From NCBI RefSeq assembly GCF_036409155.1, contig NZ_JAZGLW010000001.1, forward strand, positions 2,046,001 to 2,110,000: a stretch of DNA of 64,000 nucleotides, given 5' to 3'. Below the pieces are notes generated by a model, which had not been told where the DNA came from, searched no databases, and saw only the letters and a list, made by a program, of their open reading frames with translations. Source of the DNA: Mycobacterium sp. 050128 (GTDB lineage Bacteria > Actinomycetota > Actinomycetes > Mycobacteriales > Mycobacteriaceae). The position numbers and the translations under genes were made by a program. Numbering within the stretch: the first letter of the stretch is position 1; each line of letters opens with the position of its first letter. This document shows positions 1-64,000 of this stretch, in pieces.

Positions 1-482
1 ACACCTGCTTCGGCATCACCGCGGCCGACGCGGTCGGCCAGGCGATCGGGCAGTCGCTGGTGCTGGAGATGGGCGGCGAGCCGTTCTGCGTCCCCGAGGA
101 GGCGCGCGTCCTCTACCACGCCGCCCTGGCCCACGCGGGCAATCACATCGTCGCGGTGCTGGCCGATGCGCTCGACGCGTTGCGGGCCGCGCTGCGGGGC
201 AGCGAGGTACTCGGGCAACAGACCGTCGACGACCAGCCCGGGGGACTCGCCGAACGCATCGTCGGCCCCCTGGCCCGGGCGGCGCTGGAGAACACGCTGC
301 AGCGCGGGCAGGCCGCACTCACCGGTCCGGTCGCCCGCGGTGACGCCGCCGCGGTTGCCGACCATCTGCGCGCGCTCACGCAGGTCGACCCGGAACTGGC
401 CCAGGCCTACCGGGTGAACGCCCTGCGCACCGCGCAGCGCGCCCACGCTCCCGAGGCCGTTGTCGAGGTACTGGTTCGATGA
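1..482 (+). CDS. DUF2520/Rossmann-like protein, C-terminal part (5' truncated)
   Basis: The reading frame is open from the window edge to a TGA that overlaps the panC start by 4 bases (ATGA). The visible ~159 residues are the alpha-helical C-terminal DUF2520 half of a Rossmann plus DUF2520 protein. Its M. tuberculosis counterpart by position is Rv3603c, the gene before panC. The N-terminal nucleotide-binding half lies outside the window. The family resembles ketopantoate-reductase-like dehydrogenases, and its position ahead of panC, panD and coaX suggests a role in pantothenate/CoA metabolism. That role is inference; no catalytic residues can be checked here. Confidence 0.85.
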
Positions 483-1417
483 ACGCGATGACGGTCCGGC
501 CACCGGCTTTCAAACCGGGCGAACTCAACGTCTACTCGTCGCCGCGCGAGGTGTCGGACGTCAGCCGCGCGCTGCGCCACACCGGCCGCCGGGTGATGCT
601 GGTGCCGACGATGGGCGCACTGCACGACGGGCATCTTGCCCTGGTGCGCGCCGCCAAACGCGTGCCCGGTTCGGTGGTGGTGGTTTCGATCTTCGTGAAT
701 CCGTTGCAGTTTGGTGCCGGGGAAGACCTCGACGCCTACCCGCGCACGCTCGACGCCGACCTGGCGCTGCTGCGCGGCCAAGGTGTCGAGATCGTGTTCG
801 CCCCGACCGCCGCGGCGATGTATCCCGACGGCATGCGCACCACCGTGGCGCCCGGGCCGTTGGCCGGTGAACTCGAAGGTGCTTCGCGGCCAACGCATTT
901 CGCGGGGATGCTGACAGTGGTGTGCAAGCTGCTTCAGATCGTGCACCCGGACCGTGCGTTCTTCGGCGAGAAGGATTACCAGCAATTGGTGCTGATCCGA
1001 CAGATGGTTGCCGACTTGAACGTCGACGTGCAGATCGTCGGTGTGCCGATCGTCCGGGAATCCGACGGGCTGGCGATGTCGTCGCGCAATCGCTACCTCG
1101 ATACCGAGCAGCGCGAACTGGCCGTGGCGCTTTCGGCGGCGCTGACGGCCGGGGCGCACGCGGCGATACATGGTGTCCAGGCTGCGCTGGACGCGGCCCG
1201 CGCGGTGCTCGACGCCACACCCGGCGTCGTGCTCGACTACCTGGTTTTGCGCAGCACCGAGCTGGGGCCGGATCCCGTCGATGGAGCCGGCCGGCTGCTG
1301 GTCGCCGCCCGGCTCGGCACCACGAGACTGCTGGACAATGTCGCAATCCAAATCGGTAATCTCGCCGGCACCTCTGGGGGGCCGGACGGGCATGTTGAAT
1401 CACCTTGGAGGAACTGA
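479..1417 (+). CDS. panC: pantothenate synthetase PanC
   Basis: Joins pantoate and beta-alanine, with ATP, to make pantothenate in the cytosol. The 312-residue protein has the family hallmarks: the nucleotide-binding MGALHDGH segment (HxGH-type, ~residues 42-49), the GEKDYQQL stretch and the SSRN motif near residue 200. The ATG overlaps the stop of the preceding gene by 4 bases, and its own TGA shares a base with the panD ATG (TGATG). The genes are therefore very probably co-translated in one operon with panD and coaX. Length and sequence are typical of mycobacterial PanC. Confidence 0.97.
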
Positions 1418-1872
1418 TGTTTCGCACGATGCTGAAATCGAAGATCCACCGTGCCACCGTCACGCAGGCTGATCTGCACTACGTCGGCTCGGTGACGATC
1501 GACGCCGACCTGATGGACGCGGCCGACCTGCTCGAGGGAGAGCAGGTGACCATCGTCGACATCGACAACGGCGCCCGCCTCGTCACCTACGCGATCACCG
1601 GCGAGCGTGGCACCGGCGTCATCGGAATCAATGGTGCAGCAGCACATCTCGTGCACCCCGGCGACCTGGTGATCCTTATCGCCTACGGCACGATGGAAGA
1701 CGCCGAGGCACGCGCCTACCAGCCGCGCATCGTCTTCGTCGACGCCGACAACAAGCAGATCGACCTGGGTAGCGATCCGGCATTCGTGCCCGACTTCGAA
1801 ATACTCGGAGCGGCCGAATTGCTCCCCGCCCGCGGGCGGTACCCCCACAATCCCCGGATCGGCGCGCGATAG
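1417..1872 (+). CDS. panD: aspartate 1-decarboxylase PanD
   Basis: Decarboxylates L-aspartate to beta-alanine, the second substrate of PanC. The 151-residue proenzyme shows the self-cleavage site Gly24-Ser25, where Ser25 becomes the pyruvoyl cofactor, within [10 protein letters not shown] chose the ATG at 1417 because it overlaps the panC stop by one base and is preceded by a strong GGAGG Shine-Dalgarno. The mycobacterial C-terminal extension past the beta-barrel, the region tied to pyrazinoic acid action in M. tuberculosis, is present. coaX follows after 2 bases. Confidence 0.97.
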
Positions 1873-1874
1873 CC

Positions 1875-2690
1875 GTGCTGCTGGCGATCGACGTCCGCAA
1901 CACGCACACCGTCGTCGGGCTGCTATCCGGCGCCAAGGAGCACGCAAAAGTCGTGCAGCAGTGGCGGATCCGCACCGAATCCGAGGTCACCGCGGACGAA
2001 CTGGCCCTGACCATCGACGGCCTGATCGGCGACGACTCCGAGCAGTTGACCGGCGCCGCGGCGCTGTCCACCGTCCCGTCGGTGCTGCACGAGGTGCGGG
2101 TCATGCTCGATCAGTACTGGCCGTCGGTGCCGCATGTGCTGATCGAGCCCGGCGTGCGGACCGGGATCCCGCTGCTGGTCGACAATCCGAAAGAAGTGGG
2201 CGCCGACCGGATCGTCAACTGCCTGGCGGCCTTTCAGAAATTCGGGAAGCCCTGCATCGTCGTCGACTTCGGATCGTCGATCTGTGTCGACGTGGTGTCG
2301 GCCAAGGGCGAGTTCCTCGGCGGCGCCATCGCGCCCGGAATTCAGGTCTCCTCGGATGCCGCCGCGGCCCGCTCTGCCGCGCTGCGCCGGGTCGAGTTGT
2401 CCCGGCCCCGGTCGGTGGTCGGCAAGAACACCGTCGAGTGCATGCAGGCCGGCGCGGTGTTCGGTTTCGCCGGACTGGTCGACGGCCTGGTGGGGCGCAT
2501 TCGCGAAGACGTCGACGGCTTTTCCGGCGACGACGTGGTGGTGGTGGCGACCGGCCACACCGCGCCGCTGCTGCTGTCCGAGCTGCAGACCGTCGCCCAG
2601 TACGACCAGCACCTGACACTGCAGGGGCTGCGGCTGGTCTTTGAGCGCAACCGCGACTCCGGCCGCGGCCGGCTGAAAACCGCACGCTGA
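1875..2690 (+). CDS. coaX: type III pantothenate kinase CoaX
   Basis: Type III pantothenate kinases phosphorylate pantothenate in the first committed step of CoA synthesis. The 271-residue protein begins with the actin-like phosphate-binding motif (IDVRNTHT) and carries the conserved GADRIVN and [10 protein letters not shown] motifs. The GTG start lies 2 bases after the panD stop. Mycobacteria also carry the type I kinase CoaA, and CoaX of M. tuberculosis has been reported to be catalytically silent or dispensable. Activity here should therefore not be assumed from identity. Confidence 0.93.
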
Positions 2691-2733
2691 CTCTCGCGTG
2701 CAACGCCTGCGGCGGACCCGCCGCGATGTCATT

Positions 2734-2765
2734 TAAGCTGGCACGTCGTGAGTGCCGCCGATCAA
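2734..2765 (+). promoter_or_regulatory. putative leaderless start of lysS (shared with cysS)
   Basis: TAAGCT (2734-2739) fits the mycobacterial -10 pattern TANNNT and lies 8 bases before the GTG start at 2748. No Shine-Dalgarno is present, so transcription probably begins at or very near the start codon. The 18 bases TAAGCTGGCACGTCGTGA recur exactly at the cysS start (20101-20118). Confidence 0.5.
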
Positions 2766-4256
2766 GACCTTCCCGAGCAGTTCCGAATTCGCCGGGACAA
2801 GCGTGCTCGGCTGTTGGCCGAGGGGCTCGACCCCTACCCGGTGGCCATCGAACGCACCCACACGCTGGCTCAGGTCCGCTCCGCCCACCCCGACCTGGCG
2901 GTCGACACCGCGACCGACGACGTCGTCGGTGTGGCGGGACGGGTCATATTCGCGCGCAATTCCGGCAAATTGTGTTTTGCGACGCTGCAAGATGGTGACG
3001 GCGCCACGCTGCAGGTAATGATCAGCCTGGACAAGGTCGGACAGGATTCGCTGGACGCGTGGAAAGCCGACGTCGACCTCGGCGACATCGTCTATGTGCA
3101 TGGCAACGTGATCAGCTCACGACGGGGCGAATTGTCCGTCCTTGCCGATTCCTGGCGGATCGCATCCAAGTCACTGCGGCCGCTGCCCGTCGCGCATAAG
3201 GACATGAGCGAGGAATCGCGGGTGCGGCAGCGTTATGTCGACCTGATCGTTCGCCCCCAAGCGCGCGAGGTGGCCAGGCAGCGAATCGCCGTTGTCCGCG
3301 CCATACGCAACGCGCTGGAACGGCGCGGGTTTCTCGAAGTTGAAACGCCAATCTTGCAGACGTTGGCGGGTGGCGCCGCTGCTCGGCCGTTCGTCACGCA
3401 TTCCAATGCGCTTGACATCGATCTCTACCTGAGGATCGCACCGGAACTGTTCCTCAAGCGATGCATCGTCGGTGGATTCGACAAGGTCTTCGAGCTAAAT
3501 CGCGTCTTCAGAAACGAAGGTTCTGATTCGACACATTCTCCGGAATTCTCGATGTTGGAGACGTACCAGACGTACGGCACCTATGACGATTCGGCACTCG
3601 TCACGCGAGAGCTTATTCAAGAGGTGGCCGACGAGGCGATCGGTACCCGACAACTCCCGTTGCCGGACGGCAGTGTCTACGACATAGACGGAGAATGGGC
3701 GTCGATACAAATGTATCCGTCGCTGTCGGCGGCACTGGGTGAAGAGATCACACCGCAGACCACGGTCGAGCGGCTATGGGCCATCGCGGAGCAGCTCGGC
3801 CCGGACTTCCCAGAGATACCCACCGACCGCGGCTACGGACACGGAAAGCTCGTCGAGGAACTGTGGGAGCACGCGGTGGGTAATACGCTGACCGCGCCGA
3901 CGTTTGTCAAGGATTTCCCCGTCGAGACAACACCTTTGACTCGCCAACACCGCAGCATCGAGGGTGTGACCGAGAAGTGGGATCTCTATGTGCGCGGAGT
4001 GGAGTTGGCCACCGGGTACTCGGAATTAAACGATCCGGTCGTCCAGCGCGAACGATTTGCCGAACAAGCGCGCGCCGCGGCGGCCGGCGACGACGAGGCT
4101 ATGCTGCTTGATGAAGATTTTCTCACGGCACTGGAGTATGGGATGCCGCCAACCACCGGAACGGGAATGGGTATCGACCGGTTGTTGATGACTTTGACCG
4201 GCCTGTCAATTAGAGAGACAGTTTTGTTCCCGATTGTTCGACCGCACTCCAGCTGA
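2748..4256 (+). CDS. lysS: lysyl-tRNA synthetase, class II
   Basis: Charges tRNA-Lys with lysine in the cytosol. The 502-residue protein has an N-terminal OB-fold anticodon-binding domain (~60-165) and a class II catalytic core. Motif 2 is visible in the [16 protein letters not shown] segment, and motif 3 lies near the C terminus ([11 protein letters not shown]). The GTG start is set by similarity to M. tuberculosis LysS ([10 protein letters not shown] start). No ribosome-binding site lies upstream, but a TAAGCT -10-like hexamer does, pointing to a leaderless mRNA. lsr2 follows in the same direction after 120 bases. Confidence 0.96.
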
Positions 4257-4284
4257 AAGCCGAACACACTGTGTTGCGCTCAGA

Positions 4285-4313
4285 TTGAGTATGCTGCGTT
4301 CATATGGCAGATT
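4285..4313 (+). promoter_or_regulatory. possible lsr2 promoter
   Basis: TTGAGT (4285-4290) and CAGATT (4308-4313) are separated by 17 bases in an otherwise AT-richer stretch upstream of lsr2. This is a motif guess only; CAGATT departs from TANNNT at the first position. Confidence 0.3.
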
Positions 4314-4376
4314 AGTGACCGGGGAGTGGGTCCAAACTGCCCAGCAACTGCTCAGGAAGAACGCGAGGGTAAGCTA

Positions 4377-4715
4377 ATGGCGAAAAAAGTCACCGTCACC
4401 TTGGTTGATGATTTCGACGGTGCAGGCGCCGCCGACGAAACCGTCGAATTCGGGCTTGACGGGGTGACCTATGAGATTGATCTTTCAACGAAGAATGCGG
4501 CGAAACTCCGCGGTGATCTGAAGCAGTGGGTGGCAGCCGGCCGCCGCGTCGGGGGTCGTCGTCGGGGGCGTTCCGGAACGGGGCGCGGCCGCGGGGCGAT
4601 CGACCGCGAGCAGAGCGCCGCGATCCGCGAATGGGCCCGCCGAAATGGACACAACGTGTCGACGCGCGGCCGCATCCCGGCCGACGTGATCGACGCATTC
4701 CACGCGGCCACCTAA
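4377..4715 (+). CDS. lsr2: nucleoid-associated xenogeneic silencer Lsr2
   Basis: H-NS-like protein that bridges AT-rich DNA and silences transferred genes. The 112-residue product has the N-terminal oligomerisation domain (residues 1-60, [15 protein letters not shown] start), an Arg/Gly linker (~66-80), and a C-terminal DNA-binding domain with the RGR AT-hook-like motif ([12 protein letters not shown]). The ATG at 4377 is the family start; upstream in-frame codons add an unrelated extension. A perfect GC hairpin terminator follows the stop closely. Confidence 0.97.
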
Positions 4716-4724
4716 CAAAGCGTT

Positions 4725-4767
4725 ACCGGCGCCCGGTCGCAAAGGCCTGGGCGCCGGTTTCTGTTTT
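4725..4767 (+). terminator. intrinsic-type terminator of lsr2
   Basis: A perfect 10-bp stem (ACCGGCGCCC at 4725-4734 pairing with GGGCGCCGGT at 4749-4758) has a 14-base loop and is followed by TTCTGTTTT. It lies 10 bases past the lsr2 stop. The remaining bases to clpC1 (to 5012) hold no gene I can support and presumably contain the clpC1 promoter. Confidence 0.75.
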
Positions 4768-5012
4768 CGCTGGCGGCGAAACGATCATCGGCGCTCGGGG
4801 GAAACGATTTTATGGTTAATCTCGTTTCTCCAGCTATGGCTCGGTCGTCACGGGGGATTCCTCGCCACGCAGCCGACCAGGCCCGAACGGCAAGGCACCG
4901 CAAGGTTAGAACCCCGACGGGCCGACCATTACAGTGGACACCAGGTACGCGTCGCGGCCCCTGTGCCGACAACGATGAAGTACCGATGGTGAGGGAGAGC
5001 AGGTAACCACCG

Positions 5013-7547
<2,535 letters not shown>

Positions 7548-7553
7548 CACTAC

Positions 7554-7653
7554 AGCAAACGGGTGGCGTGGCGATCGCGCGCGCGGCGGAGCCGGGCGAA
7601 GCGGGTAGCCACAACCGGTCTAGTCTCTGACCGGACTAACCACCCGTTTTGCT
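7554..7653. repeat. long-range inverted repeat downstream of clpC1
   Basis: Arms AGCAAACGGGTGG (7554-7566) and CCACCCGTTTTGCT (7640-7653) are complementary over 13 bp with a single bulged T. An inner hairpin (CCGGTC/GACCGG) lies between them. The structure fills the clpC1-YbjQ gap and could act as a terminator or RNA structure; the role is unknown. Confidence 0.6.
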
Positions 7654-7678
7654 GTGCTTAGGGCTAAGGGGCTTACCT

Positions 7679-8059
7679 GTGCTGATCGTCACCACAAATG
7701 ACCTGCCGGGCTGGGAGATTCGACGAGTCTGCGGCGAAGTGTTCGGGCTGACCGTTCGATCGCGAAATGCGTTCTCCCAGATGGGCGCGGGCTTCAAGGC
7801 CATGTTCGGCGGGGAGCTGGCCGGCATGACCAAGAATCTGGCCGAAAGCCGCAACGAGGCGATGGGCCGGCTGATCTCCGAGGCGCGCAACCGCGGCGGC
7901 AACGCGATCATCGCGATGCGCTTCGACACCACCGAGATCGGCGACGTCTGGACCGAGATCTGCGCCTACGGTACGGCCGTGGAGGCGGTGCCGGTCACGG
8001 ATGGGGCGAAGTACACGGCCAGCCAGCTCGGCTACGGTGGCGGCCCCGCGCAGCAGTGA
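7679..8059 (+). CDS. YbjQ/UPF0145 family protein
   Basis: The 126-residue protein is a heavy-metal-binding-domain-like YbjQ family member (Pfam YbjQ_1). The LIVTTNDLPGWEIRRVCGEVFGLTVRSRN start and the RGGNAIIAMRFDTTEI segment are diagnostic. The family forms small beta-rich oligomers of unknown function. I chose the GTG at 7679 over an in-frame TTG at 7649, because AAGGGGC lies ~8 bases upstream of the GTG and the conserved domain begins there. It sits between clpC1 and a cobalamin riboswitch, with no visible link to either. Confidence 0.85.
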   Translation: MLIVTTNDLPGWEIRRVCGEVFGLTVRSRNAFSQMGAGFKAMFGGELAGMTKNLAESRNEAMGRLISEARNRGGNAIIAMRFDTTEIGDVWTEICAYGTAVEAVPVTDGAKYTASQLGYGGGPAQQ

Positions 8060-8093
8060 TGGTTTGCTCCATCGTGCAGTCCGCTTAGACTGA

Positions 8094-8213
8094 CGACTGT
8101 TAACTGTTTTTCGGACGGGCAACGGAATCCTGGTGAAATTCCAGAACGGTCGCGCCACTGTAGAAAGTCAGACCCGGAACCCGTCACCAAGGTGGGACGC
8201 GTCATTCCCAGAA
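8094..8213 (+). ncRNA. cobalamin riboswitch
   Basis: The untranslated leader of cbtB contains the cobalamin riboswitch core: GGAATCCTGGTGAAATTCC followed by the B12-box-type GGTCGCGCCACTGT (8148-8161), then GTCAGACCCGG. It is preceded by CGGACGGGCAACG. The element sits directly before the Shine-Dalgarno (AGAAGGAG, 8210-8217) of cbtB. Translation or transcription of cobalt uptake genes is expected to fall when adenosylcobalamin is abundant. Boundaries are approximate. Confidence 0.92.
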
Positions 8214-8223
8214 GGAGTCAACT

Positions 8224-8433
8224 GTGTCCAGTTCCGAGACGACGGGCGCCCGTTCGATTGATTTGTCGGCGGCACGTGCCGCGCTCTGGTTGGCGGCAAC
8301 CGCCTTCCTGGCGTTATTGGCTCTTTATTTCGTCGGTGTCGATCAGGGCGCGGTGTCGCTGTTCGGCAGCGACACGCATGTGCACGAATTCGTGCACGAT
8401 GCGCGCCATCTCCTCGGCTTCCCCTGCCACTGA
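8224..8433 (+). CDS. cbtB: cobalt transporter small subunit CbtB
   Basis: The 69-residue protein has one predicted transmembrane helix (~20-41) and a C-terminal histidine-rich segment, HVHEFVHDARHLLGFPCH. This is the hallmark of CbtB, the small partner of the membrane protein CbtA in predicted cobalt uptake. The GTG start lies just after AGAAGGAG. It is immediately downstream of the cobalamin riboswitch and 6 bases upstream of cbtA, so the assignment rests on sequence, regulation and context together. Confidence 0.92.
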   Translation: MSSSETTGARSIDLSAARAALWLAATAFLALLALYFVGVDQGAVSLFGSDTHVHEFVHDARHLLGFPCH

Positions 8434-8439
8434 CCCGGC

Positions 8440-9243
8440 GTGGAGAAGCGTCTGATCGGACGCGGGCTGTTGGCGGGCGCAATCGGCGCCGCGCTGGCAT
8501 TCATCTTCGCCCGTGTGTGTGCCGAACCCGTCATCGCCCGCGCGATCGAATTTGAGGACGGTCGAACCGACGCCGAGAACGCCCACGGCGTGCACGAACA
8601 TGGCGCCGAGCTGTTCACCCGTGGTGTGCAGGCCAATCCCGGACTGGGTTTCGGGGTACTGATCTTCGGTCTCGCGATGGGCGCGCTTTTCGCGGTGCTG
8701 TTCTGCGTCGTCTACGCCCGCGCGACAGGCCGCGCGGAAAGCCCTGCGCCCCGCCGGCTTTCGCTGCTTCTAGCGGTCGGCGCGTTCGTGGCGGTGTACC
8801 TGGTCCCGTTCGTGAAATATCCGCCGAATCCACCGGCCGTCGGCCAGTCCGACACGATCGGGGTGCGCACCGCCTGGTACCTGACGATGGTGTTGGTGTC
8901 GGTGGTGCTGGCGATCGCGGCGGTTTGGCTGGCTCGGCCGTTGACCGATCGGTTCGGCGCGTGGAATGGACGGCTGCTCGCCGCGGGGGCTTACCTGGTG
9001 GCCGTCGCAGTCGTGATGGCGCTGTTGCCCGCGGTCGACGAGACGCCCGAACCGTTGCGCGACGCGTCGGGTGCGATCGTCTATCCCGGCTTTCCCGCCG
9101 ATGTCCTCTACGAATTCAGGCTGCTGTCGCTCGGCGCGCAGCTGTTGCTCTGGGCGACCATCGGCCTGGTCTTCGCGACGCTGGCGGGGCGGTTGCTGGG
9201 AGAGCGCGCCGAGAGCGGACGGGTATCGAGCACCGCGGCGTGA
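8440..9243 (+). CDS. cbtA: cobalt transporter subunit CbtA
   Basis: The 267-residue integral membrane protein has about six hydrophobic helices, a DAENAHGVHEHGAELFTRGVQ loop after the first helix, and the ARPLTDRFGAWNGRLLA segment typical of CbtA. It is predicted to import Co2+ for B12 synthesis with CbtB. The GTG start follows the cbtB stop by 6 bases. Its TGA overlaps the next gene's GTG by 4 bases, so all three genes are probably one riboswitch-controlled unit. Confidence 0.9.
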   Translation: MEKRLIGRGLLAGAIGAALAFIFARVCAEPVIARAIEFEDGRTDAENAHGVHEHGAELFTRGVQANPGLGFGVLIFGLAMGALFAVLFCVVYARATGRAESPAPRRLSLLLAVGAFVAVYLVPFVKYPPNPPAVGQSDTIGVRTAWYLTMVLVSVVLAIAAVWLARPLTDRFGAWNGRLLAAGAYLVAVAVVMALLPAVDETPEPLRDASGAIVYPGFPADVLYEFRLLSLGAQLLLWATIGLVFATLAGRLLGERAESGRVSSTAA

Positions 9244-9788
9244 CGGAGGTCGTGCGACTGGTAATGGTGTCGCACGCGATGACCGATGCGATGGCGGCCG
9301 TGCGTTTTCCGGCCGACGAGCCGCTCAGTGCAACCGGCCGTCGTCAGGCCGAAGCCGCTGCGGGCCTTGACATTCGCGGGGCCCGCCAGCTGGCGGCCCC
9401 GGAAATGAGGGTCCGGCAAACCGCGCAGCTGCTCGGCCTGGATGCCACGACCGAGCCGCGGCTGGCCGATCTCGATTGCGGGCGCTGGCGTGGGCGGACT
9501 CTCGAAGGCGTCCCCGCGCCCGATCTCGAGGCATGGCTGAGTGATCCGGCTGCGGCGCCGCACGGCGGCGAGTCCATCGTCGACCTCACCGAGCGGGTCG
9601 CCGGCTGGCTGGCGTCGTTGACCGAAGGCCCACCGCGCACCGTTGCGGTCACCCATCCGGGGGTGGTCCGCGCGGCGATCCTGACGGCTCTCGACGCACC
9701 GCCGAAGTCCTTCTGGCGCATCGACATTGCACCGCTGAGCTGCGTCGCCATAAACTTTCGCGAAAACCGTTGGACACTCAGGCTGTAA
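9240..9788 (+). CDS. histidine phosphatase-fold protein with altered catalytic motif
   Basis: The 182-residue protein matches the phosphoglycerate mutase/histidine phosphatase fold: PLSATGRRQAEAA, the DLDCGRWRG segment, GGESIVDLTERV and the second histidine in VTHPGVVRAAI. The N-terminal RHG signature reads VSHAMTDA instead, so the histidine is kept but the phosphate-binding Arg and the Gly are gone. Translational overlap with cbtA (GTGA) and the upstream riboswitch suggest a B12-related job, perhaps CobC-like. The missing Arg makes normal phosphatase activity doubtful. Confidence 0.8.
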   Translation: MTEVVRLVMVSHAMTDAMAAVRFPADEPLSATGRRQAEAAAGLDIRGARQLAAPEMRVRQTAQLLGLDATTEPRLADLDCGRWRGRTLEGVPAPDLEAWLSDPAAAPHGGESIVDLTERVAGWLASLTEGPPRTVAVTHPGVVRAAILTALDAPPKSFWRIDIAPLSCVAINFRENRWTLRL

Positions 9789-10060
9789 TGCGTTCTACGA
9801 GTTCTTCGGACCATGCGGCTGGCCGGACATTCGATAGCGCATACGTTATCGAATTCGTAAGTCTCTTATGCCCGAGAGTCAACGGCTCTGGAGCCGGCGC
9901 GGCGTGAATTCCGATCTCGGTGGCTCTGCGGCGAGTCAAACGTGGGTAGCGCCGTCAGGGCCGCGAGCGACACGGCGTCGAGCTGGCGTAGCTCAGGGTC
10001 TTTCACGTCGAAATCGGCGACGTCGAGACAACCACCGGAGTACAGCTGCGGCTGCAGTGA

Positions 10061-11386
10061 CTACTGCGGCGCGACCAGCGCGAAAGTCTTCTTGGCCACT
10101 CCCAGCATCCAGCCGGTCACCTTCGGGCCGTGGTCGCGGGGCCAGTTCAGCTGGAAACTGACCACCCATGGTTGCTGCGTCTTGTCGACGGCGTACCAGC
10201 TGAAGGTCAGATCGCCAGGCAGCCCACCGGCTTTCGCGCCGATGTACGGCCACACGTTTCGGTCCAGCTGGATCCCCGACACAGCCGACAGGATCTGCTT
10301 GACGGGTGCGGCTTCGCCGACGGCGTCGGCCTGCAGCGCGGCATGAACCCGGCAGATGTCCTCGGCGCTGCCATACCACTCCACCCCGGAGGCCGAGGCG
10401 GGAGTGTGGGCGCGCGCCGGATCAGGTTGGTAGGGAGCCGAATTCGCCTGCGCCAGCAGCTGGGCGCGGACCTGCGGGGTCGCGTTCTGCCACTGGCTGC
10501 GCAGATCCGGTTCGCCCCAGCCGATCGAGAACAGCTCGTACATCGTGGGGAACGGGGTCATGCTGGCCGGGTCGTGATGGCCGGCCGAGGCGAGCGCGGA
10601 TTCGATGGCGTGCTTGCCCATTCTTTCGATCAGCAAGTCGGTGGCCATGTTGTCGCTGTTGGCGATCATCTTCGCGGCCGCGGTGCGCACCGAGACATGG
10701 TCGCCGGGAGCAAGTCCCAGGCCCGAAGAGCCCACCGCCTTGCTTTTGTCGGTAACGGTCAGCTGTTCGTCCCAGGACACCGTGTGGTTGCGTACCGCGC
10801 CGGCCAGCGCGTGCAGCACGTATAACTTGAAAATCGATGCCAGCGGCAGAGATTCGACGGTATTGGTCCCCATCACGGGATCGCAGTGGCCCGGAACGGA
10901 CTTGTCGACCTTGGCAACCTGATAGGAGTATCGCGCACCGGTCTTGCTCAGCGTCGCGTCGATGTCATGCCATGAGGTGATCGTCGGCGCCATCGTGTCG
11001 AGCTCGAATCGATCAACCCGGCCGACGTCGTCGGTGTGGATCCGGATGTCTTGCCGCGCGCCGTAGGAAGAGGTGAGGTGCAGCGTGGCGACACTGGCGC
11101 TGATGTCTACCCCGTCCAGGGTGAAGGGGCGATCCCACCAGAGCTCTTCCATGGTCTTTTCGACCGAGTCCACCTCGCCGGGCGCGGCAAGCGTGCCCAC
11201 TCCGATCGGGCCGATCGGCCAGTCGGAGTTGAGCATGTCGACGGTCTGCTGGGCCCGCAGTCCGGGAGGTGTCCGGGTGTCGATCGCACGTCCCGGGTTG
11301 GCCGCGTTCGCCTGCGGTGACCGGGAAGACGAGCAACCCGGAGCCAGAGCCGCCACGAGTGCCGCGGCCGCCGTCACCGCCAGCAC
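10061..11386 (-). CDS. lpqF: LpqF-like lipoprotein with serine-hydrolase/beta-lactamase fold
   Basis: The ~442-residue exported lipoprotein has lipobox LAPGC and an Ala/Asn-rich linker. Its C-terminal class A beta-lactamase-like domain carries the SIFK (SxxK) motif in ESLPLASIFKLYVLHAL and an SDN motif in MIANSDNMATD. The place and sequence match Rv3593 of M. tuberculosis. The start is uncertain. GTG at 11386 gives an uncharged signal peptide; CTG at 11407 or TTG at 11455 (inside the mhuD 3' end) would add the usual basic residues. The substrate is unknown. Confidence 0.88.
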   Translation of the reverse strand: MLAVTAAAALVAALAPGCSSSRSPQANAANPGRAIDTRTPPGLRAQQTVDMLNSDWPIGPIGVGTLAAPGEVDSVEKTMEELWWDRPFTLDGVDISASVATLHLTSSYGARQDIRIHTDDVGRVDRFELDTMAPTITSWHDIDATLSKTGARYSYQVAKVDKSVPGHCDPVMGTNTVESLPLASIFKLYVLHALAGAVRNHTVSWDEQLTVTDKSKAVGSSGLGLAPGDHVSVRTAAAKMIANSDNMATDLLIERMGKHAIESALASAGHHDPASMTPFPTMYELFSIGWGEPDLRSQWQNATPQVRAQLLAQANSAPYQPDPARAHTPASASGVEWYGSAEDICRVHAALQADAVGEAAPVKQILSAVSGIQLDRNVWPYIGAKAGGLPGDLTFSWYAVDKTQQPWVVSFQLNWPRDHGPKVTGWMLGVAKKTFALVAPQ

Positions 11387-11417
11387 GCGTTGTCGTGCGG
11401 GACCCAGCCTGTCGGGC

Positions 11418-11738
11418 CTATTCAGACGGCTTACTCCCCGCGACGTCCATGACAACCTCGAATTCCAGCAGCGACGCACCGGTCGCCACCGGGTTGGCAC
11501 GCTGACCAGCATGGGCTTCGACGGCGGGCCCACTCGCCCACGCCTGGAATGCTTCATCGGACTCCCAGTGTGTCACGACGAAGTAGCGGTTCTCGCCCTT
11601 CACCGGACGCAGCAGCTGAAAGCCGAGGAAGCCGGGCTGGTTGTCCACCGCATGGGCGCGATGGGCGAAGCGCTTTTCCAGCTCAGGGCCGGCGTCGGCG
11701 GGCACTTCGATTGCGTTGATCTTCACCACTGACGGCAT
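11418..11738 (-). CDS. mhuD: heme-degrading monooxygenase MhuD
   Basis: IsdG-type enzyme that opens heme to mycobilin and releases iron. The 106-residue protein is nearly the M. tuberculosis sequence: PSVVKINAIEVPADAGPELE start, FAHRAHAV, and THWESDEAFQAW with the catalytic Trp. The heme-ligand His lies in AVEAHAG, and the conserved Asn in the FAHR(A)H region appears in the altered form AVDNQ. The ATG at 11738 is the family start. On its own strand TAGCCT lies 7 bases before the ATG with no Shine-Dalgarno, so the mRNA may be leaderless. The gene is divergent from an alpha/beta hydrolase and upstream of lpqF. Confidence 0.95.
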   Translation of the reverse strand: MPSVVKINAIEVPADAGPELEKRFAHRAHAVDNQPGFLGFQLLRPVKGENRYFVVTHWESDEAFQAWASGPAVEAHAGQRANPVATGASLLEFEVVMDVAGSKPSE

Positions 11739-11802
11739 GTTCGCTAGGCTACCCCGCACCCTGCCCTGTCCTGCTCATGGGCGGGCCACGCAAGATGGTG
11801 CA

Positions 11803-12591
11803 ATGCCCACCGATCTGTTGACCTGCCGGGGCGGGCAAGGCGAGCCGTTGATTTTGGTCCACGGCCTGATGGGCCGCGGCACCACCTGGTCGCGCCAGCT
11901 GCCATGGCTGACCCGGCTGGGCACCGTCTACACCTACGATGCGCCGTGGCATCGCGGCCGCGATGTCGAGGACCCGTACCCGATCAGCACCGAACGCTTC
12001 GTGGCCGACCTCGCCGACGCGGTAACCACATTGGCGACGCCGGTGCGGCTGGTGGGCCATTCGATGGGGGCACTGCACTCCTGGTGTCTGGCCGCGCAGC
12101 ACCCCGAGCTGGTTTCGGCCCTGGTCCTCGAGGACATGGCACCCGACTTTCGCGGCCGTACCACCGGTCCGTGGGAGCCGTGGCTGCACGCGCTTCCGGT
12201 CGAATTCGACACTGCCGAACAGGTTTACAACGAATTCGGTCCGGTCGCAGGCCGATATTTTCTGGAGGCCTTCGACCATACCGACTCCGGTTGGCGGTTA
12301 CACGGTCACACCTCGCGATGGATCGAGATCGCCGCAGAATGGGGCACCCGGGACTACTGGGAGCACTGGCTGGCGGTCCGGGTGCCGGCGTTGCTGCTCG
12401 AGGCCGGCAACTCCGTCACTCCGCCCGGCCAGATGCGCGGTATGTACGAAAAGCATTCGACGGCAACATATCTGGTGGTTCCCGAGGCCGGTCATCTGAT
12501 TCACGACGATGCCCCGCAGGTCTACCGTGAAGCCGTCGAGTCATTCCTCGCCGGCGAGCCCGAACCGGCCGTCGCTGGTCTGCGTCACTAG
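11803..12591 (+). CDS. alpha/beta hydrolase (Rv3591c-like)
   Basis: The 262-residue cytosolic alpha/beta hydrolase has an HGLMGRG oxyanion segment (~residues 20-26), the nucleophile elbow GHSMG (~residues 85-89), and the final catalytic His in EAGHLIHDDAP. No signal peptide is visible. The place between mhuD and mutY matches Rv3591c. The 3' end overlaps mutY by 51 bases tail to tail. The substrate is unknown. Confidence 0.9.
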   Translation: MPTDLLTCRGGQGEPLILVHGLMGRGTTWSRQLPWLTRLGTVYTYDAPWHRGRDVEDPYPISTERFVADLADAVTTLATPVRLVGHSMGALHSWCLAAQHPELVSALVLEDMAPDFRGRTTGPWEPWLHALPVEFDTAEQVYNEFGPVAGRYFLEAFDHTDSGWRLHGHTSRWIEIAAEWGTRDYWEHWLAVRVPALLLEAGNSVTPPGQMRGMYEKHSTATYLVVPEAGHLIHDDAPQVYREAVESFLAGEPEPAVAGLRH

Positions 12592-13425
12592 GCCGTCGGC
12601 AAGCAGCGAATACAGTGCCCGGTCGCGCTGGGCGGTATCGGTGAGCCACGCGACATCCAGCTCCGCCCGGCTCACTGGAGAATCCTTGGCGCGCAAGACA
12701 TCCAACAACCGTCCGCGGACTTGGCGATCCGTTCCGGCATACGTCTGAACGCGGCGGGCCGGCCCTTGCGCGGGCGGAAAGCCGGCCTGCCGCCACGCAC
12801 AGTGCTCTAGCGGGCACAACCCGCAGCGCGGAGCGCGCGCAGTGCACACCGTGGCGCCCAGCTCCATCAGTGCCACCGAAAACTGCGGCGCCGTAGCGTC
12901 TTTCGGCAACAGCGCCGAAACGTCGGCAAGGTCGCGGGTTGTGGACGCCGCAGCGGCGTCGGCTAGGCCGTGCACGGCGCGGGCCACCACCCGTCGCACA
13001 TTGGTGTCCACCACCGGCACCCGCTTGCGGTAGGCGAAGCACGCCACGGCTCGCGCCGTATAGCTGCCGATGCCCGGCAACCCCAATAGGATTTCGACGT
13101 CGTCGGGAACGACGTCGCCGTGATCACGCGCAATGACGATGGCGCATTCGTGCAAGCGCTTTGCCCGCCTCGGGTAGCCCAGCTTGCCCCACGCCCGCAG
13201 CACGTCGGCCGCACTGGCCGCCGCGGTCGCCGACGGTGTGGGCCAGCGCCGTACCCAGTCCGTCCAGATCGGCAGCACCCGGGCCACCGGAGTCTGTTGC
13301 AGCATGAATTCGCTGACCAGGATCTGCCACGCGTCCACACCCGGTTCCCGCCAGGGCAGATCGCGGCGCGAGAGTTCGTACCACCCCAGAAGTTCACCCG
13401 CCGGGATTTGCCCCTGGCTAGTCAT
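12541..13425 (-). CDS. mutY: adenine DNA glycosylase MutY
   Basis: Removes adenine opposite 8-oxoguanine. The 294-residue protein shows the catalytic Glu in LVSEFMLQQTPV, the helix-hairpin-helix LLGLPGIGSYTA, the catalytic Asp in VPVVDTNVRR, and an iron-sulfur cluster loop. Its cysteines are spaced C-x6-C-x2-C-x4-C, one residue shorter at the end than the E. coli spacing. The ATG at 13425 begins MTSQGQIPAGELLGWY; the frame is open further upstream but enters the carbonic anhydrase gene. It is convergent with the hydrolase and divergent from the carbonic anhydrase. Confidence 0.95.
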   Translation of the reverse strand: MTSQGQIPAGELLGWYELSRRDLPWREPGVDAWQILVSEFMLQQTPVARVLPIWTDWVRRWPTPSATAAASAADVLRAWGKLGYPRRAKRLHECAIVIARDHGDVVPDDVEILLGLPGIGSYTARAVACFAYRKRVPVVDTNVRRVVARAVHGLADAAAASTTRDLADVSALLPKDATAPQFSVALMELGATVCTARAPRCGLCPLEHCAWRQAGFPPAQGPARRVQTYAGTDRQVRGRLLDVLRAKDSPVSRAELDVAWLTDTAQRDRALYSLLADGLVTQTSDGRFGLAGEE

Positions 13426-13455
13426 CGGCGCCCTCGGCAAGCCAGAATGTCTCCC

Positions 13456-14073
13456 ATGCCCAACTCCAATCCGGTATCCGCATGGAAAGCACTCAAAGAG
13501 GGTAACGAGCGATTCGTCGCCGGACAGCCTGCGCACCCGAGCCAGAGCGTCGAGCATCGTGCCAGCCTGGCTTCCGGGCAGAAGCCCACAGCGGTTGTGT
13601 TCGGCTGTGCGGACAGCCGGGTGGCCGCCGAGCTCATCTTCGATCAGGGCCTGGGCGACATGTTCGTGGTGCGCACCGCCGGGCAGGCGATCGACTCCGC
13701 GGTACTGGGCTCGATCGAGTTCGCGGTCACCGTGCTCGACGTTCCGCTGATCGTGGTCCTCGGCCACAACAGCTGCGGCGCCGTCAAGGCCGCCATCGGC
13801 GCGGTCGACGACGGCGCGATCCCAGGCGGTTTTGTGCGCGACGTGGTGGAGCGGGTCGCGCCGTCGATTCTGCTGGGGCGCCGTGAGGGGCTGAGTCGTG
13901 TCGACGAGTTCGAGGCACGGCATGTATGCGAGACGTTGGCGCAGCTCACATCGCGTTCTGCCGCCATCGCCGAGCGCGTTTCGGCTGGCACGCTGGCGCT
14001 GGCCGGGGTCACCTACCACCTCTCCGACGGGCGCGCGGCGCTGGTCGATCACGTCGGCGACATCGGCGAATAA
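13456..14073 (+). CDS. canB: beta-carbonic anhydrase (CanB type)
   Basis: Zinc enzyme interconverting CO2 and bicarbonate. The 205-residue protein has the family metal set Cys51, Asp53 (CADSR), His104 and Cys107 (GHNSCGAV). The place and sequence match Rv3588c (CanB) of M. tuberculosis. The ATG at 13456 starts the conserved MPNSNPVSAWKALKEGNERF. It is divergent from mutY, with 30 bases between start codons, so the two promoters must overlap or be leaderless. Confidence 0.96.
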   Translation: MPNSNPVSAWKALKEGNERFVAGQPAHPSQSVEHRASLASGQKPTAVVFGCADSRVAAELIFDQGLGDMFVVRTAGQAIDSAVLGSIEFAVTVLDVPLIVVLGHNSCGAVKAAIGAVDDGAIPGGFVRDVVERVAPSILLGRREGLSRVDEFEARHVCETLAQLTSRSAAIAERVSAGTLALAGVTYHLSDGRAALVDHVGDIGE

Positions 14074-14180
14074 CGGGCGGGCCTCGCCAGCAGCACGGGC
14101 CACTAACACGGCGGTTGGCCAGCTAACATCGCGACACGCCGAGTCGGATCGGACAAATCGGTGTGACCTGGACTTATGGT

Positions 14181-14993
14181 GTGACCGTGCTGGATCTGGA
14201 ACCGCGTGGCCCGCTACCCACGGAGATCTATTGGCGGCGCAGGGGGCTGGCCCTGGGGATCGCGGTCGTCGTGATCGGCATCGCTGTCGCTACTGTCATC
14301 GCCTTTATGGGCAACAGCGCGGGCGCCAAGCCTGCCAGCGTCAACAAGGCCGGCCCGGGTCAAAGCGCCGCGGTGGCACCTCCGCCGCAAGTGCCGCCCC
14401 CGCCGGGGCAGGAAGGCGTCACCCCGGTGCCGGCTCCGCAGGGGCAAAACCCCGAGGCCCCGACGCCGACCGCGGCGGTACAGCCGCCTCCGGTGCTCAA
14501 GGAGGGCGACGACTGCCCGGACTCGACGCTGGCCGTCAAGGGCCTGACCAACGCCCCCCAGTACTTCATCGGTGACCAGCCGAAGTTCACGATGGTCGTC
14601 ACCAACATCGGCCTGGTGGCGTGCAAGCGTGACGTCGGCGCCGCCGTACTGGCCGCCTACGTGTACTCGCTGGACAACAAGCGGCTGTGGTCCAATCTGG
14701 ACTGCGCGCCGTCCAACGAGACCCTGGTCAAGACCTTCACGCCCGGCGAACAGGTGACGACGGCGGTGACTTGGACGGGGATGGGATCCTCGCCGCACTG
14801 CCCGCTGCCGCGCCCGGCGATCGGACCGGGCACCTACAACCTCGTCGTGCAGCTGGGCAACCTGCGCTCGATCGCGGTGCCGTTCATTCTGAACCAGCCG
14901 CCGCCCCCGCCGGGGCCGGTGCCGGGTCAGCCGGCGGTGCCGCAGCCCGAGGCTCCGCCCGGGGCAGCTCCCGGTCCGTCGCCCGCGGGCTAG
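14181..14993 (+). CDS. conserved membrane-anchored protein with Pro-rich linker (Rv3587c-like)
   Basis: The ~270-residue protein has a short cytosolic start, one transmembrane helix (~residues 23-45) and a Pro/Ala/Gln-rich linker (~55-110). A cysteine-containing extracytoplasmic domain (DDCPDSTLAVKG to PFILNQPP) and a Pro/Gly-rich tail follow. It matches Rv3587c of M. tuberculosis, a conserved protein of unknown function. GTG at 14181 gives the family start (TVLDLEPRGPLP); GTG at 14163 would add six residues. It ends directly against the disA stop, tail to tail. Confidence 0.88.
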   Translation: MTVLDLEPRGPLPTEIYWRRRGLALGIAVVVIGIAVATVIAFMGNSAGAKPASVNKAGPGQSAAVAPPPQVPPPPGQEGVTPVPAPQGQNPEAPTPTAAVQPPPVLKEGDDCPDSTLAVKGLTNAPQYFIGDQPKFTMVVTNIGLVACKRDVGAAVLAAYVYSLDNKRLWSNLDCAPSNETLVKTFTPGEQVTTAVTWTGMGSSPHCPLPRPAIGPGTYNLVVQLGNLRSIAVPFILNQPPPPPGPVPGQPAVPQPEAPPGAAPGPSPAG

Positions 14994-16073
<1,080 letters not shown>

Positions 16074-16093
16074 TCATTCTGCTACGCCAGGGC

Positions 16094-17503
16094 TTATGGC
16101 GTCGCAATGTATAGCCGTTTGGGTCCCGGGGGCCCGACGGCGCGGTCGTGGGCGATGTCGATCATGTGCTGCAGCGCCGCGCCGATGTTGGGCGCACTCA
16201 GTGCGCGCATGCCCCGCGGAACGGCCTCGCACCCGGGCGGAACCAGGGCGATGGTGAATCCCTGCCGGGCCGCTTCGGCCAGGCGCCGGTCGATGCCGCT
16301 GACCCGGCGCAGATCGCCCGCCAGGCCGACCTCGCCGATCATCACCGCGGTGGTGGGCAGCGGCAGGTCGGCCAGGGCCGAAGCCAGCGCGATCGCGACG
16401 GCGAGGTCCGAAGACGGATCGGTCAGCCGCATGCCGCCCACGGTGGACAGGTAGATGTCGTTGGCGGCCAGTGGCAGCTTGGCGTGCTTTTCCAGCACGG
16501 CGGTGATCATCGCGGCACGGGAGTGGTCGATCCCGCTGACCGCGCGGCGCGGTGAGCCGGCGTTCGGGGTGGCCAGCAGCGCCTGGACCTCGCCGATCAG
16601 CGGCCGTTTGCCGTCCAGCGCCACCGTGATCGCGGTGCCGGGCACCGGGGCGGGGCGTTGATCCAAGAACAGGTTCGACGGGTCGGCAACACCCTCAATT
16701 CCGTTGTCGTGCAACGTGAAACACCCGACTTCGTCGGCGCCGCCGAATCGGTTCTTGATGCCGCGGACCATCCGCAGCGAGCCGTTGCGGTCGCCCTCGA
16801 AATGTAGAACGACGTCGACGAGGTGTTCCAGCGAGCGCGGGCCGGCGATCGCGCCGTCCTTGGTGACATGGCCGACGAGGATCAGCGCCACGCCGTTGGA
16901 CTTGGCCGCTGCCGTCAGCGCCGCCGTCACGGCGCGCACCTGCGTGACCCCGCCGGCGACCCCGTCGGACCCGGCGGTGGACATGGTTTGCACCGAGTCG
17001 ACGATCACCAGCGCGGGCTTGACCGTCGCGATGTGCTCGAGCACCGTGTGCACGTCGGATTCGGCGGCCAGGTAGAGCTCGTCGCTGCCGCAATCGATGC
17101 GGTCCGCGCGCAGTCTGATCTGGCCCGCGGACTCCTCGCCGGAGATGTACAGCGCGCGCCGCCCGGACTGCGCCCACAGGTGGGCGACCTTGAGCAGCAA
17201 CGTCGATTTACCGACGCCCGGATCGCCGGCCAGCAGCGTGACCGAGCCGGGGACCACGCCGCCACCGAGTACGCGGTCGAGTTCGTCGATGCCCGTCGCG
17301 CGGTGCTGGCTGGCGCCCGCCTCGACGGAACTGATCGGAACCGCCTGCGACGTCCGATTCAGCGACCGACGGCCGCCCACCGCGCCGAGCACGGTCACCT
17401 CATGGACGGTGCCCCAGGTGCCGCATTCTCCGCAGCGGCCAACCCATTTGGCGGTGACGTGTCGGCACTCCGAGCAACGATATTGCGAGCGCGCATTAGC
17501 CAC
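16094..17503 (-). CDS. radA: DNA repair protein RadA
   Basis: RecA-related ATPase that extends recombination intermediates. The 469-residue protein begins with a four-cysteine zinc finger (CSEC and CGEC, residues ~10-28). It continues with the Walker [10 protein letters not shown] and the RadA-specific KNRFG motif, and ends in a Lon-like domain. GTG at 17503 gives the [13 protein letters not shown] start. It is transcribed with disA downstream; lpqE lies upstream on the same strand. Confidence 0.96.
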
Positions 17504-17553
17504 GTCATGACGGTATCCGCCCGCGCCGACAAGACCAGCCGGGACACGGCCGT

Positions 17554-18108
17554 TTAGGCCTCCGGCGGAGCCATCCCGGCCGAAATCGGCACCTGCACGC
17601 TGGCTTGGCCCGCCTTCTCGAAGGTGAAGGTGAAGTTGTAGGAAAGCCCGTTGCTGATGGGCTTGGCCAAGTTGATGGATGCCTTGGCCGCGCTGTTGGG
17701 ATTGAGCGGGCCCGGCGCCACCCTCTGGCCTTCCGGCGTGCCGATGAACAGCATGCCGCTGGCGGGCAGCCGAGCGTCGCCGGTCACCGTCACGGTGCCG
17801 ATGTCACTGGTGATGCCCAGCAGCCGGTCCTCGACATCGGGGGACTGATTCACTGCTACCAGCACCAGGTCCACATTCTTACCCGGGCGTAGGTAGTCGC
17901 CGGTCTGCACGGCCTGGATGCGGATGTCGCGCAGTGCCACGTTGTTGAACGTGACCTTGTTGCCGTTGACGGCGGGCTCCTGGGTGGCCATCTGCGAGAT
18001 CTGTCCGGCGCCACAGCCGGTGAGCACGGTGGCGACCAGGGCAGCCAGGCCAACCAGGACGACTCGGGTACGAAGGCCGACCGCGAGGCTGGTCTTGAAG
18101 CGGTTCAC
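17554..18108 (-). CDS. lpqE: lipoprotein LpqE
   Basis: The 184-residue exported lipoprotein has basic residues, a hydrophobic signal and lipobox LTGC (~residues 29-32), then an immunoglobulin-like beta-rich domain without catalytic motifs. It matches Rv3584 (LpqE) by place and sequence; the function is unknown. I chose GTG at 18108 because AGGAGG lies just upstream and the signal peptide begins there ([12 protein letters not shown]). It is divergent from carD. Confidence 0.9.
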
Positions 18109-18899
<791 letters not shown>

Positions 18900-18914
18900 A
18901 GGCCCTGAGCTCAC

Positions 18915-19586
18915 GTGGTCGGGGGCACAGTTGTCGCAGTGGTCCCGGCCGCGGGGTTGGGGGAACGGCTGCGTGCCGGTATCCCGAAGGCATTTTGCGA
19001 ACTCGATGGGCGCACGCTGCTGGAATGGGCCGTTGCGGGCCTGCTGAATTCGGGCGTCGTTAGTCATGTCGTGGCGGCGGTACCCGCCGATCGCGTGGAG
19101 CAGGCCAAGCAAGTTCTAGGCAGCCAGGCCACCGTGGTGGCCGGCGGAGCCGGGCGCACCGAATCGGTCAATCTGGCGTTGTCGGCCGTGGCTGGCGAAC
19201 CAGACTTCGTGCTGGTTCACGATGCCGCCCGTGCGTTGACACCGCCGGAGCTGATCGTGCGCGTGGTGGACGCGCTGCGGGCCGGTCACGGCGCCGTGGT
19301 GCCCGCGTTGCCGCTGCATGACACCATCAAGGCCGTGGATGCCGACGGCGTGGTGCTGAGCACGCCGGAACGGGCCGGGCTGCGCGCGGTGCAGACGCCG
19401 CAAGGGTTCGCCACCGAACTGCTGTTGCGCGCGTACCAGCGAGCGGCGGGCGCGGTTTTCACCGACGACGCGTCCATGGTGGAGTACGTCGGCGGCCAGG
19501 TTCAGGTGGTCGACGGCGACCCGCTGGCATTCAAGATCACCACTCCGCTGGATCTGTTACTGGCCCAAGCGATTGTGCGCCGGTGA
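18915..19586 (+). CDS. ispD: 2-C-methyl-D-erythritol 4-phosphate cytidylyltransferase IspD
   Basis: Third step of the MEP isoprenoid route, forming CDP-methylerythritol. The 223-residue protein has the nucleotide-binding PAAGLGERL near its start, HDAARALTP, and TPQGF toward the C terminus. The GTG start lies close behind carD. Its TGA overlaps the ispF GTG by 4 bases, giving a carD-ispD-ispF unit. Confidence 0.96.
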
Positions 19587-20062
19587 ACGCGCTGCCTCGG
19601 GTCGGCCTGGGTACCGACGTACACCCGATTGAGCCCGGACGGCCCTGCTGGTTGCTGGGTCTGCAATTTCCCGACACCGACGGTTGCGCCGGCCATTCCG
19701 ATGGCGACGTCGCCGCGCACGCGTTGTGCGATGCCCTGTTGTCGGCCGTGGGGTTGGGCGACATCGGTGGCGTGTTCGGGGTCGACGATCCGCGCTGGAA
19801 GGGCGTCAGCGGCGCCGACATGCTGCGCCACGTCGTCGAGCTGGTATCGGAGGCGGGGTTTCGGGTCGGCAACGCCGCCGTGCAGGTGATCGGCAATCGG
19901 CCGAAGATCGGCCCGCGCCGCGCCGAGGCGCAGCAACTGCTGTCGGATCTGCTGCAGGCACCGGTATCGGTCTCGGCGACCACCACCGACGGGCTGGGCC
20001 TGACGGGCCGGGGTGAGGGTTTGGCCGCGATCGCGACGGCCCTCGTTGTCGCCGACGGATAG
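19583..20062 (+). CDS. ispF: 2-C-methyl-D-erythritol 2,4-cyclodiphosphate synthase IspF
   Basis: Fifth step of the MEP pathway, cyclising CDP-ME-2-phosphate. The 159-residue protein has the zinc site TDVHP (Asp and His near residues 10-12) with the third His in [10 protein letters not shown], and the C-terminal [14 protein letters not shown]. The GTG start overlaps ispD by 4 bases, as usual for this pair. Confidence 0.96.
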
Positions 20063-20100
20063 CGCCCGCGAGCTGCGGTCGGCCGAGCTGAAGTAGCAGG

Positions 20101-20118
20101 TAAGCTGGCACGTCGTGA
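20101..20118 (+). promoter_or_regulatory. putative leaderless start of cysS (shared with lysS)
   Basis: TAAGCT (20101-20106) lies 8 bases before the cysS GTG (20115), with no Shine-Dalgarno. All 18 bases TAAGCTGGCACGTCGTGA are identical to the lysS start at 2734-2751. This fits a -10 element with transcription beginning at or near the start codon. Confidence 0.5.
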
Positions 20119-21524
20119 CCGATCGCCCCCCCATGCGGCTACACGACACCGCAGCCGGTGCTGTGCGTGATTTCGTTCCGCTGCGCCAGGGGCACGTGTC
20201 CATCTATCTCTGTGGCGCCACCGTTCAGGGCCAGCCGCACATCGGCCATGTCCGCAGCGGCGTGGCCTTCGACATCCTGCGGCGCTGGCTGATGGCGCGC
20301 GGCTATGACGTCGCGTTCATCCGCAACGTGACCGATATCGAAGACAAGATCCTCGCCAAGGCCGCAGCAGCATGCCGGCCGTGGTGGGAGTGGGCGGCGA
20401 CCTACGAGCGCGCATTCACCGCGGCCTACGACGCCCTGGACGTCTTGCCGCCGTCGGCGGAGCCGCGAGCCACCGGCCACATCACCCAGATGGTCGAATT
20501 AATGGAACGCCTGATCGAAAATGGTCACGCGTATGCCGCCGCCGGTGACGTCTACTTCGATGTGCTCAGCTACCCCGAGTACGGGCAGCTGTCCGGCCAC
20601 CGGATCGATGACGTCCACCAGGGCGAGGGGGCGGGCACCGGCAAGCGCGACCAGCGCGATTTCACCTTGTGGAAGGGCGAGAAGCCGGGTGAGCCCTCAT
20701 GGCCCTCGCCGTGGGGCCGCGGGCGCCCGGGCTGGCACCTGGAATGCTCAGCGATGGCGCGCACCTATTTGGGTCCCGAATTCGACATCCATTGTGGTGG
20801 AATGGATTTGGTGTTCCCGCATCATGAGAACGAAATCGCCCAGAGCCGCGCGGCCGGGGATGGGTTCGCCCGCTACTGGCTGCACAACGGCTGGGTGACG
20901 ATGGGCGGGGAGAAGATGAGTAAGTCGCTGGGCAACGTGTTGTCCATCCCGGCGATGCTGCAGCGGGTGCGGCCGCCGGAGCTGCGCTACTACCTGGGTA
21001 GCGCCCACTATCGCTCGATGCTCGAATTCTCCGATACCGCCCTGCAGGATGCGGTGAAAGCCTATGTGGGAGTTGAGGACTTCCTGCATCGCGTGCGCGT
21101 CCGGGTCGGGGGCGTGGTCCCCGGCGAGTGGACGCCGCGATTCGCCGACGCACTCGACGACGACCTCGCGGTGCCGATCGCGTTGGCCGAGATCCACCAA
21201 TCCCGCGCCGAGGGCAATCGGGCGCTCGACGCGGGCGATCACGAAGGTGCCCTGCGGCAGGCCGGCTCGATCCGCGCGATGATGGGCATCCTGGGCTGCG
21301 ACCCGCTGGACGAACGCTGGGAGACGCGCGACGAGACGTCGGCCGCCCTCGCGGCCGTCGACGTGCTGGTTCAGTCCGAGCTGGAAAGCCGCAAGCGAGC
21401 CCGCGAGGAGCGCAATTGGGCTCTCGCAGACCAGATCCGGGACCGGCTCAAAATCGCCGGCATCGAGGTCACCGACACCGCCGACGGGCCGCAGTGGGAG
21501 CTGCAAGCCGGCCTAGAAAAGTGA
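20115..21524 (+). CDS. cysS: cysteinyl-tRNA synthetase
   Basis: Class I synthetase charging tRNA-Cys. The 469-residue protein has HIGH in [11 protein letters not shown] (~residue 39), KMSKS in [11 protein letters not shown], and zinc-ligand residues in the CGGMDL and HHENE segments. It matches CysS1 (Rv3580c), not the MshC ligase paralogue. The GTG start lacks a Shine-Dalgarno and appears leaderless. rlmB starts 11 bases after the stop. Confidence 0.96.
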
Positions 21525-21535
21525 TGGACGAGTAG

Positions 21536-22468
21536 ATGGCCGGCAACTCCCGGCGCCAAGGGGCGATACGTAAGTCCGGCAGCAAGAAGGCCCCGACCGT
21601 AGGTTCGGGCGGCCAGCGGCGTCGTGGCTTGGAGGGTCGTGGCCCCACGCCGCCCGCGCGTCTGCGCCCCAACCATCCCGCTGCCAAGCGCGCCGCCCAG
21701 CCACAACAACGCCGGCCGGCCAAACGCACCGACGAAACCGAAACCGTGCTGGGCCGCAATCCGGTGGTGGAATGCCTGCGCGCCGGGGTGCCCGCGACGG
21801 CCCTGTACATCGCGCTCGGCACCGAAGCCGACGAGCGGGTGACCGAATCCGTTGCCCGGGCAGCCGATTTGGGCATCGCGATCTTGGAAGTGCCCCGCAC
21901 CGACCTGGACAAGATGACCGCGAATCATCTGCACCAGGGCATCGCGCTGCAGGTGCCGCCGTACAACTACGCCCACCCCGACGACCTGCTCACCACCGCA
22001 CTGCAGTCGCCGCCGGCGCTGCTGGTCGCGCTGGACAACATCTCCGACCCCCGCAACCTCGGGGCAATCGTCCGCTCGGTCGCGGCCTTCGGCGGACACG
22101 GAGTGGTTATCCCGCAACGCCGTTCGGCTTCGGTGACGGCGGTGGCCTGGCGCACCAGCGCCGGCGCCGCGGCCCGCCTGCCGGTGGCGCGCGCCACCAA
22201 TCTCAACAGAACACTGAAGAATTGGGCCGACCGTGGAGTGCGGGTGGTCGGATTGGACGCCGGCGGTGACACCGTGGTGGACGACCTGGACGGCGCCGAC
22301 CCGATAGTGGTGGTCGTCGGGTCCGAAGGCAAAGGCCTCTCCCGGTTGGTGCGGCAGAACTGCGACCAGGTGGTGTCGATACCGATGGCCGGTCATGCCG
22401 AATCGTTGAATGCTTCGGTGGCCGCCGGGGTGGTGCTCGCCGAAATCGCGCGTCAGCGCAGGAGTTAA
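21536..22468 (+). CDS. rlmB: 23S rRNA (guanosine-2'-O-)-methyltransferase, RlmB/SpoU family
   Basis: The 310-residue protein has a basic disordered N terminus (~1-65) and a substrate-binding domain ([16 protein letters not shown]). The SpoU knot carries motif 1 ([14 protein letters not shown]), motif 2 ([11 protein letters not shown]) and motif 3 ([11 protein letters not shown]). SAM-dependent ribose methylation of 23S rRNA is expected from the family; the exact nucleotide is not certain. It is the Rv3579c counterpart, co-directional with cysS. Confidence 0.94.
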
Positions 22469-22473
22469 CCGGG

Positions 22474-23466
22474 TTGCCGGGCCGGATCGCGTGTCTGGGC
22501 GCGGTGCTGGCCGCGGTCGCACTGCTGGTGCCGCTGCCGGTGTCCGGGGCGCAAGCACCCGACTTCGATCTCCAGGCACATCGCGGCGGTCGTGGTGAGA
22601 CCACCGAGGAATCGCTGCGTGCCTTCGCCAAATCACTCGAACTAGGCGTCAGCACACTCGAACTCGACATCGTCATCACCAAAGACGGGCAGCCCCTGGT
22701 GTGGCACGATCCGACGATCGACGCCGAAAAATGCGTCGACACCGGGCCCGCGATTGCCGGCGATCCGCAATACCCGTACGTCGGAAAGCTGGTGCACGAA
22801 CTCACTCTGGCGCAGCTACGAACATTGGACTGCGGTCGCCTGCTCACCGAGTTTCCCCGAGCTGAAGTGGTGCGGGGCAACAAGATAGCGACCTTGCCGG
22901 AAGTCTTCGCGCTCGCCGACTCCTACCGGGCTCCGAACGGAACAGGGGTGCGTTACAACATCGAAACCAAGGTGGAGGCCGACCGGCCGAGCCGATCGGC
23001 CGAGCCCCAGAAATTCGTCGACATAATCCTGGGAGCAGTCAGGTCGGCGGGCAAGGTCTCTTCCGTCGACATTCAGAGCTTCGACTGGCGAACCCTGCCG
23101 ATGGTGCACCGGGCCGAACCGTCGATTCCGTTGGTGGCCTTGTACAACGAGGAGACCTGGGCGCCGGATTCGCCGTGGCTGGCCGGCATCGACGCCACAG
23201 CCGTCGGAGATGCGATGATCGGGGCGCTGATGGTGGGGGCCAGCATCGTCTCGCCCAGATACCAGTTGGTCACCGGCAAGCCGTATGTCGATCACGCGCA
23301 TGCGTTGGGGCTCAAGGTCATTCCATGGACCGTCAACGACGCCGCGGCGATGCGTGAGCAAATCGGCTTTGGTGTCGACGGCCTCATCACCGACTACCCG
23401 ACGCTGCTGCGCGCCGTGATGGCCGACCTCGGTATGCCGTTACCGCCGGCCTGTCGTCGCGGTTAG
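22474..23466 (+). CDS. secreted glycerophosphodiester phosphodiesterase
   Basis: The 330-residue protein with an N-terminal signal peptide (~1-26, ending VSGAQA) has a GDPD TIM-barrel. Visible motifs are AHRGGRGETTEES with the first catalytic His and Arg, LELDIVITKDGQPLVWHDPTID with Glu, Asp and the second His, and a conserved ETKVE. It hydrolyses glycerophosphodiesters, probably outside the membrane. The start is TTG at 22474, preceded by an AGGAG. Five bases separate it from rlmB; its end overlaps the next, convergent gene by 4 bases. Confidence 0.88.
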   Translation: MPGRIACLGAVLAAVALLVPLPVSGAQAPDFDLQAHRGGRGETTEESLRAFAKSLELGVSTLELDIVITKDGQPLVWHDPTIDAEKCVDTGPAIAGDPQYPYVGKLVHELTLAQLRTLDCGRLLTEFPRAEVVRGNKIATLPEVFALADSYRAPNGTGVRYNIETKVEADRPSRSAEPQKFVDIILGAVRSAGKVSSVDIQSFDWRTLPMVHRAEPSIPLVALYNEETWAPDSPWLAGIDATAVGDAMIGALMVGASIVSPRYQLVTGKPYVDHAHALGLKVIPWTVNDAAAMREQIGFGVDGLITDYPTLLRAVMADLGMPLPPACRRG

Positions 23467-24857
23467 CGGGCTACGTTGCCGGCCAGGCCGAGAACCACGT
23501 CGGCCTGCTGGCCGACGTGTCGCTGTCGGCGGCGGTTGGCCAAGGCAGCACGCCACAGCATGCCCGGGCGCAGTAGCGCAGTGGCGGGGTCGACGAGCGC
23601 GGTCACTCTGAAGAATTGATCGACGGCGTCGGCGTCGTATTCGGCGGCGGTCAGCACCCGATCGACGTATGTGTTGAGCAGCCGGGTGAGCAACGATGGT
23701 GTGCCCTCGATTTCGGGTAGGCAGAGGTCGGGGCTGGCCGACAGTTCCCACGCCTGGCGGATCGGCACCGCCGCGGCCCGGAAGAATCGATGCGCCAAAT
23801 CCCTTGTGCCGCTGAGTAAGCAGTCACGCAGTGTCAGCGCCTCGAGGGCGGCTACCGTCATGCCCTGGCCGTAGATCGGGTTGAAGCTGCAGATCGCGTC
23901 GCCGATGACCAGCAGGCCCTGGGGGAATCGCCGCATCTTGTCGTAGCGGCGCCACCGGCTGGACGGCGTACGGTGCCGCGTGGGTTCTCCGATGGGGTCG
24001 GCGGCCTGAATCGCGGCCAGCAGGTGGGGCGGTGCGAAGTCCTCGACGAACTCGCACATCGATATCAGGTCGGGGTGCGGACCGTGACCCGCGAGGCCGG
24101 AAACGGTGAACATCCAGGTGTCGTTCTCCGAGTGCAGAATGCCCAGCGAGCGCGGCCGGCCCGGCACGGGGCCGACGACGAAGCCGAGTTCGTGCAGTGC
24201 ATCGGGTGCCATGCTCAACAACTGGCTCACATACGTCAGCTCGACCGTGACCTCGTCCTCGCGCGGTCGGTCATAGCCCATGCTGTCCAGCCACGCCGGG
24301 GTGCGGGCGCCCCGTCCGGTCGCGTCGACCACCAAATCGGCCCGCAGCGTGAGGTCTTCGCGGGTGCGACGGTCGACCACCCGTGCCCCGTTGACGCGAT
24401 GGTGGTCCGCTGTCGCGGTCAATTCCACGATGTCGTGCTCGTCGAGCAGCGTGACGTTAGGGATGGCGCGCAGCCGCGCGCGGACGTGATCCTCGAGGAA
24501 CGGCCGGGTGGCGAGATAGGCGGTGAACGAGGTGGCGCTGCCGTTGCGCATCATCAGGTGCCCGCCCACGTGGTAGTACAGCTGCGACAGATCCCGGCCG
24601 TCGACATAATGCGCGCCGTCGACGACCAGCTCGTCGAGGATGCCGGGGAAGAATTGCTCAAGGACCTGCGCGCCGCGAGGCAGCAGGCCGTGCAGGTGCT
24701 TGCCCTGCGGCACACCCCGGCGGGGTACGCCGATGTCGGGCAGCGGGTCGCGCTCCACCACCGTCACCACGTCGTAGAACTCGCTGAGCGACCGCGCGGC
24801 CAGCAGACCGGCCATGCTCGCTCCCAGTACCACCGCGTGAATACCGATCTTCGCCAT
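23463..24857 (-). CDS. FAD-dependent monooxygenase-like oxidoreductase
   Basis: The 464-residue flavoprotein has an N-terminal dinucleotide fold in which the usual GxGxxG reads GASMAG, the DATGRGARTPAWL segment, and the second FAD motif GDAICSFNPIYGQGM (~residues 310-325). This resembles aromatic-ring hydroxylase and geranylgeranyl-reductase-type flavoproteins. No substrate can be assigned. The gene is divergent from a large LuxR regulator 170 bases away, which could control it; this is inference. Confidence 0.8.
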   Translation of the reverse strand: MAKIGIHAVVLGASMAGLLAARSLSEFYDVVTVVERDPLPDIGVPRRGVPQGKHLHGLLPRGAQVLEQFFPGILDELVVDGAHYVDGRDLSQLYYHVGGHLMMRNGSATSFTAYLATRPFLEDHVRARLRAIPNVTLLDEHDIVELTATADHHRVNGARVVDRRTREDLTLRADLVVDATGRGARTPAWLDSMGYDRPREDEVTVELTYVSQLLSMAPDALHELGFVVGPVPGRPRSLGILHSENDTWMFTVSGLAGHGPHPDLISMCEFVEDFAPPHLLAAIQAADPIGEPTRHRTPSSRWRRYDKMRRFPQGLLVIGDAICSFNPIYGQGMTVAALEALTLRDCLLSGTRDLAHRFFRAAAVPIRQAWELSASPDLCLPEIEGTPSLLTRLLNTYVDRVLTAAEYDADAVDQFFRVTALVDPATALLRPGMLWRAALANRRRQRHVGQQADVVLGLAGNVAR

Positions 24858-25027
24858 AGCCCACCGCCTGTGCTGAGCGTTTATCTGACGAAAGCCATGC
24901 TGGTGGCCGCTGACCGGCGGCGGGAGCGTAGTCGACTACGCGACTGATACGTGTCCACTACACATCGGCTCACCGAAACGTCGGCAAAGCCGCCCATTCG
25001 ATGCTCCTGCACCGTTATAGTCGCCGA

Positions 25028-27649
25028 GTGATCGGCGCTGAGCCGCTGACCGGGCGCGACAGTGAATTGGGGATCATTCGCCGCGCCCTCAGCGCAGCAG
25101 GCAATCACTCGGGCGTGGTAGTCGCCGGAGCCGCTGGCGTGGGCAAGACTTGGCTGGCCCACGAGGCGCTGCGGCGGGCCGCGGCGGCGGGGGAGCGGAC
25201 GAAGTGGATCGTCGGTACCGACTCGGCGCATGCGCTGCCGCTGGGAGCGTTTATCGGCTCGCTGGGTGAAGCGATGTCGAACCCGTTGACCGATGTACAA
25301 CGGGTCATCAATTCGTTTGTCGCGCAACAGCGTCGAGGCAGGGTCGTAGTCGGGGTCGATGACGCGCACCTGCTGGACGGATTGTCTGCCCTCGTCGTTC
25401 ATCAGCTAGCGCAATCGGGCGGGGTCCGACTGGTGGTCACAATCCGCACCGGCAGCGACGAACCCGACGCGGTGACGGCGTTGTGGAAGGACGGGCTGCT
25501 GGAACGGCTTGATCTTGAACCGCTTTCGGCGGCGGCCACCCGCGAGGTCATCGAGAGCAGGCTGGACGGTCCCGTCGATGCGCGCAGCGCGGCCCGCTTC
25601 CAAAAGCTGACCGGCGGCAACGCCCTGTTCCTGCGGCAGCTGGTGGCCGACCAGGTGGCCGCCGGGCGGATGCGCAAAACCGCCGGGGTATGGATGTGGG
25701 ACGGTGATGTGGCGGTCTCGGCGAGCCTGTCCGACACGCTGCGCCGCCAGATGGGCCGCCTGAGCCCGGGTATGGCGATGGTGGTCGACACGTTGTCGCA
25801 ATGCGAGCCGCTGGCCATCGGCGTGCTCTGCGACTTGGTGGACCGCAGCGACGTGGCTGCCGCCGAGCGGATGGGCCTGGTGAGCATCGAACGCACCGCG
25901 GCCGGATTGACGGCCCGGCTCGCCCACCCGCTGTTCGGCGAGCTGCGCCGCGCGAGCGCCGGCGAGCTGTATCTCTCGGAAATCCGGGGTCGGCTCGCGA
26001 CGCGGTTGGCTGACGACGGTGACGCCGACATGCAGGCCACCGTGCGCCGCGCGCTGCTGCGGCTCGAGTCGGACCTCGATCCCGACCCCGGGCTATACCT
26101 GGAATCGGCGCGGCACGCCATGACGTTGCTTGATCTCGATCTGGCCGACCGGTTCGCCACCGCCGCCACGGCGGCCGGCGCGCCCGGTGCGGCCGAGGTG
26201 CGGGCGATGAACCTGGTGCTGCTTGGGCGCGGCGAGGCCGCCGAGGCGGCGTTGCGCGAGATGGCCTGCGACGACCAGCCCGGCTGCCACCACTGGGCGA
26301 CCGTGCGGGCGGCCAACCTGATCTGGTGGCTCGCCAGACCGCACGACGCGGCCCCGATTCTGGCCGGCCTGGCCGCGAACCCCGAGACGCCGGCGCAGCG
26401 GGCGGAGCGGTTGGCAGTGCAGGCGTGCCTGGACGCGGTGTCGGCGCGCTGCGAGATCGCGGTCGTAAACGCCCGGGCCGCATTGGATTTCCCGGAGCTA
26501 CCGGGGTTTCACGCGATGATGGCATCCCTGGCGTTGATCATGGCGATGGGCGCGCTCGGTCGGGTCGACGATCTCTCGGGTATCGCGGAGCAGGCCCTGC
26601 GGCGCGCGACGACGTCGTTTCAGGCGTCCCATATGCGATATTGGTTCGGCGCCGTCTATGGCCGCGCCTGCCGGCTGGTCGGACGGATCGATGAATTCGT
26701 CAGCATGGCAAAGAAACTGGCCGACTCGGCCCGCGAGATCCCCGGCCTGGCCTACGCGAACCTCTCCTTCCTGTTGGGCAACGCCGCGCTGGCCCGCGGT
26801 GCCGTCGCGGAGTCGGCCCGGTTGGTGCACGAAGCGGTTGCCGGAGTGCAAATACACTCCGTCACAACGGGATTACGGCCAGCGACTTATTTCGCGCTGG
26901 CCGAAGCCCACGCCAAGCTCGGACAAGCAGGCGAGGCCAATGAAGCGGTCGCAGCCGCGCGGTCGTGCGTGCCGCCGGACTTTCTGTTCATGCACACCGC
27001 GTTGGCGCTGGCCGACGGCTGGGCGATGGCGGCAAGCGGCCACCTGACCGAGGCCGTGGCAAGCGCACAGGAGGCGGCACGCCTGGCCCGCGATCGCGGC
27101 CAGCCCACCCATGAACTCGCCTGCATTCAGGCCGCGGCTCAATGGGGCGACGCCTCGCAGGCCGCGCGGGCACGCGAGCTGGCCGATGAGTTGGCGCTGC
27201 CGCTGGCCGCCGCCATCGGTGCACACGCGGTGGCCCTGCACGCTGGGGACGGTGAGGGCCTGCTCGCGGCCTCGGCGGCCTACCGTGAGATCGGTGACCG
27301 GGCCACTGCCGCCGACGCGGCAGCGCAGGCGTCCGTGGCGTTCGACGAAGGCCAGCACCATCGGCGCGGAATGTACGCCGCGGCGCTGGCCAGGGAGTTA
27401 GCCGATGAATGCGGTGGGCTGCAGACGCCGGCGCTGCGGACGCCGACGGGTATCAAACTCTCGGGCCGCCAGCGTGACGTCGTCGAGCTCGTGGTGGCCG
27501 GTCTGTCCAACCGGGACATCGCCGAGCAGCTGGTGATGTCCGTGCGCACCGTCGAGGGCCACGTGTACCGGGCTTGCCAGCGAGTGGGGGCCCAGTCGCG
27601 CGAGGAACTGGCGTCGATCATTCGATCGGGACCCTGCGGACGAGGCTGA
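25028..27649 (+). CDS. large ATP-binding LuxR-family regulator (LAL type)
   Basis: The ~873-residue regulator has an N-terminal STAND-like ATPase with Walker A GAAGVGKTW and Walker B VVVGVDDAHLL, a long helical-repeat middle part, and a C-terminal LuxR helix-turn-helix (LSGRQRDVVELVVAGLSNRDIAEQL). Such proteins bind nucleotides and an inducer before activating transcription. GTG at 25028 fits the MIGAEPLTGRDSEL start; ATG at 25001 would add nine residues. It is divergent from the flavin monooxygenase, its likeliest target. The inducer is unknown. Confidence 0.88.
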   Translation: MIGAEPLTGRDSELGIIRRALSAAGNHSGVVVAGAAGVGKTWLAHEALRRAAAAGERTKWIVGTDSAHALPLGAFIGSLGEAMSNPLTDVQRVINSFVAQQRRGRVVVGVDDAHLLDGLSALVVHQLAQSGGVRLVVTIRTGSDEPDAVTALWKDGLLERLDLEPLSAAATREVIESRLDGPVDARSAARFQKLTGGNALFLRQLVADQVAAGRMRKTAGVWMWDGDVAVSASLSDTLRRQMGRLSPGMAMVVDTLSQCEPLAIGVLCDLVDRSDVAAAERMGLVSIERTAAGLTARLAHPLFGELRRASAGELYLSEIRGRLATRLADDGDADMQATVRRALLRLESDLDPDPGLYLESARHAMTLLDLDLADRFATAATAAGAPGAAEVRAMNLVLLGRGEAAEAALREMACDDQPGCHHWATVRAANLIWWLARPHDAAPILAGLAANPETPAQRAERLAVQACLDAVSARCEIAVVNARAALDFPELPGFHAMMASLALIMAMGALGRVDDLSGIAEQALRRATTSFQASHMRYWFGAVYGRACRLVGRIDEFVSMAKKLADSAREIPGLAYANLSFLLGNAALARGAVAESARLVHEAVAGVQIHSVTTGLRPATYFALAEAHAKLGQAGEANEAVAAARSCVPPDFLFMHTALALADGWAMAASGHLTEAVASAQEAARLARDRGQPTHELACIQAAAQWGDASQAARARELADELALPLAAAIGAHAVALHAGDGEGLLAASAAYREIGDRATAADAAAQASVAFDEGQHHRRGMYAAALARELADECGGLQTPALRTPTGIKLSGRQRDVVELVVAGLSNRDIAEQLVMSVRTVEGHVYRACQRVGAQSREELASIIRSGPCGRG

Positions 27650-27781
27650 CACAGCGCTGCCCGCAGCGCTGAAATCGCTTCACTCGACGACGATTTCCCG
27701 CTGGCCATGCCGTTCACGGTCGTGGCCTCAAAGCCCATTGGCGCCCACATCTAGCCTGGGGGCGACGACGCCGACGTACGT

Positions 27782-29023
27782 CTAGAGGCCCAGCAGCCGC
27801 GCCGACCCCCACAGCGCTAGCACCGACACCACCAGAGCCGGGGGTACCGTGCACAGGCCCAGCCGGGTGTATTCGCCGACACCGGCTTCGACGTCGTGCT
27901 GGCGAAGCACGCGCCGCCACAGCAGGTTTGACAGCGAACCGACGTAGGTCAGGTTCGGCCCGATGTTGACCCCGATCAGCACCGCCAGGACCGCGACCGG
28001 GCCGCCGGGGGCGACCAGCGGCAGCAGCACCAGCGTGGCCGGCAGATTGTTGACGACGTTGGCCAGCACGGCGGCCACCGCGGCGATGCCAAGCAACGCC
28101 GGCAGCCCCGACCCGTGCGGCAGCACGGCGGACATCACGCGGTCCATCCCGTTCAGCGTGACCGCCTGCACCACGACGCCCAGCGCCAGCACGAACACCA
28201 GAAACGAAACCTGGGCCGAGCGAAGGATTTCCATCACGGTGGTGTGCCGGTGGCGCAGGCTGCGCACCGCGAGCACCGAGGCGCCGGCCAGTGCCACCCA
28301 CGCGGGGGGCACGCCCAGCGGCTCGGAGAAGGCGAACCCGGCCAGGGTCAGCGCCACCACCACCAACACGAACACCGGCGGCCGTGGTGCCGGCCCGAGT
28401 TGGTCCGGGTCGGGCGCGACACGCAGGTCGCGGGCGAAGAAGCCGCGGAAGACCAGGTACAGCGTGGCGATGGTGGCCAGCCACGGCAGCGCCATCGCAA
28501 GGGTGAACTTGGTGAAGGAGACGTTCGCGACGTGAAACGCCAGCAGGTTGGTCAGGTTGGACACCGGCAGCAGCAGCGAGGCGCCGTTGGCGAGGTGGGC
28601 GGTGGCATAGGCGTAGGGGCGCAAGGGAGTTCGCAACCGGCGCACGGCGGCCAGCACCACCGGGGTCAGCAATACCACGGTGGCGTCCAGGCTCAGGACG
28701 GCGGTGATGGTGGCGGCGATGACGAACACCTGCCGCAGCAGTCCGTGCGAGCCGCGCGGCGTTCGGGCGATCGCGGCGCCCGCGGCCTCGAACAGGCCTT
28801 CGTCGTCACACAGCTTGGCCAGCACCAGCACCGCGCCCAGGAACGCGACCACCCCTGACAAGTCGGCGACCTGGCGGGCCGCCTGGTGGACCGAAATCGC
28901 GCCGATCGCAACCGCGATGAGCGCAGCGGGAACCGCGGCCAGTGCCTCGGACCATCCTCGCGGGCGCGCGACGGCGAACCCCAGTACCACGGCAAGCAGC
29001 AGCAACGCAACGGTTAAAGCCAA
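27782..29023 (-). CDS. ArsB/NhaD-family membrane transporter
   Basis: The 413-residue integral membrane protein has about 10-12 hydrophobic helices and the ion-transporter features LDATVVLLTPVVLA and NVVNNLPATLVLLPL, a duplicated half-motif typical of the ArsB/NhaD superfamily. The place matches Rv3578 (annotated arsB2). No arsR or arsC lies nearby, so arsenite as the substrate is only a family guess. It is 3 bases downstream of the metallo-beta-lactamase-fold gene, probably co-transcribed. Confidence 0.88.
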   Translation of the reverse strand: MALTVALLLLAVVLGFAVARPRGWSEALAAVPAALIAVAIGAISVHQAARQVADLSGVVAFLGAVLVLAKLCDDEGLFEAAGAAIARTPRGSHGLLRQVFVIAATITAVLSLDATVVLLTPVVLAAVRRLRTPLRPYAYATAHLANGASLLLPVSNLTNLLAFHVANVSFTKFTLAMALPWLATIATLYLVFRGFFARDLRVAPDPDQLGPAPRPPVFVLVVVALTLAGFAFSEPLGVPPAWVALAGASVLAVRSLRHRHTTVMEILRSAQVSFLVFVLALGVVVQAVTLNGMDRVMSAVLPHGSGLPALLGIAAVAAVLANVVNNLPATLVLLPLVAPGGPVAVLAVLIGVNIGPNLTYVGSLSNLLWRRVLRQHDVEAGVGEYTRLGLCTVPPALVVSVLALWGSARLLGL

Positions 29024-29026
29024 GGC

Positions 29027-29947
29027 CTATACCATCCAAGGGTTTTCGCGTCGCCACACCGTCGGCATGTGCAATGCGACACCGTCGCGGGTGGCCAGCT
29101 CATCGAGCACCTGGATGGAGACGTCCAGGTCGTCACCCGCATATGGCAAGGCCCGCAACGGCTTCGACAGCGGACGGAAGAAGTCGTCCCAGTGGATCAG
29201 GATCACCCGGCGCGCGCCCACCGCCTGCACCGTCTCGGCCCAGTAGTCGAGCAGGTAGGACCGCGGCTGCAGACCCAGCTGGCCGACCGATAGGTAGACG
29301 GCCTCGGCGCGCTGTCCGGCCAGCGCGCCTTTGACGAAGCCGGCGCTGCCCTGAATCAGCAGTCGCTTGTCCGACGGCAGATGGTGGATCAGCGTCGACC
29401 ACGACTCGCCGCAGCGGTAGGCCGACGCCTTCACCGGCGGCACCAGGGGCGCGTCGATCACGCCGGGGAACCGGTCGGGCGGGCAATGGTGTGACTCGAT
29501 GAGCGTGATGTCGAAGGCGCCCAACCGGATTGGTTCGCCCGGCACCGCGACGATCATGCGGTTCTCCGGCAGGCCGTAGCCGCGCCCGACATTGGCCGCG
29601 GACTCACCACCGACCAGCTGTGCTCCGGTCCGGTCGGCGACCAGTGCGGAATCCATCACGTGGTCGATGTGGGTGTGCACGGGTATGACAGCCGCCAGCC
29701 GCGACACCTTCGCGCGGGCCAGGCAGCCGTCCACCCGCACCGGCGACGGCGACAGCCTGCCGGCCGCGACCTGCGCCAGGCTCGGGCGCGAGAAATAGCC
29801 GTCGGTCATCAGTGCCGACGAGCCGTCGTCAATCAGCAGCGTTGCCACACCCATCCAGGTCGCCGAGAGGCCATTGGCGTCGGCAGCGGGCGCGTCGAAT
29901 CGATCCAAATAGCGCGCGATGTCGGGGCGACCGAGCTTGAGCCGCAT
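29027..29947 (-). CDS. metallo-beta-lactamase-fold hydrolase (Rv3577-like)
   Basis: The 306-residue protein of the metal-dependent hydrolase superfamily has the metal motif HTHIDH (HxHxDH, ~residue 97) and further candidate ligands in ESHHCPPDRF and LIHWDDF near the C terminus. No signal peptide is evident. The ATG overlaps the pxpA stop by one base and arsB follows after 3 bases, implying one transcript. The substrate is unknown. Confidence 0.85.
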   Translation of the reverse strand: MRLKLGRPDIARYLDRFDAPAADANGLSATWMGVATLLIDDGSSALMTDGYFSRPSLAQVAAGRLSPSPVRVDGCLARAKVSRLAAVIPVHTHIDHVMDSALVADRTGAQLVGGESAANVGRGYGLPENRMIVAVPGEPIRLGAFDITLIESHHCPPDRFPGVIDAPLVPPVKASAYRCGESWSTLIHHLPSDKRLLIQGSAGFVKGALAGQRAEAVYLSVGQLGLQPRSYLLDYWAETVQAVGARRVILIHWDDFFRPLSKPLRALPYAGDDLDVSIQVLDELATRDGVALHMPTVWRRENPWMV

Positions 29948-30705
29948 CAGCAGAACGGCCTGATGTCGATGCCCGCGGCCTGGAGCTGGTCGCGCACCAC
30001 GGTGGCGATCTGCACCGCGCCGGGTGAATCACCGTGCACGCAAACCGATTCCATGCTCACCGAAACCTGGGAGCCGTCCACGGCGGTGACCTGCCCGGAG
30101 GACACCATCGCCACCACGCGCTGCGCGATCGCCGCCGGGTCGTCCAGCACCGCGCCGGCCTCTCGGCGCGAAACCAGTTGGCCGTCCGGCCGGTAGGCCC
30201 GATCGGCGAAAGCCTCCGCGACGGTGTGCAATCCGACGCGGGCGGCCTCTTCGAAGAACGCCGAGCCGGCCATGCCCAGCACCGGCAGCGTGGCGTCGGC
30301 CAGACATATCGCCGATGCGACGGCGGCGGCCTGCTCGTGGTTGGTCACGATGGTGTTGTACAGCGCGCCATGGGGTTTGACGTAGGAAACCGTCGAGCCC
30401 GCCGCGCGGGTGATCGCCTGCAAAGCGCCGATCTGATACACCACGTCGGCGACGAGATCCTCGACGGCGACATCGATGAACCGCCGGCCGAACCCGGCCA
30501 GGTCGCGGTAACTGACTTGAGCTCCGATGCGTACGCCACGCTCGGCGGCCGATCTGCACACCCGCAACAGGCTGGCGGGATCGCCGGCGTGGAAACCGCA
30601 CGCGACGTTGGCGCTCGTGACGATTCCGAGCATGGCGTCGTCATCGCCCAGGCTCCAGACGCCAAAGCCCTCACCCAAGTCGGCGTTCAGGTCGATAGCG
30701 GCCAC
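29947..30705 (-). CDS. pxpA: 5-oxoprolinase subunit A (LamB/YcsF family)
   Basis: The 252-residue LamB/YcsF protein has diagnostic DLNADLGEGFG at the N terminus, ACGFHAGDP, and YVKPHGALYN. In bacteria PxpA works with PxpB and PxpC to open 5-oxoproline with ATP. No pxpB or pxpC lies in the window, so partners must be elsewhere or the role differs. The stop overlaps the next gene's start. The gene lies 66 bases downstream of the metal ABC permease, same strand. Confidence 0.93.
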   Translation of the reverse strand: MAAIDLNADLGEGFGVWSLGDDDAMLGIVTSANVACGFHAGDPASLLRVCRSAAERGVRIGAQVSYRDLAGFGRRFIDVAVEDLVADVVYQIGALQAITRAAGSTVSYVKPHGALYNTIVTNHEQAAAVASAICLADATLPVLGMAGSAFFEEAARVGLHTVAEAFADRAYRPDGQLVSRREAGAVLDDPAAIAQRVVAMVSSGQVTAVDGSQVSVSMESVCVHGDSPGAVQIATVVRDQLQAAGIDIRPFC

Positions 30706-30771
30706 CTGCCTAGCTTATTGCGGGATCCTGGCTGCCTAGCCACCTTCGCCGCGGACTGGACGCGCGCGAGC

Positions 30772-31632
30772 CTAAGTGCCGGCCTCGCGCCGTCGTCCCA
30801 GCAGCCAGCAAGATAGATAAATCAGAAACGAGATCGTTGCAACGAACACCGACACCGGGACGCCGGGCGCCAGCGACAGCACGAGGCCTCCCACCGCGGC
30901 GACCTCGGCGAAGACCACCGACGCCAGGATCGCCACCGCCGGCGAGGCGACCACCCGGGCGGCCGCGGCCGCGGGCGTGATCAGCAACGACATCACCAGC
31001 AGCGCGCCGACGATCTGCACGGCCTGAGCGGCCACCACGCCGACCAGCGCGGCGAACACGATGCCCAGCGCCCGCACCGGCACCCCGCGGGCCGCCGCGA
31101 CGTCGGGATCGACCGTGGCGAACAACAGCGGCCGGTAGCAGGCCGTCAGGACCCCGATGACCAGCAGGCACACCAGCGCGAGCGTCGCCAGTCCGGTGTA
31201 GCCCACCCCGACGATCTGACCGGTGAGCAACGCGAAGCTCGTCGTCGTGCGTCCGGGATAGAGGTAGATGAACAGGACCGCCAGGCCCAGCCCAAACGCC
31301 AGCACCACCCCGGTCACCGAATCGCGTTCCCGGGCCCGCTGCCCGAGAACACCGAACAGCGCGGCCGCCACGGCACTGCCGATCAGCGCGCCCAGGCCCA
31401 CCTGGAACCCGACCAGCAATGCGAAAGCGGCTCCGGTCAGCGACAACTCGCTGGATCCGTGCACGGCGAACGACATCTGCCGCATCACGATGAACGGGCC
31501 GATCAGCCCGGCGACCAGGCCCAGCAGCGCGGCGGCCAGCAGCGCCTGCTGGACGAAGTCGTGGCTGAGCAGTGCAGCCGTGATGTCAAACGAGAACAGA
31601 TGATCCAGCACACCGGAGAGCTGGTTGTTCAT
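30772..31632 (-). CDS. metal ABC transporter permease (ZnuB-like)
   Basis: The 286-residue membrane protein of the ABC-3 family (ZnuB/MntB type) has about eight hydrophobic helices and the conserved MRQMSFAVHGSSELSLTGAA segment, followed by an inner EAA-like region around VDPDVAAARGVPV. It imports zinc or a related divalent metal with the two genes upstream. The start overlaps the ATPase stop by 4 bases. Confidence 0.92.
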   Translation of the reverse strand: MNNQLSGVLDHLFSFDITAALLSHDFVQQALLAAALLGLVAGLIGPFIVMRQMSFAVHGSSELSLTGAAFALLVGFQVGLGALIGSAVAAALFGVLGQRARERDSVTGVVLAFGLGLAVLFIYLYPGRTTTSFALLTGQIVGVGYTGLATLALVCLLVIGVLTACYRPLLFATVDPDVAAARGVPVRALGIVFAALVGVVAAQAVQIVGALLVMSLLITPAAAAARVVASPAVAILASVVFAEVAAVGGLVLSLAPGVPVSVFVATISFLIYLSCWLLGRRREAGT

Positions 31633-32465
31633 AACGCGTGCCCGCTGTCGTCTCCGATCACCACGTAGCGGCCGTTGACCTTCACCACCTGGATGTCCGC
31701 CCGGTACAACGTCGACAGCGTTTCGGTGTTCATCACCTGCTCGACGGTGCCGATCCGGAAGCGGCCGTCGACCAGGTACAGCACCCGGTCGACGTACGGC
31801 ACGATCGTGTTGATCTCGTGGGTCACCACCATGACCGTGGTGTCGGACTCCCGGCGGCGGCGGTCGATCAGCGCCGCGACCAGCTTGGCGTTGGCCGGGT
31901 CCAGAGCCAACAGCGGCTCGTCACACAGCAGCACCATCGGATCGCTGGCCAAGGCCTGGGCGATGCGCACGCGCTGCAACTCCCCGCCCGACATCAGCCC
32001 GACCCGGACGTCGGCCAGCGACTCGCCGTTCACCTGGGCCAGCGCTTGCCGCACGGCCAGCTTCCGCCGGCTGCGCTCGGTCGAACGCAGCGGCATGACA
32101 CCCCAGCGGTTCCCGTCGATGCCCAGCCGCACCAGGTCGCGCCCGACCAGCATCACCTCCCGGTCGATCGGGCGGTGTTGGGGCACATAGCCGATGGCTC
32201 CGCTGCCCGAGGTGACCTCTTTGCCGTCGACGTACGCGACGCCGGCGCTCAGCAGGAGTTGTCCGAGCAACACCTTGAGCAGCGAGGTCTTGCCGGTGCC
32301 GTTGGGGCCGAGCACCGCGATGAACTCCCCCGGCGACACCGACAGGTCGAGGCCGTCCCACAGCACGCGGTCGCCGAATGCCAGCCGAGCCCCGGTCAGC
32401 GAGACGGCGGGTGGCCGTTGGCCGGCCGTCTCGAGCGCTTGGTCAATTACCGGCACTGGCCTCAC
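31629..32465 (-). CDS. metal ABC transporter ATP-binding protein (ZnuC-like)
   Basis: The 278-residue ABC ATPase has Walker A GPNGTGKTS, signature LMSGGELQR, Walker B MVLLCDEPLLALD and switch His in VVTHEIN. Its start overlaps the substrate-binding protein gene by 23 bases and its end overlaps the permease gene by 4. The three form one operon behind a Zur-like box, which supports zinc as the cargo. Confidence 0.93.
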   Translation of the reverse strand: MRPVPVIDQALETAGQRPPAVSLTGARLAFGDRVLWDGLDLSVSPGEFIAVLGPNGTGKTSLLKVLLGQLLLSAGVAYVDGKEVTSGSGAIGYVPQHRPIDREVMLVGRDLVRLGIDGNRWGVMPLRSTERSRRKLAVRQALAQVNGESLADVRVGLMSGGELQRVRIAQALASDPMVLLCDEPLLALDPANAKLVAALIDRRRRESDTTVMVVTHEINTIVPYVDRVLYLVDGRFRIGTVEQVMNTETLSTLYRADIQVVKVNGRYVVIGDDSGHAL

Positions 32466-33372
32466 CCGATCGCAGCGCGGCCTGCAATTGGTCGACGGTT
32501 TTGCGCTGCCAGGTCAGGTAGTCGGCGCCGTCGGGCAGCGTCTCGGTCACCAGCGTGACGGGAACGCCCGCTCGACGCGCCGCATCCTGCAGGCCGTTGA
32601 TCGCGGGCGTGGCGGTCTGGGGGTTGACCAGCACTGCCGCGACTTGGTGGCGGTTGACCAGGTCGAGGACGAACGCCATGTCGGCCGGCGACGGATCGGT
32701 CCCGTTCTCGTTGGCGGACATGAAACTTTCGGGGGTGCGATCCACCAGGCCGGTGGCCTTCAGCAGGTAGTACGCCACCGGTTCGGTCGCGACGACGGAG
32801 GCGTTGGGGAACGTGTTGGCGAGGGTGCGTTCCGACGCGGCAATGTTGTCGACGTCGCGGCCGAACCCGGCGGCGTTGGCCCGATAGTCGGCGGCATTGT
32901 CCGGGTCGATGGCTGCGAGGCGGTCGGCGATGGTGTTGGCAACGGTCTTGGCCACGCCAAGGTCGTAGAAAACGTGCTCGTTGGGCGGATTTCCGTGGTC
33001 CGCCTTCGGCGCGAACGCGTAGGCATCCACCGACTTGATGTCCGGATGGCCGCTGAGCACCTGCGTCGCCCAGGGGTCGTAGCCACCGCCGTTGTAGACC
33101 ATCAATCCGGCGTCCAGGATGGCGGCGGCGTCAGAGGCGCTGGCCTGATAGGTGTGGGGATCGATAGTGGCGCCGGACAGGATCGACTTCACGTTGACGT
33201 GGCGTCCGGCGACCGCATGGGCGACGCTGCCCCACACATCGGTGGAGGCCACCACGGTGGCCCCCTTCGAGTGCGGGGAACCGGCGCCGCCGCAGCCGGT
33301 GATCGCCGTCGCTCCGATCACGCAGGCGGCCAACGCCGTCAGGATGCGCGTGCGCCCGTTAACTTGTCCCAT
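32443..33372 (-). CDS. metal ABC transporter substrate-binding lipoprotein (ZnuA-like)
   Basis: The 309-residue lipoprotein has lipobox ITGC (Cys27) and a cluster A-I metal-binding fold. Candidate ligands are His73 (IDPHTY), His133 (NEHVFYD), Glu197 (ATEPVAYYLL) and an Asp in the C-terminal LPDG. The third position is Glu where classical ZnuA has His, a pattern like manganese-binding PsaA/MntC. There is no His-rich loop. A Zur-like palindrome lies ~70 bases upstream, favouring zinc; the metal is therefore not settled by sequence. Confidence 0.9.
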   Translation of the reverse strand: MGQVNGRTRILTALAACVIGATAITGCGGAGSPHSKGATVVASTDVWGSVAHAVAGRHVNVKSILSGATIDPHTYQASASDAAAILDAGLMVYNGGGYDPWATQVLSGHPDIKSVDAYAFAPKADHGNPPNEHVFYDLGVAKTVANTIADRLAAIDPDNAADYRANAAGFGRDVDNIAASERTLANTFPNASVVATEPVAYYLLKATGLVDRTPESFMSANENGTDPSPADMAFVLDLVNRHQVAAVLVNPQTATPAINGLQDAARRAGVPVTLVTETLPDGADYLTWQRKTVDQLQAALRSGEASAGN

Positions 33373-33440
33373 TTCGTCCCATCAGCGCTGCCCGGGGGCG
33401 TGAAATTCCGGTGGCGGTCCGGTCTGCCGAGTCATAATAC

Positions 33441-33461
33441 TAATGAAAACCGTTTCCATTA
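33441..33461. promoter_or_regulatory. Zur-like operator
   Basis: TAATGAAAAC-C-GTTTCCATTA is an inverted repeat (9 of 10 positions) centred on 33451 in an AT-rich island between the divergent metal ABC operon and the LacI gene. It resembles mycobacterial Zur (FurB) boxes. M. smegmatis has a Zur-controlled znuACB operon near kstR, supporting the reading. No reporter evidence exists here. Confidence 0.65.
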
Positions 33462-33521
33462 GAAAATAGCAGATCGCGGCGGCTTAGGCGCGGGCGAGGA
33501 CGCGCTGTAGCGTCGGCGATC

Positions 33522-34601
33522 GTGAGTCCCACACCGCGCCGGCGTGCGACTCTGGCGTCGTTGGCGGCCGAACTCAAAGTCTCCCGCACTACCATCTCGA
33601 ACGCCTTCAACCGGCCGGATCAGCTCTCACCCGACCTCCGCGAGCGGGTGCTCGCCACGGCGAAGCGGCTGGGCTACGCCGGACCCGACCCGGTGGCCCG
33701 GTCGTTGCGCACCCGCAAGGCCGGGGCGGTCGGATTGTTGATGGCCGAGCCGCTGACGTATTTCTTCAGCGACCCGGCGGCGCGTGATTTCGTCACGGGA
33801 GTGGCGCAGTCGTGCGAAGAGCAGGGGCAGGGCCTACTGCTGGTGGCAGTCGGGCCCAGCCGCAGCCGCCAGGACGGCGAGGCCGCGGTGCTGGCCGCCG
33901 GGGTGGACGGCTTCGTGGTGTATTCGGTCCGCGACGACGACCCCTACCTGCAGGTGGTGCTGCAGCGGCGGGTGCCGGTGGTGGTGGTCGACCAGCCCAA
34001 GGACCTGGCCGGGGTGTCGCGAGTGGGCATCGACGACAGGGCGGCGATGCGCGAGCTCGCCGACTACGTGCTGGGCTTGGGGCATCGCGAGATCGGGCTG
34101 CTGACAATGCGATTGGGCCAGGAGTGCCGCCAAGACGTGGCCGACGCGGATCGGCTGCGCTCGTTGACTTTCGACGTTCAGCGCGAACGCATCACCGGCG
34201 TGTGGGACGCCATGCAGGCCGCCGGCGTGGACCCGGATTCGCTGACCGTGGTCGAGAGTTACGAACACCTGCCGGAATCGGGTGGCGAGGCGGCCAGGGT
34301 GGCGCTGGAGGCCAATCCGCGGATCACCGCATTGATGTGCACCGCAGACATCTTGGCGCTGTCGGCGATGGATTACCTTCGCGCACATGGCATTTACGTG
34401 CCCGGGCAGATCAGCGTCACCGGATTCGACGGTGTGCCCGAGGCGATCAGCCGCGGCCTGACGACGGTGTCGCAGCCGAGCCTGCGTAAGGGTCATCGGG
34501 CCGGGGAACTGCTACTCAGCCCACCGCGGTCCGGCCTGCCGGTCGTCGAGCTGCTGGAGACCGAGCTGATCCGCGGCCGGACCTCCGGTCCGCCGGTTTA
34601 G
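33522..34601 (+). CDS. LacI-family transcriptional regulator (Rv3575c-like)
   Basis: The 359-residue protein has an N-terminal LacI helix-turn-helix (TLASLAAELKVSRTTISNAFNRP) and a periplasmic-binding-protein-like ligand domain (KAGAVGLLMAE to SVTGFDGVPEAIS). The place next to kstR matches Rv3575c. The ligand is unknown. The GTG start is used; the Zur-like box lies 60 bases upstream and may affect it. The end overlaps kstR by 4 bases tail to tail. Confidence 0.92.
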   Translation: MSPTPRRRATLASLAAELKVSRTTISNAFNRPDQLSPDLRERVLATAKRLGYAGPDPVARSLRTRKAGAVGLLMAEPLTYFFSDPAARDFVTGVAQSCEEQGQGLLLVAVGPSRSRQDGEAAVLAAGVDGFVVYSVRDDDPYLQVVLQRRVPVVVVDQPKDLAGVSRVGIDDRAAMRELADYVLGLGHREIGLLTMRLGQECRQDVADADRLRSLTFDVQRERITGVWDAMQAAGVDPDSLTVVESYEHLPESGGEAARVALEANPRITALMCTADILALSAMDYLRAHGIYVPGQISVTGFDGVPEAISRGLTTVSQPSLRKGHRAGELLLSPPRSGLPVVELLETELIRGRTSGPPV

Positions 34602-35263
34602 CCGGACGACTCCGAGTCGCCGATCAGCAGCCGCACTGCCAGGTCGAGCCGCTTGCTGACATCGGTTGCCGAGGCGCGCCGGGTAAGCCAGGCCAGCAGG
34701 TTCGACAACCACACGTCGGAGATCACCCGGGCGATGTGGTACTGATCCTCGGTCGGTTCGCCGTCACTCATCGCGCGGGCGAACATGCTGTCGATCAGCT
34801 TTTCCACCTGATCGACCTCGCTCGCCGCCGACGCGTCGGCGAAGACGTAGGCACGTGTCATGGCCTCGGTGAGCAGCGGGTTGCGCTGCATCGCGCGGTT
34901 GAGCTTGCCGACCATGAAATTCAGCCGTTGAAACGGCGTGCCGCCCGCCATCGCGGAGCGGTCGGTTTTCGCGTCGATGCGACCGAACTCACGGCCCAGG
35001 GCCGACACCAGCAGGTGCACTTTCGAGGGGAAGTAGCGGTACAGCGTCCCGACCGCCACGTCCGCGCGATCCGCCACCGCGCGCATCTGAACTGCCTCGT
35101 AGCCGCCCTTGGACGCAATGGCCATGGTGGCGTCCAAGATGCGTTTGCGACGCTCGCGTTGTGCCTCCGAGCCCAGCTCGGATTCGGCAAGTACTGCCAC
35201 GTTCATGACCTCGCGTGGCTGCGAGTCAGGGACGTGGCCAGAGTTAGCGTTCGCTGACGACAT
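34598..35263 (-). CDS. kstR: cholesterol catabolism repressor KstR
   Basis: TetR-family repressor of the cholesterol regulon, released by 3-oxo-cholest-4-enoyl-CoA-type ligands. The TetR helix-turn-helix (GGYEAVQMRAVADRADVAVGTLYRYFPSK) and ligand domain are nearly identical to M. tuberculosis KstR. ATG at 35263 gives 221 residues with a GAGGAG site upstream; ATG at 35206 gives the M. tuberculosis-like start (MNVAVLAESE). A KstR operator lies ~140 bases upstream, consistent with autoregulation. Confidence 0.96.
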   Translation of the reverse strand: MSSANANSGHVPDSQPREVMNVAVLAESELGSEAQRERRKRILDATMAIASKGGYEAVQMRAVADRADVAVGTLYRYFPSKVHLLVSALGREFGRIDAKTDRSAMAGGTPFQRLNFMVGKLNRAMQRNPLLTEAMTRAYVFADASAASEVDQVEKLIDSMFARAMSDGEPTEDQYHIARVISDVWLSNLLAWLTRRASATDVSKRLDLAVRLLIGDSESSG

Positions 35264-35368
35264 CTGACGGGTTGCTCCTCTTTCGGGTGGTTCGTTCGCA
35301 AACGATAACCAAGTCGTGTGTGAATTTCCCACCTCCGTCCCGCCGGGGCAGCGAGCTGTCCTGCTGTA

Positions 35369-35422
35369 ATGGCGTTCGCCTTGACGGTCGATCGCTGGCA
35401 CTATTAGAACACGTTCTAGTGG
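35369..35422. repeat. KstR operator region, copy 1
   Basis: A 54-base segment is repeated at 36689-36742 with two mismatches; the last 42 bases are identical. It contains the KstR palindrome TAGAACACGTTCTA at 35405-35418 (TnnAACnnGTTnnA). It lies upstream of kstR and downstream of the secreted hydrolase gene. Confidence 0.95.
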
Positions 35423-35541
35423 AGAAGAACGAGAACGCACGCGACGCATGAAGGGGTTCGCGCAAGCGCGTGATGCGTCTGGCCAATTGAGTGCCGCAGT
35501 CTCTTCCGGCGCTGCCCTCCCCACGGCGCCGTCGAGGCTCC

Positions 35542-36528
35542 TCACGGCAGGGTGGTGATGGTGCCGGAGGTCAGTAGGTCGGCGTAGTAGCTGCCACCCG
35601 GGTAGAAATCGGGCGTGATTGTTCCCGCGAACATGTCGGTGATCCAGCCTCGCGTCAGACCCCATACCGCCGCCACATTCGCGGGCTTCGGACGACCGCA
35701 CACCAGGTTTTCGTAACCCGGCGACGACATGCCGAGCGCGTCACCGTGGGCGCCGGTGGTCAGCTTCACTCCGAGAAATGCTCGATCCGGCAGATACCGT
35801 TCGAGTGCCCTGGTGCCGCTTCGGAAAGCGTTGCAGAGCAGGTGCGGTGACGCCGTGGCGTAGATCGGCAGGGTGGTGCTGGCCAGCCCGGCCAACGCTT
35901 TGTCGGTATTAGAGCCGATAAATGACTTCACGCCGTCTTCGCTGATGATGCCACGCAGCTGACTGAAGGCGGCCGGGTAGGCGCTATGCAGGCGCTCGGC
36001 GACGTATTCGACGGCCTCCGCCCCGGCCGAATGCCCCACGAACACCAACTTCTCGGGCAACGGCGTGACGGGTCGGCCCAGATCCGACGTCGCCGCCGCG
36101 AGCGACGATGCCAAGGCGCCATTCGGATCATCTTTGTGGGCAAACACATCGGCGATGTTGTCGAGGAAGCCGGTGTTGTCGATCAGGTGCTCCACGGTGC
36201 AACCGAAGGGGTTGACGGTGGGTAGCGTGGTGGCCATCACGAGGTATCCGCTGTTGGCAACCTCGGTGGCAAAGGCAGACCACACGTTCTTGCCCTCGAC
36301 GAAGCCGTGCTGCAACCACACCAATCCGAGCGGCGCCGTGCTCGGGACATACCATGTCGTCGGTACCTGGCGGGTCGAGGTCGCGCACGCAACGTCAGTG
36401 GTGCTGTCGGCCGCGATGGAATCGCCCCGGGCTGGGCGCGGGGCAGCCACAGTTGCGGCGATCGCAGCCGCGCTGAGCACGGCCACGAAATTGCCGCCGG
36501 CGCGTCGCGCTAGCGAACCCAAGGTCAT
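35542..36528 (-). CDS. secreted alpha/beta hydrolase inserted between kstR and fadE34
   Basis: The 328-residue protein has a signal peptide (~1-36, basic LARRAGG then an Ala-rich helix) and an alpha/beta hydrolase domain. An LVWLQHGF oxyanion segment, the nucleophile elbow GHSAG (~residue 165) and a candidate His in TTGAHGDALG are visible. It looks like an exported lipase or esterase. M. tuberculosis has no gene here. Both sides carry near-identical KstR operator segments, so induction by sterols is plausible. The substrate is unknown. Confidence 0.85.
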   Translation of the reverse strand: MTLGSLARRAGGNFVAVLSAAAIAATVAAPRPARGDSIAADSTTDVACATSTRQVPTTWYVPSTAPLGLVWLQHGFVEGKNVWSAFATEVANSGYLVMATTLPTVNPFGCTVEHLIDNTGFLDNIADVFAHKDDPNGALASSLAAATSDLGRPVTPLPEKLVFVGHSAGAEAVEYVAERLHSAYPAAFSQLRGIISEDGVKSFIGSNTDKALAGLASTTLPIYATASPHLLCNAFRSGTRALERYLPDRAFLGVKLTTGAHGDALGMSSPGYENLVCGRPKPANVAAVWGLTRGWITDMFAGTITPDFYPGGSYYADLLTSGTITTLP

Positions 36529-36688
36529 TAAGAAATTGAAACACTTACCCCATCGAGTCGGGCGTGATCAGGCGCGAATGCAGCATCCGTCGCGGTAGAT
36601 GATCGGCCGAGCAATGCTAGAGCGAGCGGAGAAGAGGTCGCGCCGAGGCATTCTTCGTGATGGGGCGGACGGACCGACTGTCGGCGCG

Positions 36689-36742
36689 ATGGCATTCGAC
36701 TTGACGGTCGATCGCTGGCACTATTAGAACACGTTCTAGTGG
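36689..36742. repeat. KstR operator region, copy 2
   Basis: Second copy of the 54-base segment, 1320 bases from the first, with the KstR palindrome TAGAACACGTTCTA at 36725-36738. It lies ~160 bases upstream of the hydrolase start and ~50 bases upstream of the fadE34 start, so it could control both. Confidence 0.95.
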
Positions 36743-36793
36743 GAGTTAGTGCTCCCTGTCGTCACGTTTCATTCGGAACCCGGAGGGCTCTAC

Positions 36794-38944
36794 GTGGTAG
36801 CGACCGTTACCGGCGAACAGCTAGCGGCACGTGAGTTGGTGCGGGATTGGGCCCGCAACGCCACCTCCGGTCCCGGCGGAACCGCGGCGATACGCGAGGT
36901 CGAGCAGGGCAACCCGGACGCCTGGCGTGCGGTGTTCGCCCGGCTGGCCGACCTCGGCCTGTTCGGGGTGGCCATCTCAGAGGACGCCGGCGGGGCCGGC
37001 GGCAGCATCGAAGATCTGTGCGCGATGGTCGAGGAGGCGGCGAAGGCGCTGGTGCCCGGGCCGATCGCCACCACCGCGCTGGCCACACTGGTGGTCACCG
37101 ATCCCGGCGTGTTGGCCGCGCTCGCGTCGGGGGAGCGGTTCGCGGGTGTGGCGCTCGAGGGTGACGTCCAGTTCGACGGCGCGCAGGCGTCGGGCACCGT
37201 CGACTTCGTGCTGGGCGGCGCCGACGGAGGGCTGCTGCTGTTGCCCGCTGGCGAGAGGTGGGTCCTCGTCGACACCGGCAGCGACGGCGTGCGGCTGGAG
37301 CCATTGCGGGCCGCCGATTTTTCCCGGCCGCTGGCACGCGTGGTGCTGACGTCGGCACCGGCGACCCCGATCGACGAATCGCGGCAGCGGGTGCAGGAAC
37401 TGGCCGCTACCGTGCTGGCCGCCGAGGCCGCCGGCATCACTCGCTGGTCGCTCGAGACTGCCGTCGCTTACGCCAAGGTGCGCGAGCAGTTCGGCAAGCC
37501 GATCGGGAGCTTTCAGGCCATCAAGCACCTGTGCGCGGAGATGCTGTGCCGCGCCGAGCAGGCCGAGGTGGCCGCCTCGGACGCAGCACGCGCGGCCGGG
37601 GCCGCCGGCGCCTCCGACGAGAGGCAGTTCTCGATTGCCGCCGCGCTGGCCGCCGGCGTCGCGATCCCCGCGGTCAAGGCGAACGTCAGGGACTGCATTC
37701 AGGTGCTCGGCGGCATCGGCTGCACCTGGGAACACGACGCGCACCTGTACTTGCGCCGCGCGCACGCGATCGGCCGGTATCTCGGCGGGGCCGAGCGCTG
37801 GCTGCGCCGCATCACCGAGCTCACCCAGGACGGGGTGCGCCGACGGCTGAGCATCGACTTGACGGAGGTCGAGGATCAGCGCGCCGAGCTCGCCGCGACC
37901 GTCGCCGAGATCGCGGCGCTGCCCGCCGAGAAGCGGCAGGTGGCCCTGGCCGATGCGGGGCTGCAGGCGCCGCACTGGCCTAAGCCGTACGGTCGCGCCG
38001 CGTCGCCCGCCGAGCAGCTGCTGATCGACCAGGAGCTGGCCGCGGCCGGAGTCGAGCGACCCGATCTGGTGATCGGCTGGTGGGCGGCGCCGACGATCCT
38101 TGAGCACGGCACGCCGGAGCAGATCGAGCGCTTCGTGCCGGCCACCACGCGTGGCGAATTCCTTTGGTGTCAGCTGTTTTCCGAGCCGGGAGCGGGCTCG
38201 GACCTGGCGTCGCTGCGCACCAAAGCAGTGCGCACCGAAGATCCAGCCGGCGGCTGGTTGTTGACCGGGCAGAAGGTGTGGACGTCGGCCGCGCACAAAG
38301 CGGCCTGGGGCGTGTGCCTGGCGCGCACCGATCCCGACGCCCCGAAGCACAAGGGCATCACCTACTTCCTCATCGACATGAAATCGCCCGGCATCGACAT
38401 CCGACCGCTGCGCGAGATCACCGGCGACTCGCTGTTCAACGAGGTGTTCCTGGACAACGTCTTCGTGCCCGACGAGATGGTCGTCGGCACGGTGAACGAC
38501 GGCTGGCGGCTGGCCCGCACCACGCTGGCCAACGAGCGGGTCGCGATGGCCAGCGGGACGGCGCTGGGCAACCCGATGGAAGAGCTGCTCAAGCTGCTGG
38601 CGCAGCGGGACCTCGACGTCGCCGAGCAGGACCGGCTGGGGCGGCTGATCATCTTGGCCCAAACGGGCGCGCTGCTGGATCAGCGCATCGCCCAGCTGGC
38701 GGTGGGGGGCCAGGACCCCGGCGCGCAATCCAGCGTGCGCAAGCTGATCGGCGTGCGCTACCGGCAGGCGCTGGCCGAATTCACGATGGACGTCGCCGAG
38801 GGCGGCGGCCTGGTTGACCGCCGCGAGGAGAACGACCGAGCGGTGTTCGACTTCCTCAACACGCGCTGCCTGACGATCGCGGGCGGCACGGAGCAGATCC
38901 TGCTGACCGTTGCGGCGGAGCGGCTGCTGGGCCTGCCGCGTTAG
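36794..38944 (+). CDS. fadE34: acyl-CoA dehydrogenase FadE34 (two-domain)
   Basis: The ~716-residue protein with two acyl-CoA dehydrogenase halves matches FadE34 (Rv3573c), which dehydrogenates the C24 steroid side-chain CoA ester in cholesterol/cholate breakdown. The C-terminal half has the flavin-binding CQLFSEPGAGSDLASLRTKAV and WLLTGQKVWTS segments; the N-terminal half is more divergent. I chose GTG at 36794 because GGAGGG sits 6-7 bases upstream; the frame is open to 36749. A KstR operator lies ~55 bases upstream. Confidence 0.94.
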   Translation: MVATVTGEQLAARELVRDWARNATSGPGGTAAIREVEQGNPDAWRAVFARLADLGLFGVAISEDAGGAGGSIEDLCAMVEEAAKALVPGPIATTALATLVVTDPGVLAALASGERFAGVALEGDVQFDGAQASGTVDFVLGGADGGLLLLPAGERWVLVDTGSDGVRLEPLRAADFSRPLARVVLTSAPATPIDESRQRVQELAATVLAAEAAGITRWSLETAVAYAKVREQFGKPIGSFQAIKHLCAEMLCRAEQAEVAASDAARAAGAAGASDERQFSIAAALAAGVAIPAVKANVRDCIQVLGGIGCTWEHDAHLYLRRAHAIGRYLGGAERWLRRITELTQDGVRRRLSIDLTEVEDQRAELAATVAEIAALPAEKRQVALADAGLQAPHWPKPYGRAASPAEQLLIDQELAAAGVERPDLVIGWWAAPTILEHGTPEQIERFVPATTRGEFLWCQLFSEPGAGSDLASLRTKAVRTEDPAGGWLLTGQKVWTSAAHKAAWGVCLARTDPDAPKHKGITYFLIDMKSPGIDIRPLREITGDSLFNEVFLDNVFVPDEMVVGTVNDGWRLARTTLANERVAMASGTALGNPMEELLKLLAQRDLDVAEQDRLGRLIILAQTGALLDQRIAQLAVGGQDPGAQSSVRKLIGVRYRQALAEFTMDVAEGGGLVDRREENDRAVFDFLNTRCLTIAGGTEQILLTVAAERLLGLPR

Positions 38945-39039
38945 GTGGCTTGTCGGGTCGCCGAGTGCCGCAATAGCATCAGGACTTCGGGTCTTGTCGC
39001 GCAGTAACACGTGCGTCTACTTGATGACGGAGGCTCCTA

Positions 39040-39363
39040 ATGTCGCCGTTTGGCGAGAACCTCGATGTCGTCCCCGGTTTGGTCTTTCACGCCGCGACCG
39101 AGGGACGCGGGCAGCACGAGGAGTTGGCGGTCACCTACGCATCGACTCAATCGCAGGGGTGGGACGCCGAGGGTGGATGGGTCGGCAGTTCAGCCGTGGC
39201 CCTTTCGGGATTGCTCGATCGATGGCAGTCCGACGCGACGCAGCACCACGCGATGCTTAACCATCATCACGAGGGCCTCGATGCCGCGGCCTCCGGATTT
39301 GTCGACATGGAGCGGGACAACGCTCAGCAGCTGAGTCGCGTGTATGGCGCTGACCCTCGCTGA
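39040..39363 (+). CDS. small WXG100-like protein
   Basis: The 107-residue acidic, helical protein has a Trp-x-Gly turn in GGWVGSSAVALSGLLDRWQ flanked by predicted helices, the layout of WXG100/ESX-type small proteins. It overlaps the start of the DUF1023 hydrolase gene by 20 bases in another frame, so the two are co-translated. It may be a secretion partner or chaperone for that hydrolase. No ESX secretion machinery lies in the window. Confidence 0.7.
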   Translation: MSPFGENLDVVPGLVFHAATEGRGQHEELAVTYASTQSQGWDAEGGWVGSSAVALSGLLDRWQSDATQHHAMLNHHHEGLDAAASGFVDMERDNAQQLSRVYGADPR

Positions 39364-41134
39364 TATCGAAATCTGGGATGTCGCAGCGATCGATCAGGTG
39401 TTTGCCGCGGCGATGTCTCGGGCCGAGGGCGCGCAGAACACCGGAAACACCGTTGGTGACTTGCTGTCCTTCATCCCGTGGGACGGTCGGGCCGCCGATG
39501 CGGCGCGGGATTCGGCCCATCTCATCAAAGTCACGCTGAACGACCACGGAGATCAGTGCCGGCGCGTCGCGGAGGCGGCGAAGAAAGCCTCGGCCGAGGT
39601 CGCCGACCTGAAATACCGACTGTCGAAGATCAAAGGCGATGCCGCGGAGGCGTTCCTGCGCATCGACGACCAGACCGGCGCGGTCAGCCCGAAGACCGCC
39701 GTATTGACCGCCAGCCAGCTTCAGCAGCAAAAGGCCGTCATGCAGGATCTCGTGGCTCGCATCAAGCAGCTGCTCGCCGATGCGGACAACGCCGACCGCG
39801 ATCTGGCCACCGCCATCCAGACGGCTGACGGGGCTGCCACCACACCCGCCGATCCGGCCGGCGGCCAGCCGCCCCGGCCGCTGGCGAAGCCTCCACCGGA
39901 TTCGGCGTCGCCCGCGGACCGCAAGAAGTGGTGGGACGGCCTGACCCCGCAGCAGCAGGTGGACTTGCTGAGCCAAGACCCTGCCGCAATCGACAAGGAA
40001 GGGATTCCCGCCGATATCCGGGATGCCGCCAACCGCATTCGCCTGCCGCATGAGCTTGCGGTAGCGAAAACAACCTTGGATACCGCCCGCGGCAACGAGT
40101 CCCGGTATTGGGAGTACGTGAATACTCATCATGGCGATGCACCGCCCGGGATGACCGGTGACCCCGTGGCAGCACTCGCCAACGCGGAGTCCCGGTACAA
40201 CGATCTGATCGGCATCCAGAGTGCGATGTATCCGACGAACCCGGACGGAACGCCACGCAAGATCGATCCGAGCGATCGCCGCAGCCTTGTTACGCTGGAT
40301 CCGGCTTCGAATCCGCGACATGTGTTCGGCGCCATCGGGATCGGGGACGTCGACCGCGCCGCACATGTCGGGGTGACGACCGGTGGTGTCGCCACCAATG
40401 CCGGCAGCCTGCCCGGCATGGTTGATGAGGCGACCAATCTGCGGCACACCACGGCCGAGATCCTCACCCATGCCGGAGACCCGAACCCGGGGTCGGTGGC
40501 CACGATCGCGTGGGTGGGTTACGAGCCGCCGGCCGATTTGTCCGACATGCGAGTCTTGGGCGATGGCTTGGCGCGCGACGCCGCGCCGCGCCTGAACGGC
40601 TTCTTCAATGGGCTGGCCGCGACGACGCAGAACCCGCATCAGGAAATCACGGCCTTCGGGCATTCCTACGGGTCCCTGGTCACCAGCCTCGCCCTGCAAC
40701 AAGGCAGCCCGGTGAAAAACGTCGTCTTCTACGGTTCGCCGGGACTGGAATTGGGTCAGCCCGGCGATCTGCACCTCGCACCCGGGGGCCACGCGTACTA
40801 CGAACAAGCGGACGCCGACCCGATCGTGTGGGTACAGCGCGGGCCGGCCATTTTGGATGCGGTACCCATCATCGGTCCGGAGCTTAATTTGCTCCTCGGC
40901 AGCGGAGACACCGGTGAGCGCTTCGGGGAGACGCCCAACCAAATGCCCGGGATCTCGCAGTTGTCTACATCGGCCGGCGTTGATCCAGTACTCGGAGAGC
41001 AACGCGCCGGCGCCAGCGGACATGCGGAATACCCGCGCGATGACGGGACCGCCAACCACAATTTGAGGATGTCCGGGTACAACTTGGCGGCGGTGTTATC
41101 CGGAATCCAGGGCGCGACGAAGACGGGGAATTAA
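39344..41134 (+). CDS. DUF1023 alpha/beta hydrolase with helical N terminus
   Basis: The 596-residue protein has an N-terminal ~170-residue helical/coiled region reminiscent of ESX substrates (WDVAAIDQVF to DADNADRDLATAI), a Pro-rich linker (~165-200), and a C-terminal DUF1023 hydrolase domain. The nucleophile elbow is GHSYGS (~residue 441). It lies between a WXG-like gene and a lipoprotein gene with almost no spacing. Export by a type VII system is an inference from architecture. The substrate is unknown. Confidence 0.85.
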   Translation: MALTLADIEIWDVAAIDQVFAAAMSRAEGAQNTGNTVGDLLSFIPWDGRAADAARDSAHLIKVTLNDHGDQCRRVAEAAKKASAEVADLKYRLSKIKGDAAEAFLRIDDQTGAVSPKTAVLTASQLQQQKAVMQDLVARIKQLLADADNADRDLATAIQTADGAATTPADPAGGQPPRPLAKPPPDSASPADRKKWWDGLTPQQQVDLLSQDPAAIDKEGIPADIRDAANRIRLPHELAVAKTTLDTARGNESRYWEYVNTHHGDAPPGMTGDPVAALANAESRYNDLIGIQSAMYPTNPDGTPRKIDPSDRRSLVTLDPASNPRHVFGAIGIGDVDRAAHVGVTTGGVATNAGSLPGMVDEATNLRHTTAEILTHAGDPNPGSVATIAWVGYEPPADLSDMRVLGDGLARDAAPRLNGFFNGLAATTQNPHQEITAFGHSYGSLVTSLALQQGSPVKNVVFYGSPGLELGQPGDLHLAPGGHAYYEQADADPIVWVQRGPAILDAVPIIGPELNLLLGSGDTGERFGETPNQMPGISQLSTSAGVDPVLGEQRAGASGHAEYPRDDGTANHNLRMSGYNLAAVLSGIQGATKTGN

Positions 41135-41135
41135 G

Positions 41136-41726
41136 GTGAATCGGCGGTTCTATCCGGCGGTGTTGGCGACCGCCGCCGTGTTGTCTTCTTGTCACTACGA
41201 TCCGTATCCGTCGCCTCGCGCGGGTCAGCCGTCCGCGACGGTGCTGGAATCTCAACTCAACGAACGTGATTCGCTCCAAGAGGCCGCCAACGACCTGATC
41301 GGCGTGGCAACCGCGATGCGCGATGCGGTTCAACGGGTCTACCCAGCAGCCCAGTGGTCGATCGCGCCGGCTTTGCCGGGCGGTCAGTCCGGCTGCGAGC
41401 CGCCGTTTACCTTTTTGTCCGGATCGATCTACCAGCTACCGGAGTGGTTGGCGACGGCTCCGGTATCAGCGGGTGATCGCGATGCGGTGATCGCCGCTGC
41501 CGCCGACGTACTGCGGGCTCACCACGCTGAGCACGTCGTCGTGACCAACGGCCAATCGGTGAGCGCGGAGTTGCCCGCCGAGCACGGCGGAATCCGGTTG
41601 ATCATCAGCCCTCCGGCCGGCTCGAATCCCGCACTGATGAGTGTCAAAGGAGCGACCGGATGTCATCATGCGGCGCCCGGCCCAGGTCCGTGGGACATCC
41701 CGCCGGCACCCACGTCGCCACGGTAG
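41136..41726 (+). CDS. putative lipoprotein
   Basis: The 196-residue protein has a short signal peptide and lipobox-like LSSC (Cys19), then a helical and beta region with two internal cysteines (GQSGCEPPF, GATGCHH) and a Pro-rich end. GTG start lies 1 base after the hydrolase stop, so the three genes form one operon. It could be an immunity or envelope partner of the hydrolase; I do not recognise a characterised homologue. Confidence 0.8.
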   Translation: MNRRFYPAVLATAAVLSSCHYDPYPSPRAGQPSATVLESQLNERDSLQEAANDLIGVATAMRDAVQRVYPAAQWSIAPALPGGQSGCEPPFTFLSGSIYQLPEWLATAPVSAGDRDAVIAAAADVLRAHHAEHVVVTNGQSVSAELPAEHGGIRLIISPPAGSNPALMSVKGATGCHHAAPGPGPWDIPPAPTSPR

Positions 41727-41753
41727 CGAGTTAACTCGTCAGCCGGGATCTAC

Positions 41754-41768
41754 TGGGCCGGCGGCCCA
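41754..41768 (+). terminator. short hairpin after the lipoprotein gene
   Basis: TGGGCC (41754-41759) and GGCCCA (41763-41768) form a 6-bp stem with a 3-base loop, 28 bases past the lipoprotein stop. There is no T tract, so termination is only a suggestion. Confidence 0.3.
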
Positions 41769-41886
41769 AGCCGGCTCGACGAACTAGAGGCCGGCGCCTA
41801 TCGAAACGGTCCCATCCAGACGCGTGACGGCAACGAATCACCGGGCGGACACCGCGAGGCTTCGCCCGAAACGTTGAGAGGAACAC

Positions 41887-42009
41887 GTGCCCGCACGCTC
41901 AACCGGAGACGACGCTGGCGCCGCCGTGCCCGCGTGCAGAGCACCTTCCGGGGTTTCAATGACCGCCGTCTTCGGATCGCTGGTCGACGCTTCGGATCCG
42001 GGGTCGTAG
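41887..42009 (+). CDS. possible 40-residue leader/small ORF before the antiporter gene
   Basis: A GTG at 41887 with GAGAGGA 5 bases upstream opens 40 codons ending in TAG, 3 bases before the antiporter ATG. The product has no recognised domain. Spacing suggests translational coupling, but coding status is unproven. Apart from this, the 286-base gap 41727-42012 shows only the short hairpin after the lipoprotein. Confidence 0.3.
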   Translation: MPARSTGDDAGAAVPACRAPSGVSMTAVFGSLVDASDPGS

Positions 42010-42012
42010 ATC

Positions 42013-43314
42013 ATGACCGCGGCTACCGCCATACATTTTTTTCTCGAACTGGCCGTCATCCTCGGAGTCTGCCGGCTCGTGGGACTTGTTTCGCAACGAC
42101 TCGGACAGCCGCAAGTCGTCGGCGAGATGATCGCCGGTGTACTTCTAGGCCCGTCACTGCTGGGGCGGGTAGCGCCAGGGCTGCAACATCAGCTGTTTCC
42201 GCCGGGAGCAGCTAACACTGTGCTCTACACCGCAGCACAGATCGGCTTAGTCCTGTACATGTTTCTCGTCGGGCTCAACTTCGACGTCAACCTGCTCAGA
42301 CATCGCGCCGGCACCGCGGTGGCAGTGTCGGCCGCGGGCATCGTCACGCCACTCGCCCTGGGGGCTCTCATCGCCGTTCCCCTTCTGGCGCAAGGATTTT
42401 ATTTCGAAAAGGGTGTCTCGCTCGTCCTGGCAATGATGTTCTTGGGTGCGTCGATTGCTACCACCGCTTTCCCTATGCTCGCCCGAATAATCTTCGAACA
42501 ACGGCTGTCAGGGACACCTTTAGGCACCCTCGCCCTGATATGCGGTGCAACCGATGACGCGTTTTCATGGTGCATCCTCGCGGTTGTTCTGGCCGTCCAC
42601 CGTGGCAGCCCCATGATGGCCGTCTCCGCAATTGTCGGCGGAATCTTCTACACGCTGTTGCTGTTGACCCTCGGTCGCCGGGCATTGGCTCGATTGGGCA
42701 CCAAATCGGAACGCGAGAATTCGGTGTCGGCATCGACGCTCAGCACGGTTCTGATTCTGCTCATGACCTGCGCGTGGTTCACCGACAGTATCGGCATATA
42801 TGCGATATTCGGAGCCTTCGTGCTGGGGGTTGCTATGCCTTCAGGACGCTTCGCTCACCAACTCACCGCGTGCCTCGAGCCACTCGTCACCACCCTGTTG
42901 CTGCCACTGTTCTTTGTGTACTCGGGCCTCAACACCCAGGTCGGTCTTGTCAACAGTGGGAAGCTTTGGCTGGTGGCGGCGGGAATCCTCGTCGTTTCGG
43001 TCGCGGGAAAGGGAGTCGCGTGCGCATTGGCCGCGTGGCTGAGGAAAGTGCCAGTTCGTGAAGCCATCGCCATAGGGTCACTCATGAATGCGCGCGGCTT
43101 GATCGAGCTCATTCTTCTCAACATCGGACTCCACTCCGGAATCATCACGCCGACGCTGTTCAGCATTTTGGTCTTGGTTGCCATCGTCACCACTCTGATG
43201 GCGACACCGCTATTCGAATGGGTATACGGTCGCCGGCGCGTAGACGAATCGCTGCCCACGGATGCGACTGGTGAGGACGCGGCCACTGAAGAGGTTCAAT
43301 TAGAGATTAGTTAA
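42013..43314 (+). CDS. CPA2-family cation:proton antiporter
   Basis: The 433-residue membrane protein has about 12 hydrophobic segments. The CPA2 features are GQPQVVGEMIAGVLLGPSLLG in the first helices, a GATDDAFSW segment with the paired acidic residues of electrogenic exchangers, and GSLMNARGLIELILLNIGL. It probably exchanges Na+ or K+ for protons. Such antiporters occur in several natural-product clusters. It heads a run of same-strand genes ending with an ABC exporter. Confidence 0.9.
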   Translation: MTAATAIHFFLELAVILGVCRLVGLVSQRLGQPQVVGEMIAGVLLGPSLLGRVAPGLQHQLFPPGAANTVLYTAAQIGLVLYMFLVGLNFDVNLLRHRAGTAVAVSAAGIVTPLALGALIAVPLLAQGFYFEKGVSLVLAMMFLGASIATTAFPMLARIIFEQRLSGTPLGTLALICGATDDAFSWCILAVVLAVHRGSPMMAVSAIVGGIFYTLLLLTLGRRALARLGTKSERENSVSASTLSTVLILLMTCAWFTDSIGIYAIFGAFVLGVAMPSGRFAHQLTACLEPLVTTLLLPLFFVYSGLNTQVGLVNSGKLWLVAAGILVVSVAGKGVACALAAWLRKVPVREAIAIGSLMNARGLIELILLNIGLHSGIITPTLFSILVLVAIVTTLMATPLFEWVYGRRRVDESLPTDATGEDAATEEVQLEIS

Positions 43315-43501
43315 GTAAAGATAATAGATTTCATTTCCGCCCCGGCGCTGCTGCGCGGTGGCGGCTCAAGTGCGTACGTCGGAGAGCCGTTGTCGCGCAG
43401 TGCGTTTAGCCAGGAGCACGGCGTCCCGGCGGGCTGCGACCGGCTACGTCACAAGTGTTGCCAGAAATGTATTTCCGTGTAAGTTCTTAACTATTAAGTG
43501 A

Positions 43502-45298
43502 GTGAATCATCGGCTGGGGGAGTTGAGACTTATGGACGCGCGAGCGCAGCTCTCAAAGTTGAGCGTGGACGCACGTGAGGAGTTGGCGCGCCGGATCGCG
43601 GGACTGTTGGAGACCGACGCAGACGCTCCCGACCACGACGTCACGATCATCGGCAGCGGTGTGGCGGGACTGACGCTGGCACTCGAAATCGGCACGGCAC
43701 GGCCTCAGACGCGCATCCTGATCGTTTCACCGACCTCGTATCCGGTACCCGAGATCACCCATACCGTCGGCGAGTCGACCGTGGAGGTGTCCGCCCATTA
43801 TTTTCGGGACCGTCTTGGCCTCACCGATCATTTGCAATCAGCGCAGCTACGCAAAATGGGCCTGCGCATGTTCTTCACTCACGAAGCCAACACCGATATC
43901 GCTGCGCGAATGGAGCTCGGCAGCTCCACGTTCGTCCCTCAAGTCACCTATCAGATCGATCGCGGCCGGTTGGAAAACGAACTCCACCAACGGTGCATGG
44001 CGCACGGTGTGCAAATCCTCAGCGGCCGAGTTGTCGACGTTGAGTTCGGTGTGGCGGGTCGGCCGAACACGGTCTCAGTGCAGAGTGGTGAGACGGTGAC
44101 GCACACGACGACTCGTTGGGTGGTCGATGCATCGGGACGAAACCGGGCGTTGTCGCGACGGCTGGGGTTGCGGCGCGCCAACGAGCACAACTGCAACGCC
44201 GTCTGGCTTCGCGTGGCAACGGAAATCGATGTCGGCCAATGGAGCGATGACCCGGCCTGGCAAGCGCGACTTGTCGAGGGCGACCGGGCGCTGTCGACCA
44301 ATCATCTTATGGGCGAGGGGTATTGGGTATGGCTGATCCGACTCGCATCCGGGTCGACCAGCGTCGGCATCGTCGCCGACCCAGCAGTGCACGAATTCGA
44401 CGATTTCAACACCCTCGCAAAGGCTTTGGCGTGGCTTGGCGACCGAGAGCCGCAATGCGCCGCGGTTCTGGCAGAGCACGAACATCTGATCAAAGATTTC
44501 CGGGTCATGAAGAACTACAGTCACGGCGCCACGCAGGTCTACGACGGCCGTAGCCGTTGGTGCCTCACGGGTGACTCGGGGGTCTTCCTGGATCCCCTGT
44601 ATTCCTCGGGACTCGATCTAGTAGCGATCGGTAACGGCCTCATCACGGACATGATCGCCCGAGAGCTCGACGGGGAAAACGTCATCGCCCGGGCCGCGGT
44701 GAGCGACTCCCTCTTTCGGTCCCTCACCGAGATGTGGCTGGCGGTGTATTGCCATCAATACCCGCTGATGGGCTCACCGGCCGTGATGTCGGCGAAGGTG
44801 ATCTGGGACATCGCGTTCTACTGGGGGTTTGTCGGCTTCTTGTACGTTAACGGTCGGTTTGTGAGTGTCGCGGACGATCCTCAAGTGGTGCCATACCTGG
44901 AGGGATTGATCACGCTGAGCAATCGCACTCAACGTTTCTTTCGGGAGTGGGCAGCGGTCGAAACCGCCCAGCCCTCAAGGCGATTCGTGGATTTGTACGC
45001 GCCGCTGAATTTCATGACGACACTGCACACCGCCATGATGGGTCAGCCCTCGGAATTCATCGCCGGGTTCGAGGCGAATTCTCAGTTGTTGCATCAGCTG
45101 GCGGGACAGCTGGTGGAAGCGGTCATTTCGGACAAGAGCAGTCGTTTCACCGAGGACAACGTCATGCGGCAGGCTCAGGCGTGGCAGCGCGATCCGTATC
45201 TACGTGAACTCCGTTCCGGTTACCGCCGACGGCAGACCGTCAATCCGATCAGTCACACCTGGTTGATCCAGACAACACCAGCACTCCAACTTCATTGA
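43502..45298 (+). CDS. flavin-dependent halogenase-like enzyme of the PKS cluster
   Basis: The 598-residue flavoprotein has the FAD fold GSGVAG (Gly51-Gly56), the GEST motif (residues 90-93), a WxW-type YWVWLIRL segment, and GDSGVFLDPLYSSGLDL. The last is the region that in halogenases reads DPxxSSG. These features fit the FAD-dependent halogenase/oxidoreductase superfamily. True chlorination needs the conserved Lys, which I cannot place. An N-terminal helical stretch (LSKLSVDAREELARRIAGL) precedes the fold. GTG at 43502 or ATG at 43532 may be the start. Confidence 0.8.
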   Translation: MNHRLGELRLMDARAQLSKLSVDAREELARRIAGLLETDADAPDHDVTIIGSGVAGLTLALEIGTARPQTRILIVSPTSYPVPEITHTVGESTVEVSAHYFRDRLGLTDHLQSAQLRKMGLRMFFTHEANTDIAARMELGSSTFVPQVTYQIDRGRLENELHQRCMAHGVQILSGRVVDVEFGVAGRPNTVSVQSGETVTHTTTRWVVDASGRNRALSRRLGLRRANEHNCNAVWLRVATEIDVGQWSDDPAWQARLVEGDRALSTNHLMGEGYWVWLIRLASGSTSVGIVADPAVHEFDDFNTLAKALAWLGDREPQCAAVLAEHEHLIKDFRVMKNYSHGATQVYDGRSRWCLTGDSGVFLDPLYSSGLDLVAIGNGLITDMIARELDGENVIARAAVSDSLFRSLTEMWLAVYCHQYPLMGSPAVMSAKVIWDIAFYWGFVGFLYVNGRFVSVADDPQVVPYLEGLITLSNRTQRFFREWAAVETAQPSRRFVDLYAPLNFMTTLHTAMMGQPSEFIAGFEANSQLLHQLAGQLVEAVISDKSSRFTEDNVMRQAQAWQRDPYLRELRSGYRRRQTVNPISHTWLIQTTPALQLH

Positions 45299-45392
45299 TA
45301 TTCAATAGGATTTCGCACAGCCCTCATCTCGGTGCTGCAAATTCGGCGTCGCGGCCGCCGATGCCCAAAGCTGTGCTACGTGGGGCGAAAGG

Positions 45393-48300
45393 ATGAGCAT
45401 GCCCACTGCGCACGACGCGCGCGAACCGTTGGCGATCGTCGGAATCGGGTGTCGATTTCCCGGCGATGCCGACACCCCGCAACGCTATTGGGACTTGCTG
45501 CGCAGCGGCATGGACGCCACCCGTGAGGTTCCCCAAACACGTTGGGACGCGGATAAATACTACGATCCGCACGCGGCAAAAGCCGGAAAGATGGTGACCC
45601 GCCGAGGCGGATTCCTGCGCGAGATCGACCAATTCGATCCGCAATTTTTCGGCATATCGCCTCGTGAGGCGCATCTGCTGGATCCGCAACAGCGTCTCTT
45701 ACTGCAGACCACGTGGGAGGCACTCGAGGATGCCGGAATACCCGCAGACCGCCTCGCCGGCAGCGAAGTCGGGGTATTCGTCGGCGGGTTCACGCTCGAC
45801 TATCAATTGCTGCAAAACCAAGGCAGAACCAGTCGCTACCGATTCAAGACCCATTCCGCCACGGGAATGATGATGACCATGCTGGCCAACCGCATCTCGT
45901 TCGCGTTTGACTTCCGCGGACCGAGCATGACCATAGATACGGCATGCTCGAGTTCGCTGGTCGCGGTACACCTTGCGGCGTCGAGTATTTGGAACGGCGA
46001 ATGCGCTCTCGCGCTTGCCGGCGGGGTCAACATCATGATCGGCCCCAACACCGCGATCGCCGAATCCAAAAGCGGGTTCCTGAGCCCCGACGGACGCTGC
46101 AAGGCTTTCGACGAGTCCGCTGACGGATACGCGCGAGGCGAGGGCGGCGCCGTCGTAGTCATCAAACCGTTGAAGCAAGCACTGAGCGACGGGGATGAAA
46201 TCTACGCCCAGATCCTGGGTACCGCGGTGAGTCAGGACGGCCGCACCGACAGCATCACCGTACCCAGCGCCCGGGCGCAGGAAGCGGCCATTGCCAGGGC
46301 ATTACGTGATGCCAACGTTCACCCCCACGACATCGGCTATGTCGAGGCGCATGGCACCGGAACCCCAGTCGGCGACCCGGTGGAGGTGCAGGCGCTCGCC
46401 CGCGCGTTGGCCGCCGGCCGGCCTGCAAACGATCCGTTGCTGATCGGATCGGTCAAAACCAATATCGGGCATCTTGAGGCCGGTGCCGGGGTGGCCGGAT
46501 TGATCAAAGCGGCCTTGGTCCTCAAGCACGCTTACATCCCACCGACTCTGCATCTCGAGACGCCGAATAGCCGGATGCCGCTAGTCAAATGGAACATCGA
46601 TATTCCCCGGACCGGTCGCGTGTTTCCGGATGTCAAACGACGGATCGCCGGGGTCAATTCTTTCGGCTTCGGCGGCACCAACGCGCATGTCGTGCTTGCC
46701 GAACCCCCGGAGCCGATCGGCGTGCCGGACCCCAAACCTTCGCCGCCGTTGCCGCTGGCCATATTTCCGATCTCGGCGCGCTCCGAGGAAGCGCTTGCGG
46801 CGACAGCCGACCAGCTGGCCCGATACTTGAGTGAACATCCCGACGTCACGGCGCAGGACTTCGGCTACACGCTCAGCCAACGTCGCTCACATATGAATTA
46901 TCGCCGTGCTGTCATCGCGGCAAGCACCGCTGACGCACGAGACCAGCTGCGAGGCCTCGCGGAAAGTGAGCGCGCGGTGGTGGGTCGCACACCAGCGAGT
47001 GCCCCCAAGGTGGCGTTTGTGTGTACCGGCATGGGCCCGCAGTGGTGGAAGATGTGCCGGGGACTCTTAGGCGTCTATCCGGCCTTCACCGACTGCATCA
47101 CACGATGCGATCGAGAGCTCTCCCGCTACGCTGACTGGTCGCTGATCGAGGAGCTGACAGCAGACGAGACCCATTCGCGGATGGCTGAAACGCATATCGC
47201 CCAGCCGGCCAACTTCGCAATCCAAGTAGCACTGGCCGCGCAATTTCAGGCATTCGGCATCACTCCCGACGCCGTGATCGGTCACAGCGCGGGTGAGGTC
47301 GCCGCGCACTACCTGGCCGGGGTGCTCACCTTCGAGCAAGCGATCCATGTGATCTACCATCGAAGCCGCCTGCAGCAGCGAACGAGTGGACTGGGGCGCA
47401 TGCTCGCCGTCGGTCTCGACGTGGAATCGCTCACCGCAATCATTGACGACACGGCGCTCGCCGACCACCGACAACGGATTTCCGTCGCCGCCGTCAACAG
47501 CCCGACCGCCGTGACGGTCGCGGGAGCCGACGATGCCCTGAATGATATTGCCCGTCAACTCGATCAGCGCCAGGTCTTCAATCGGTTCCTCGCGGTGCAG
47601 GTGCCGTACCACACCCACTACATGGAGGCGGTGAAAGACGAACTCTATGCGTCGCTGGACGGACTGTGCACGGCCGCAGCGTCGCTTCCGCTGTATTCCA
47701 CGGTGACCGGCGACCGGTTGGACCGCTACGCCGCAGGGGCCGCCTACTGGTGGCAAAACACCCGCGCCACTGTGCTTTTCGAACCGGCGGTGCGCCGGAT
47801 GCTCGAGGACGGGTATACCCACTTCGTCGAACTGGGCCCGCATCCTGTGCTGGCAACCTCGTTGGTCGAGATCGCCGCCTCCCAGCAGACCGACGTGGTC
47901 GTGCTGCCGGCGCAACGGCGCGATACAGACGACAGTCGCGCGCTGATGAATTGCATTGGCGCACTGCACTGTCACGGGCGCTCGATCGCATGGGACTCGT
48001 TCTTTGCCCAGCAGCACGCACGCCTGCTGAAGCTTCCGCCGTACCCGTGGCAGTCCAAGCGCTACTGGAACGAGACCCCCGAAGCGATCGAGGAGTTGCA
48101 CTACAAACCGGTACATCCGCTATTGGGGCAGCCGGTGAGCGCCATACACCCGACCTGGGAAGTCGAGCTGAGTGCTACCCGCATCCCGTTTCTCGCGGAT
48201 CATCAAGTGCAGGGAAGCGTCCTGGTGCCCGGGGCGGTATACGTCGAGATGGCCCTCGCCGCCGCCGCGGAAGCCTACGGATCGGCCGAGTACAGCGTCA

Positions 48301-50939
48301 ACAACCTGACGCTGCACCGCGCCGTCATCCTCGATGACACCTGCGATCCCATACTGCGGACCACCCTTGACCAAAACAGCGGCACACTGGAATTCGCTTC
48401 GTTCACAGCAACGGCCGGTGGGGACGTCAAGTGGACCATAACGGCCACCGCCGAGCTCAACACGCTGCCTCGGGCGCCGCGGCCGAATGACATCGTGAGT
48501 GGGGCAGGGGAGGCCGCCAGCATCGCCGGCGCCGAGTTCTACGCACGAACCCAAGCCGTCGGTTTGGCATACGGCGACGCATTTCGAACCGTCGCCGATG
48601 TCACTGCCGGAGAAGGGTGGGCCACGGCCCGGCTCATCATTCCGGCAGCGCTGCGCGAAACCCTCGACGCATTCCGCTTCCATCCCGCTCTCATAGACGG
48701 CGCATTCCAAACACTCTTGGGAACACCACTTTTCGAATCCGAGTCGAATGAAAGTCCCTATCTTCCAGTTCGCCTGCGGCACAGCGCCGTCTATCGTCGG
48801 CCCGAAGAACACATGACTGTGCACGTACGCGTCGTCGCCGCCAACGAGGACGAGATCGAAAGCGATATCACCATCACGGCTGAGCAAGGCGAGCCGCTCG
48901 CCGTATTCAACGGTTTCACCGTGCGCTCATTGGGCGCCGCGTCTCGGATGTCGCCCGAACGGGTGGACAAGGGTCTGCTGGAAATCGAGTGGGTGCCACG
49001 TCCGGACAGCCAACGTCCGCAACGGGCGGCGTCAACTCCGACAGCCGGTTGCTCATGGCTCGTGTTGGCGGACAACGCAGGCTTCGGGGCAACGCTCGCC
49101 GAGCAGATGCGGCGCTGCGGTGAACGCGTCTACACCGTTGGCCATCAGTCCGTAGCCGCGCTTAGCCGAGTCGACGGCGAGTACACGCTCGACCCGTCAC
49201 AGCCGGAGCAGCTGAGGCAGCTACTCCAAACTCAACTCGACCGTGAGGGTGGCCTCGCCGGGATCATCGACTGCTGGCCGCTTGATATTTCCTCGGAAAC
49301 AGACCACCGCCTAGGCCTTTTCGCGATACTTCACTTGGTCAAGGCTCTCGTAGACCATGACACCGTTGCACCACGCCTCTATGTGGTGACCGCCAATGCG
49401 CAGCCGGCGCTGCCCAGCGACACTCCGGTTGCACCGCACGCGGCCCTGTGGGGACTCGGCCGAGTGATCGGTCATCAAGAATTCGTCAAACACTGGGGCG
49501 GGCTCATCGACATCGACGAGCGCGACGACCAGGCCAACAGTGCTGTCCGCGTTTGCGAGCACATTCTCGACGGTGATCCCGAAGACCAGATTGCCCTCCG
49601 TGAGAGCGCGACATTGGTACCCCGTCTTCGGAAGAGCAGCACCCTGGCGGCCAAAACCTTTCCGACCAAACTTCCTCCCGACGCGACATACATCGTCACC
49701 GGCGGGGCTGGGGCTCTTGGTCGAGTTGTCGCAACCTACCTCGCCGAGCGGGGCGCGCGACATATTGCCCTGCTCTGCCGAAGCAAAGTTCCGCCAAGAG
49801 ACAGTTGGGCGCGGGTCGGACCCGAAGACCGGCATTACGCGATCATCGAAACCATCGGAAAAGTCGAGCGTCTCGGTGCCCGGGTGACCACCGCCAGCGT
49901 GGACATCACCGACGTCGACCAGGTTAAGTCGTGGATTGCCAACCATATTCGTCATGGCGGTGCGCCAGTGCGCGGAATATTCCACGCCGCGGGAGTCGTC
50001 GATGACAAACTCTTGGTGAACATGACCGAAGCCGACTTCGAGCGGGTGTTGGCGCCCAAGGTCACCGGCACCCGAGTGCTGCACGAAACCTTCCTGGAGC
50101 ACGATCTGGAGTTCTTTGTGATGTTCGGATCGGCCGGTTCGGTCATCGCCTCACCCGGTCAAGGCAACTATGCGGCGGCCAACGCGTATCTTGACGCCTT
50201 CGCGCACTACCGTCGAGCCAACGGGCTGCCGGCTCTCACCATTGGATGGGGACCTTGGTCAGTCGGCATGGTCAAAGAGCTGAAACTGGAGAAACTGTAC
50301 GCGCAGCGAGGAATTGAGCTCATCACTGCGGCAACGGGTACCAAGATTCTGGATCGGCTTATCAACCAGAAGCTCTCCGCCGTGATCGCATTCGGCGCCG
50401 ACTGGGCGCGGGTGCGCAGCGGGCTCGGCGGACAGTTGCCGCCAATGTTCTCCGAGCTGGGTGTCACCGAATCATCCTGCGCGGATACGGATTCGACATC
50501 GTCAATTCGAGAATTGCTAGCTGCCTGCCCAGAGGCCGACCGGTTCGGCCTGGTCGCTCGCCAAGTGCGCCAAGTCGTCTCCGCCGTCTTCGACCTGGCC
50601 GTCACTGATATCGCACCCGACGATGGACTCGACGACCTTGGCCTCGATTCAATGATGGCAATGGATTTCAGGTCCAGGATCAACGCATTGTTCGCCATCG
50701 ACGTGCCGGTGCTCGAACTGCTCAGGGGCGTCAGCGTCAACTCCCTTGCCGCGCGCATACTTGACGAGCTCGCGCCGGCCGTTCCGGACCGACATGCGTC
50801 CGGTGACGTGCCCGAGCTCACCACGGTGGATGAGGTCGATCGGCTGATCGAACGGTTATCCGAGACCGACCTGCGCGAAGTTCTTGCCGCACTGCAGGAA
50901 CAACCTGTCGAACAGGACACCTCGGAGGCGCACCCGTGA
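45393..50939 (+). CDS. type I polyketide synthase, KS-AT-DH-KR-ACP
   Basis: This 1848-residue single-module synthase has five domains. KS carries Cys185 (TACSSSL) and the EAHGTGT and KTNIGHLEAGAG histidines. AT has Ser632 in GHSAGEV. DH has His937 in HQVQGSVLVP and the Asp of LIDGAFQTL. KR has TGGAGALG, Ser in FGSAGS and the Y-x3-N of GNYAAAN. ACP has Ser1753 in LGLDSMMA. There is no ER and no thioesterase. The AT specificity motif reads VPYH where malonyl-type ATs have HAFH. The composition equals 6-methylsalicylate-type synthases, but I do not claim that product. The exporter starts 1 base after its stop. Confidence 0.93.
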   Translation: MSMPTAHDAREPLAIVGIGCRFPGDADTPQRYWDLLRSGMDATREVPQTRWDADKYYDPHAAKAGKMVTRRGGFLREIDQFDPQFFGISPREAHLLDPQQRLLLQTTWEALEDAGIPADRLAGSEVGVFVGGFTLDYQLLQNQGRTSRYRFKTHSATGMMMTMLANRISFAFDFRGPSMTIDTACSSSLVAVHLAASSIWNGECALALAGGVNIMIGPNTAIAESKSGFLSPDGRCKAFDESADGYARGEGGAVVVIKPLKQALSDGDEIYAQILGTAVSQDGRTDSITVPSARAQEAAIARALRDANVHPHDIGYVEAHGTGTPVGDPVEVQALARALAAGRPANDPLLIGSVKTNIGHLEAGAGVAGLIKAALVLKHAYIPPTLHLETPNSRMPLVKWNIDIPRTGRVFPDVKRRIAGVNSFGFGGTNAHVVLAEPPEPIGVPDPKPSPPLPLAIFPISARSEEALAATADQLARYLSEHPDVTAQDFGYTLSQRRSHMNYRRAVIAASTADARDQLRGLAESERAVVGRTPASAPKVAFVCTGMGPQWWKMCRGLLGVYPAFTDCITRCDRELSRYADWSLIEELTADETHSRMAETHIAQPANFAIQVALAAQFQAFGITPDAVIGHSAGEVAAHYLAGVLTFEQAIHVIYHRSRLQQRTSGLGRMLAVGLDVESLTAIIDDTALADHRQRISVAAVNSPTAVTVAGADDALNDIARQLDQRQVFNRFLAVQVPYHTHYMEAVKDELYASLDGLCTAAASLPLYSTVTGDRLDRYAAGAAYWWQNTRATVLFEPAVRRMLEDGYTHFVELGPHPVLATSLVEIAASQQTDVVVLPAQRRDTDDSRALMNCIGALHCHGRSIAWDSFFAQQHARLLKLPPYPWQSKRYWNETPEAIEELHYKPVHPLLGQPVSAIHPTWEVELSATRIPFLADHQVQGSVLVPGAVYVEMALAAAAEAYGSAEYSVNNLTLHRAVILDDTCDPILRTTLDQNSGTLEFASFTATAGGDVKWTITATAELNTLPRAPRPNDIVSGAGEAASIAGAEFYARTQAVGLAYGDAFRTVADVTAGEGWATARLIIPAALRETLDAFRFHPALIDGAFQTLLGTPLFESESNESPYLPVRLRHSAVYRRPEEHMTVHVRVVAANEDEIESDITITAEQGEPLAVFNGFTVRSLGAASRMSPERVDKGLLEIEWVPRPDSQRPQRAASTPTAGCSWLVLADNAGFGATLAEQMRRCGERVYTVGHQSVAALSRVDGEYTLDPSQPEQLRQLLQTQLDREGGLAGIIDCWPLDISSETDHRLGLFAILHLVKALVDHDTVAPRLYVVTANAQPALPSDTPVAPHAALWGLGRVIGHQEFVKHWGGLIDIDERDDQANSAVRVCEHILDGDPEDQIALRESATLVPRLRKSSTLAAKTFPTKLPPDATYIVTGGAGALGRVVATYLAERGARHIALLCRSKVPPRDSWARVGPEDRHYAIIETIGKVERLGARVTTASVDITDVDQVKSWIANHIRHGGAPVRGIFHAAGVVDDKLLVNMTEADFERVLAPKVTGTRVLHETFLEHDLEFFVMFGSAGSVIASPGQGNYAAANAYLDAFAHYRRANGLPALTIGWGPWSVGMVKELKLEKLYAQRGIELITAATGTKILDRLINQKLSAVIAFGADWARVRSGLGGQLPPMFSELGVTESSCADTDSTSSIRELLAACPEADRFGLVARQVRQVVSAVFDLAVTDIAPDDGLDDLGLDSMMAMDFRSRINALFAIDVPVLELLRGVSVNSLAARILDELAPAVPDRHASGDVPELTTVDEVDRLIERLSETDLREVLAALQEQPVEQDTSEAHP

Positions 50940-50940
50940 C

Positions 50941-51807
50941 ATGGCAGTCGCAATGACGGGCGCCGGTCGGTCATCCGCGGTACATGTTCGGGGGTTGTCG
51001 AAGGCGTATGGGCAACTCCGGGCAGTTCGCGACCTTGATCTCGACGTCGGCTATGGCCAAATCTTTGCGATATTGGGTCCCAACGGCGCAGGCAAGTCGA
51101 CGACCATCGAAATTCTCGAGGGACATCGGAAACGCGACGCCGGGCAGGTGCTGGTACTGGGTGAGGACCCCGGAACCGCCGGCCGGAGCTGGCGCGCCAA
51201 GATCGGCATCGTGCTGCAGGAGGCCAGTGACGCCGGGATGCTGACGGTGTCGGAAACCGTGCGCATGTTCACCAAGTCCTACGGCAAGGCCCGAGATCCC
51301 GCCGATGTGTTGGGCCTCGTCGGCCTCGACTCGGCATCCGGCTCGAAGGTCAGAACGCTGTCCGGCGGGCAACGTCGCCGACTTGACGTTGCGTTAGGCA
51401 TCATCGGCATGCCGGAAATACTGTTTCTCGACGAACCGACAACCGGCTTCGACCCGGACGCCCGTCGGCGCTTCTGGGACCTGATCAGACGGTTGGCGGC
51501 CGACGGGACGACGATTCTGCTGACCACCCACTACCTGGAAGAGGCTGCGGCCCTGGCGGATCGGGTAGCGGTGCTTGCCCACGGGAGCGTCGTGGCAATG
51601 GACTCGCCGGCACGACTCACCGGCTACGTCAGCTCGGCCGCGACGGTCCGTTGGATCGAAGGAGACACGGTTCACGTCGAGGAGACCGAGCACCCGACTG
51701 AATTGATCCGGCAGCGGTCGGAGGGTGGGGCGGAATTGGAGCAGCTGACGGTCTCTCGGCCCACGCTTGAAGACGCATACCTACATTTGATCGGCCACGC
51801 CGGATGA
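50941..51807 (+). CDS. DrrA-like ABC exporter ATP-binding protein
   Basis: The 288-residue ABC ATPase of the drug-resistance (DrrA/CcmA) type has Walker A GPNGAGKST, signature LSGGQRRRL, Walker B ILFLDEPTTGFD and switch His in TTHYLEEA. ATG at 50941 is 1 base past the PKS stop; the end overlaps the permease by 4 bases. It most likely powers export of the polyketide made by the upstream enzymes, or of a toxic intermediate. Confidence 0.93.
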   Translation: MAVAMTGAGRSSAVHVRGLSKAYGQLRAVRDLDLDVGYGQIFAILGPNGAGKSTTIEILEGHRKRDAGQVLVLGEDPGTAGRSWRAKIGIVLQEASDAGMLTVSETVRMFTKSYGKARDPADVLGLVGLDSASGSKVRTLSGGQRRRLDVALGIIGMPEILFLDEPTTGFDPDARRRFWDLIRRLAADGTTILLTTHYLEEAAALADRVAVLAHGSVVAMDSPARLTGYVSSAATVRWIEGDTVHVEETEHPTELIRQRSEGGAELEQLTVSRPTLEDAYLHLIGHAG

Positions 51808-52655
51808 AGGTAGATCAGGCCCGCCGTTCCGTTACGCATCGACCGGCTGAGCACGCGTCGCCGTTGCCCGGACCGCTGCGCATCGGAGTCTCACGAATCA
51901 TCCCGGAGCTGAAGATGTTTTATCGTCGGCCCGAACAGCTGGTTCTTACCTTTTCGATGCCGGCGGTTATCGGAATCTTGTTGGGTTCGATCTTCTCGAC
52001 CAAACTGCCCAATAGCGACACGAGTACCGGCGCCGTGATCGCGGCAAGCATCTTGGCCTACGGGATTCTGTCGACTTCGTTCATCAATCTGGGCATCAGC
52101 ATTGCGGCCGACCGCGAGTCCGGCGCGCTGCGGCGACTTCGAGGGACACCGACCACTGCCGTCTCCTATTTCGTCGGCAAGATATTTCTGGTCGCCGCCG
52201 CCAGCCTCGCCGAGGCCGTTGTCCTTCTGACAGTCGGGGTGACCGTCTTCAAGCTGCGCCTGCCTACGGACGCCTTCGGATGGTTCACGCTGACATGGGT
52301 GTTTCTCTTGGGGATCCTCAGTTGCTCGCTGTTAGGAATATTTGTCAGCAACTTGGCCAGCAACGCCGTCTCGGCGGCTGTGATAACCAATGGTCCGGCG
52401 GTGGCATTGCAGTTCGTTTCCGGCACGTACGTGCCGCTGATGGCGTTGCCCGGCTGGATGTTGACGCTCGGATCGTTGTTCCCCGTGAAATGGATGGCGC
52501 AAGGGTTTCGCTCGGTGCTGCTACCGCCGGAGATGGCAGCATTCGAACCGGCCGGCAGCTGGGAGCATTGGACGACATTCTTCGTCCTGACCGCATGGAG
52601 CCTGTGCGGCTTGTTCGCGTGCCTTCGGGTATTTCGGTGGTCGGAGAGGCGCTAG
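51804..52655 (+). CDS. DrrB-like ABC exporter permease
   Basis: The 283-residue ABC-2 permease has six hydrophobic helices, the conserved ADRESGALRRLRGTP loop after the second helix, and a GTYVPLMALPGWM segment typical of DrrB-like proteins. The ATG overlaps the ATPase gene by 4 bases. It is the last gene of the PKS run and ends 6 bases from the convergent Rv3572 homologue. Confidence 0.92.
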   Translation: MKVDQARRSVTHRPAEHASPLPGPLRIGVSRIIPELKMFYRRPEQLVLTFSMPAVIGILLGSIFSTKLPNSDTSTGAVIAASILAYGILSTSFINLGISIAADRESGALRRLRGTPTTAVSYFVGKIFLVAAASLAEAVVLLTVGVTVFKLRLPTDAFGWFTLTWVFLLGILSCSLLGIFVSNLASNAVSAAVITNGPAVALQFVSGTYVPLMALPGWMLTLGSLFPVKWMAQGFRSVLLPPEMAAFEPAGSWEHWTTFFVLTAWSLCGLFACLRVFRWSERR

Positions 52656-52661
52656 CCCGGC

Positions 52662-53198
52662 CTACGAGAACGTCGTGACCGCGCAGGTGCTGGGCGAGGT
52701 GATGTTGACGCCGCTGTAGACCACCTGAATGTGAGTGCAGGTGATGACGTTCTCATCCGTCTTGGGCTGGCCCGTGCCCCAATCGGTGGAGTCGATGCGT
52801 CCGGTCGTCTGGTATTTGTCCGGTGGGCCTTCGCCGAAGTAGACCGTGGTGATCTCGTCGGTACCCATCGATTTCATCACCCGCTCGTACTGCCCGTTGG
52901 CGTGCGCGTCCAGGTAGGCCATCCGGTTGTTCGACCGGATCTCGGTGGTCTGGCGTGCCCACAGGCCGGGTGGAAAGCCGATCACGCCGCCGTCGGGGGT
53001 GCGGGTGTCGGCCCCGGCGACGAAGTCGCAGTGGCCATCGGACTTGAAGCAGTTGAGGAACATGTGCGTTTCGAGCTGGTTCGGCCCGTCGAGGGGAAAC
53101 AACGTGGTAGCGGTGTTGCTCGCCGCGCCGGCCGCGGGAGCCGGCAGAAAAGTCAACATCAGTCCGACGGCCGCCAACCCGGTTACCGATCGCATCAT
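52662..53198 (-). CDS. secreted conserved protein (Rv3572-like)
   Basis: The 178-residue exported protein has a signal peptide (~1-25, ending AAGAAS) and a beta-rich mature domain with several cysteines (FLNCFKSDGHCDF, VITCTH, TSTCAV-like end). It has no catalytic motif that I recognise. The position directly downstream of kshB on the same strand matches Rv3572. ATG at 53198 (or 53195) is chosen because the signal peptide begins there; the frame is open to 53237. Confidence 0.85.
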   Translation of the reverse strand: MMRSVTGLAAVGLMLTFLPAPAAGAASNTATTLFPLDGPNQLETHMFLNCFKSDGHCDFVAGADTRTPDGGVIGFPPGLWARQTTEIRSNNRMAYLDAHANGQYERVMKSMGTDEITTVYFGEGPPDKYQTTGRIDSTDWGTGQPKTDENVITCTHIQVVYSGVNITSPSTCAVTTFS

Positions 53199-53245
53199 CG
53201 GCGATTCCTTCCGTCGAACCCCTCGAGCGAAACCCAACTCCGCGA

Positions 53246-54340
53246 CTATTCGTCGTACGTGACTTCTACCGAATCAGATTCCGGGTGAGATTGACAGGCC
53301 AGAATTAGCCCCTCGTCGAGGTCCTGCTGCTCGAGCACGTCGTTGACCTCCATGTTGACTTTGCCGCTGCGCAACGTGCAGGCGCATGCCCCGCAGTGGC
53401 CCTCCCGGCAGGAGAACGGCGCGTCGAGGCCCTTGGCAAGCAGCACGTCGAGCAGTTTGGCGCTGCGCGGCCACGACACGGTGTGGGTCTCGCCGTCCAG
53501 TTCCACCACCGCGGTGGCCGGCGGCTGATCGCCCTCGTCGGTGTCCTCGATCGTCACCGCGGCGAACGGATCGGAATCCAGCGACTTGAACACCTCGATA
53601 TGCACCTGTGGCGCAGGCACTTCCAGCGTCTCCAGCGCCTGGCGGGCCGCGTCCATGAACGGGCCCGGTCCGCAGATGAAGGCGTGCCGATCGGTGAACG
53701 GCGCGGCCAGCTTCGCCAGCGCCGCGGCGCCGGGCAGACCCTGCAGCGATTCCAGCCAGTGCAGCACCGTGAGCCGGTCGGGATACTTGGCGGCCAGCTC
53801 GCGCAGCGCATCGGCGAAGATCACCGAGCCTTCGTCGCGGTTGGCGTAGACCAGCGTCACCTGGCCGCTGCCCTCGGACAGCGCCGACTTGCAGATCGAC
53901 ATGATCGGGGTGATCCCGCTGCCGGCGGCCAGCAGCAGGAAATCCTGGTCGAGCGTCTTGGGGACGAAGTTGCCCGACGGGGCCAGCACGTGGATCCGCA
54001 TGCCCTGGTGTGCGTTGTCGCACAGCCAGTTGGACGCGTATCCGTCCGCGGTCCGTTTCACCGTGACAGTGAGCGCATCATCGGTGAACGGCGAGCTGCA
54101 CAACGAGTAGCAGCGCGCCACCGAGCCGGTACGGTCGCTGGGCACCCGCAACGTCAGGAACTGGCCGGGCGCGTAGCGCAGCCGCTCCGGCGGGATCTGC
54201 GGGTCGCCCGACGCGTCGGGCACCGCGAACACCAGCGAGCGTGCATCGCCGGTTTCGGCGACGACCTCGGCGATCTGCAGTTCAAGGACGTGGTCGCCGA
54301 GCGGCTCGTCGGGTGCTTGGTCCAGATCGGCTTCCGTCAA
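53246..54340 (-). CDS. kshB: 3-ketosteroid-9-alpha-hydroxylase reductase KshB
   Basis: Passes electrons from NADH to the Rieske oxygenase KshA, which hydroxylates the steroid at C9 and opens ring B. The 364-residue protein has a ferredoxin-reductase FAD domain (RCYSLCSSP), an NAD domain (LLLAAGSGITPIMS, CGPGPFM) and a C-terminal plant-type [2Fe-2S] domain (CREGHCGACAC...C). TTG at 54340 is the start, supported by AAGGGAGGG upstream. It is divergent from hsaA, with two KstR operators between. Confidence 0.95.
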   Translation of the reverse strand: MTEADLDQAPDEPLGDHVLELQIAEVVAETGDARSLVFAVPDASGDPQIPPERLRYAPGQFLTLRVPSDRTGSVARCYSLCSSPFTDDALTVTVKRTADGYASNWLCDNAHQGMRIHVLAPSGNFVPKTLDQDFLLLAAGSGITPIMSICKSALSEGSGQVTLVYANRDEGSVIFADALRELAAKYPDRLTVLHWLESLQGLPGAAALAKLAAPFTDRHAFICGPGPFMDAARQALETLEVPAPQVHIEVFKSLDSDPFAAVTIEDTDEGDQPPATAVVELDGETHTVSWPRSAKLLDVLLAKGLDAPFSCREGHCGACACTLRSGKVNMEVNDVLEQQDLDEGLILACQSHPESDSVEVTYDE

Positions 54341-54365
54341 GACCCGCCCTCCCTTTCATAACAAC

Positions 54366-54379
54366 TAGAACATGTTACA
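54366..54379. promoter_or_regulatory. KstR operator near kshB
   Basis: TAGAACATGTTACA fits TnnAACnnGTTnnA, 26 bases upstream of the kshB start on the opposite strand. It probably represses kshB. Confidence 0.85.
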
Positions 54380-54434
54380 GAAAACCCGATTCATATCGCT
54401 ACCAGGCGCAGGAATACCCTTGCTCGACACGAAT

Positions 54435-54448
54435 CAGAACATGTTCTA
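54435..54448. promoter_or_regulatory. KstR operator near hsaA
   Basis: CAGAACATGTTCTA matches the KstR motif except for C in place of the first T. It lies 51 bases upstream of the hsaA start and probably represses the hsa operon. Confidence 0.85.
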
Positions 54449-54498
54449 GTCTGCTGTGTAAGTCCACTGAGTAAGTCTGGCCCAGGAGGCAAACCTAA

Positions 54499-57547
<3,049 letters not shown>

Positions 57548-57561
57548 CTTCGGGGCCCACC

Positions 57562-58128
57562 ATGACCGCCGAGCCAATCGACCCGCGCACGTTCCGCAGC
57601 GTGCTGGGGCAGTTCTGCACCGGGATCACGATCATCACCACCGTGCACGACGACGTCCCAATCGGCTTCGCGTGCCAGTCCTTCGCGGCGCTATCGCTGG
57701 ATCCACCGCTGGTGCTGTTCTGCCCCACCAAGGTGTCGCGGTCGTGGCAAGCCATCGAGGCCAGCGGCCGCTTCTGCGTCAACATGCTGACCGAGAGCCA
57801 GAAACACGTCTCGGCCCGGTTCGGATCGAAAGAACCCGACAAGTTCGCCGGAATCGACTGGCACGCATCAGAACTCGGCTCGCCGATTATCGACGGATCA
57901 CTTGCCCATATCGACTGCACGGTGGCATCCGTGCACGACGGCGGCGATCACTTCGTGGTGTTCGGTGCGGTGCGGTCGCTGTCCGAGGCGCCGAAGATCA
58001 AACCGCGCCCGCTGCTGTTCTACCGCGGCGAATACACCGGGATCGAGCCGGACAAAACGACGCCCGCTCAGTGGCGTGACGACCTGGAAGCCTTCCTCAC
58101 CGCGACGACCCAGGACACCTGGCTATAG
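57562..58128 (+). CDS. hsaB: flavin reductase HsaB
   Basis: Supplies reduced flavin to HsaA. The 188-residue protein has the flavin-reductase fold with GFACQSFAALSLDPPLVLFCPTKVSRSW and DGGDHFVVFG. ATG at 57562 starts MTAEPIDPRTFRSVLGQF. It is the last gene of hsaA-D-C-B here. In M. tuberculosis nat follows, but here a gene on the opposite strand comes next. Confidence 0.95.
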   Translation: MTAEPIDPRTFRSVLGQFCTGITIITTVHDDVPIGFACQSFAALSLDPPLVLFCPTKVSRSWQAIEASGRFCVNMLTESQKHVSARFGSKEPDKFAGIDWHASELGSPIIDGSLAHIDCTVASVHDGGDHFVVFGAVRSLSEAPKIKPRPLLFYRGEYTGIEPDKTTPAQWRDDLEAFLTATTQDTWL

Positions 58129-58149
58129 CGCCGTGTCGCTGGCCCGGGC

Positions 58150-58623
58150 TTAGCCGCGCGTGCCGCGATAGGTCTCGTGCTTGACGGCTTCCGCGTCCGT
58201 CATCGCATCCGGCGACTCGGACGACCATGCGTCGTCGCGGTCCCGGGCGGACTCTGCCTCCTCGCGGTCCTTGTTGCCGGTCTTCGGGTCGATGCTGTCG
58301 GCACGGTCGAACTGTTCCTGAAGTCGATCCCGCGATGCCGCCGCGTCGCGCTGATGTTTGGCCGCGTGCTCCTGCAGCCGGGCGGCTTCGGCGGCTTTCA
58401 CCTCGGCCTCGGCCTGCGCAGCGCGTGCCTTCGCGGCCGTCTCCTGCGCGAGTGCCTCTCGCCGTTCGACCCTGGCCGACTCGACTCGTGCCTGCTCGCG
58501 GATCGCTTCGGCCTTCCGCATGCGGTGGCGGTTTCGGCTCTTGCTGATCACCACGAAAAGCGCGGCGATCAGCACGATTGCCACTACTGCGACCACAATC
58601 CACATCGTGTTGGTACTCATCAT
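58150..58623 (-). CDS. small membrane protein with coiled coil
   Basis: The 157-residue protein has one N-terminal transmembrane helix (~8-26), a basic stop-transfer stretch (KSRNRHRMRK), and a long Ala/Glu/Arg coiled coil (~35-105). A charged Asp/Glu/Arg-rich tail ends it. The bulk is predicted cytosolic. Similar proteins occur in mycobacteria without known function. It is convergent with hsaB. ATG at 58623, or the next codon, is the start. Confidence 0.75.
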   Translation of the reverse strand: MMSTNTMWIVVAVVAIVLIAALFVVISKSRNRHRMRKAEAIREQARVESARVERREALAQETAAKARAAQAEAEVKAAEAARLQEHAAKHQRDAAASRDRLQEQFDRADSIDPKTGNKDREEAESARDRDDAWSSESPDAMTDAEAVKHETYRGTRG

Positions 58624-58957
58624 GGGCTCCGTCTTCGAGGATGGGTGTTATTGGCGCTTCGGCCCTTTGGACGAATCCCCGTATTGCACACAAATAAAAC
58701 AACGAAACTCGGGCCGGCCGATCCCTGTCGAGTGGGTTTCGATGCTCGCGTCTTCGGGCATCTCAGAGAGGATCTCTCGTTGCCGAGCATCGCGGTGATG
58801 GGTTCCCGGTGGCCCGTTGAGGGGGCGGGCCACCGGGCCGATCCGTTCTAGCGGATCCCCGTATTACACATATATCAAACAAGCCCAAAAAGCGCCGCTA
58901 CAGCCGGCCGCCTCGACCGCTGTTTGAGCACCTGCCAGCGGCAGCTGGCAGGATCCG
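58624..58957. repeat. structured intergenic region with two ~30-bp direct repeats and hairpins
   Basis: This 334-base gap carries two imperfect direct repeats (58673-58702 and 58853-58882, 25 of 30 identical, spaced 180 bases), each built on GATCCCCGTATT/AATCCCCGTATT followed by an AT-rich run. A perfect 12-bp hairpin (CCCGGTGGCCCG/CGGGCCACCGGG, 58805-58837) lies between them, plus CGATGCTCG/CGAGCATCG arms near 58739 and 58787. No convincing gene is seen; a small RNA or promoter pair is possible. Confidence 0.6.
58931..58952 (-). terminator. hairpin downstream of the Kelch kinase gene
   Basis: CCTGCCAG (58931-58938) and CTGGCAGG (58945-58952) form a perfect 8-bp stem with a 6-base loop, 5 bases past the kinase stop on the minus strand. 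There is no T tract, so it is a candidate terminator only. Confidence 0.5.
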
Positions 58958-61900
58958 CTACATGAAGTCCAGGGCCTCGACCGTCGCGATCGGGCCCTCA
59001 TGGGTAGGCCGGTTCGCGCCGCCGATGACATAGACCGTGTTGCCCACCGTGGCCACCACCTCGGCGTGCCGCGGCGTCGGCATCGGCGGCAACGTAGTCC
59101 ACTTCCCTTCGGAGATGTCGTACATCTCGACGACGTTGAGCACCCGGGTCGGTTCTTCGCCGCCGATCGCCAAAATCCGGCCGTCGATGTACGTCGCGCC
59201 GTAGCTGCCGCGCGGCGTCGGCATACCCACCAACTTGGTCCATTGACCGGATTGCGGGTCGAACCGCTCGAGGGCCGCGGAGTTCTTGTCCGAGGACAGG
59301 AACCGCCCGCCGATCGTGTACACGTAGGTGCCATCGGAGACCGCGGCGAGGTGCTCGCGCGGGGTAGGCATGTCGGCGGCGTCCTTCCACGAGCTGCCGT
59401 CGAACACCTCGGTCTGCGGGACGAGCTGCTTGGCGTTCTGCCCGCCGACAACGACGAGTTTGTCGCCGACCACCGCCGCGGCCGGCGCCGCGCGAGCGTG
59501 CGTCAGCGGCGGTAACTCCACCCAGTTGCCGCCGCGCAGCGCGAACACCTTGTTGGAGCCGTCGGCGATGTTGTCGCTCGCGCCGCCGAGCACGACCACC
59601 TCACCGCGGTAGGTCGCGGCGGCGGCGTGGTGCAGCGGGATGGGCAACGGCGGCCCGGTTTCCCAGGCACCGGTTTTCGGGGTGTAACTCTCGACCGTTT
59701 GTAGGGCAACGCCGTTGCGTAGGCCGCCCATGATCCAGATCTTGTCGTTGAGCACCGCCCACGCCATCATCAGCCGGGCCGTCGGCGCGTCCGGCAGCGA
59801 ACGCCATTGCGCGGCAGGCTGAATCTTGCGGGCCGGCAGCTTCAGCACCTCCGCCGTCGACGTCGGCTCGCTAGTGCCGATGGCGCTCGATCCGCCGATC
59901 GCGTATACGGACTTCTCGACCGCCGCGACAGCCATGCCGTGCCGCGGGGTCGACATGTCGGGGAGACCGGACCACGTTTTGCTCATCAGATCGAACACCG
60001 AAACGCTTTTGAGGACCTGCCCGCCGGACACCCCTCCGACGGCCACCAGCCGTCCGTCGGTGATGACGACGCCGAGGTCGCTGCGCGCCTGGGGGAGCGG
60101 GGGCAAGGTCGTCCAGGTCTTGGCGACCGGGTCGTATGCCTCGACGTTGACCTGGTCGGAGTCCCCGGTGGTTCCACCCACCGTGTAGACGAGCTTGCCG
60201 TCCGAGGCCGCGGCCAGCTGCTGGCGCGGAGTCGGTATCGGAGCGCCGAGGGTCCAGGAGGTGCCGTCGAAGACCTCGGTGGTGTTCAGCAGTGCGCCGT
60301 TGGCGTCCACACCGCCCGTGACGACCAGGCGGTCGCCCGCGACCGCGGCCGCGGCCGCCGCACGGGGCTGCAACAGATGCGGTAGCTCTACCCAGCGACT
60401 GTTGACGACTCGCCAAACCTGGTCGGTCGCAACGTTTTTGCCGCCGACGCTTTTGAAGCCGCCGAGTACGACCGGGTTGCCCTGCCAGTTGACGGCCATC
60501 GCGTCCTGCACGGCGACAGGTAGATCGTCGCCGCCTTTCCAGCTGTCGATGACGGGGTCGTAGCCTTCTTGCAGTGCCGTGACCGCGCCGTCGCTCCGGA
60601 TCCCGCCGAATACCCAGATGGTTCCGTCGACCTGCGTCGTCGCCGTCTCAACGCGTGACACGCGATCGTTGGTGATCGGCTTCCACACAACTGGCGCTTG
60701 GGTCGTCGGCTGGCCCGCGACCGGCTGCTGGTTCTTGTTGTCGGGCGTCAGCAGGAACAAACCGCCGATGACCAACAGCACGACGACGAGGGCGGCGCCG
60801 GCGATCATCGCAACGCGCTTGCGCCCCTTGCCGGGCTCGGAGAACGACTCTCGCACCTTGACCAAGAACGGTTTGCGCCAGGAGGGCGGGACCGAACCGG
60901 ACGACGCCGGTTGGCCCGGACCGCTCGGCGGGCTCATTCCGGAGCCACCGCTCGCCGAAGCTCCAAGCAATGCTTGGGTTTCCGCGGCGGAGGCGCCGCG
61001 CAAGATGTTTGCCGCTTCGGAGAACTCGCGCGGATCGGGAGGCCCGGGCTGCAGACGCGGTGAAGCGCCCCCGGCGACGTCGCCGATCGCCTGGGTGGGG
61101 CCCGGGTCCGCGGCCGGGGGAACCGAGCCGGGAACGGTCGACGTCGTACCGTCCGGTGCGGACGCGACCGCGTCGGTAGAGGCAATCGACGTCTGCGCAC
61201 CGACGCCCGGCTGCGGGTTGAGGGTGCGGCCCGATTCGGTTGCGGTGCTGGTAATTGCCATCGAGTCGGGTCGTAGACCGCTGAGTTTCTGGGCGGACTG
61301 CAGTTCGCGGCCGAACTCCGCGGCGGACGCGGGCCGTTCCGCCGGATCGATCGCCATCGCATGTTCGATCGCCGCGCAGACGGATTCCGGGATTCCTTCC
61401 GGACGCATGTCGGGAACCCGTGTCGTGCTGATGCGCAGGTACTGCGCGACGAGGTCCTCGTCGTTCTTGCGTTCATGCGCGGCCGCGCCGGCGATCAGCG
61501 CATAGATCGTGGCGCCCAGCGAGTAGATGTCGGAGGCCACGGTGGCCGGCTTGCCGGTCATGACCTCCGGTGCGGTGTAGTCGATTGTGCCCGAGAAGAA
61601 CCCGGTCGCTGTTTCGTAACCACCCTCGATGTGGGCGATCCCGAAGTCACTCAGCAGGGGCTCGCCGTAGTCGCTGACCAGCACGTTGGCGGGCTTGATG
61701 TCGCGGTGCAAGGTGCCGCTTCGGTGTGCGGTTTCCAGTGCGCCGCAAAGCTTTACGGCGATTCGCAATGCCTCGGGCCAGGCGATCGGCCCTTCGCGGC
61801 GCAACCGGACCGCCAGGGAATCCGAGGCCATGTAGGGCATCACGATGTAGGGCCGGCCGCTGTCGGTCACACCGACCCGCAGGATGTTGACGATGTTCGG

Positions 61901-62155
61901 ATGCCCCGAGAGTCCGCCCATCGCATAGCCTTCACGCAAAAAACGCTCGCGGCTCTCTTCGTCTATGTGCGACGGCAGCACTTTGATCGCGACGTTGCGC
62001 CCCAGCGCTGTCTCGTAGGCGCAGTAGATGACTCCAGCGCCGCCCCTGGCGACTTGGCGTGCGTCCTCGAATCCAGAGTCGGACAATTCCGCGATGATGC
62101 CGCTGGGCGGCGTTGCGTCTTTGGGGGACCCATCACCCATATTCTTGGCGCTCAA
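58958..62155 (-). CDS. membrane Ser/Thr protein kinase with extracellular 12-Kelch sensor
   Basis: The 1065-residue protein has a Hanks-type kinase domain (~25-290) with Lys58 (VAIK), Asp152-Lys154-Asn157 (HRDIKPAN) and Asp170 (DFG). A Pro/Ser/Gly-rich linker (~300-435) leads to one transmembrane helix (RVAMIAGAALVVVLLVIGG, ~450-472). The exported part has 12 Kelch motifs ending in GG (for example IWVFGG, VVVLGG, VYVIGG), enough for two six-bladed propellers. PknD-like layout, but with Kelch in place of NHL repeats. The ligand is unknown. A paralogue lies directly upstream. Confidence 0.92.
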   Translation of the reverse strand: MSAKNMGDGSPKDATPPSGIIAELSDSGFEDARQVARGGAGVIYCAYETALGRNVAIKVLPSHIDEESRERFLREGYAMGGLSGHPNIVNILRVGVTDSGRPYIVMPYMASDSLAVRLRREGPIAWPEALRIAVKLCGALETAHRSGTLHRDIKPANVLVSDYGEPLLSDFGIAHIEGGYETATGFFSGTIDYTAPEVMTGKPATVASDIYSLGATIYALIAGAAAHERKNDEDLVAQYLRISTTRVPDMRPEGIPESVCAAIEHAMAIDPAERPASAAEFGRELQSAQKLSGLRPDSMAITSTATESGRTLNPQPGVGAQTSIASTDAVASAPDGTTSTVPGSVPPAADPGPTQAIGDVAGGASPRLQPGPPDPREFSEAANILRGASAAETQALLGASASGGSGMSPPSGPGQPASSGSVPPSWRKPFLVKVRESFSEPGKGRKRVAMIAGAALVVVLLVIGGLFLLTPDNKNQQPVAGQPTTQAPVVWKPITNDRVSRVETATTQVDGTIWVFGGIRSDGAVTALQEGYDPVIDSWKGGDDLPVAVQDAMAVNWQGNPVVLGGFKSVGGKNVATDQVWRVVNSRWVELPHLLQPRAAAAAAVAGDRLVVTGGVDANGALLNTTEVFDGTSWTLGAPIPTPRQQLAAASDGKLVYTVGGTTGDSDQVNVEAYDPVAKTWTTLPPLPQARSDLGVVITDGRLVAVGGVSGGQVLKSVSVFDLMSKTWSGLPDMSTPRHGMAVAAVEKSVYAIGGSSAIGTSEPTSTAEVLKLPARKIQPAAQWRSLPDAPTARLMMAWAVLNDKIWIMGGLRNGVALQTVESYTPKTGAWETGPPLPIPLHHAAAATYRGEVVVLGGASDNIADGSNKVFALRGGNWVELPPLTHARAAPAAAVVGDKLVVVGGQNAKQLVPQTEVFDGSSWKDAADMPTPREHLAAVSDGTYVYTIGGRFLSSDKNSAALERFDPQSGQWTKLVGMPTPRGSYGATYIDGRILAIGGEEPTRVLNVVEMYDISEGKWTTLPPMPTPRHAEVVATVGNTVYVIGGANRPTHEGPIATVEALDFM

Positions 62156-62314
62156 CTTCCCCGCGATTGTCGATTCGCGAGCTCAAGAGTAGCGCTAGGT
62201 GCTTGTTCGGGGACATGATTCGAGCATGATCAGTCGGCGGAAACCCGCCGGGGCCCGCTACGTGCTGTGGCCGGACGCGTGAGACCACCAGCAAAGGCGT
62301 CCTGAACAGCCGCA
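62156..62314. promoter_or_regulatory. gap between the two Kelch genes
   Basis: This 159-base gap separates the stop of the upstream paralogue from the kinase start. I see no clear -10/-35 or terminator; it may carry the kinase promoter. Confidence 0.3.
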
Positions 62315-64000
62315 CTAGCTGAAATCGAGGGCCTCGACGGTCGCGACGGGACCTTCATGTGAGGGGCGGTTCGCGCCGCCGATGACGTAGACGGTGTTGC
62401 CGACGGCGGCCACCACCTCGGCGTGGCGCGGGGTGGGCATCGGCGGCAGCGTCGTCCACTTCCCGGTGGCGATGTCGTACATCTCGCCGACGTTGAGCAC
62501 CGTCGACGGCTCTTCGCCGCCGAGCGCGACGATGCGGCCGTCGATGTAGGTGGCACCGTAGCTGCCGCGCGGAGTCGGCATACCCACCAACTTCGCCCAT
62601 GTTCCCGACCCCAGGTCGAACCGCTCCAATGCCCCGGAGTTCTGGTCGGGGGAAAGTAACCTGCCGCCGAGCGCGTAGACGTAGGTGTCATCCGATACCG
62701 CGGCCAGATGTTCGCGCGGGGTCGGCAGGTCGGCGGCGTCCTTCCACGAAGTGCCGTCGAAGACCTCGGTTTGCGGGACGAGCTGCTTGCCGTTCTGCCC
62801 GCCGACGACCACCAGTTTGTCGCCGACGACCGCCGCGGCCGGCGCCGCCCGGCCGTGCCGCAGCGACGGTAGCTCCACCCAGTTGCCGCCGCGCAGAGCG
62901 AATACCTTGTTGGACCCGTCGGCGATGTTGTCGCCTGTGCCGCCGAGCACGACGACTTCGCCGCGGTACGCCGCCGCCGCCGCGTGGTGCAGCGCAGTCG
63001 GCAACGCAGGACCGGGTGCCCAGATTCCGGTGCGTGGCTCGTAGCTCTCAACCGTTTGCAGCGCAACGCCGTTGCGCAGGCCACCGATGATCCAGACCTT
63101 GTTGTTGAGCACGGCCGACGCCATCATCAGCCGGGGAGTCGGAGCGTCCGGGAGTGGACGCCACGGCGGCGCCGGCTGGGTCTTGCGGGGCGGCAGCTTG
63201 AGCATCTCGGCCGACGTGACCGCTTGCTGATCACCGATCGCCGTCGATCCGCCGATCGCGTAGACCGACTGCTCCACCGAGGCGACCGCCATGCCGTGTC
63301 GTGCGGTCGCCATATCCGGCAGGCCGGACCAGGTTCTGGTCGTCAGATCGTAGATGGAAACGCTCTTGAGGACCTGGCCGGACGAGACGCCGCCAAGGGC
63401 CACCAGCCGTCCGTCCGCGACCGTCGCGCCGAGCTCGCTGCGGGCTTTGGGCAACGCCGGCAACGACGTCCACGATTTGGTGCCGAGGTCATACGCCTCG
63501 ACCGTCGCCAGGTCGGCCCCGTTCGTTCCGCCAACCGCGTACACCTGCTTTCCGTCGGATGCCGCGGCCAGCAGTTGCCGAGGCGTGGGCAGCGGCGCGC
63601 CCAGGGTCCACGCATTGCCGTCGAACACTTCGGTGGTACTCAGCAGGGCACCGTTCGCGTCGACACCTCCGGTGACCACGATGCGGTCACCCACCACCGC
63701 TGCCGCGGCCGCAGCCCTGGGTTGCAGCAGGTGCGGCAGCTCGACCCAGTGACCGTTGACAACCCGCCAAACCTGGTCTGCAGCAACGTTTTTACCGTCT
63801 TCAGTCGTCCATCCGCCCAGCACCACCGGGTTGCCCTGCCAGGTGACCGCCATCGCGTGCGAAACCGCGACCGGCAGATCGTCGCCGCGTTTCCATTCGT
63901 CGATGGCCGGGTCATAGCCCTCGTGCCGCGCGGTGACGGTGCCGTCGCTTCGAATTCCGCCGAAAACCCAAACGGTGCCGTCGACTTGCGTCGTTGCCAC
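62315..64000 (-). CDS. second Kelch-repeat protein, paralogue of the adjacent kinase (N terminus beyond window)
   Basis: The 561 visible residues align along their whole length with the Kelch part of the neighbouring kinase, from ATTQVDG(T/I)WVFGG to the EALDF end, with 12 Kelch GG motifs in the same order. The frame is open at the window edge, so the N-terminal kinase and transmembrane parts, if present, lie outside. The Met at the edge is probably not the start. High similarity and tandem orientation indicate a duplication. Confidence 0.88.
   Translation of the reverse strand: MATTQVDGTVWVFGGIRSDGTVTARHEGYDPAIDEWKRGDDLPVAVSHAMAVTWQGNPVVLGGWTTEDGKNVAADQVWRVVNGHWVELPHLLQPRAAAAAAVVGDRIVVTGGVDANGALLSTTEVFDGNAWTLGAPLPTPRQLLAAASDGKQVYAVGGTNGADLATVEAYDLGTKSWTSLPALPKARSELGATVADGRLVALGGVSSGQVLKSVSIYDLTTRTWSGLPDMATARHGMAVASVEQSVYAIGGSTAIGDQQAVTSAEMLKLPPRKTQPAPPWRPLPDAPTPRLMMASAVLNNKVWIIGGLRNGVALQTVESYEPRTGIWAPGPALPTALHHAAAAAYRGEVVVLGGTGDNIADGSNKVFALRGGNWVELPSLRHGRAAPAAAVVGDKLVVVGGQNGKQLVPQTEVFDGTSWKDAADLPTPREHLAAVSDDTYVYALGGRLLSPDQNSGALERFDLGSGTWAKLVGMPTPRGSYGATYIDGRIVALGGEEPSTVLNVGEMYDIATGKWTTLPPMPTPRHAEVVAAVGNTVYVIGGANRPSHEGPVATVEALDFS

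Follow-up and report, generated by a model that had tools for sequence, protein, structure and literature searches.

A conserved five-gene cassette

Mycobacterial polyketide genes are mostly tied to envelope lipids and siderophores. In the window (the whole 64,000-nt stretch of Mycobacterium sp. 050128 DNA analysed here), five genes, one of them for a stand-alone polyketide synthase (PKS), lie in the cholesterol locus between fadE34 and a KshB-like gene, and we asked whether they form a unit, whether they belong functionally to that locus and what they might make. The open reading frame (ORF) list together with Pfam and NCBIfam matches identified the plus-strand genes at 42013-52655 as antiporter, flavoprotein, PKS, DrrA and DrrB (Table 1), in agreement with the five same-strand genes and identities given in a preliminary description. 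Matches to the NCBIfam models for CPA2, DrrA and DrrB lie under the cut-offs of these models, and ClmS, QhpG, DrrA and DrrB were dropped as enzyme names because the NCBIfam scores were far under cut-off. The reading frames of DrrA and DrrB overlap by 4 bases. DrrA probably starts at the ATG at 50941, directly after the PKS stop codon at 50937-50939, and this ATG was preferred to the upstream TTG at 50884 with which the frame begins in the ORF list. The flavoprotein may start at residue 11 (43532), since many orthologue matches begin there.

Table 1. Genes of the cassette and the neighbouring insert, with supporting model matches
Feature	Position	Strand	Support
Alpha/beta hydrolase (PF06259) and LppA-family lipoprotein (PF16708)	39344..41726	+	Pfam
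CPA2 cation/proton antiporter, type A, 433 aa	42013..43314	+	PF00999 193 bits; TIGR00932 139 bits (cut-off 238)
Halogenase-like FAD enzyme, 598 aa	43502..45298	+	PF04820 45 bits
Stand-alone PKS, KS-AT-DH-KR-ACP, 1848 aa	45393..50939	+	Pfam domains
DrrA-like ABC ATPase, 288 aa from ATG	50941..51807	+	PF00005; TIGR01188 231 bits (cut-off 312)
DrrB-like ABC-2 permease, 283 aa	51804..52655	+	PF01061 86 bits; TIGR01247 48 bits (cut-off 223)

Loci were picked by their flavoprotein match, and the best 80 of 114 were compared. Of these, 66 are of the mycobacterial type, a set that takes in L012, labelled as an Ilumatobacteraceae MAG, as well as L065 and L068, which come from one assembly. All five genes were present in 59/59 mycobacterial-type loci free of contig-end cuts, and the order and strand of flavoprotein, PKS, DrrA and DrrB were constant throughout these 59. 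The five-gene set is therefore a conserved unit, beyond chance, and not a combination kept together nowhere else, the finding that the preliminary description had named as fatal to its proposal. No sixth gene family of comparable spread was found among the best 80 of 114 loci; the next largest group covers 7 loci, and groups of 11 and 10 loci were ORF-calling artefacts (an ORF opposite DrrA and, in the short loci L081-L090, stubs of the PKS). The preliminary description knew of no mycobacterial cluster with this set, and no equivalent appeared among the open-access papers listed in searches for one; passages of PMC10517868 make no mention of halogenases.

The cassette is mobile and the cholesterol locus is an insertion site

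Among the best 80 of 114 loci, the 59 uncut copies of the cassette fall into 32 neighbourhood groups, an approximate number because proximity to a contig end may make a neighbourhood look unique. The spacing between fadE34 and the KshB-like gene is <2 kb in 24/30 relatives, compared to 14.3 kb here. The GC content of the five cassette genes is 0.59-0.64, and their GC3 is 0.68-0.76 as against 0.84-0.90 in six flanking genes. The empty site in relatives, the lower GC3 and the changing neighbourhoods bear out the earlier proposal of a transferred cluster. The cassette is a compact, horizontally mobile, self-contained biosynthetic unit of five genes, and the cholesterol locus is no more than an insertion site. 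Adjacency to fadE34 is limited to L001, L002 and L057 among the best 80 of 114 loci, and to G691; a functional tie of the cassette to cholesterol catabolism was therefore rejected.

The hydrolase and lipoprotein pair upstream is a separate insert rather than part of the cassette, since fadE34 lies too close to the antiporter in L001, L002 and L057, and to the flavoprotein in G691, to leave space for it. The reductase-like ORF at 57328-58128, which we take to be HsaB, was not adopted as a flavin partner; even its neighbour hsaA adjoins the cassette only in L057 among the loci examined. No inverted repeats of at least 18 bases were found in 40500-54500, where two direct repeats are short and chance-like. 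A tRNA gene lies within 1.5 kb of the cassette in 1/59 blocks, and no Rfam family reached the gathering score in the 64,000-nt window.

The flavoprotein is present in 82/292 good-quality genomes of the genus, its own genome counted; among the loci compared, L048 comes from Mycolicibacterium neoaurum and L035 from M. chubuense. Together with the retention of the cassette as a unit in many chromosomal settings, this suggests an overlooked and widely used metabolite.

The ketosynthase falls in a clade with PTM-type and other synthases

Pfam placed DH at residues 908-1184, KR at 1431-1623 and ACP at 1724-1789 of the PKS, and gave no match to ER or thioesterase domains, as expected from the partly reducing, single-module synthase without thioesterase described previously. 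The catalytic residues of KS, AT, DH, KR and ACP are intact in 62-63 of 63 rows, the DH histidine and aspartate in all 63. The KR stereotype was left unassigned since the 'LDD' position varies among rows. The AT signature, VPYH, is similar in PTM-type synthases. In a KS tree, the window KS falls together with that of L059 and those of the PTM-type L093 and L097 in a clade of 19 rows, supported by SH-aLRT 98 without bootstrap, to which synthases outside the PTM type belong as well; the 300-column filter of this tree left out L094, and its rows included neither an aromatic iPKS reference nor the NaPDoS reference set. The window KS lies away from the genome's 18 further KS regions. PTM-type iterative PKS (iPKS) are described as making polyene chains (PMC11724479, PMC9582728). 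Since the KS shares this clade with such iterative tetramate-macrolactam-type synthases, we infer that the PKS product is a polyene, and the enzyme probably works iteratively.

The flavoprotein is halogenase-like

The best sequence matches of the flavoprotein are halogenases, at low scores (PltA, E 2e-16). Its AF2 model (pLDDT 88, pTM 0.86) was used as a Foldseek query, and 39 of the first 45 rows were halogenase chains and the other 6 were chains of 3nix; ChlB4 is one of the nearest matches by sequence as well as by fold. The GxGxxG flavin motif is present as GSGVAG at residues 51-56; across the family, 34/91 rows have G at its last position, 56 have A and 1 has a gap. K118, conserved in 36/36 aligned rows, lies opposite the active-site lysine of ChlB4, in KKYG, and opposite the lysine in the QKFG of 3nix, but the PltA alignment sets it against a lysine other than the active-site one. 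Halogenases require a conserved lysine, according to PMC7336383. The Fx.Px.Sx.G motif is complete (F362, P365, S368, G370) and nearly invariant (F in 90/91 family rows; P, S and G in 91/91).

The WxWxIP motif reads W275-x-W277-x-I279-R280, with arginine in place of proline. Arginine occupies this position in 63/64 mycobacterial rows (P in 1/64), and proline in 24/27 other rows, the exceptions with arginine being L096, itself a mycobacterial copy though counted among the 27, L066 and L059; both flavoproteins of L094 are unlike the family and were excluded. The replaced proline is why we class the enzyme as halogenase-like only. WxWxIP is missing from some halogenases (PMC8407142). The suggestion of a possibly halogenated product thus gains from the fold, the lysine and Fx.Px.Sx.G and loses by the altered WxWxIP, and halogenation by this enzyme is plausible.

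Two antiporter types are exchanged between cassettes

The antiporter consists of the transmembrane domain only. Its best PDB match is NapA (4bwz, E 4.5e-19), in which an Asp-Asp pair and a Lys form the ion site; the DD and K are aligned, corresponding to D181, D182 and K333. D182 and K333 are present in 66/66 cluster antiporters, D181 in 28/39 type A, 25/25 type B and 2/2 outgroup rows. The two types are distant, and each complete locus has one and never both. Antiporter type does not form one clade on the flavoprotein and PKS tree (p-AU 2e-72), and by this phylogeny the types have been exchanged repeatedly. That one of two types is always present, and that they are repeatedly exchanged, suggests an obligatory role, perhaps in immunity, and the exchange offers a testable idea of how a producer survives its own product.

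A proposed pathway and its alternatives

The likely role of the cassette is to produce a small unsaturated compound, alter it and carry it out of the cell, and to shield the cell against it. That the cassette makes and exports an oxidatively modified polyene we hold to be slightly better than an even chance. The stand-alone synthase would work iteratively, probably with malonyl extender units, and would build on its own ACP a polyene that should be conjugated because the synthase has no ER. The halogenase-like FAD enzyme would modify this chain oxidatively, possibly while it is ACP-bound, with reduced flavin supplied by the host; halogenation appears slightly likelier than another oxidation. 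As the cassette has no thioesterase, a host enzyme would release the chain by transfer or hydrolysis; the preliminary description had also named the flavoprotein as a possible means of release. The DrrAB-type ABC pair would export the product, and the CPA2 antiporter would guard the cation/proton balance of the producer or aid export.

A serious possibility, somewhat short of even and compatible with a polyene, is that the flavoprotein of this same cassette carries out another oxidation of the chain, such as hydroxylation or epoxidation, leaving the product halogen-free. The lysine found in all 36 aligned rows, the intact Fx.Px.Sx.G and the halogenases as best sequence and fold matches argue against this, and the altered WxWxIP weighs less given the halogenases that also lack it (PMC8407142). 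The synthase itself could belong to other chemistry. We regard it as quite unlikely that it makes an unsaturated acyl chain for an envelope lipid, in the manner of mycocerosic acid synthase (MAS) and with no diffusible metabolite. In its favour, MAS is the best PDB sequence match of the PKS, systems of this kind do without a thioesterase as well, and in mycobacteria DrrAB-type exporters carry lipids. Against it, the PKS here has no ER, its KS is separate from the genome's 18 others, no acyltransferase or ligase is widely shared among the best 80 of 114 loci, and a related cluster in a Pseudonocardiaceae bacterium carries DUF1702 and three flavoproteins.

Somewhat less likely still, in our estimation, is a small aromatic acid of the methylsalicylic type that the flavoprotein would chlorinate, as proposed for ChlB4 in the case of chlorothricin. 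The domain order equals that of 6-MSA synthases, which have a TH domain where the DH stands here, and residues 8-1656 of the PKS match the 8i4y/7wvz PKS in a single stretch, a protein labelled only 'beta-ketoacyl-ACP synthase I'. The closeness of ChlB4 to the flavoprotein also fits, ChlB4 being postulated to act on 6-methylsalicylate (PMC8407142). The invariant DH histidine and aspartate speak against an aromatic product, as does the clustering of the KS with PTM-type iPKS, in a tree that held no aromatic iPKS reference.

The oxidatively modified polyene could also be read more boldly: the cassette would be a minimal, roaming production-plus-immunity unit for a polyene, oxidised or halogenated, that upsets the balance of cations and protons, with the CPA2 antiporter as a dedicated, exchangeable immunity factor. 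We consider this unlikely. If true, the antiporter would have been swapped between two distant lineages while the remaining cassette stayed fixed, and this product class and self-resistance logic would occur in more than one in four of the genomes sampled from the genus; we know of no description of either in mycobacteria.

Relation to known systems

The cassette resembles polycyclic tetramate macrolactam (PTM/PoTeM) iPKS-NRPS systems (for example ikarugamycin IkaA), known members of which build polyene chains iteratively, in its KS-AT-DH-KR-ACP order and VPYH signature, and its KS sits in the clade that has both PTM-type and non-PTM synthases. In contrast, PTM/PoTeM clusters carry an NRPS module, a thioesterase, a fatty-acid hydroxylase and amine-oxidase-type flavoproteins, all four of which the cassette lacks, having the antiporter, the halogenase-like enzyme and DrrAB instead; membership was rejected since the PKS has no fused NRPS module and thioesterase. 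With MAS-like PKS, it shares a stand-alone synthase without thioesterase as well as the PDB match. MAS has an enoylreductase domain, and membership was rejected because no ER domain matched in Pfam; the KS position apart from the genome's other PKS is a further difference. The flavoprotein is like the flavin-dependent halogenases ChlB4, PltA, CmlS, CndH, CtcP and Bmp2 in predicted fold, lysine and Fx.Px.Sx.G, and differs by its low sequence score and by the arginine for proline in nearly all mycobacterial rows. Enediyne PKS have KR before DH, according to PMC7692728, whereas the order here is DH-KR-ACP, and enediyne PKS membership was rejected on this ground. Related loci of Lentzea, of Nocardia and of a Pseudonocardiaceae bacterium encode DUF1702 proteins as well as the flavoproteins, and DUF1702 is among the families given a colour in the enediyne clusters of a figure in PMC7692728; the mycobacterial cassette has no DUF1702 gene.

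A five-gene cassette conserved as a unit

The five genes named in the preliminary description were confirmed as open frames, and the DrrA gene most likely starts at the ATG directly after the PKS stop. Neither an ER nor a thioesterase was found among the Pfam matches of the PKS.

Genes of the cassette (positions within the window)
Gene	Position	Strand	Match
CPA2 antiporter	42013-43314	+	PF00999 (Pfam)
Halogenase-like flavoprotein	43502-45298	+	PF04820, 45 bits (Pfam)
PKS	45393-50939	+	KS, AT, DH, KR, ACP (Pfam)
DrrA	50941 (likely ATG) to 51807	+	NCBIfam DrrA, below cut-off
DrrB	51804-52655	+	NCBIfam DrrB, below cut-off

Contigs were scanned with the flavoprotein and the best 80 of 114 loci (L001-L080) were retained, so that linkage counts are conditional on loci picked by this protein. 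Among these best 80 of 114 loci, 66 were of mycobacterial type, including one labelled as an Ilumatobacteraceae MAG. The description of the five genes as one cluster was borne out in other genomes, all five being present in 59 of the 66; in the other seven (L003, L008, L021, L045, L053, L056 and L068) a contig end lies within or adjoins the cluster. Flavoprotein, PKS, DrrA and DrrB had the same order and strand in all 59 complete loci. The largest genuine neighbour family beyond the five covered 7 of the best 80 of 114 loci, two bigger groups (11 and 10 loci) being ORF-picker artefacts. The cassette is a unit. The mycobacterial-type cassette on the contig labelled Ilumatobacteraceae (L012) was placed within the mycobacterial clade and is therefore misbinned or a recent transfer.

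Of 296 sampled genomes in the genus, its own among them, 84 had a flavoprotein match at E <= 1e-40; for the 292 genomes that are >=90% complete and <=5% contaminated the count is 82. Three of the 84 carriers (G580, G526 and G558) have one in-frame TGA inside the match. Across the phylum sample it was found (E <= 1e-30) in 4/396 genomes, all of the same genus and again including its own. One mycobacterial genome carries a second, distant copy (37% identity; G647:C13:8479-9828).

The cassette is mobile

The cassette moves. Grouped by common left and right neighbour families, the 59 complete blocks from the best 80 of 114 loci formed 32 groups, a number that rests on heuristic gene calls and that contig ends can inflate. 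In the window, 14.3 kb separate fadE34 from the KshB-like reductase gene. A fadE34 match was found in 34 relatives, 30 of which had both genes on one contig; by their coordinates, the spacing was <2 kb in 24 of these, and 4-19 kb of other DNA intervened in six. The nearest relative by flanks, G031 (fadE34 92%, KshB 95%), gave no flavoprotein match, and in the genome G691 a flavoprotein (93%) lies 1.9 kb from fadE34. Three loci at the same site as the window (L001, L002 and L057) form a clade with it (SH-aLRT 100). A transferred cluster had been proposed, and here GC3 is indeed lower in the five cassette genes (0.68-0.76) than in six flanking genes (0.84-0.90), whose names, HsaA excepted, are presumed or follow the preliminary description. 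In other loci the contrast in GC is weak, with values lower inside the cassette in 44 of 55 and a mean difference of 1.1 points.

The insertion-prone site extends from the end of fadE34 (38944) to the start of the Rv3572 homologue (52662). Between fadE34 and the cassette lies a separate insert (39344-41726) with two genes, first one for an alpha/beta hydrolase of 596 aa (PF06259; GC3 0.78) and then one for an LppA-family lipoprotein (PF16708; GC3 0.72); the pair presumably resembles Rv2542-lppA of M. tuberculosis.

An antiporter from either of two lineages

The antiporter belongs to one of two distant lineages. Type A, found in the window, lies upstream; of the 59 complete loci, 27 have it on the same strand and 7 have it divergent. 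Type B, 43-47% identical to the window's antiporter, lies downstream in 25 of the 59. No locus among L001-L080 had both types. At the NapA-type site, the second Asp and the Lys were present in 66/66 antiporter rows, and the first Asp in 25/25 type B and 28/39 type A rows, the window among them.

Type B clusters with the antiporters of Lentzea and Pseudonocardiaceae clusters. Mapped on the flavoprotein+PKS tree, it required seven changes with the outgroup, at least three of them forced by starred branches, and six without it; a constraint uniting the 24 type B rows on this tree was rejected (p-AU 2e-72). The pattern would be consistent with one type having replaced the other, and also with loss from an ancestor holding both. 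Since one cation/proton antiporter is always kept, from either lineage and on either side, the cassette appears to need that activity. Our preferred explanation is a putative role in immunity to the product, with export assistance as the alternative.

The ketosynthase shares a clade with PTM-type and other synthases

Of 63 rows, 62 or 63 had intact catalytic residues in KS, AT, DH, KR and ACP. A 49-row KS tree placed the window together with its orthologues and the Pseudonocardiaceae locus L059 in a 19-row clade (SH-aLRT 98) that also holds the PTM-type iPKS-NRPS L093 and L097, a Tsukamurella PKS adjoining an NRPS, and synthases of Deinococcus, Persicobacter and Paenibacillus. Outside it fell the genome's 18 further KS regions and likewise a Nostoc KS, the top score beyond the family (53%, 462 bits). 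L093 encodes a fatty-acid hydroxylase, a KS-AT-DH-KR-ACP-C-A-T-TE protein, an amine-oxidase-type flavoprotein and a zinc dehydrogenase, a gene set that we take to be that of a PTM cluster. The AT signature of the window, VPYH, is that of L093 and L097; L059 and Deinococcus have VPFH. PTM synthases form polyene chains (PMC11724479; PMC9582728). Together, these similarities suggest that the window PKS is probably iterative, malonyl-using and polyene-forming. The reduction level cannot be read from the KS clade alone, because its Deinococcus member has ER-like zinc-dehydrogenase domains.

No description of such a cluster was found in the open-access literature searched, judged by titles and abstracts. 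We regard the cassette as a variant of the iterative type I PKS cluster.

Relatives outside mycobacteria

The best 80 of 114 loci also include flavoproteins with 49-55% identity from Lentzea (L066), Nocardia (L067) and a member of the Pseudonocardiaceae (L059), and more distant ones (40-46%) from MAGs of deltaproteobacteria, planctomycetes and other groups. In L059, a type B antiporter and a PKS of 49% identity are accompanied by three flavoproteins and by four genes of the DUF1702 family, one called by Pfam and the rest by similarity. This family is also represented in L066, by three genes, alongside an antiporter and three flavoproteins of which one is cut, and in L067, by four genes, alongside part of an antiporter and two flavoproteins. 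No PKS was found within the retrieved stretches of L066 and L067. A Janthinobacterium plasmid combines a PPTase, an antiporter, a 39% flavoprotein, an Asp/Asn hydroxylase, a thioesterase and a multi-module PKS, and in two planctomycete loci (L079, L080) the PKS is larger (33%) and two flavoproteins stand in tandem. From the clusters of these relatives, flavoprotein and PKS, in some cases with the antiporter, therefore look like an older partnership; among the clusters compared here, the five-gene form of mycobacteria is the most compact.

Runs of three to four DUF1702-family genes lie near the two or three halogenase-like flavoproteins at L059:3-3575, L066:1745-5499 and L067:5667-9527; a figure legend colours DUF1702 in enediyne clusters (PMC7692728). 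At two deltaproteobacterial loci (L071:1344-2519, L073:7487-8977), flavoprotein kin lie near radical SAM proteins: one resembles 3-methyl-2-indolic acid synthase (TIGR04158), the other, of the B12 type, resembles the lipid-biosynthesis model TIGR04072, and neither match reaches its cut-off.
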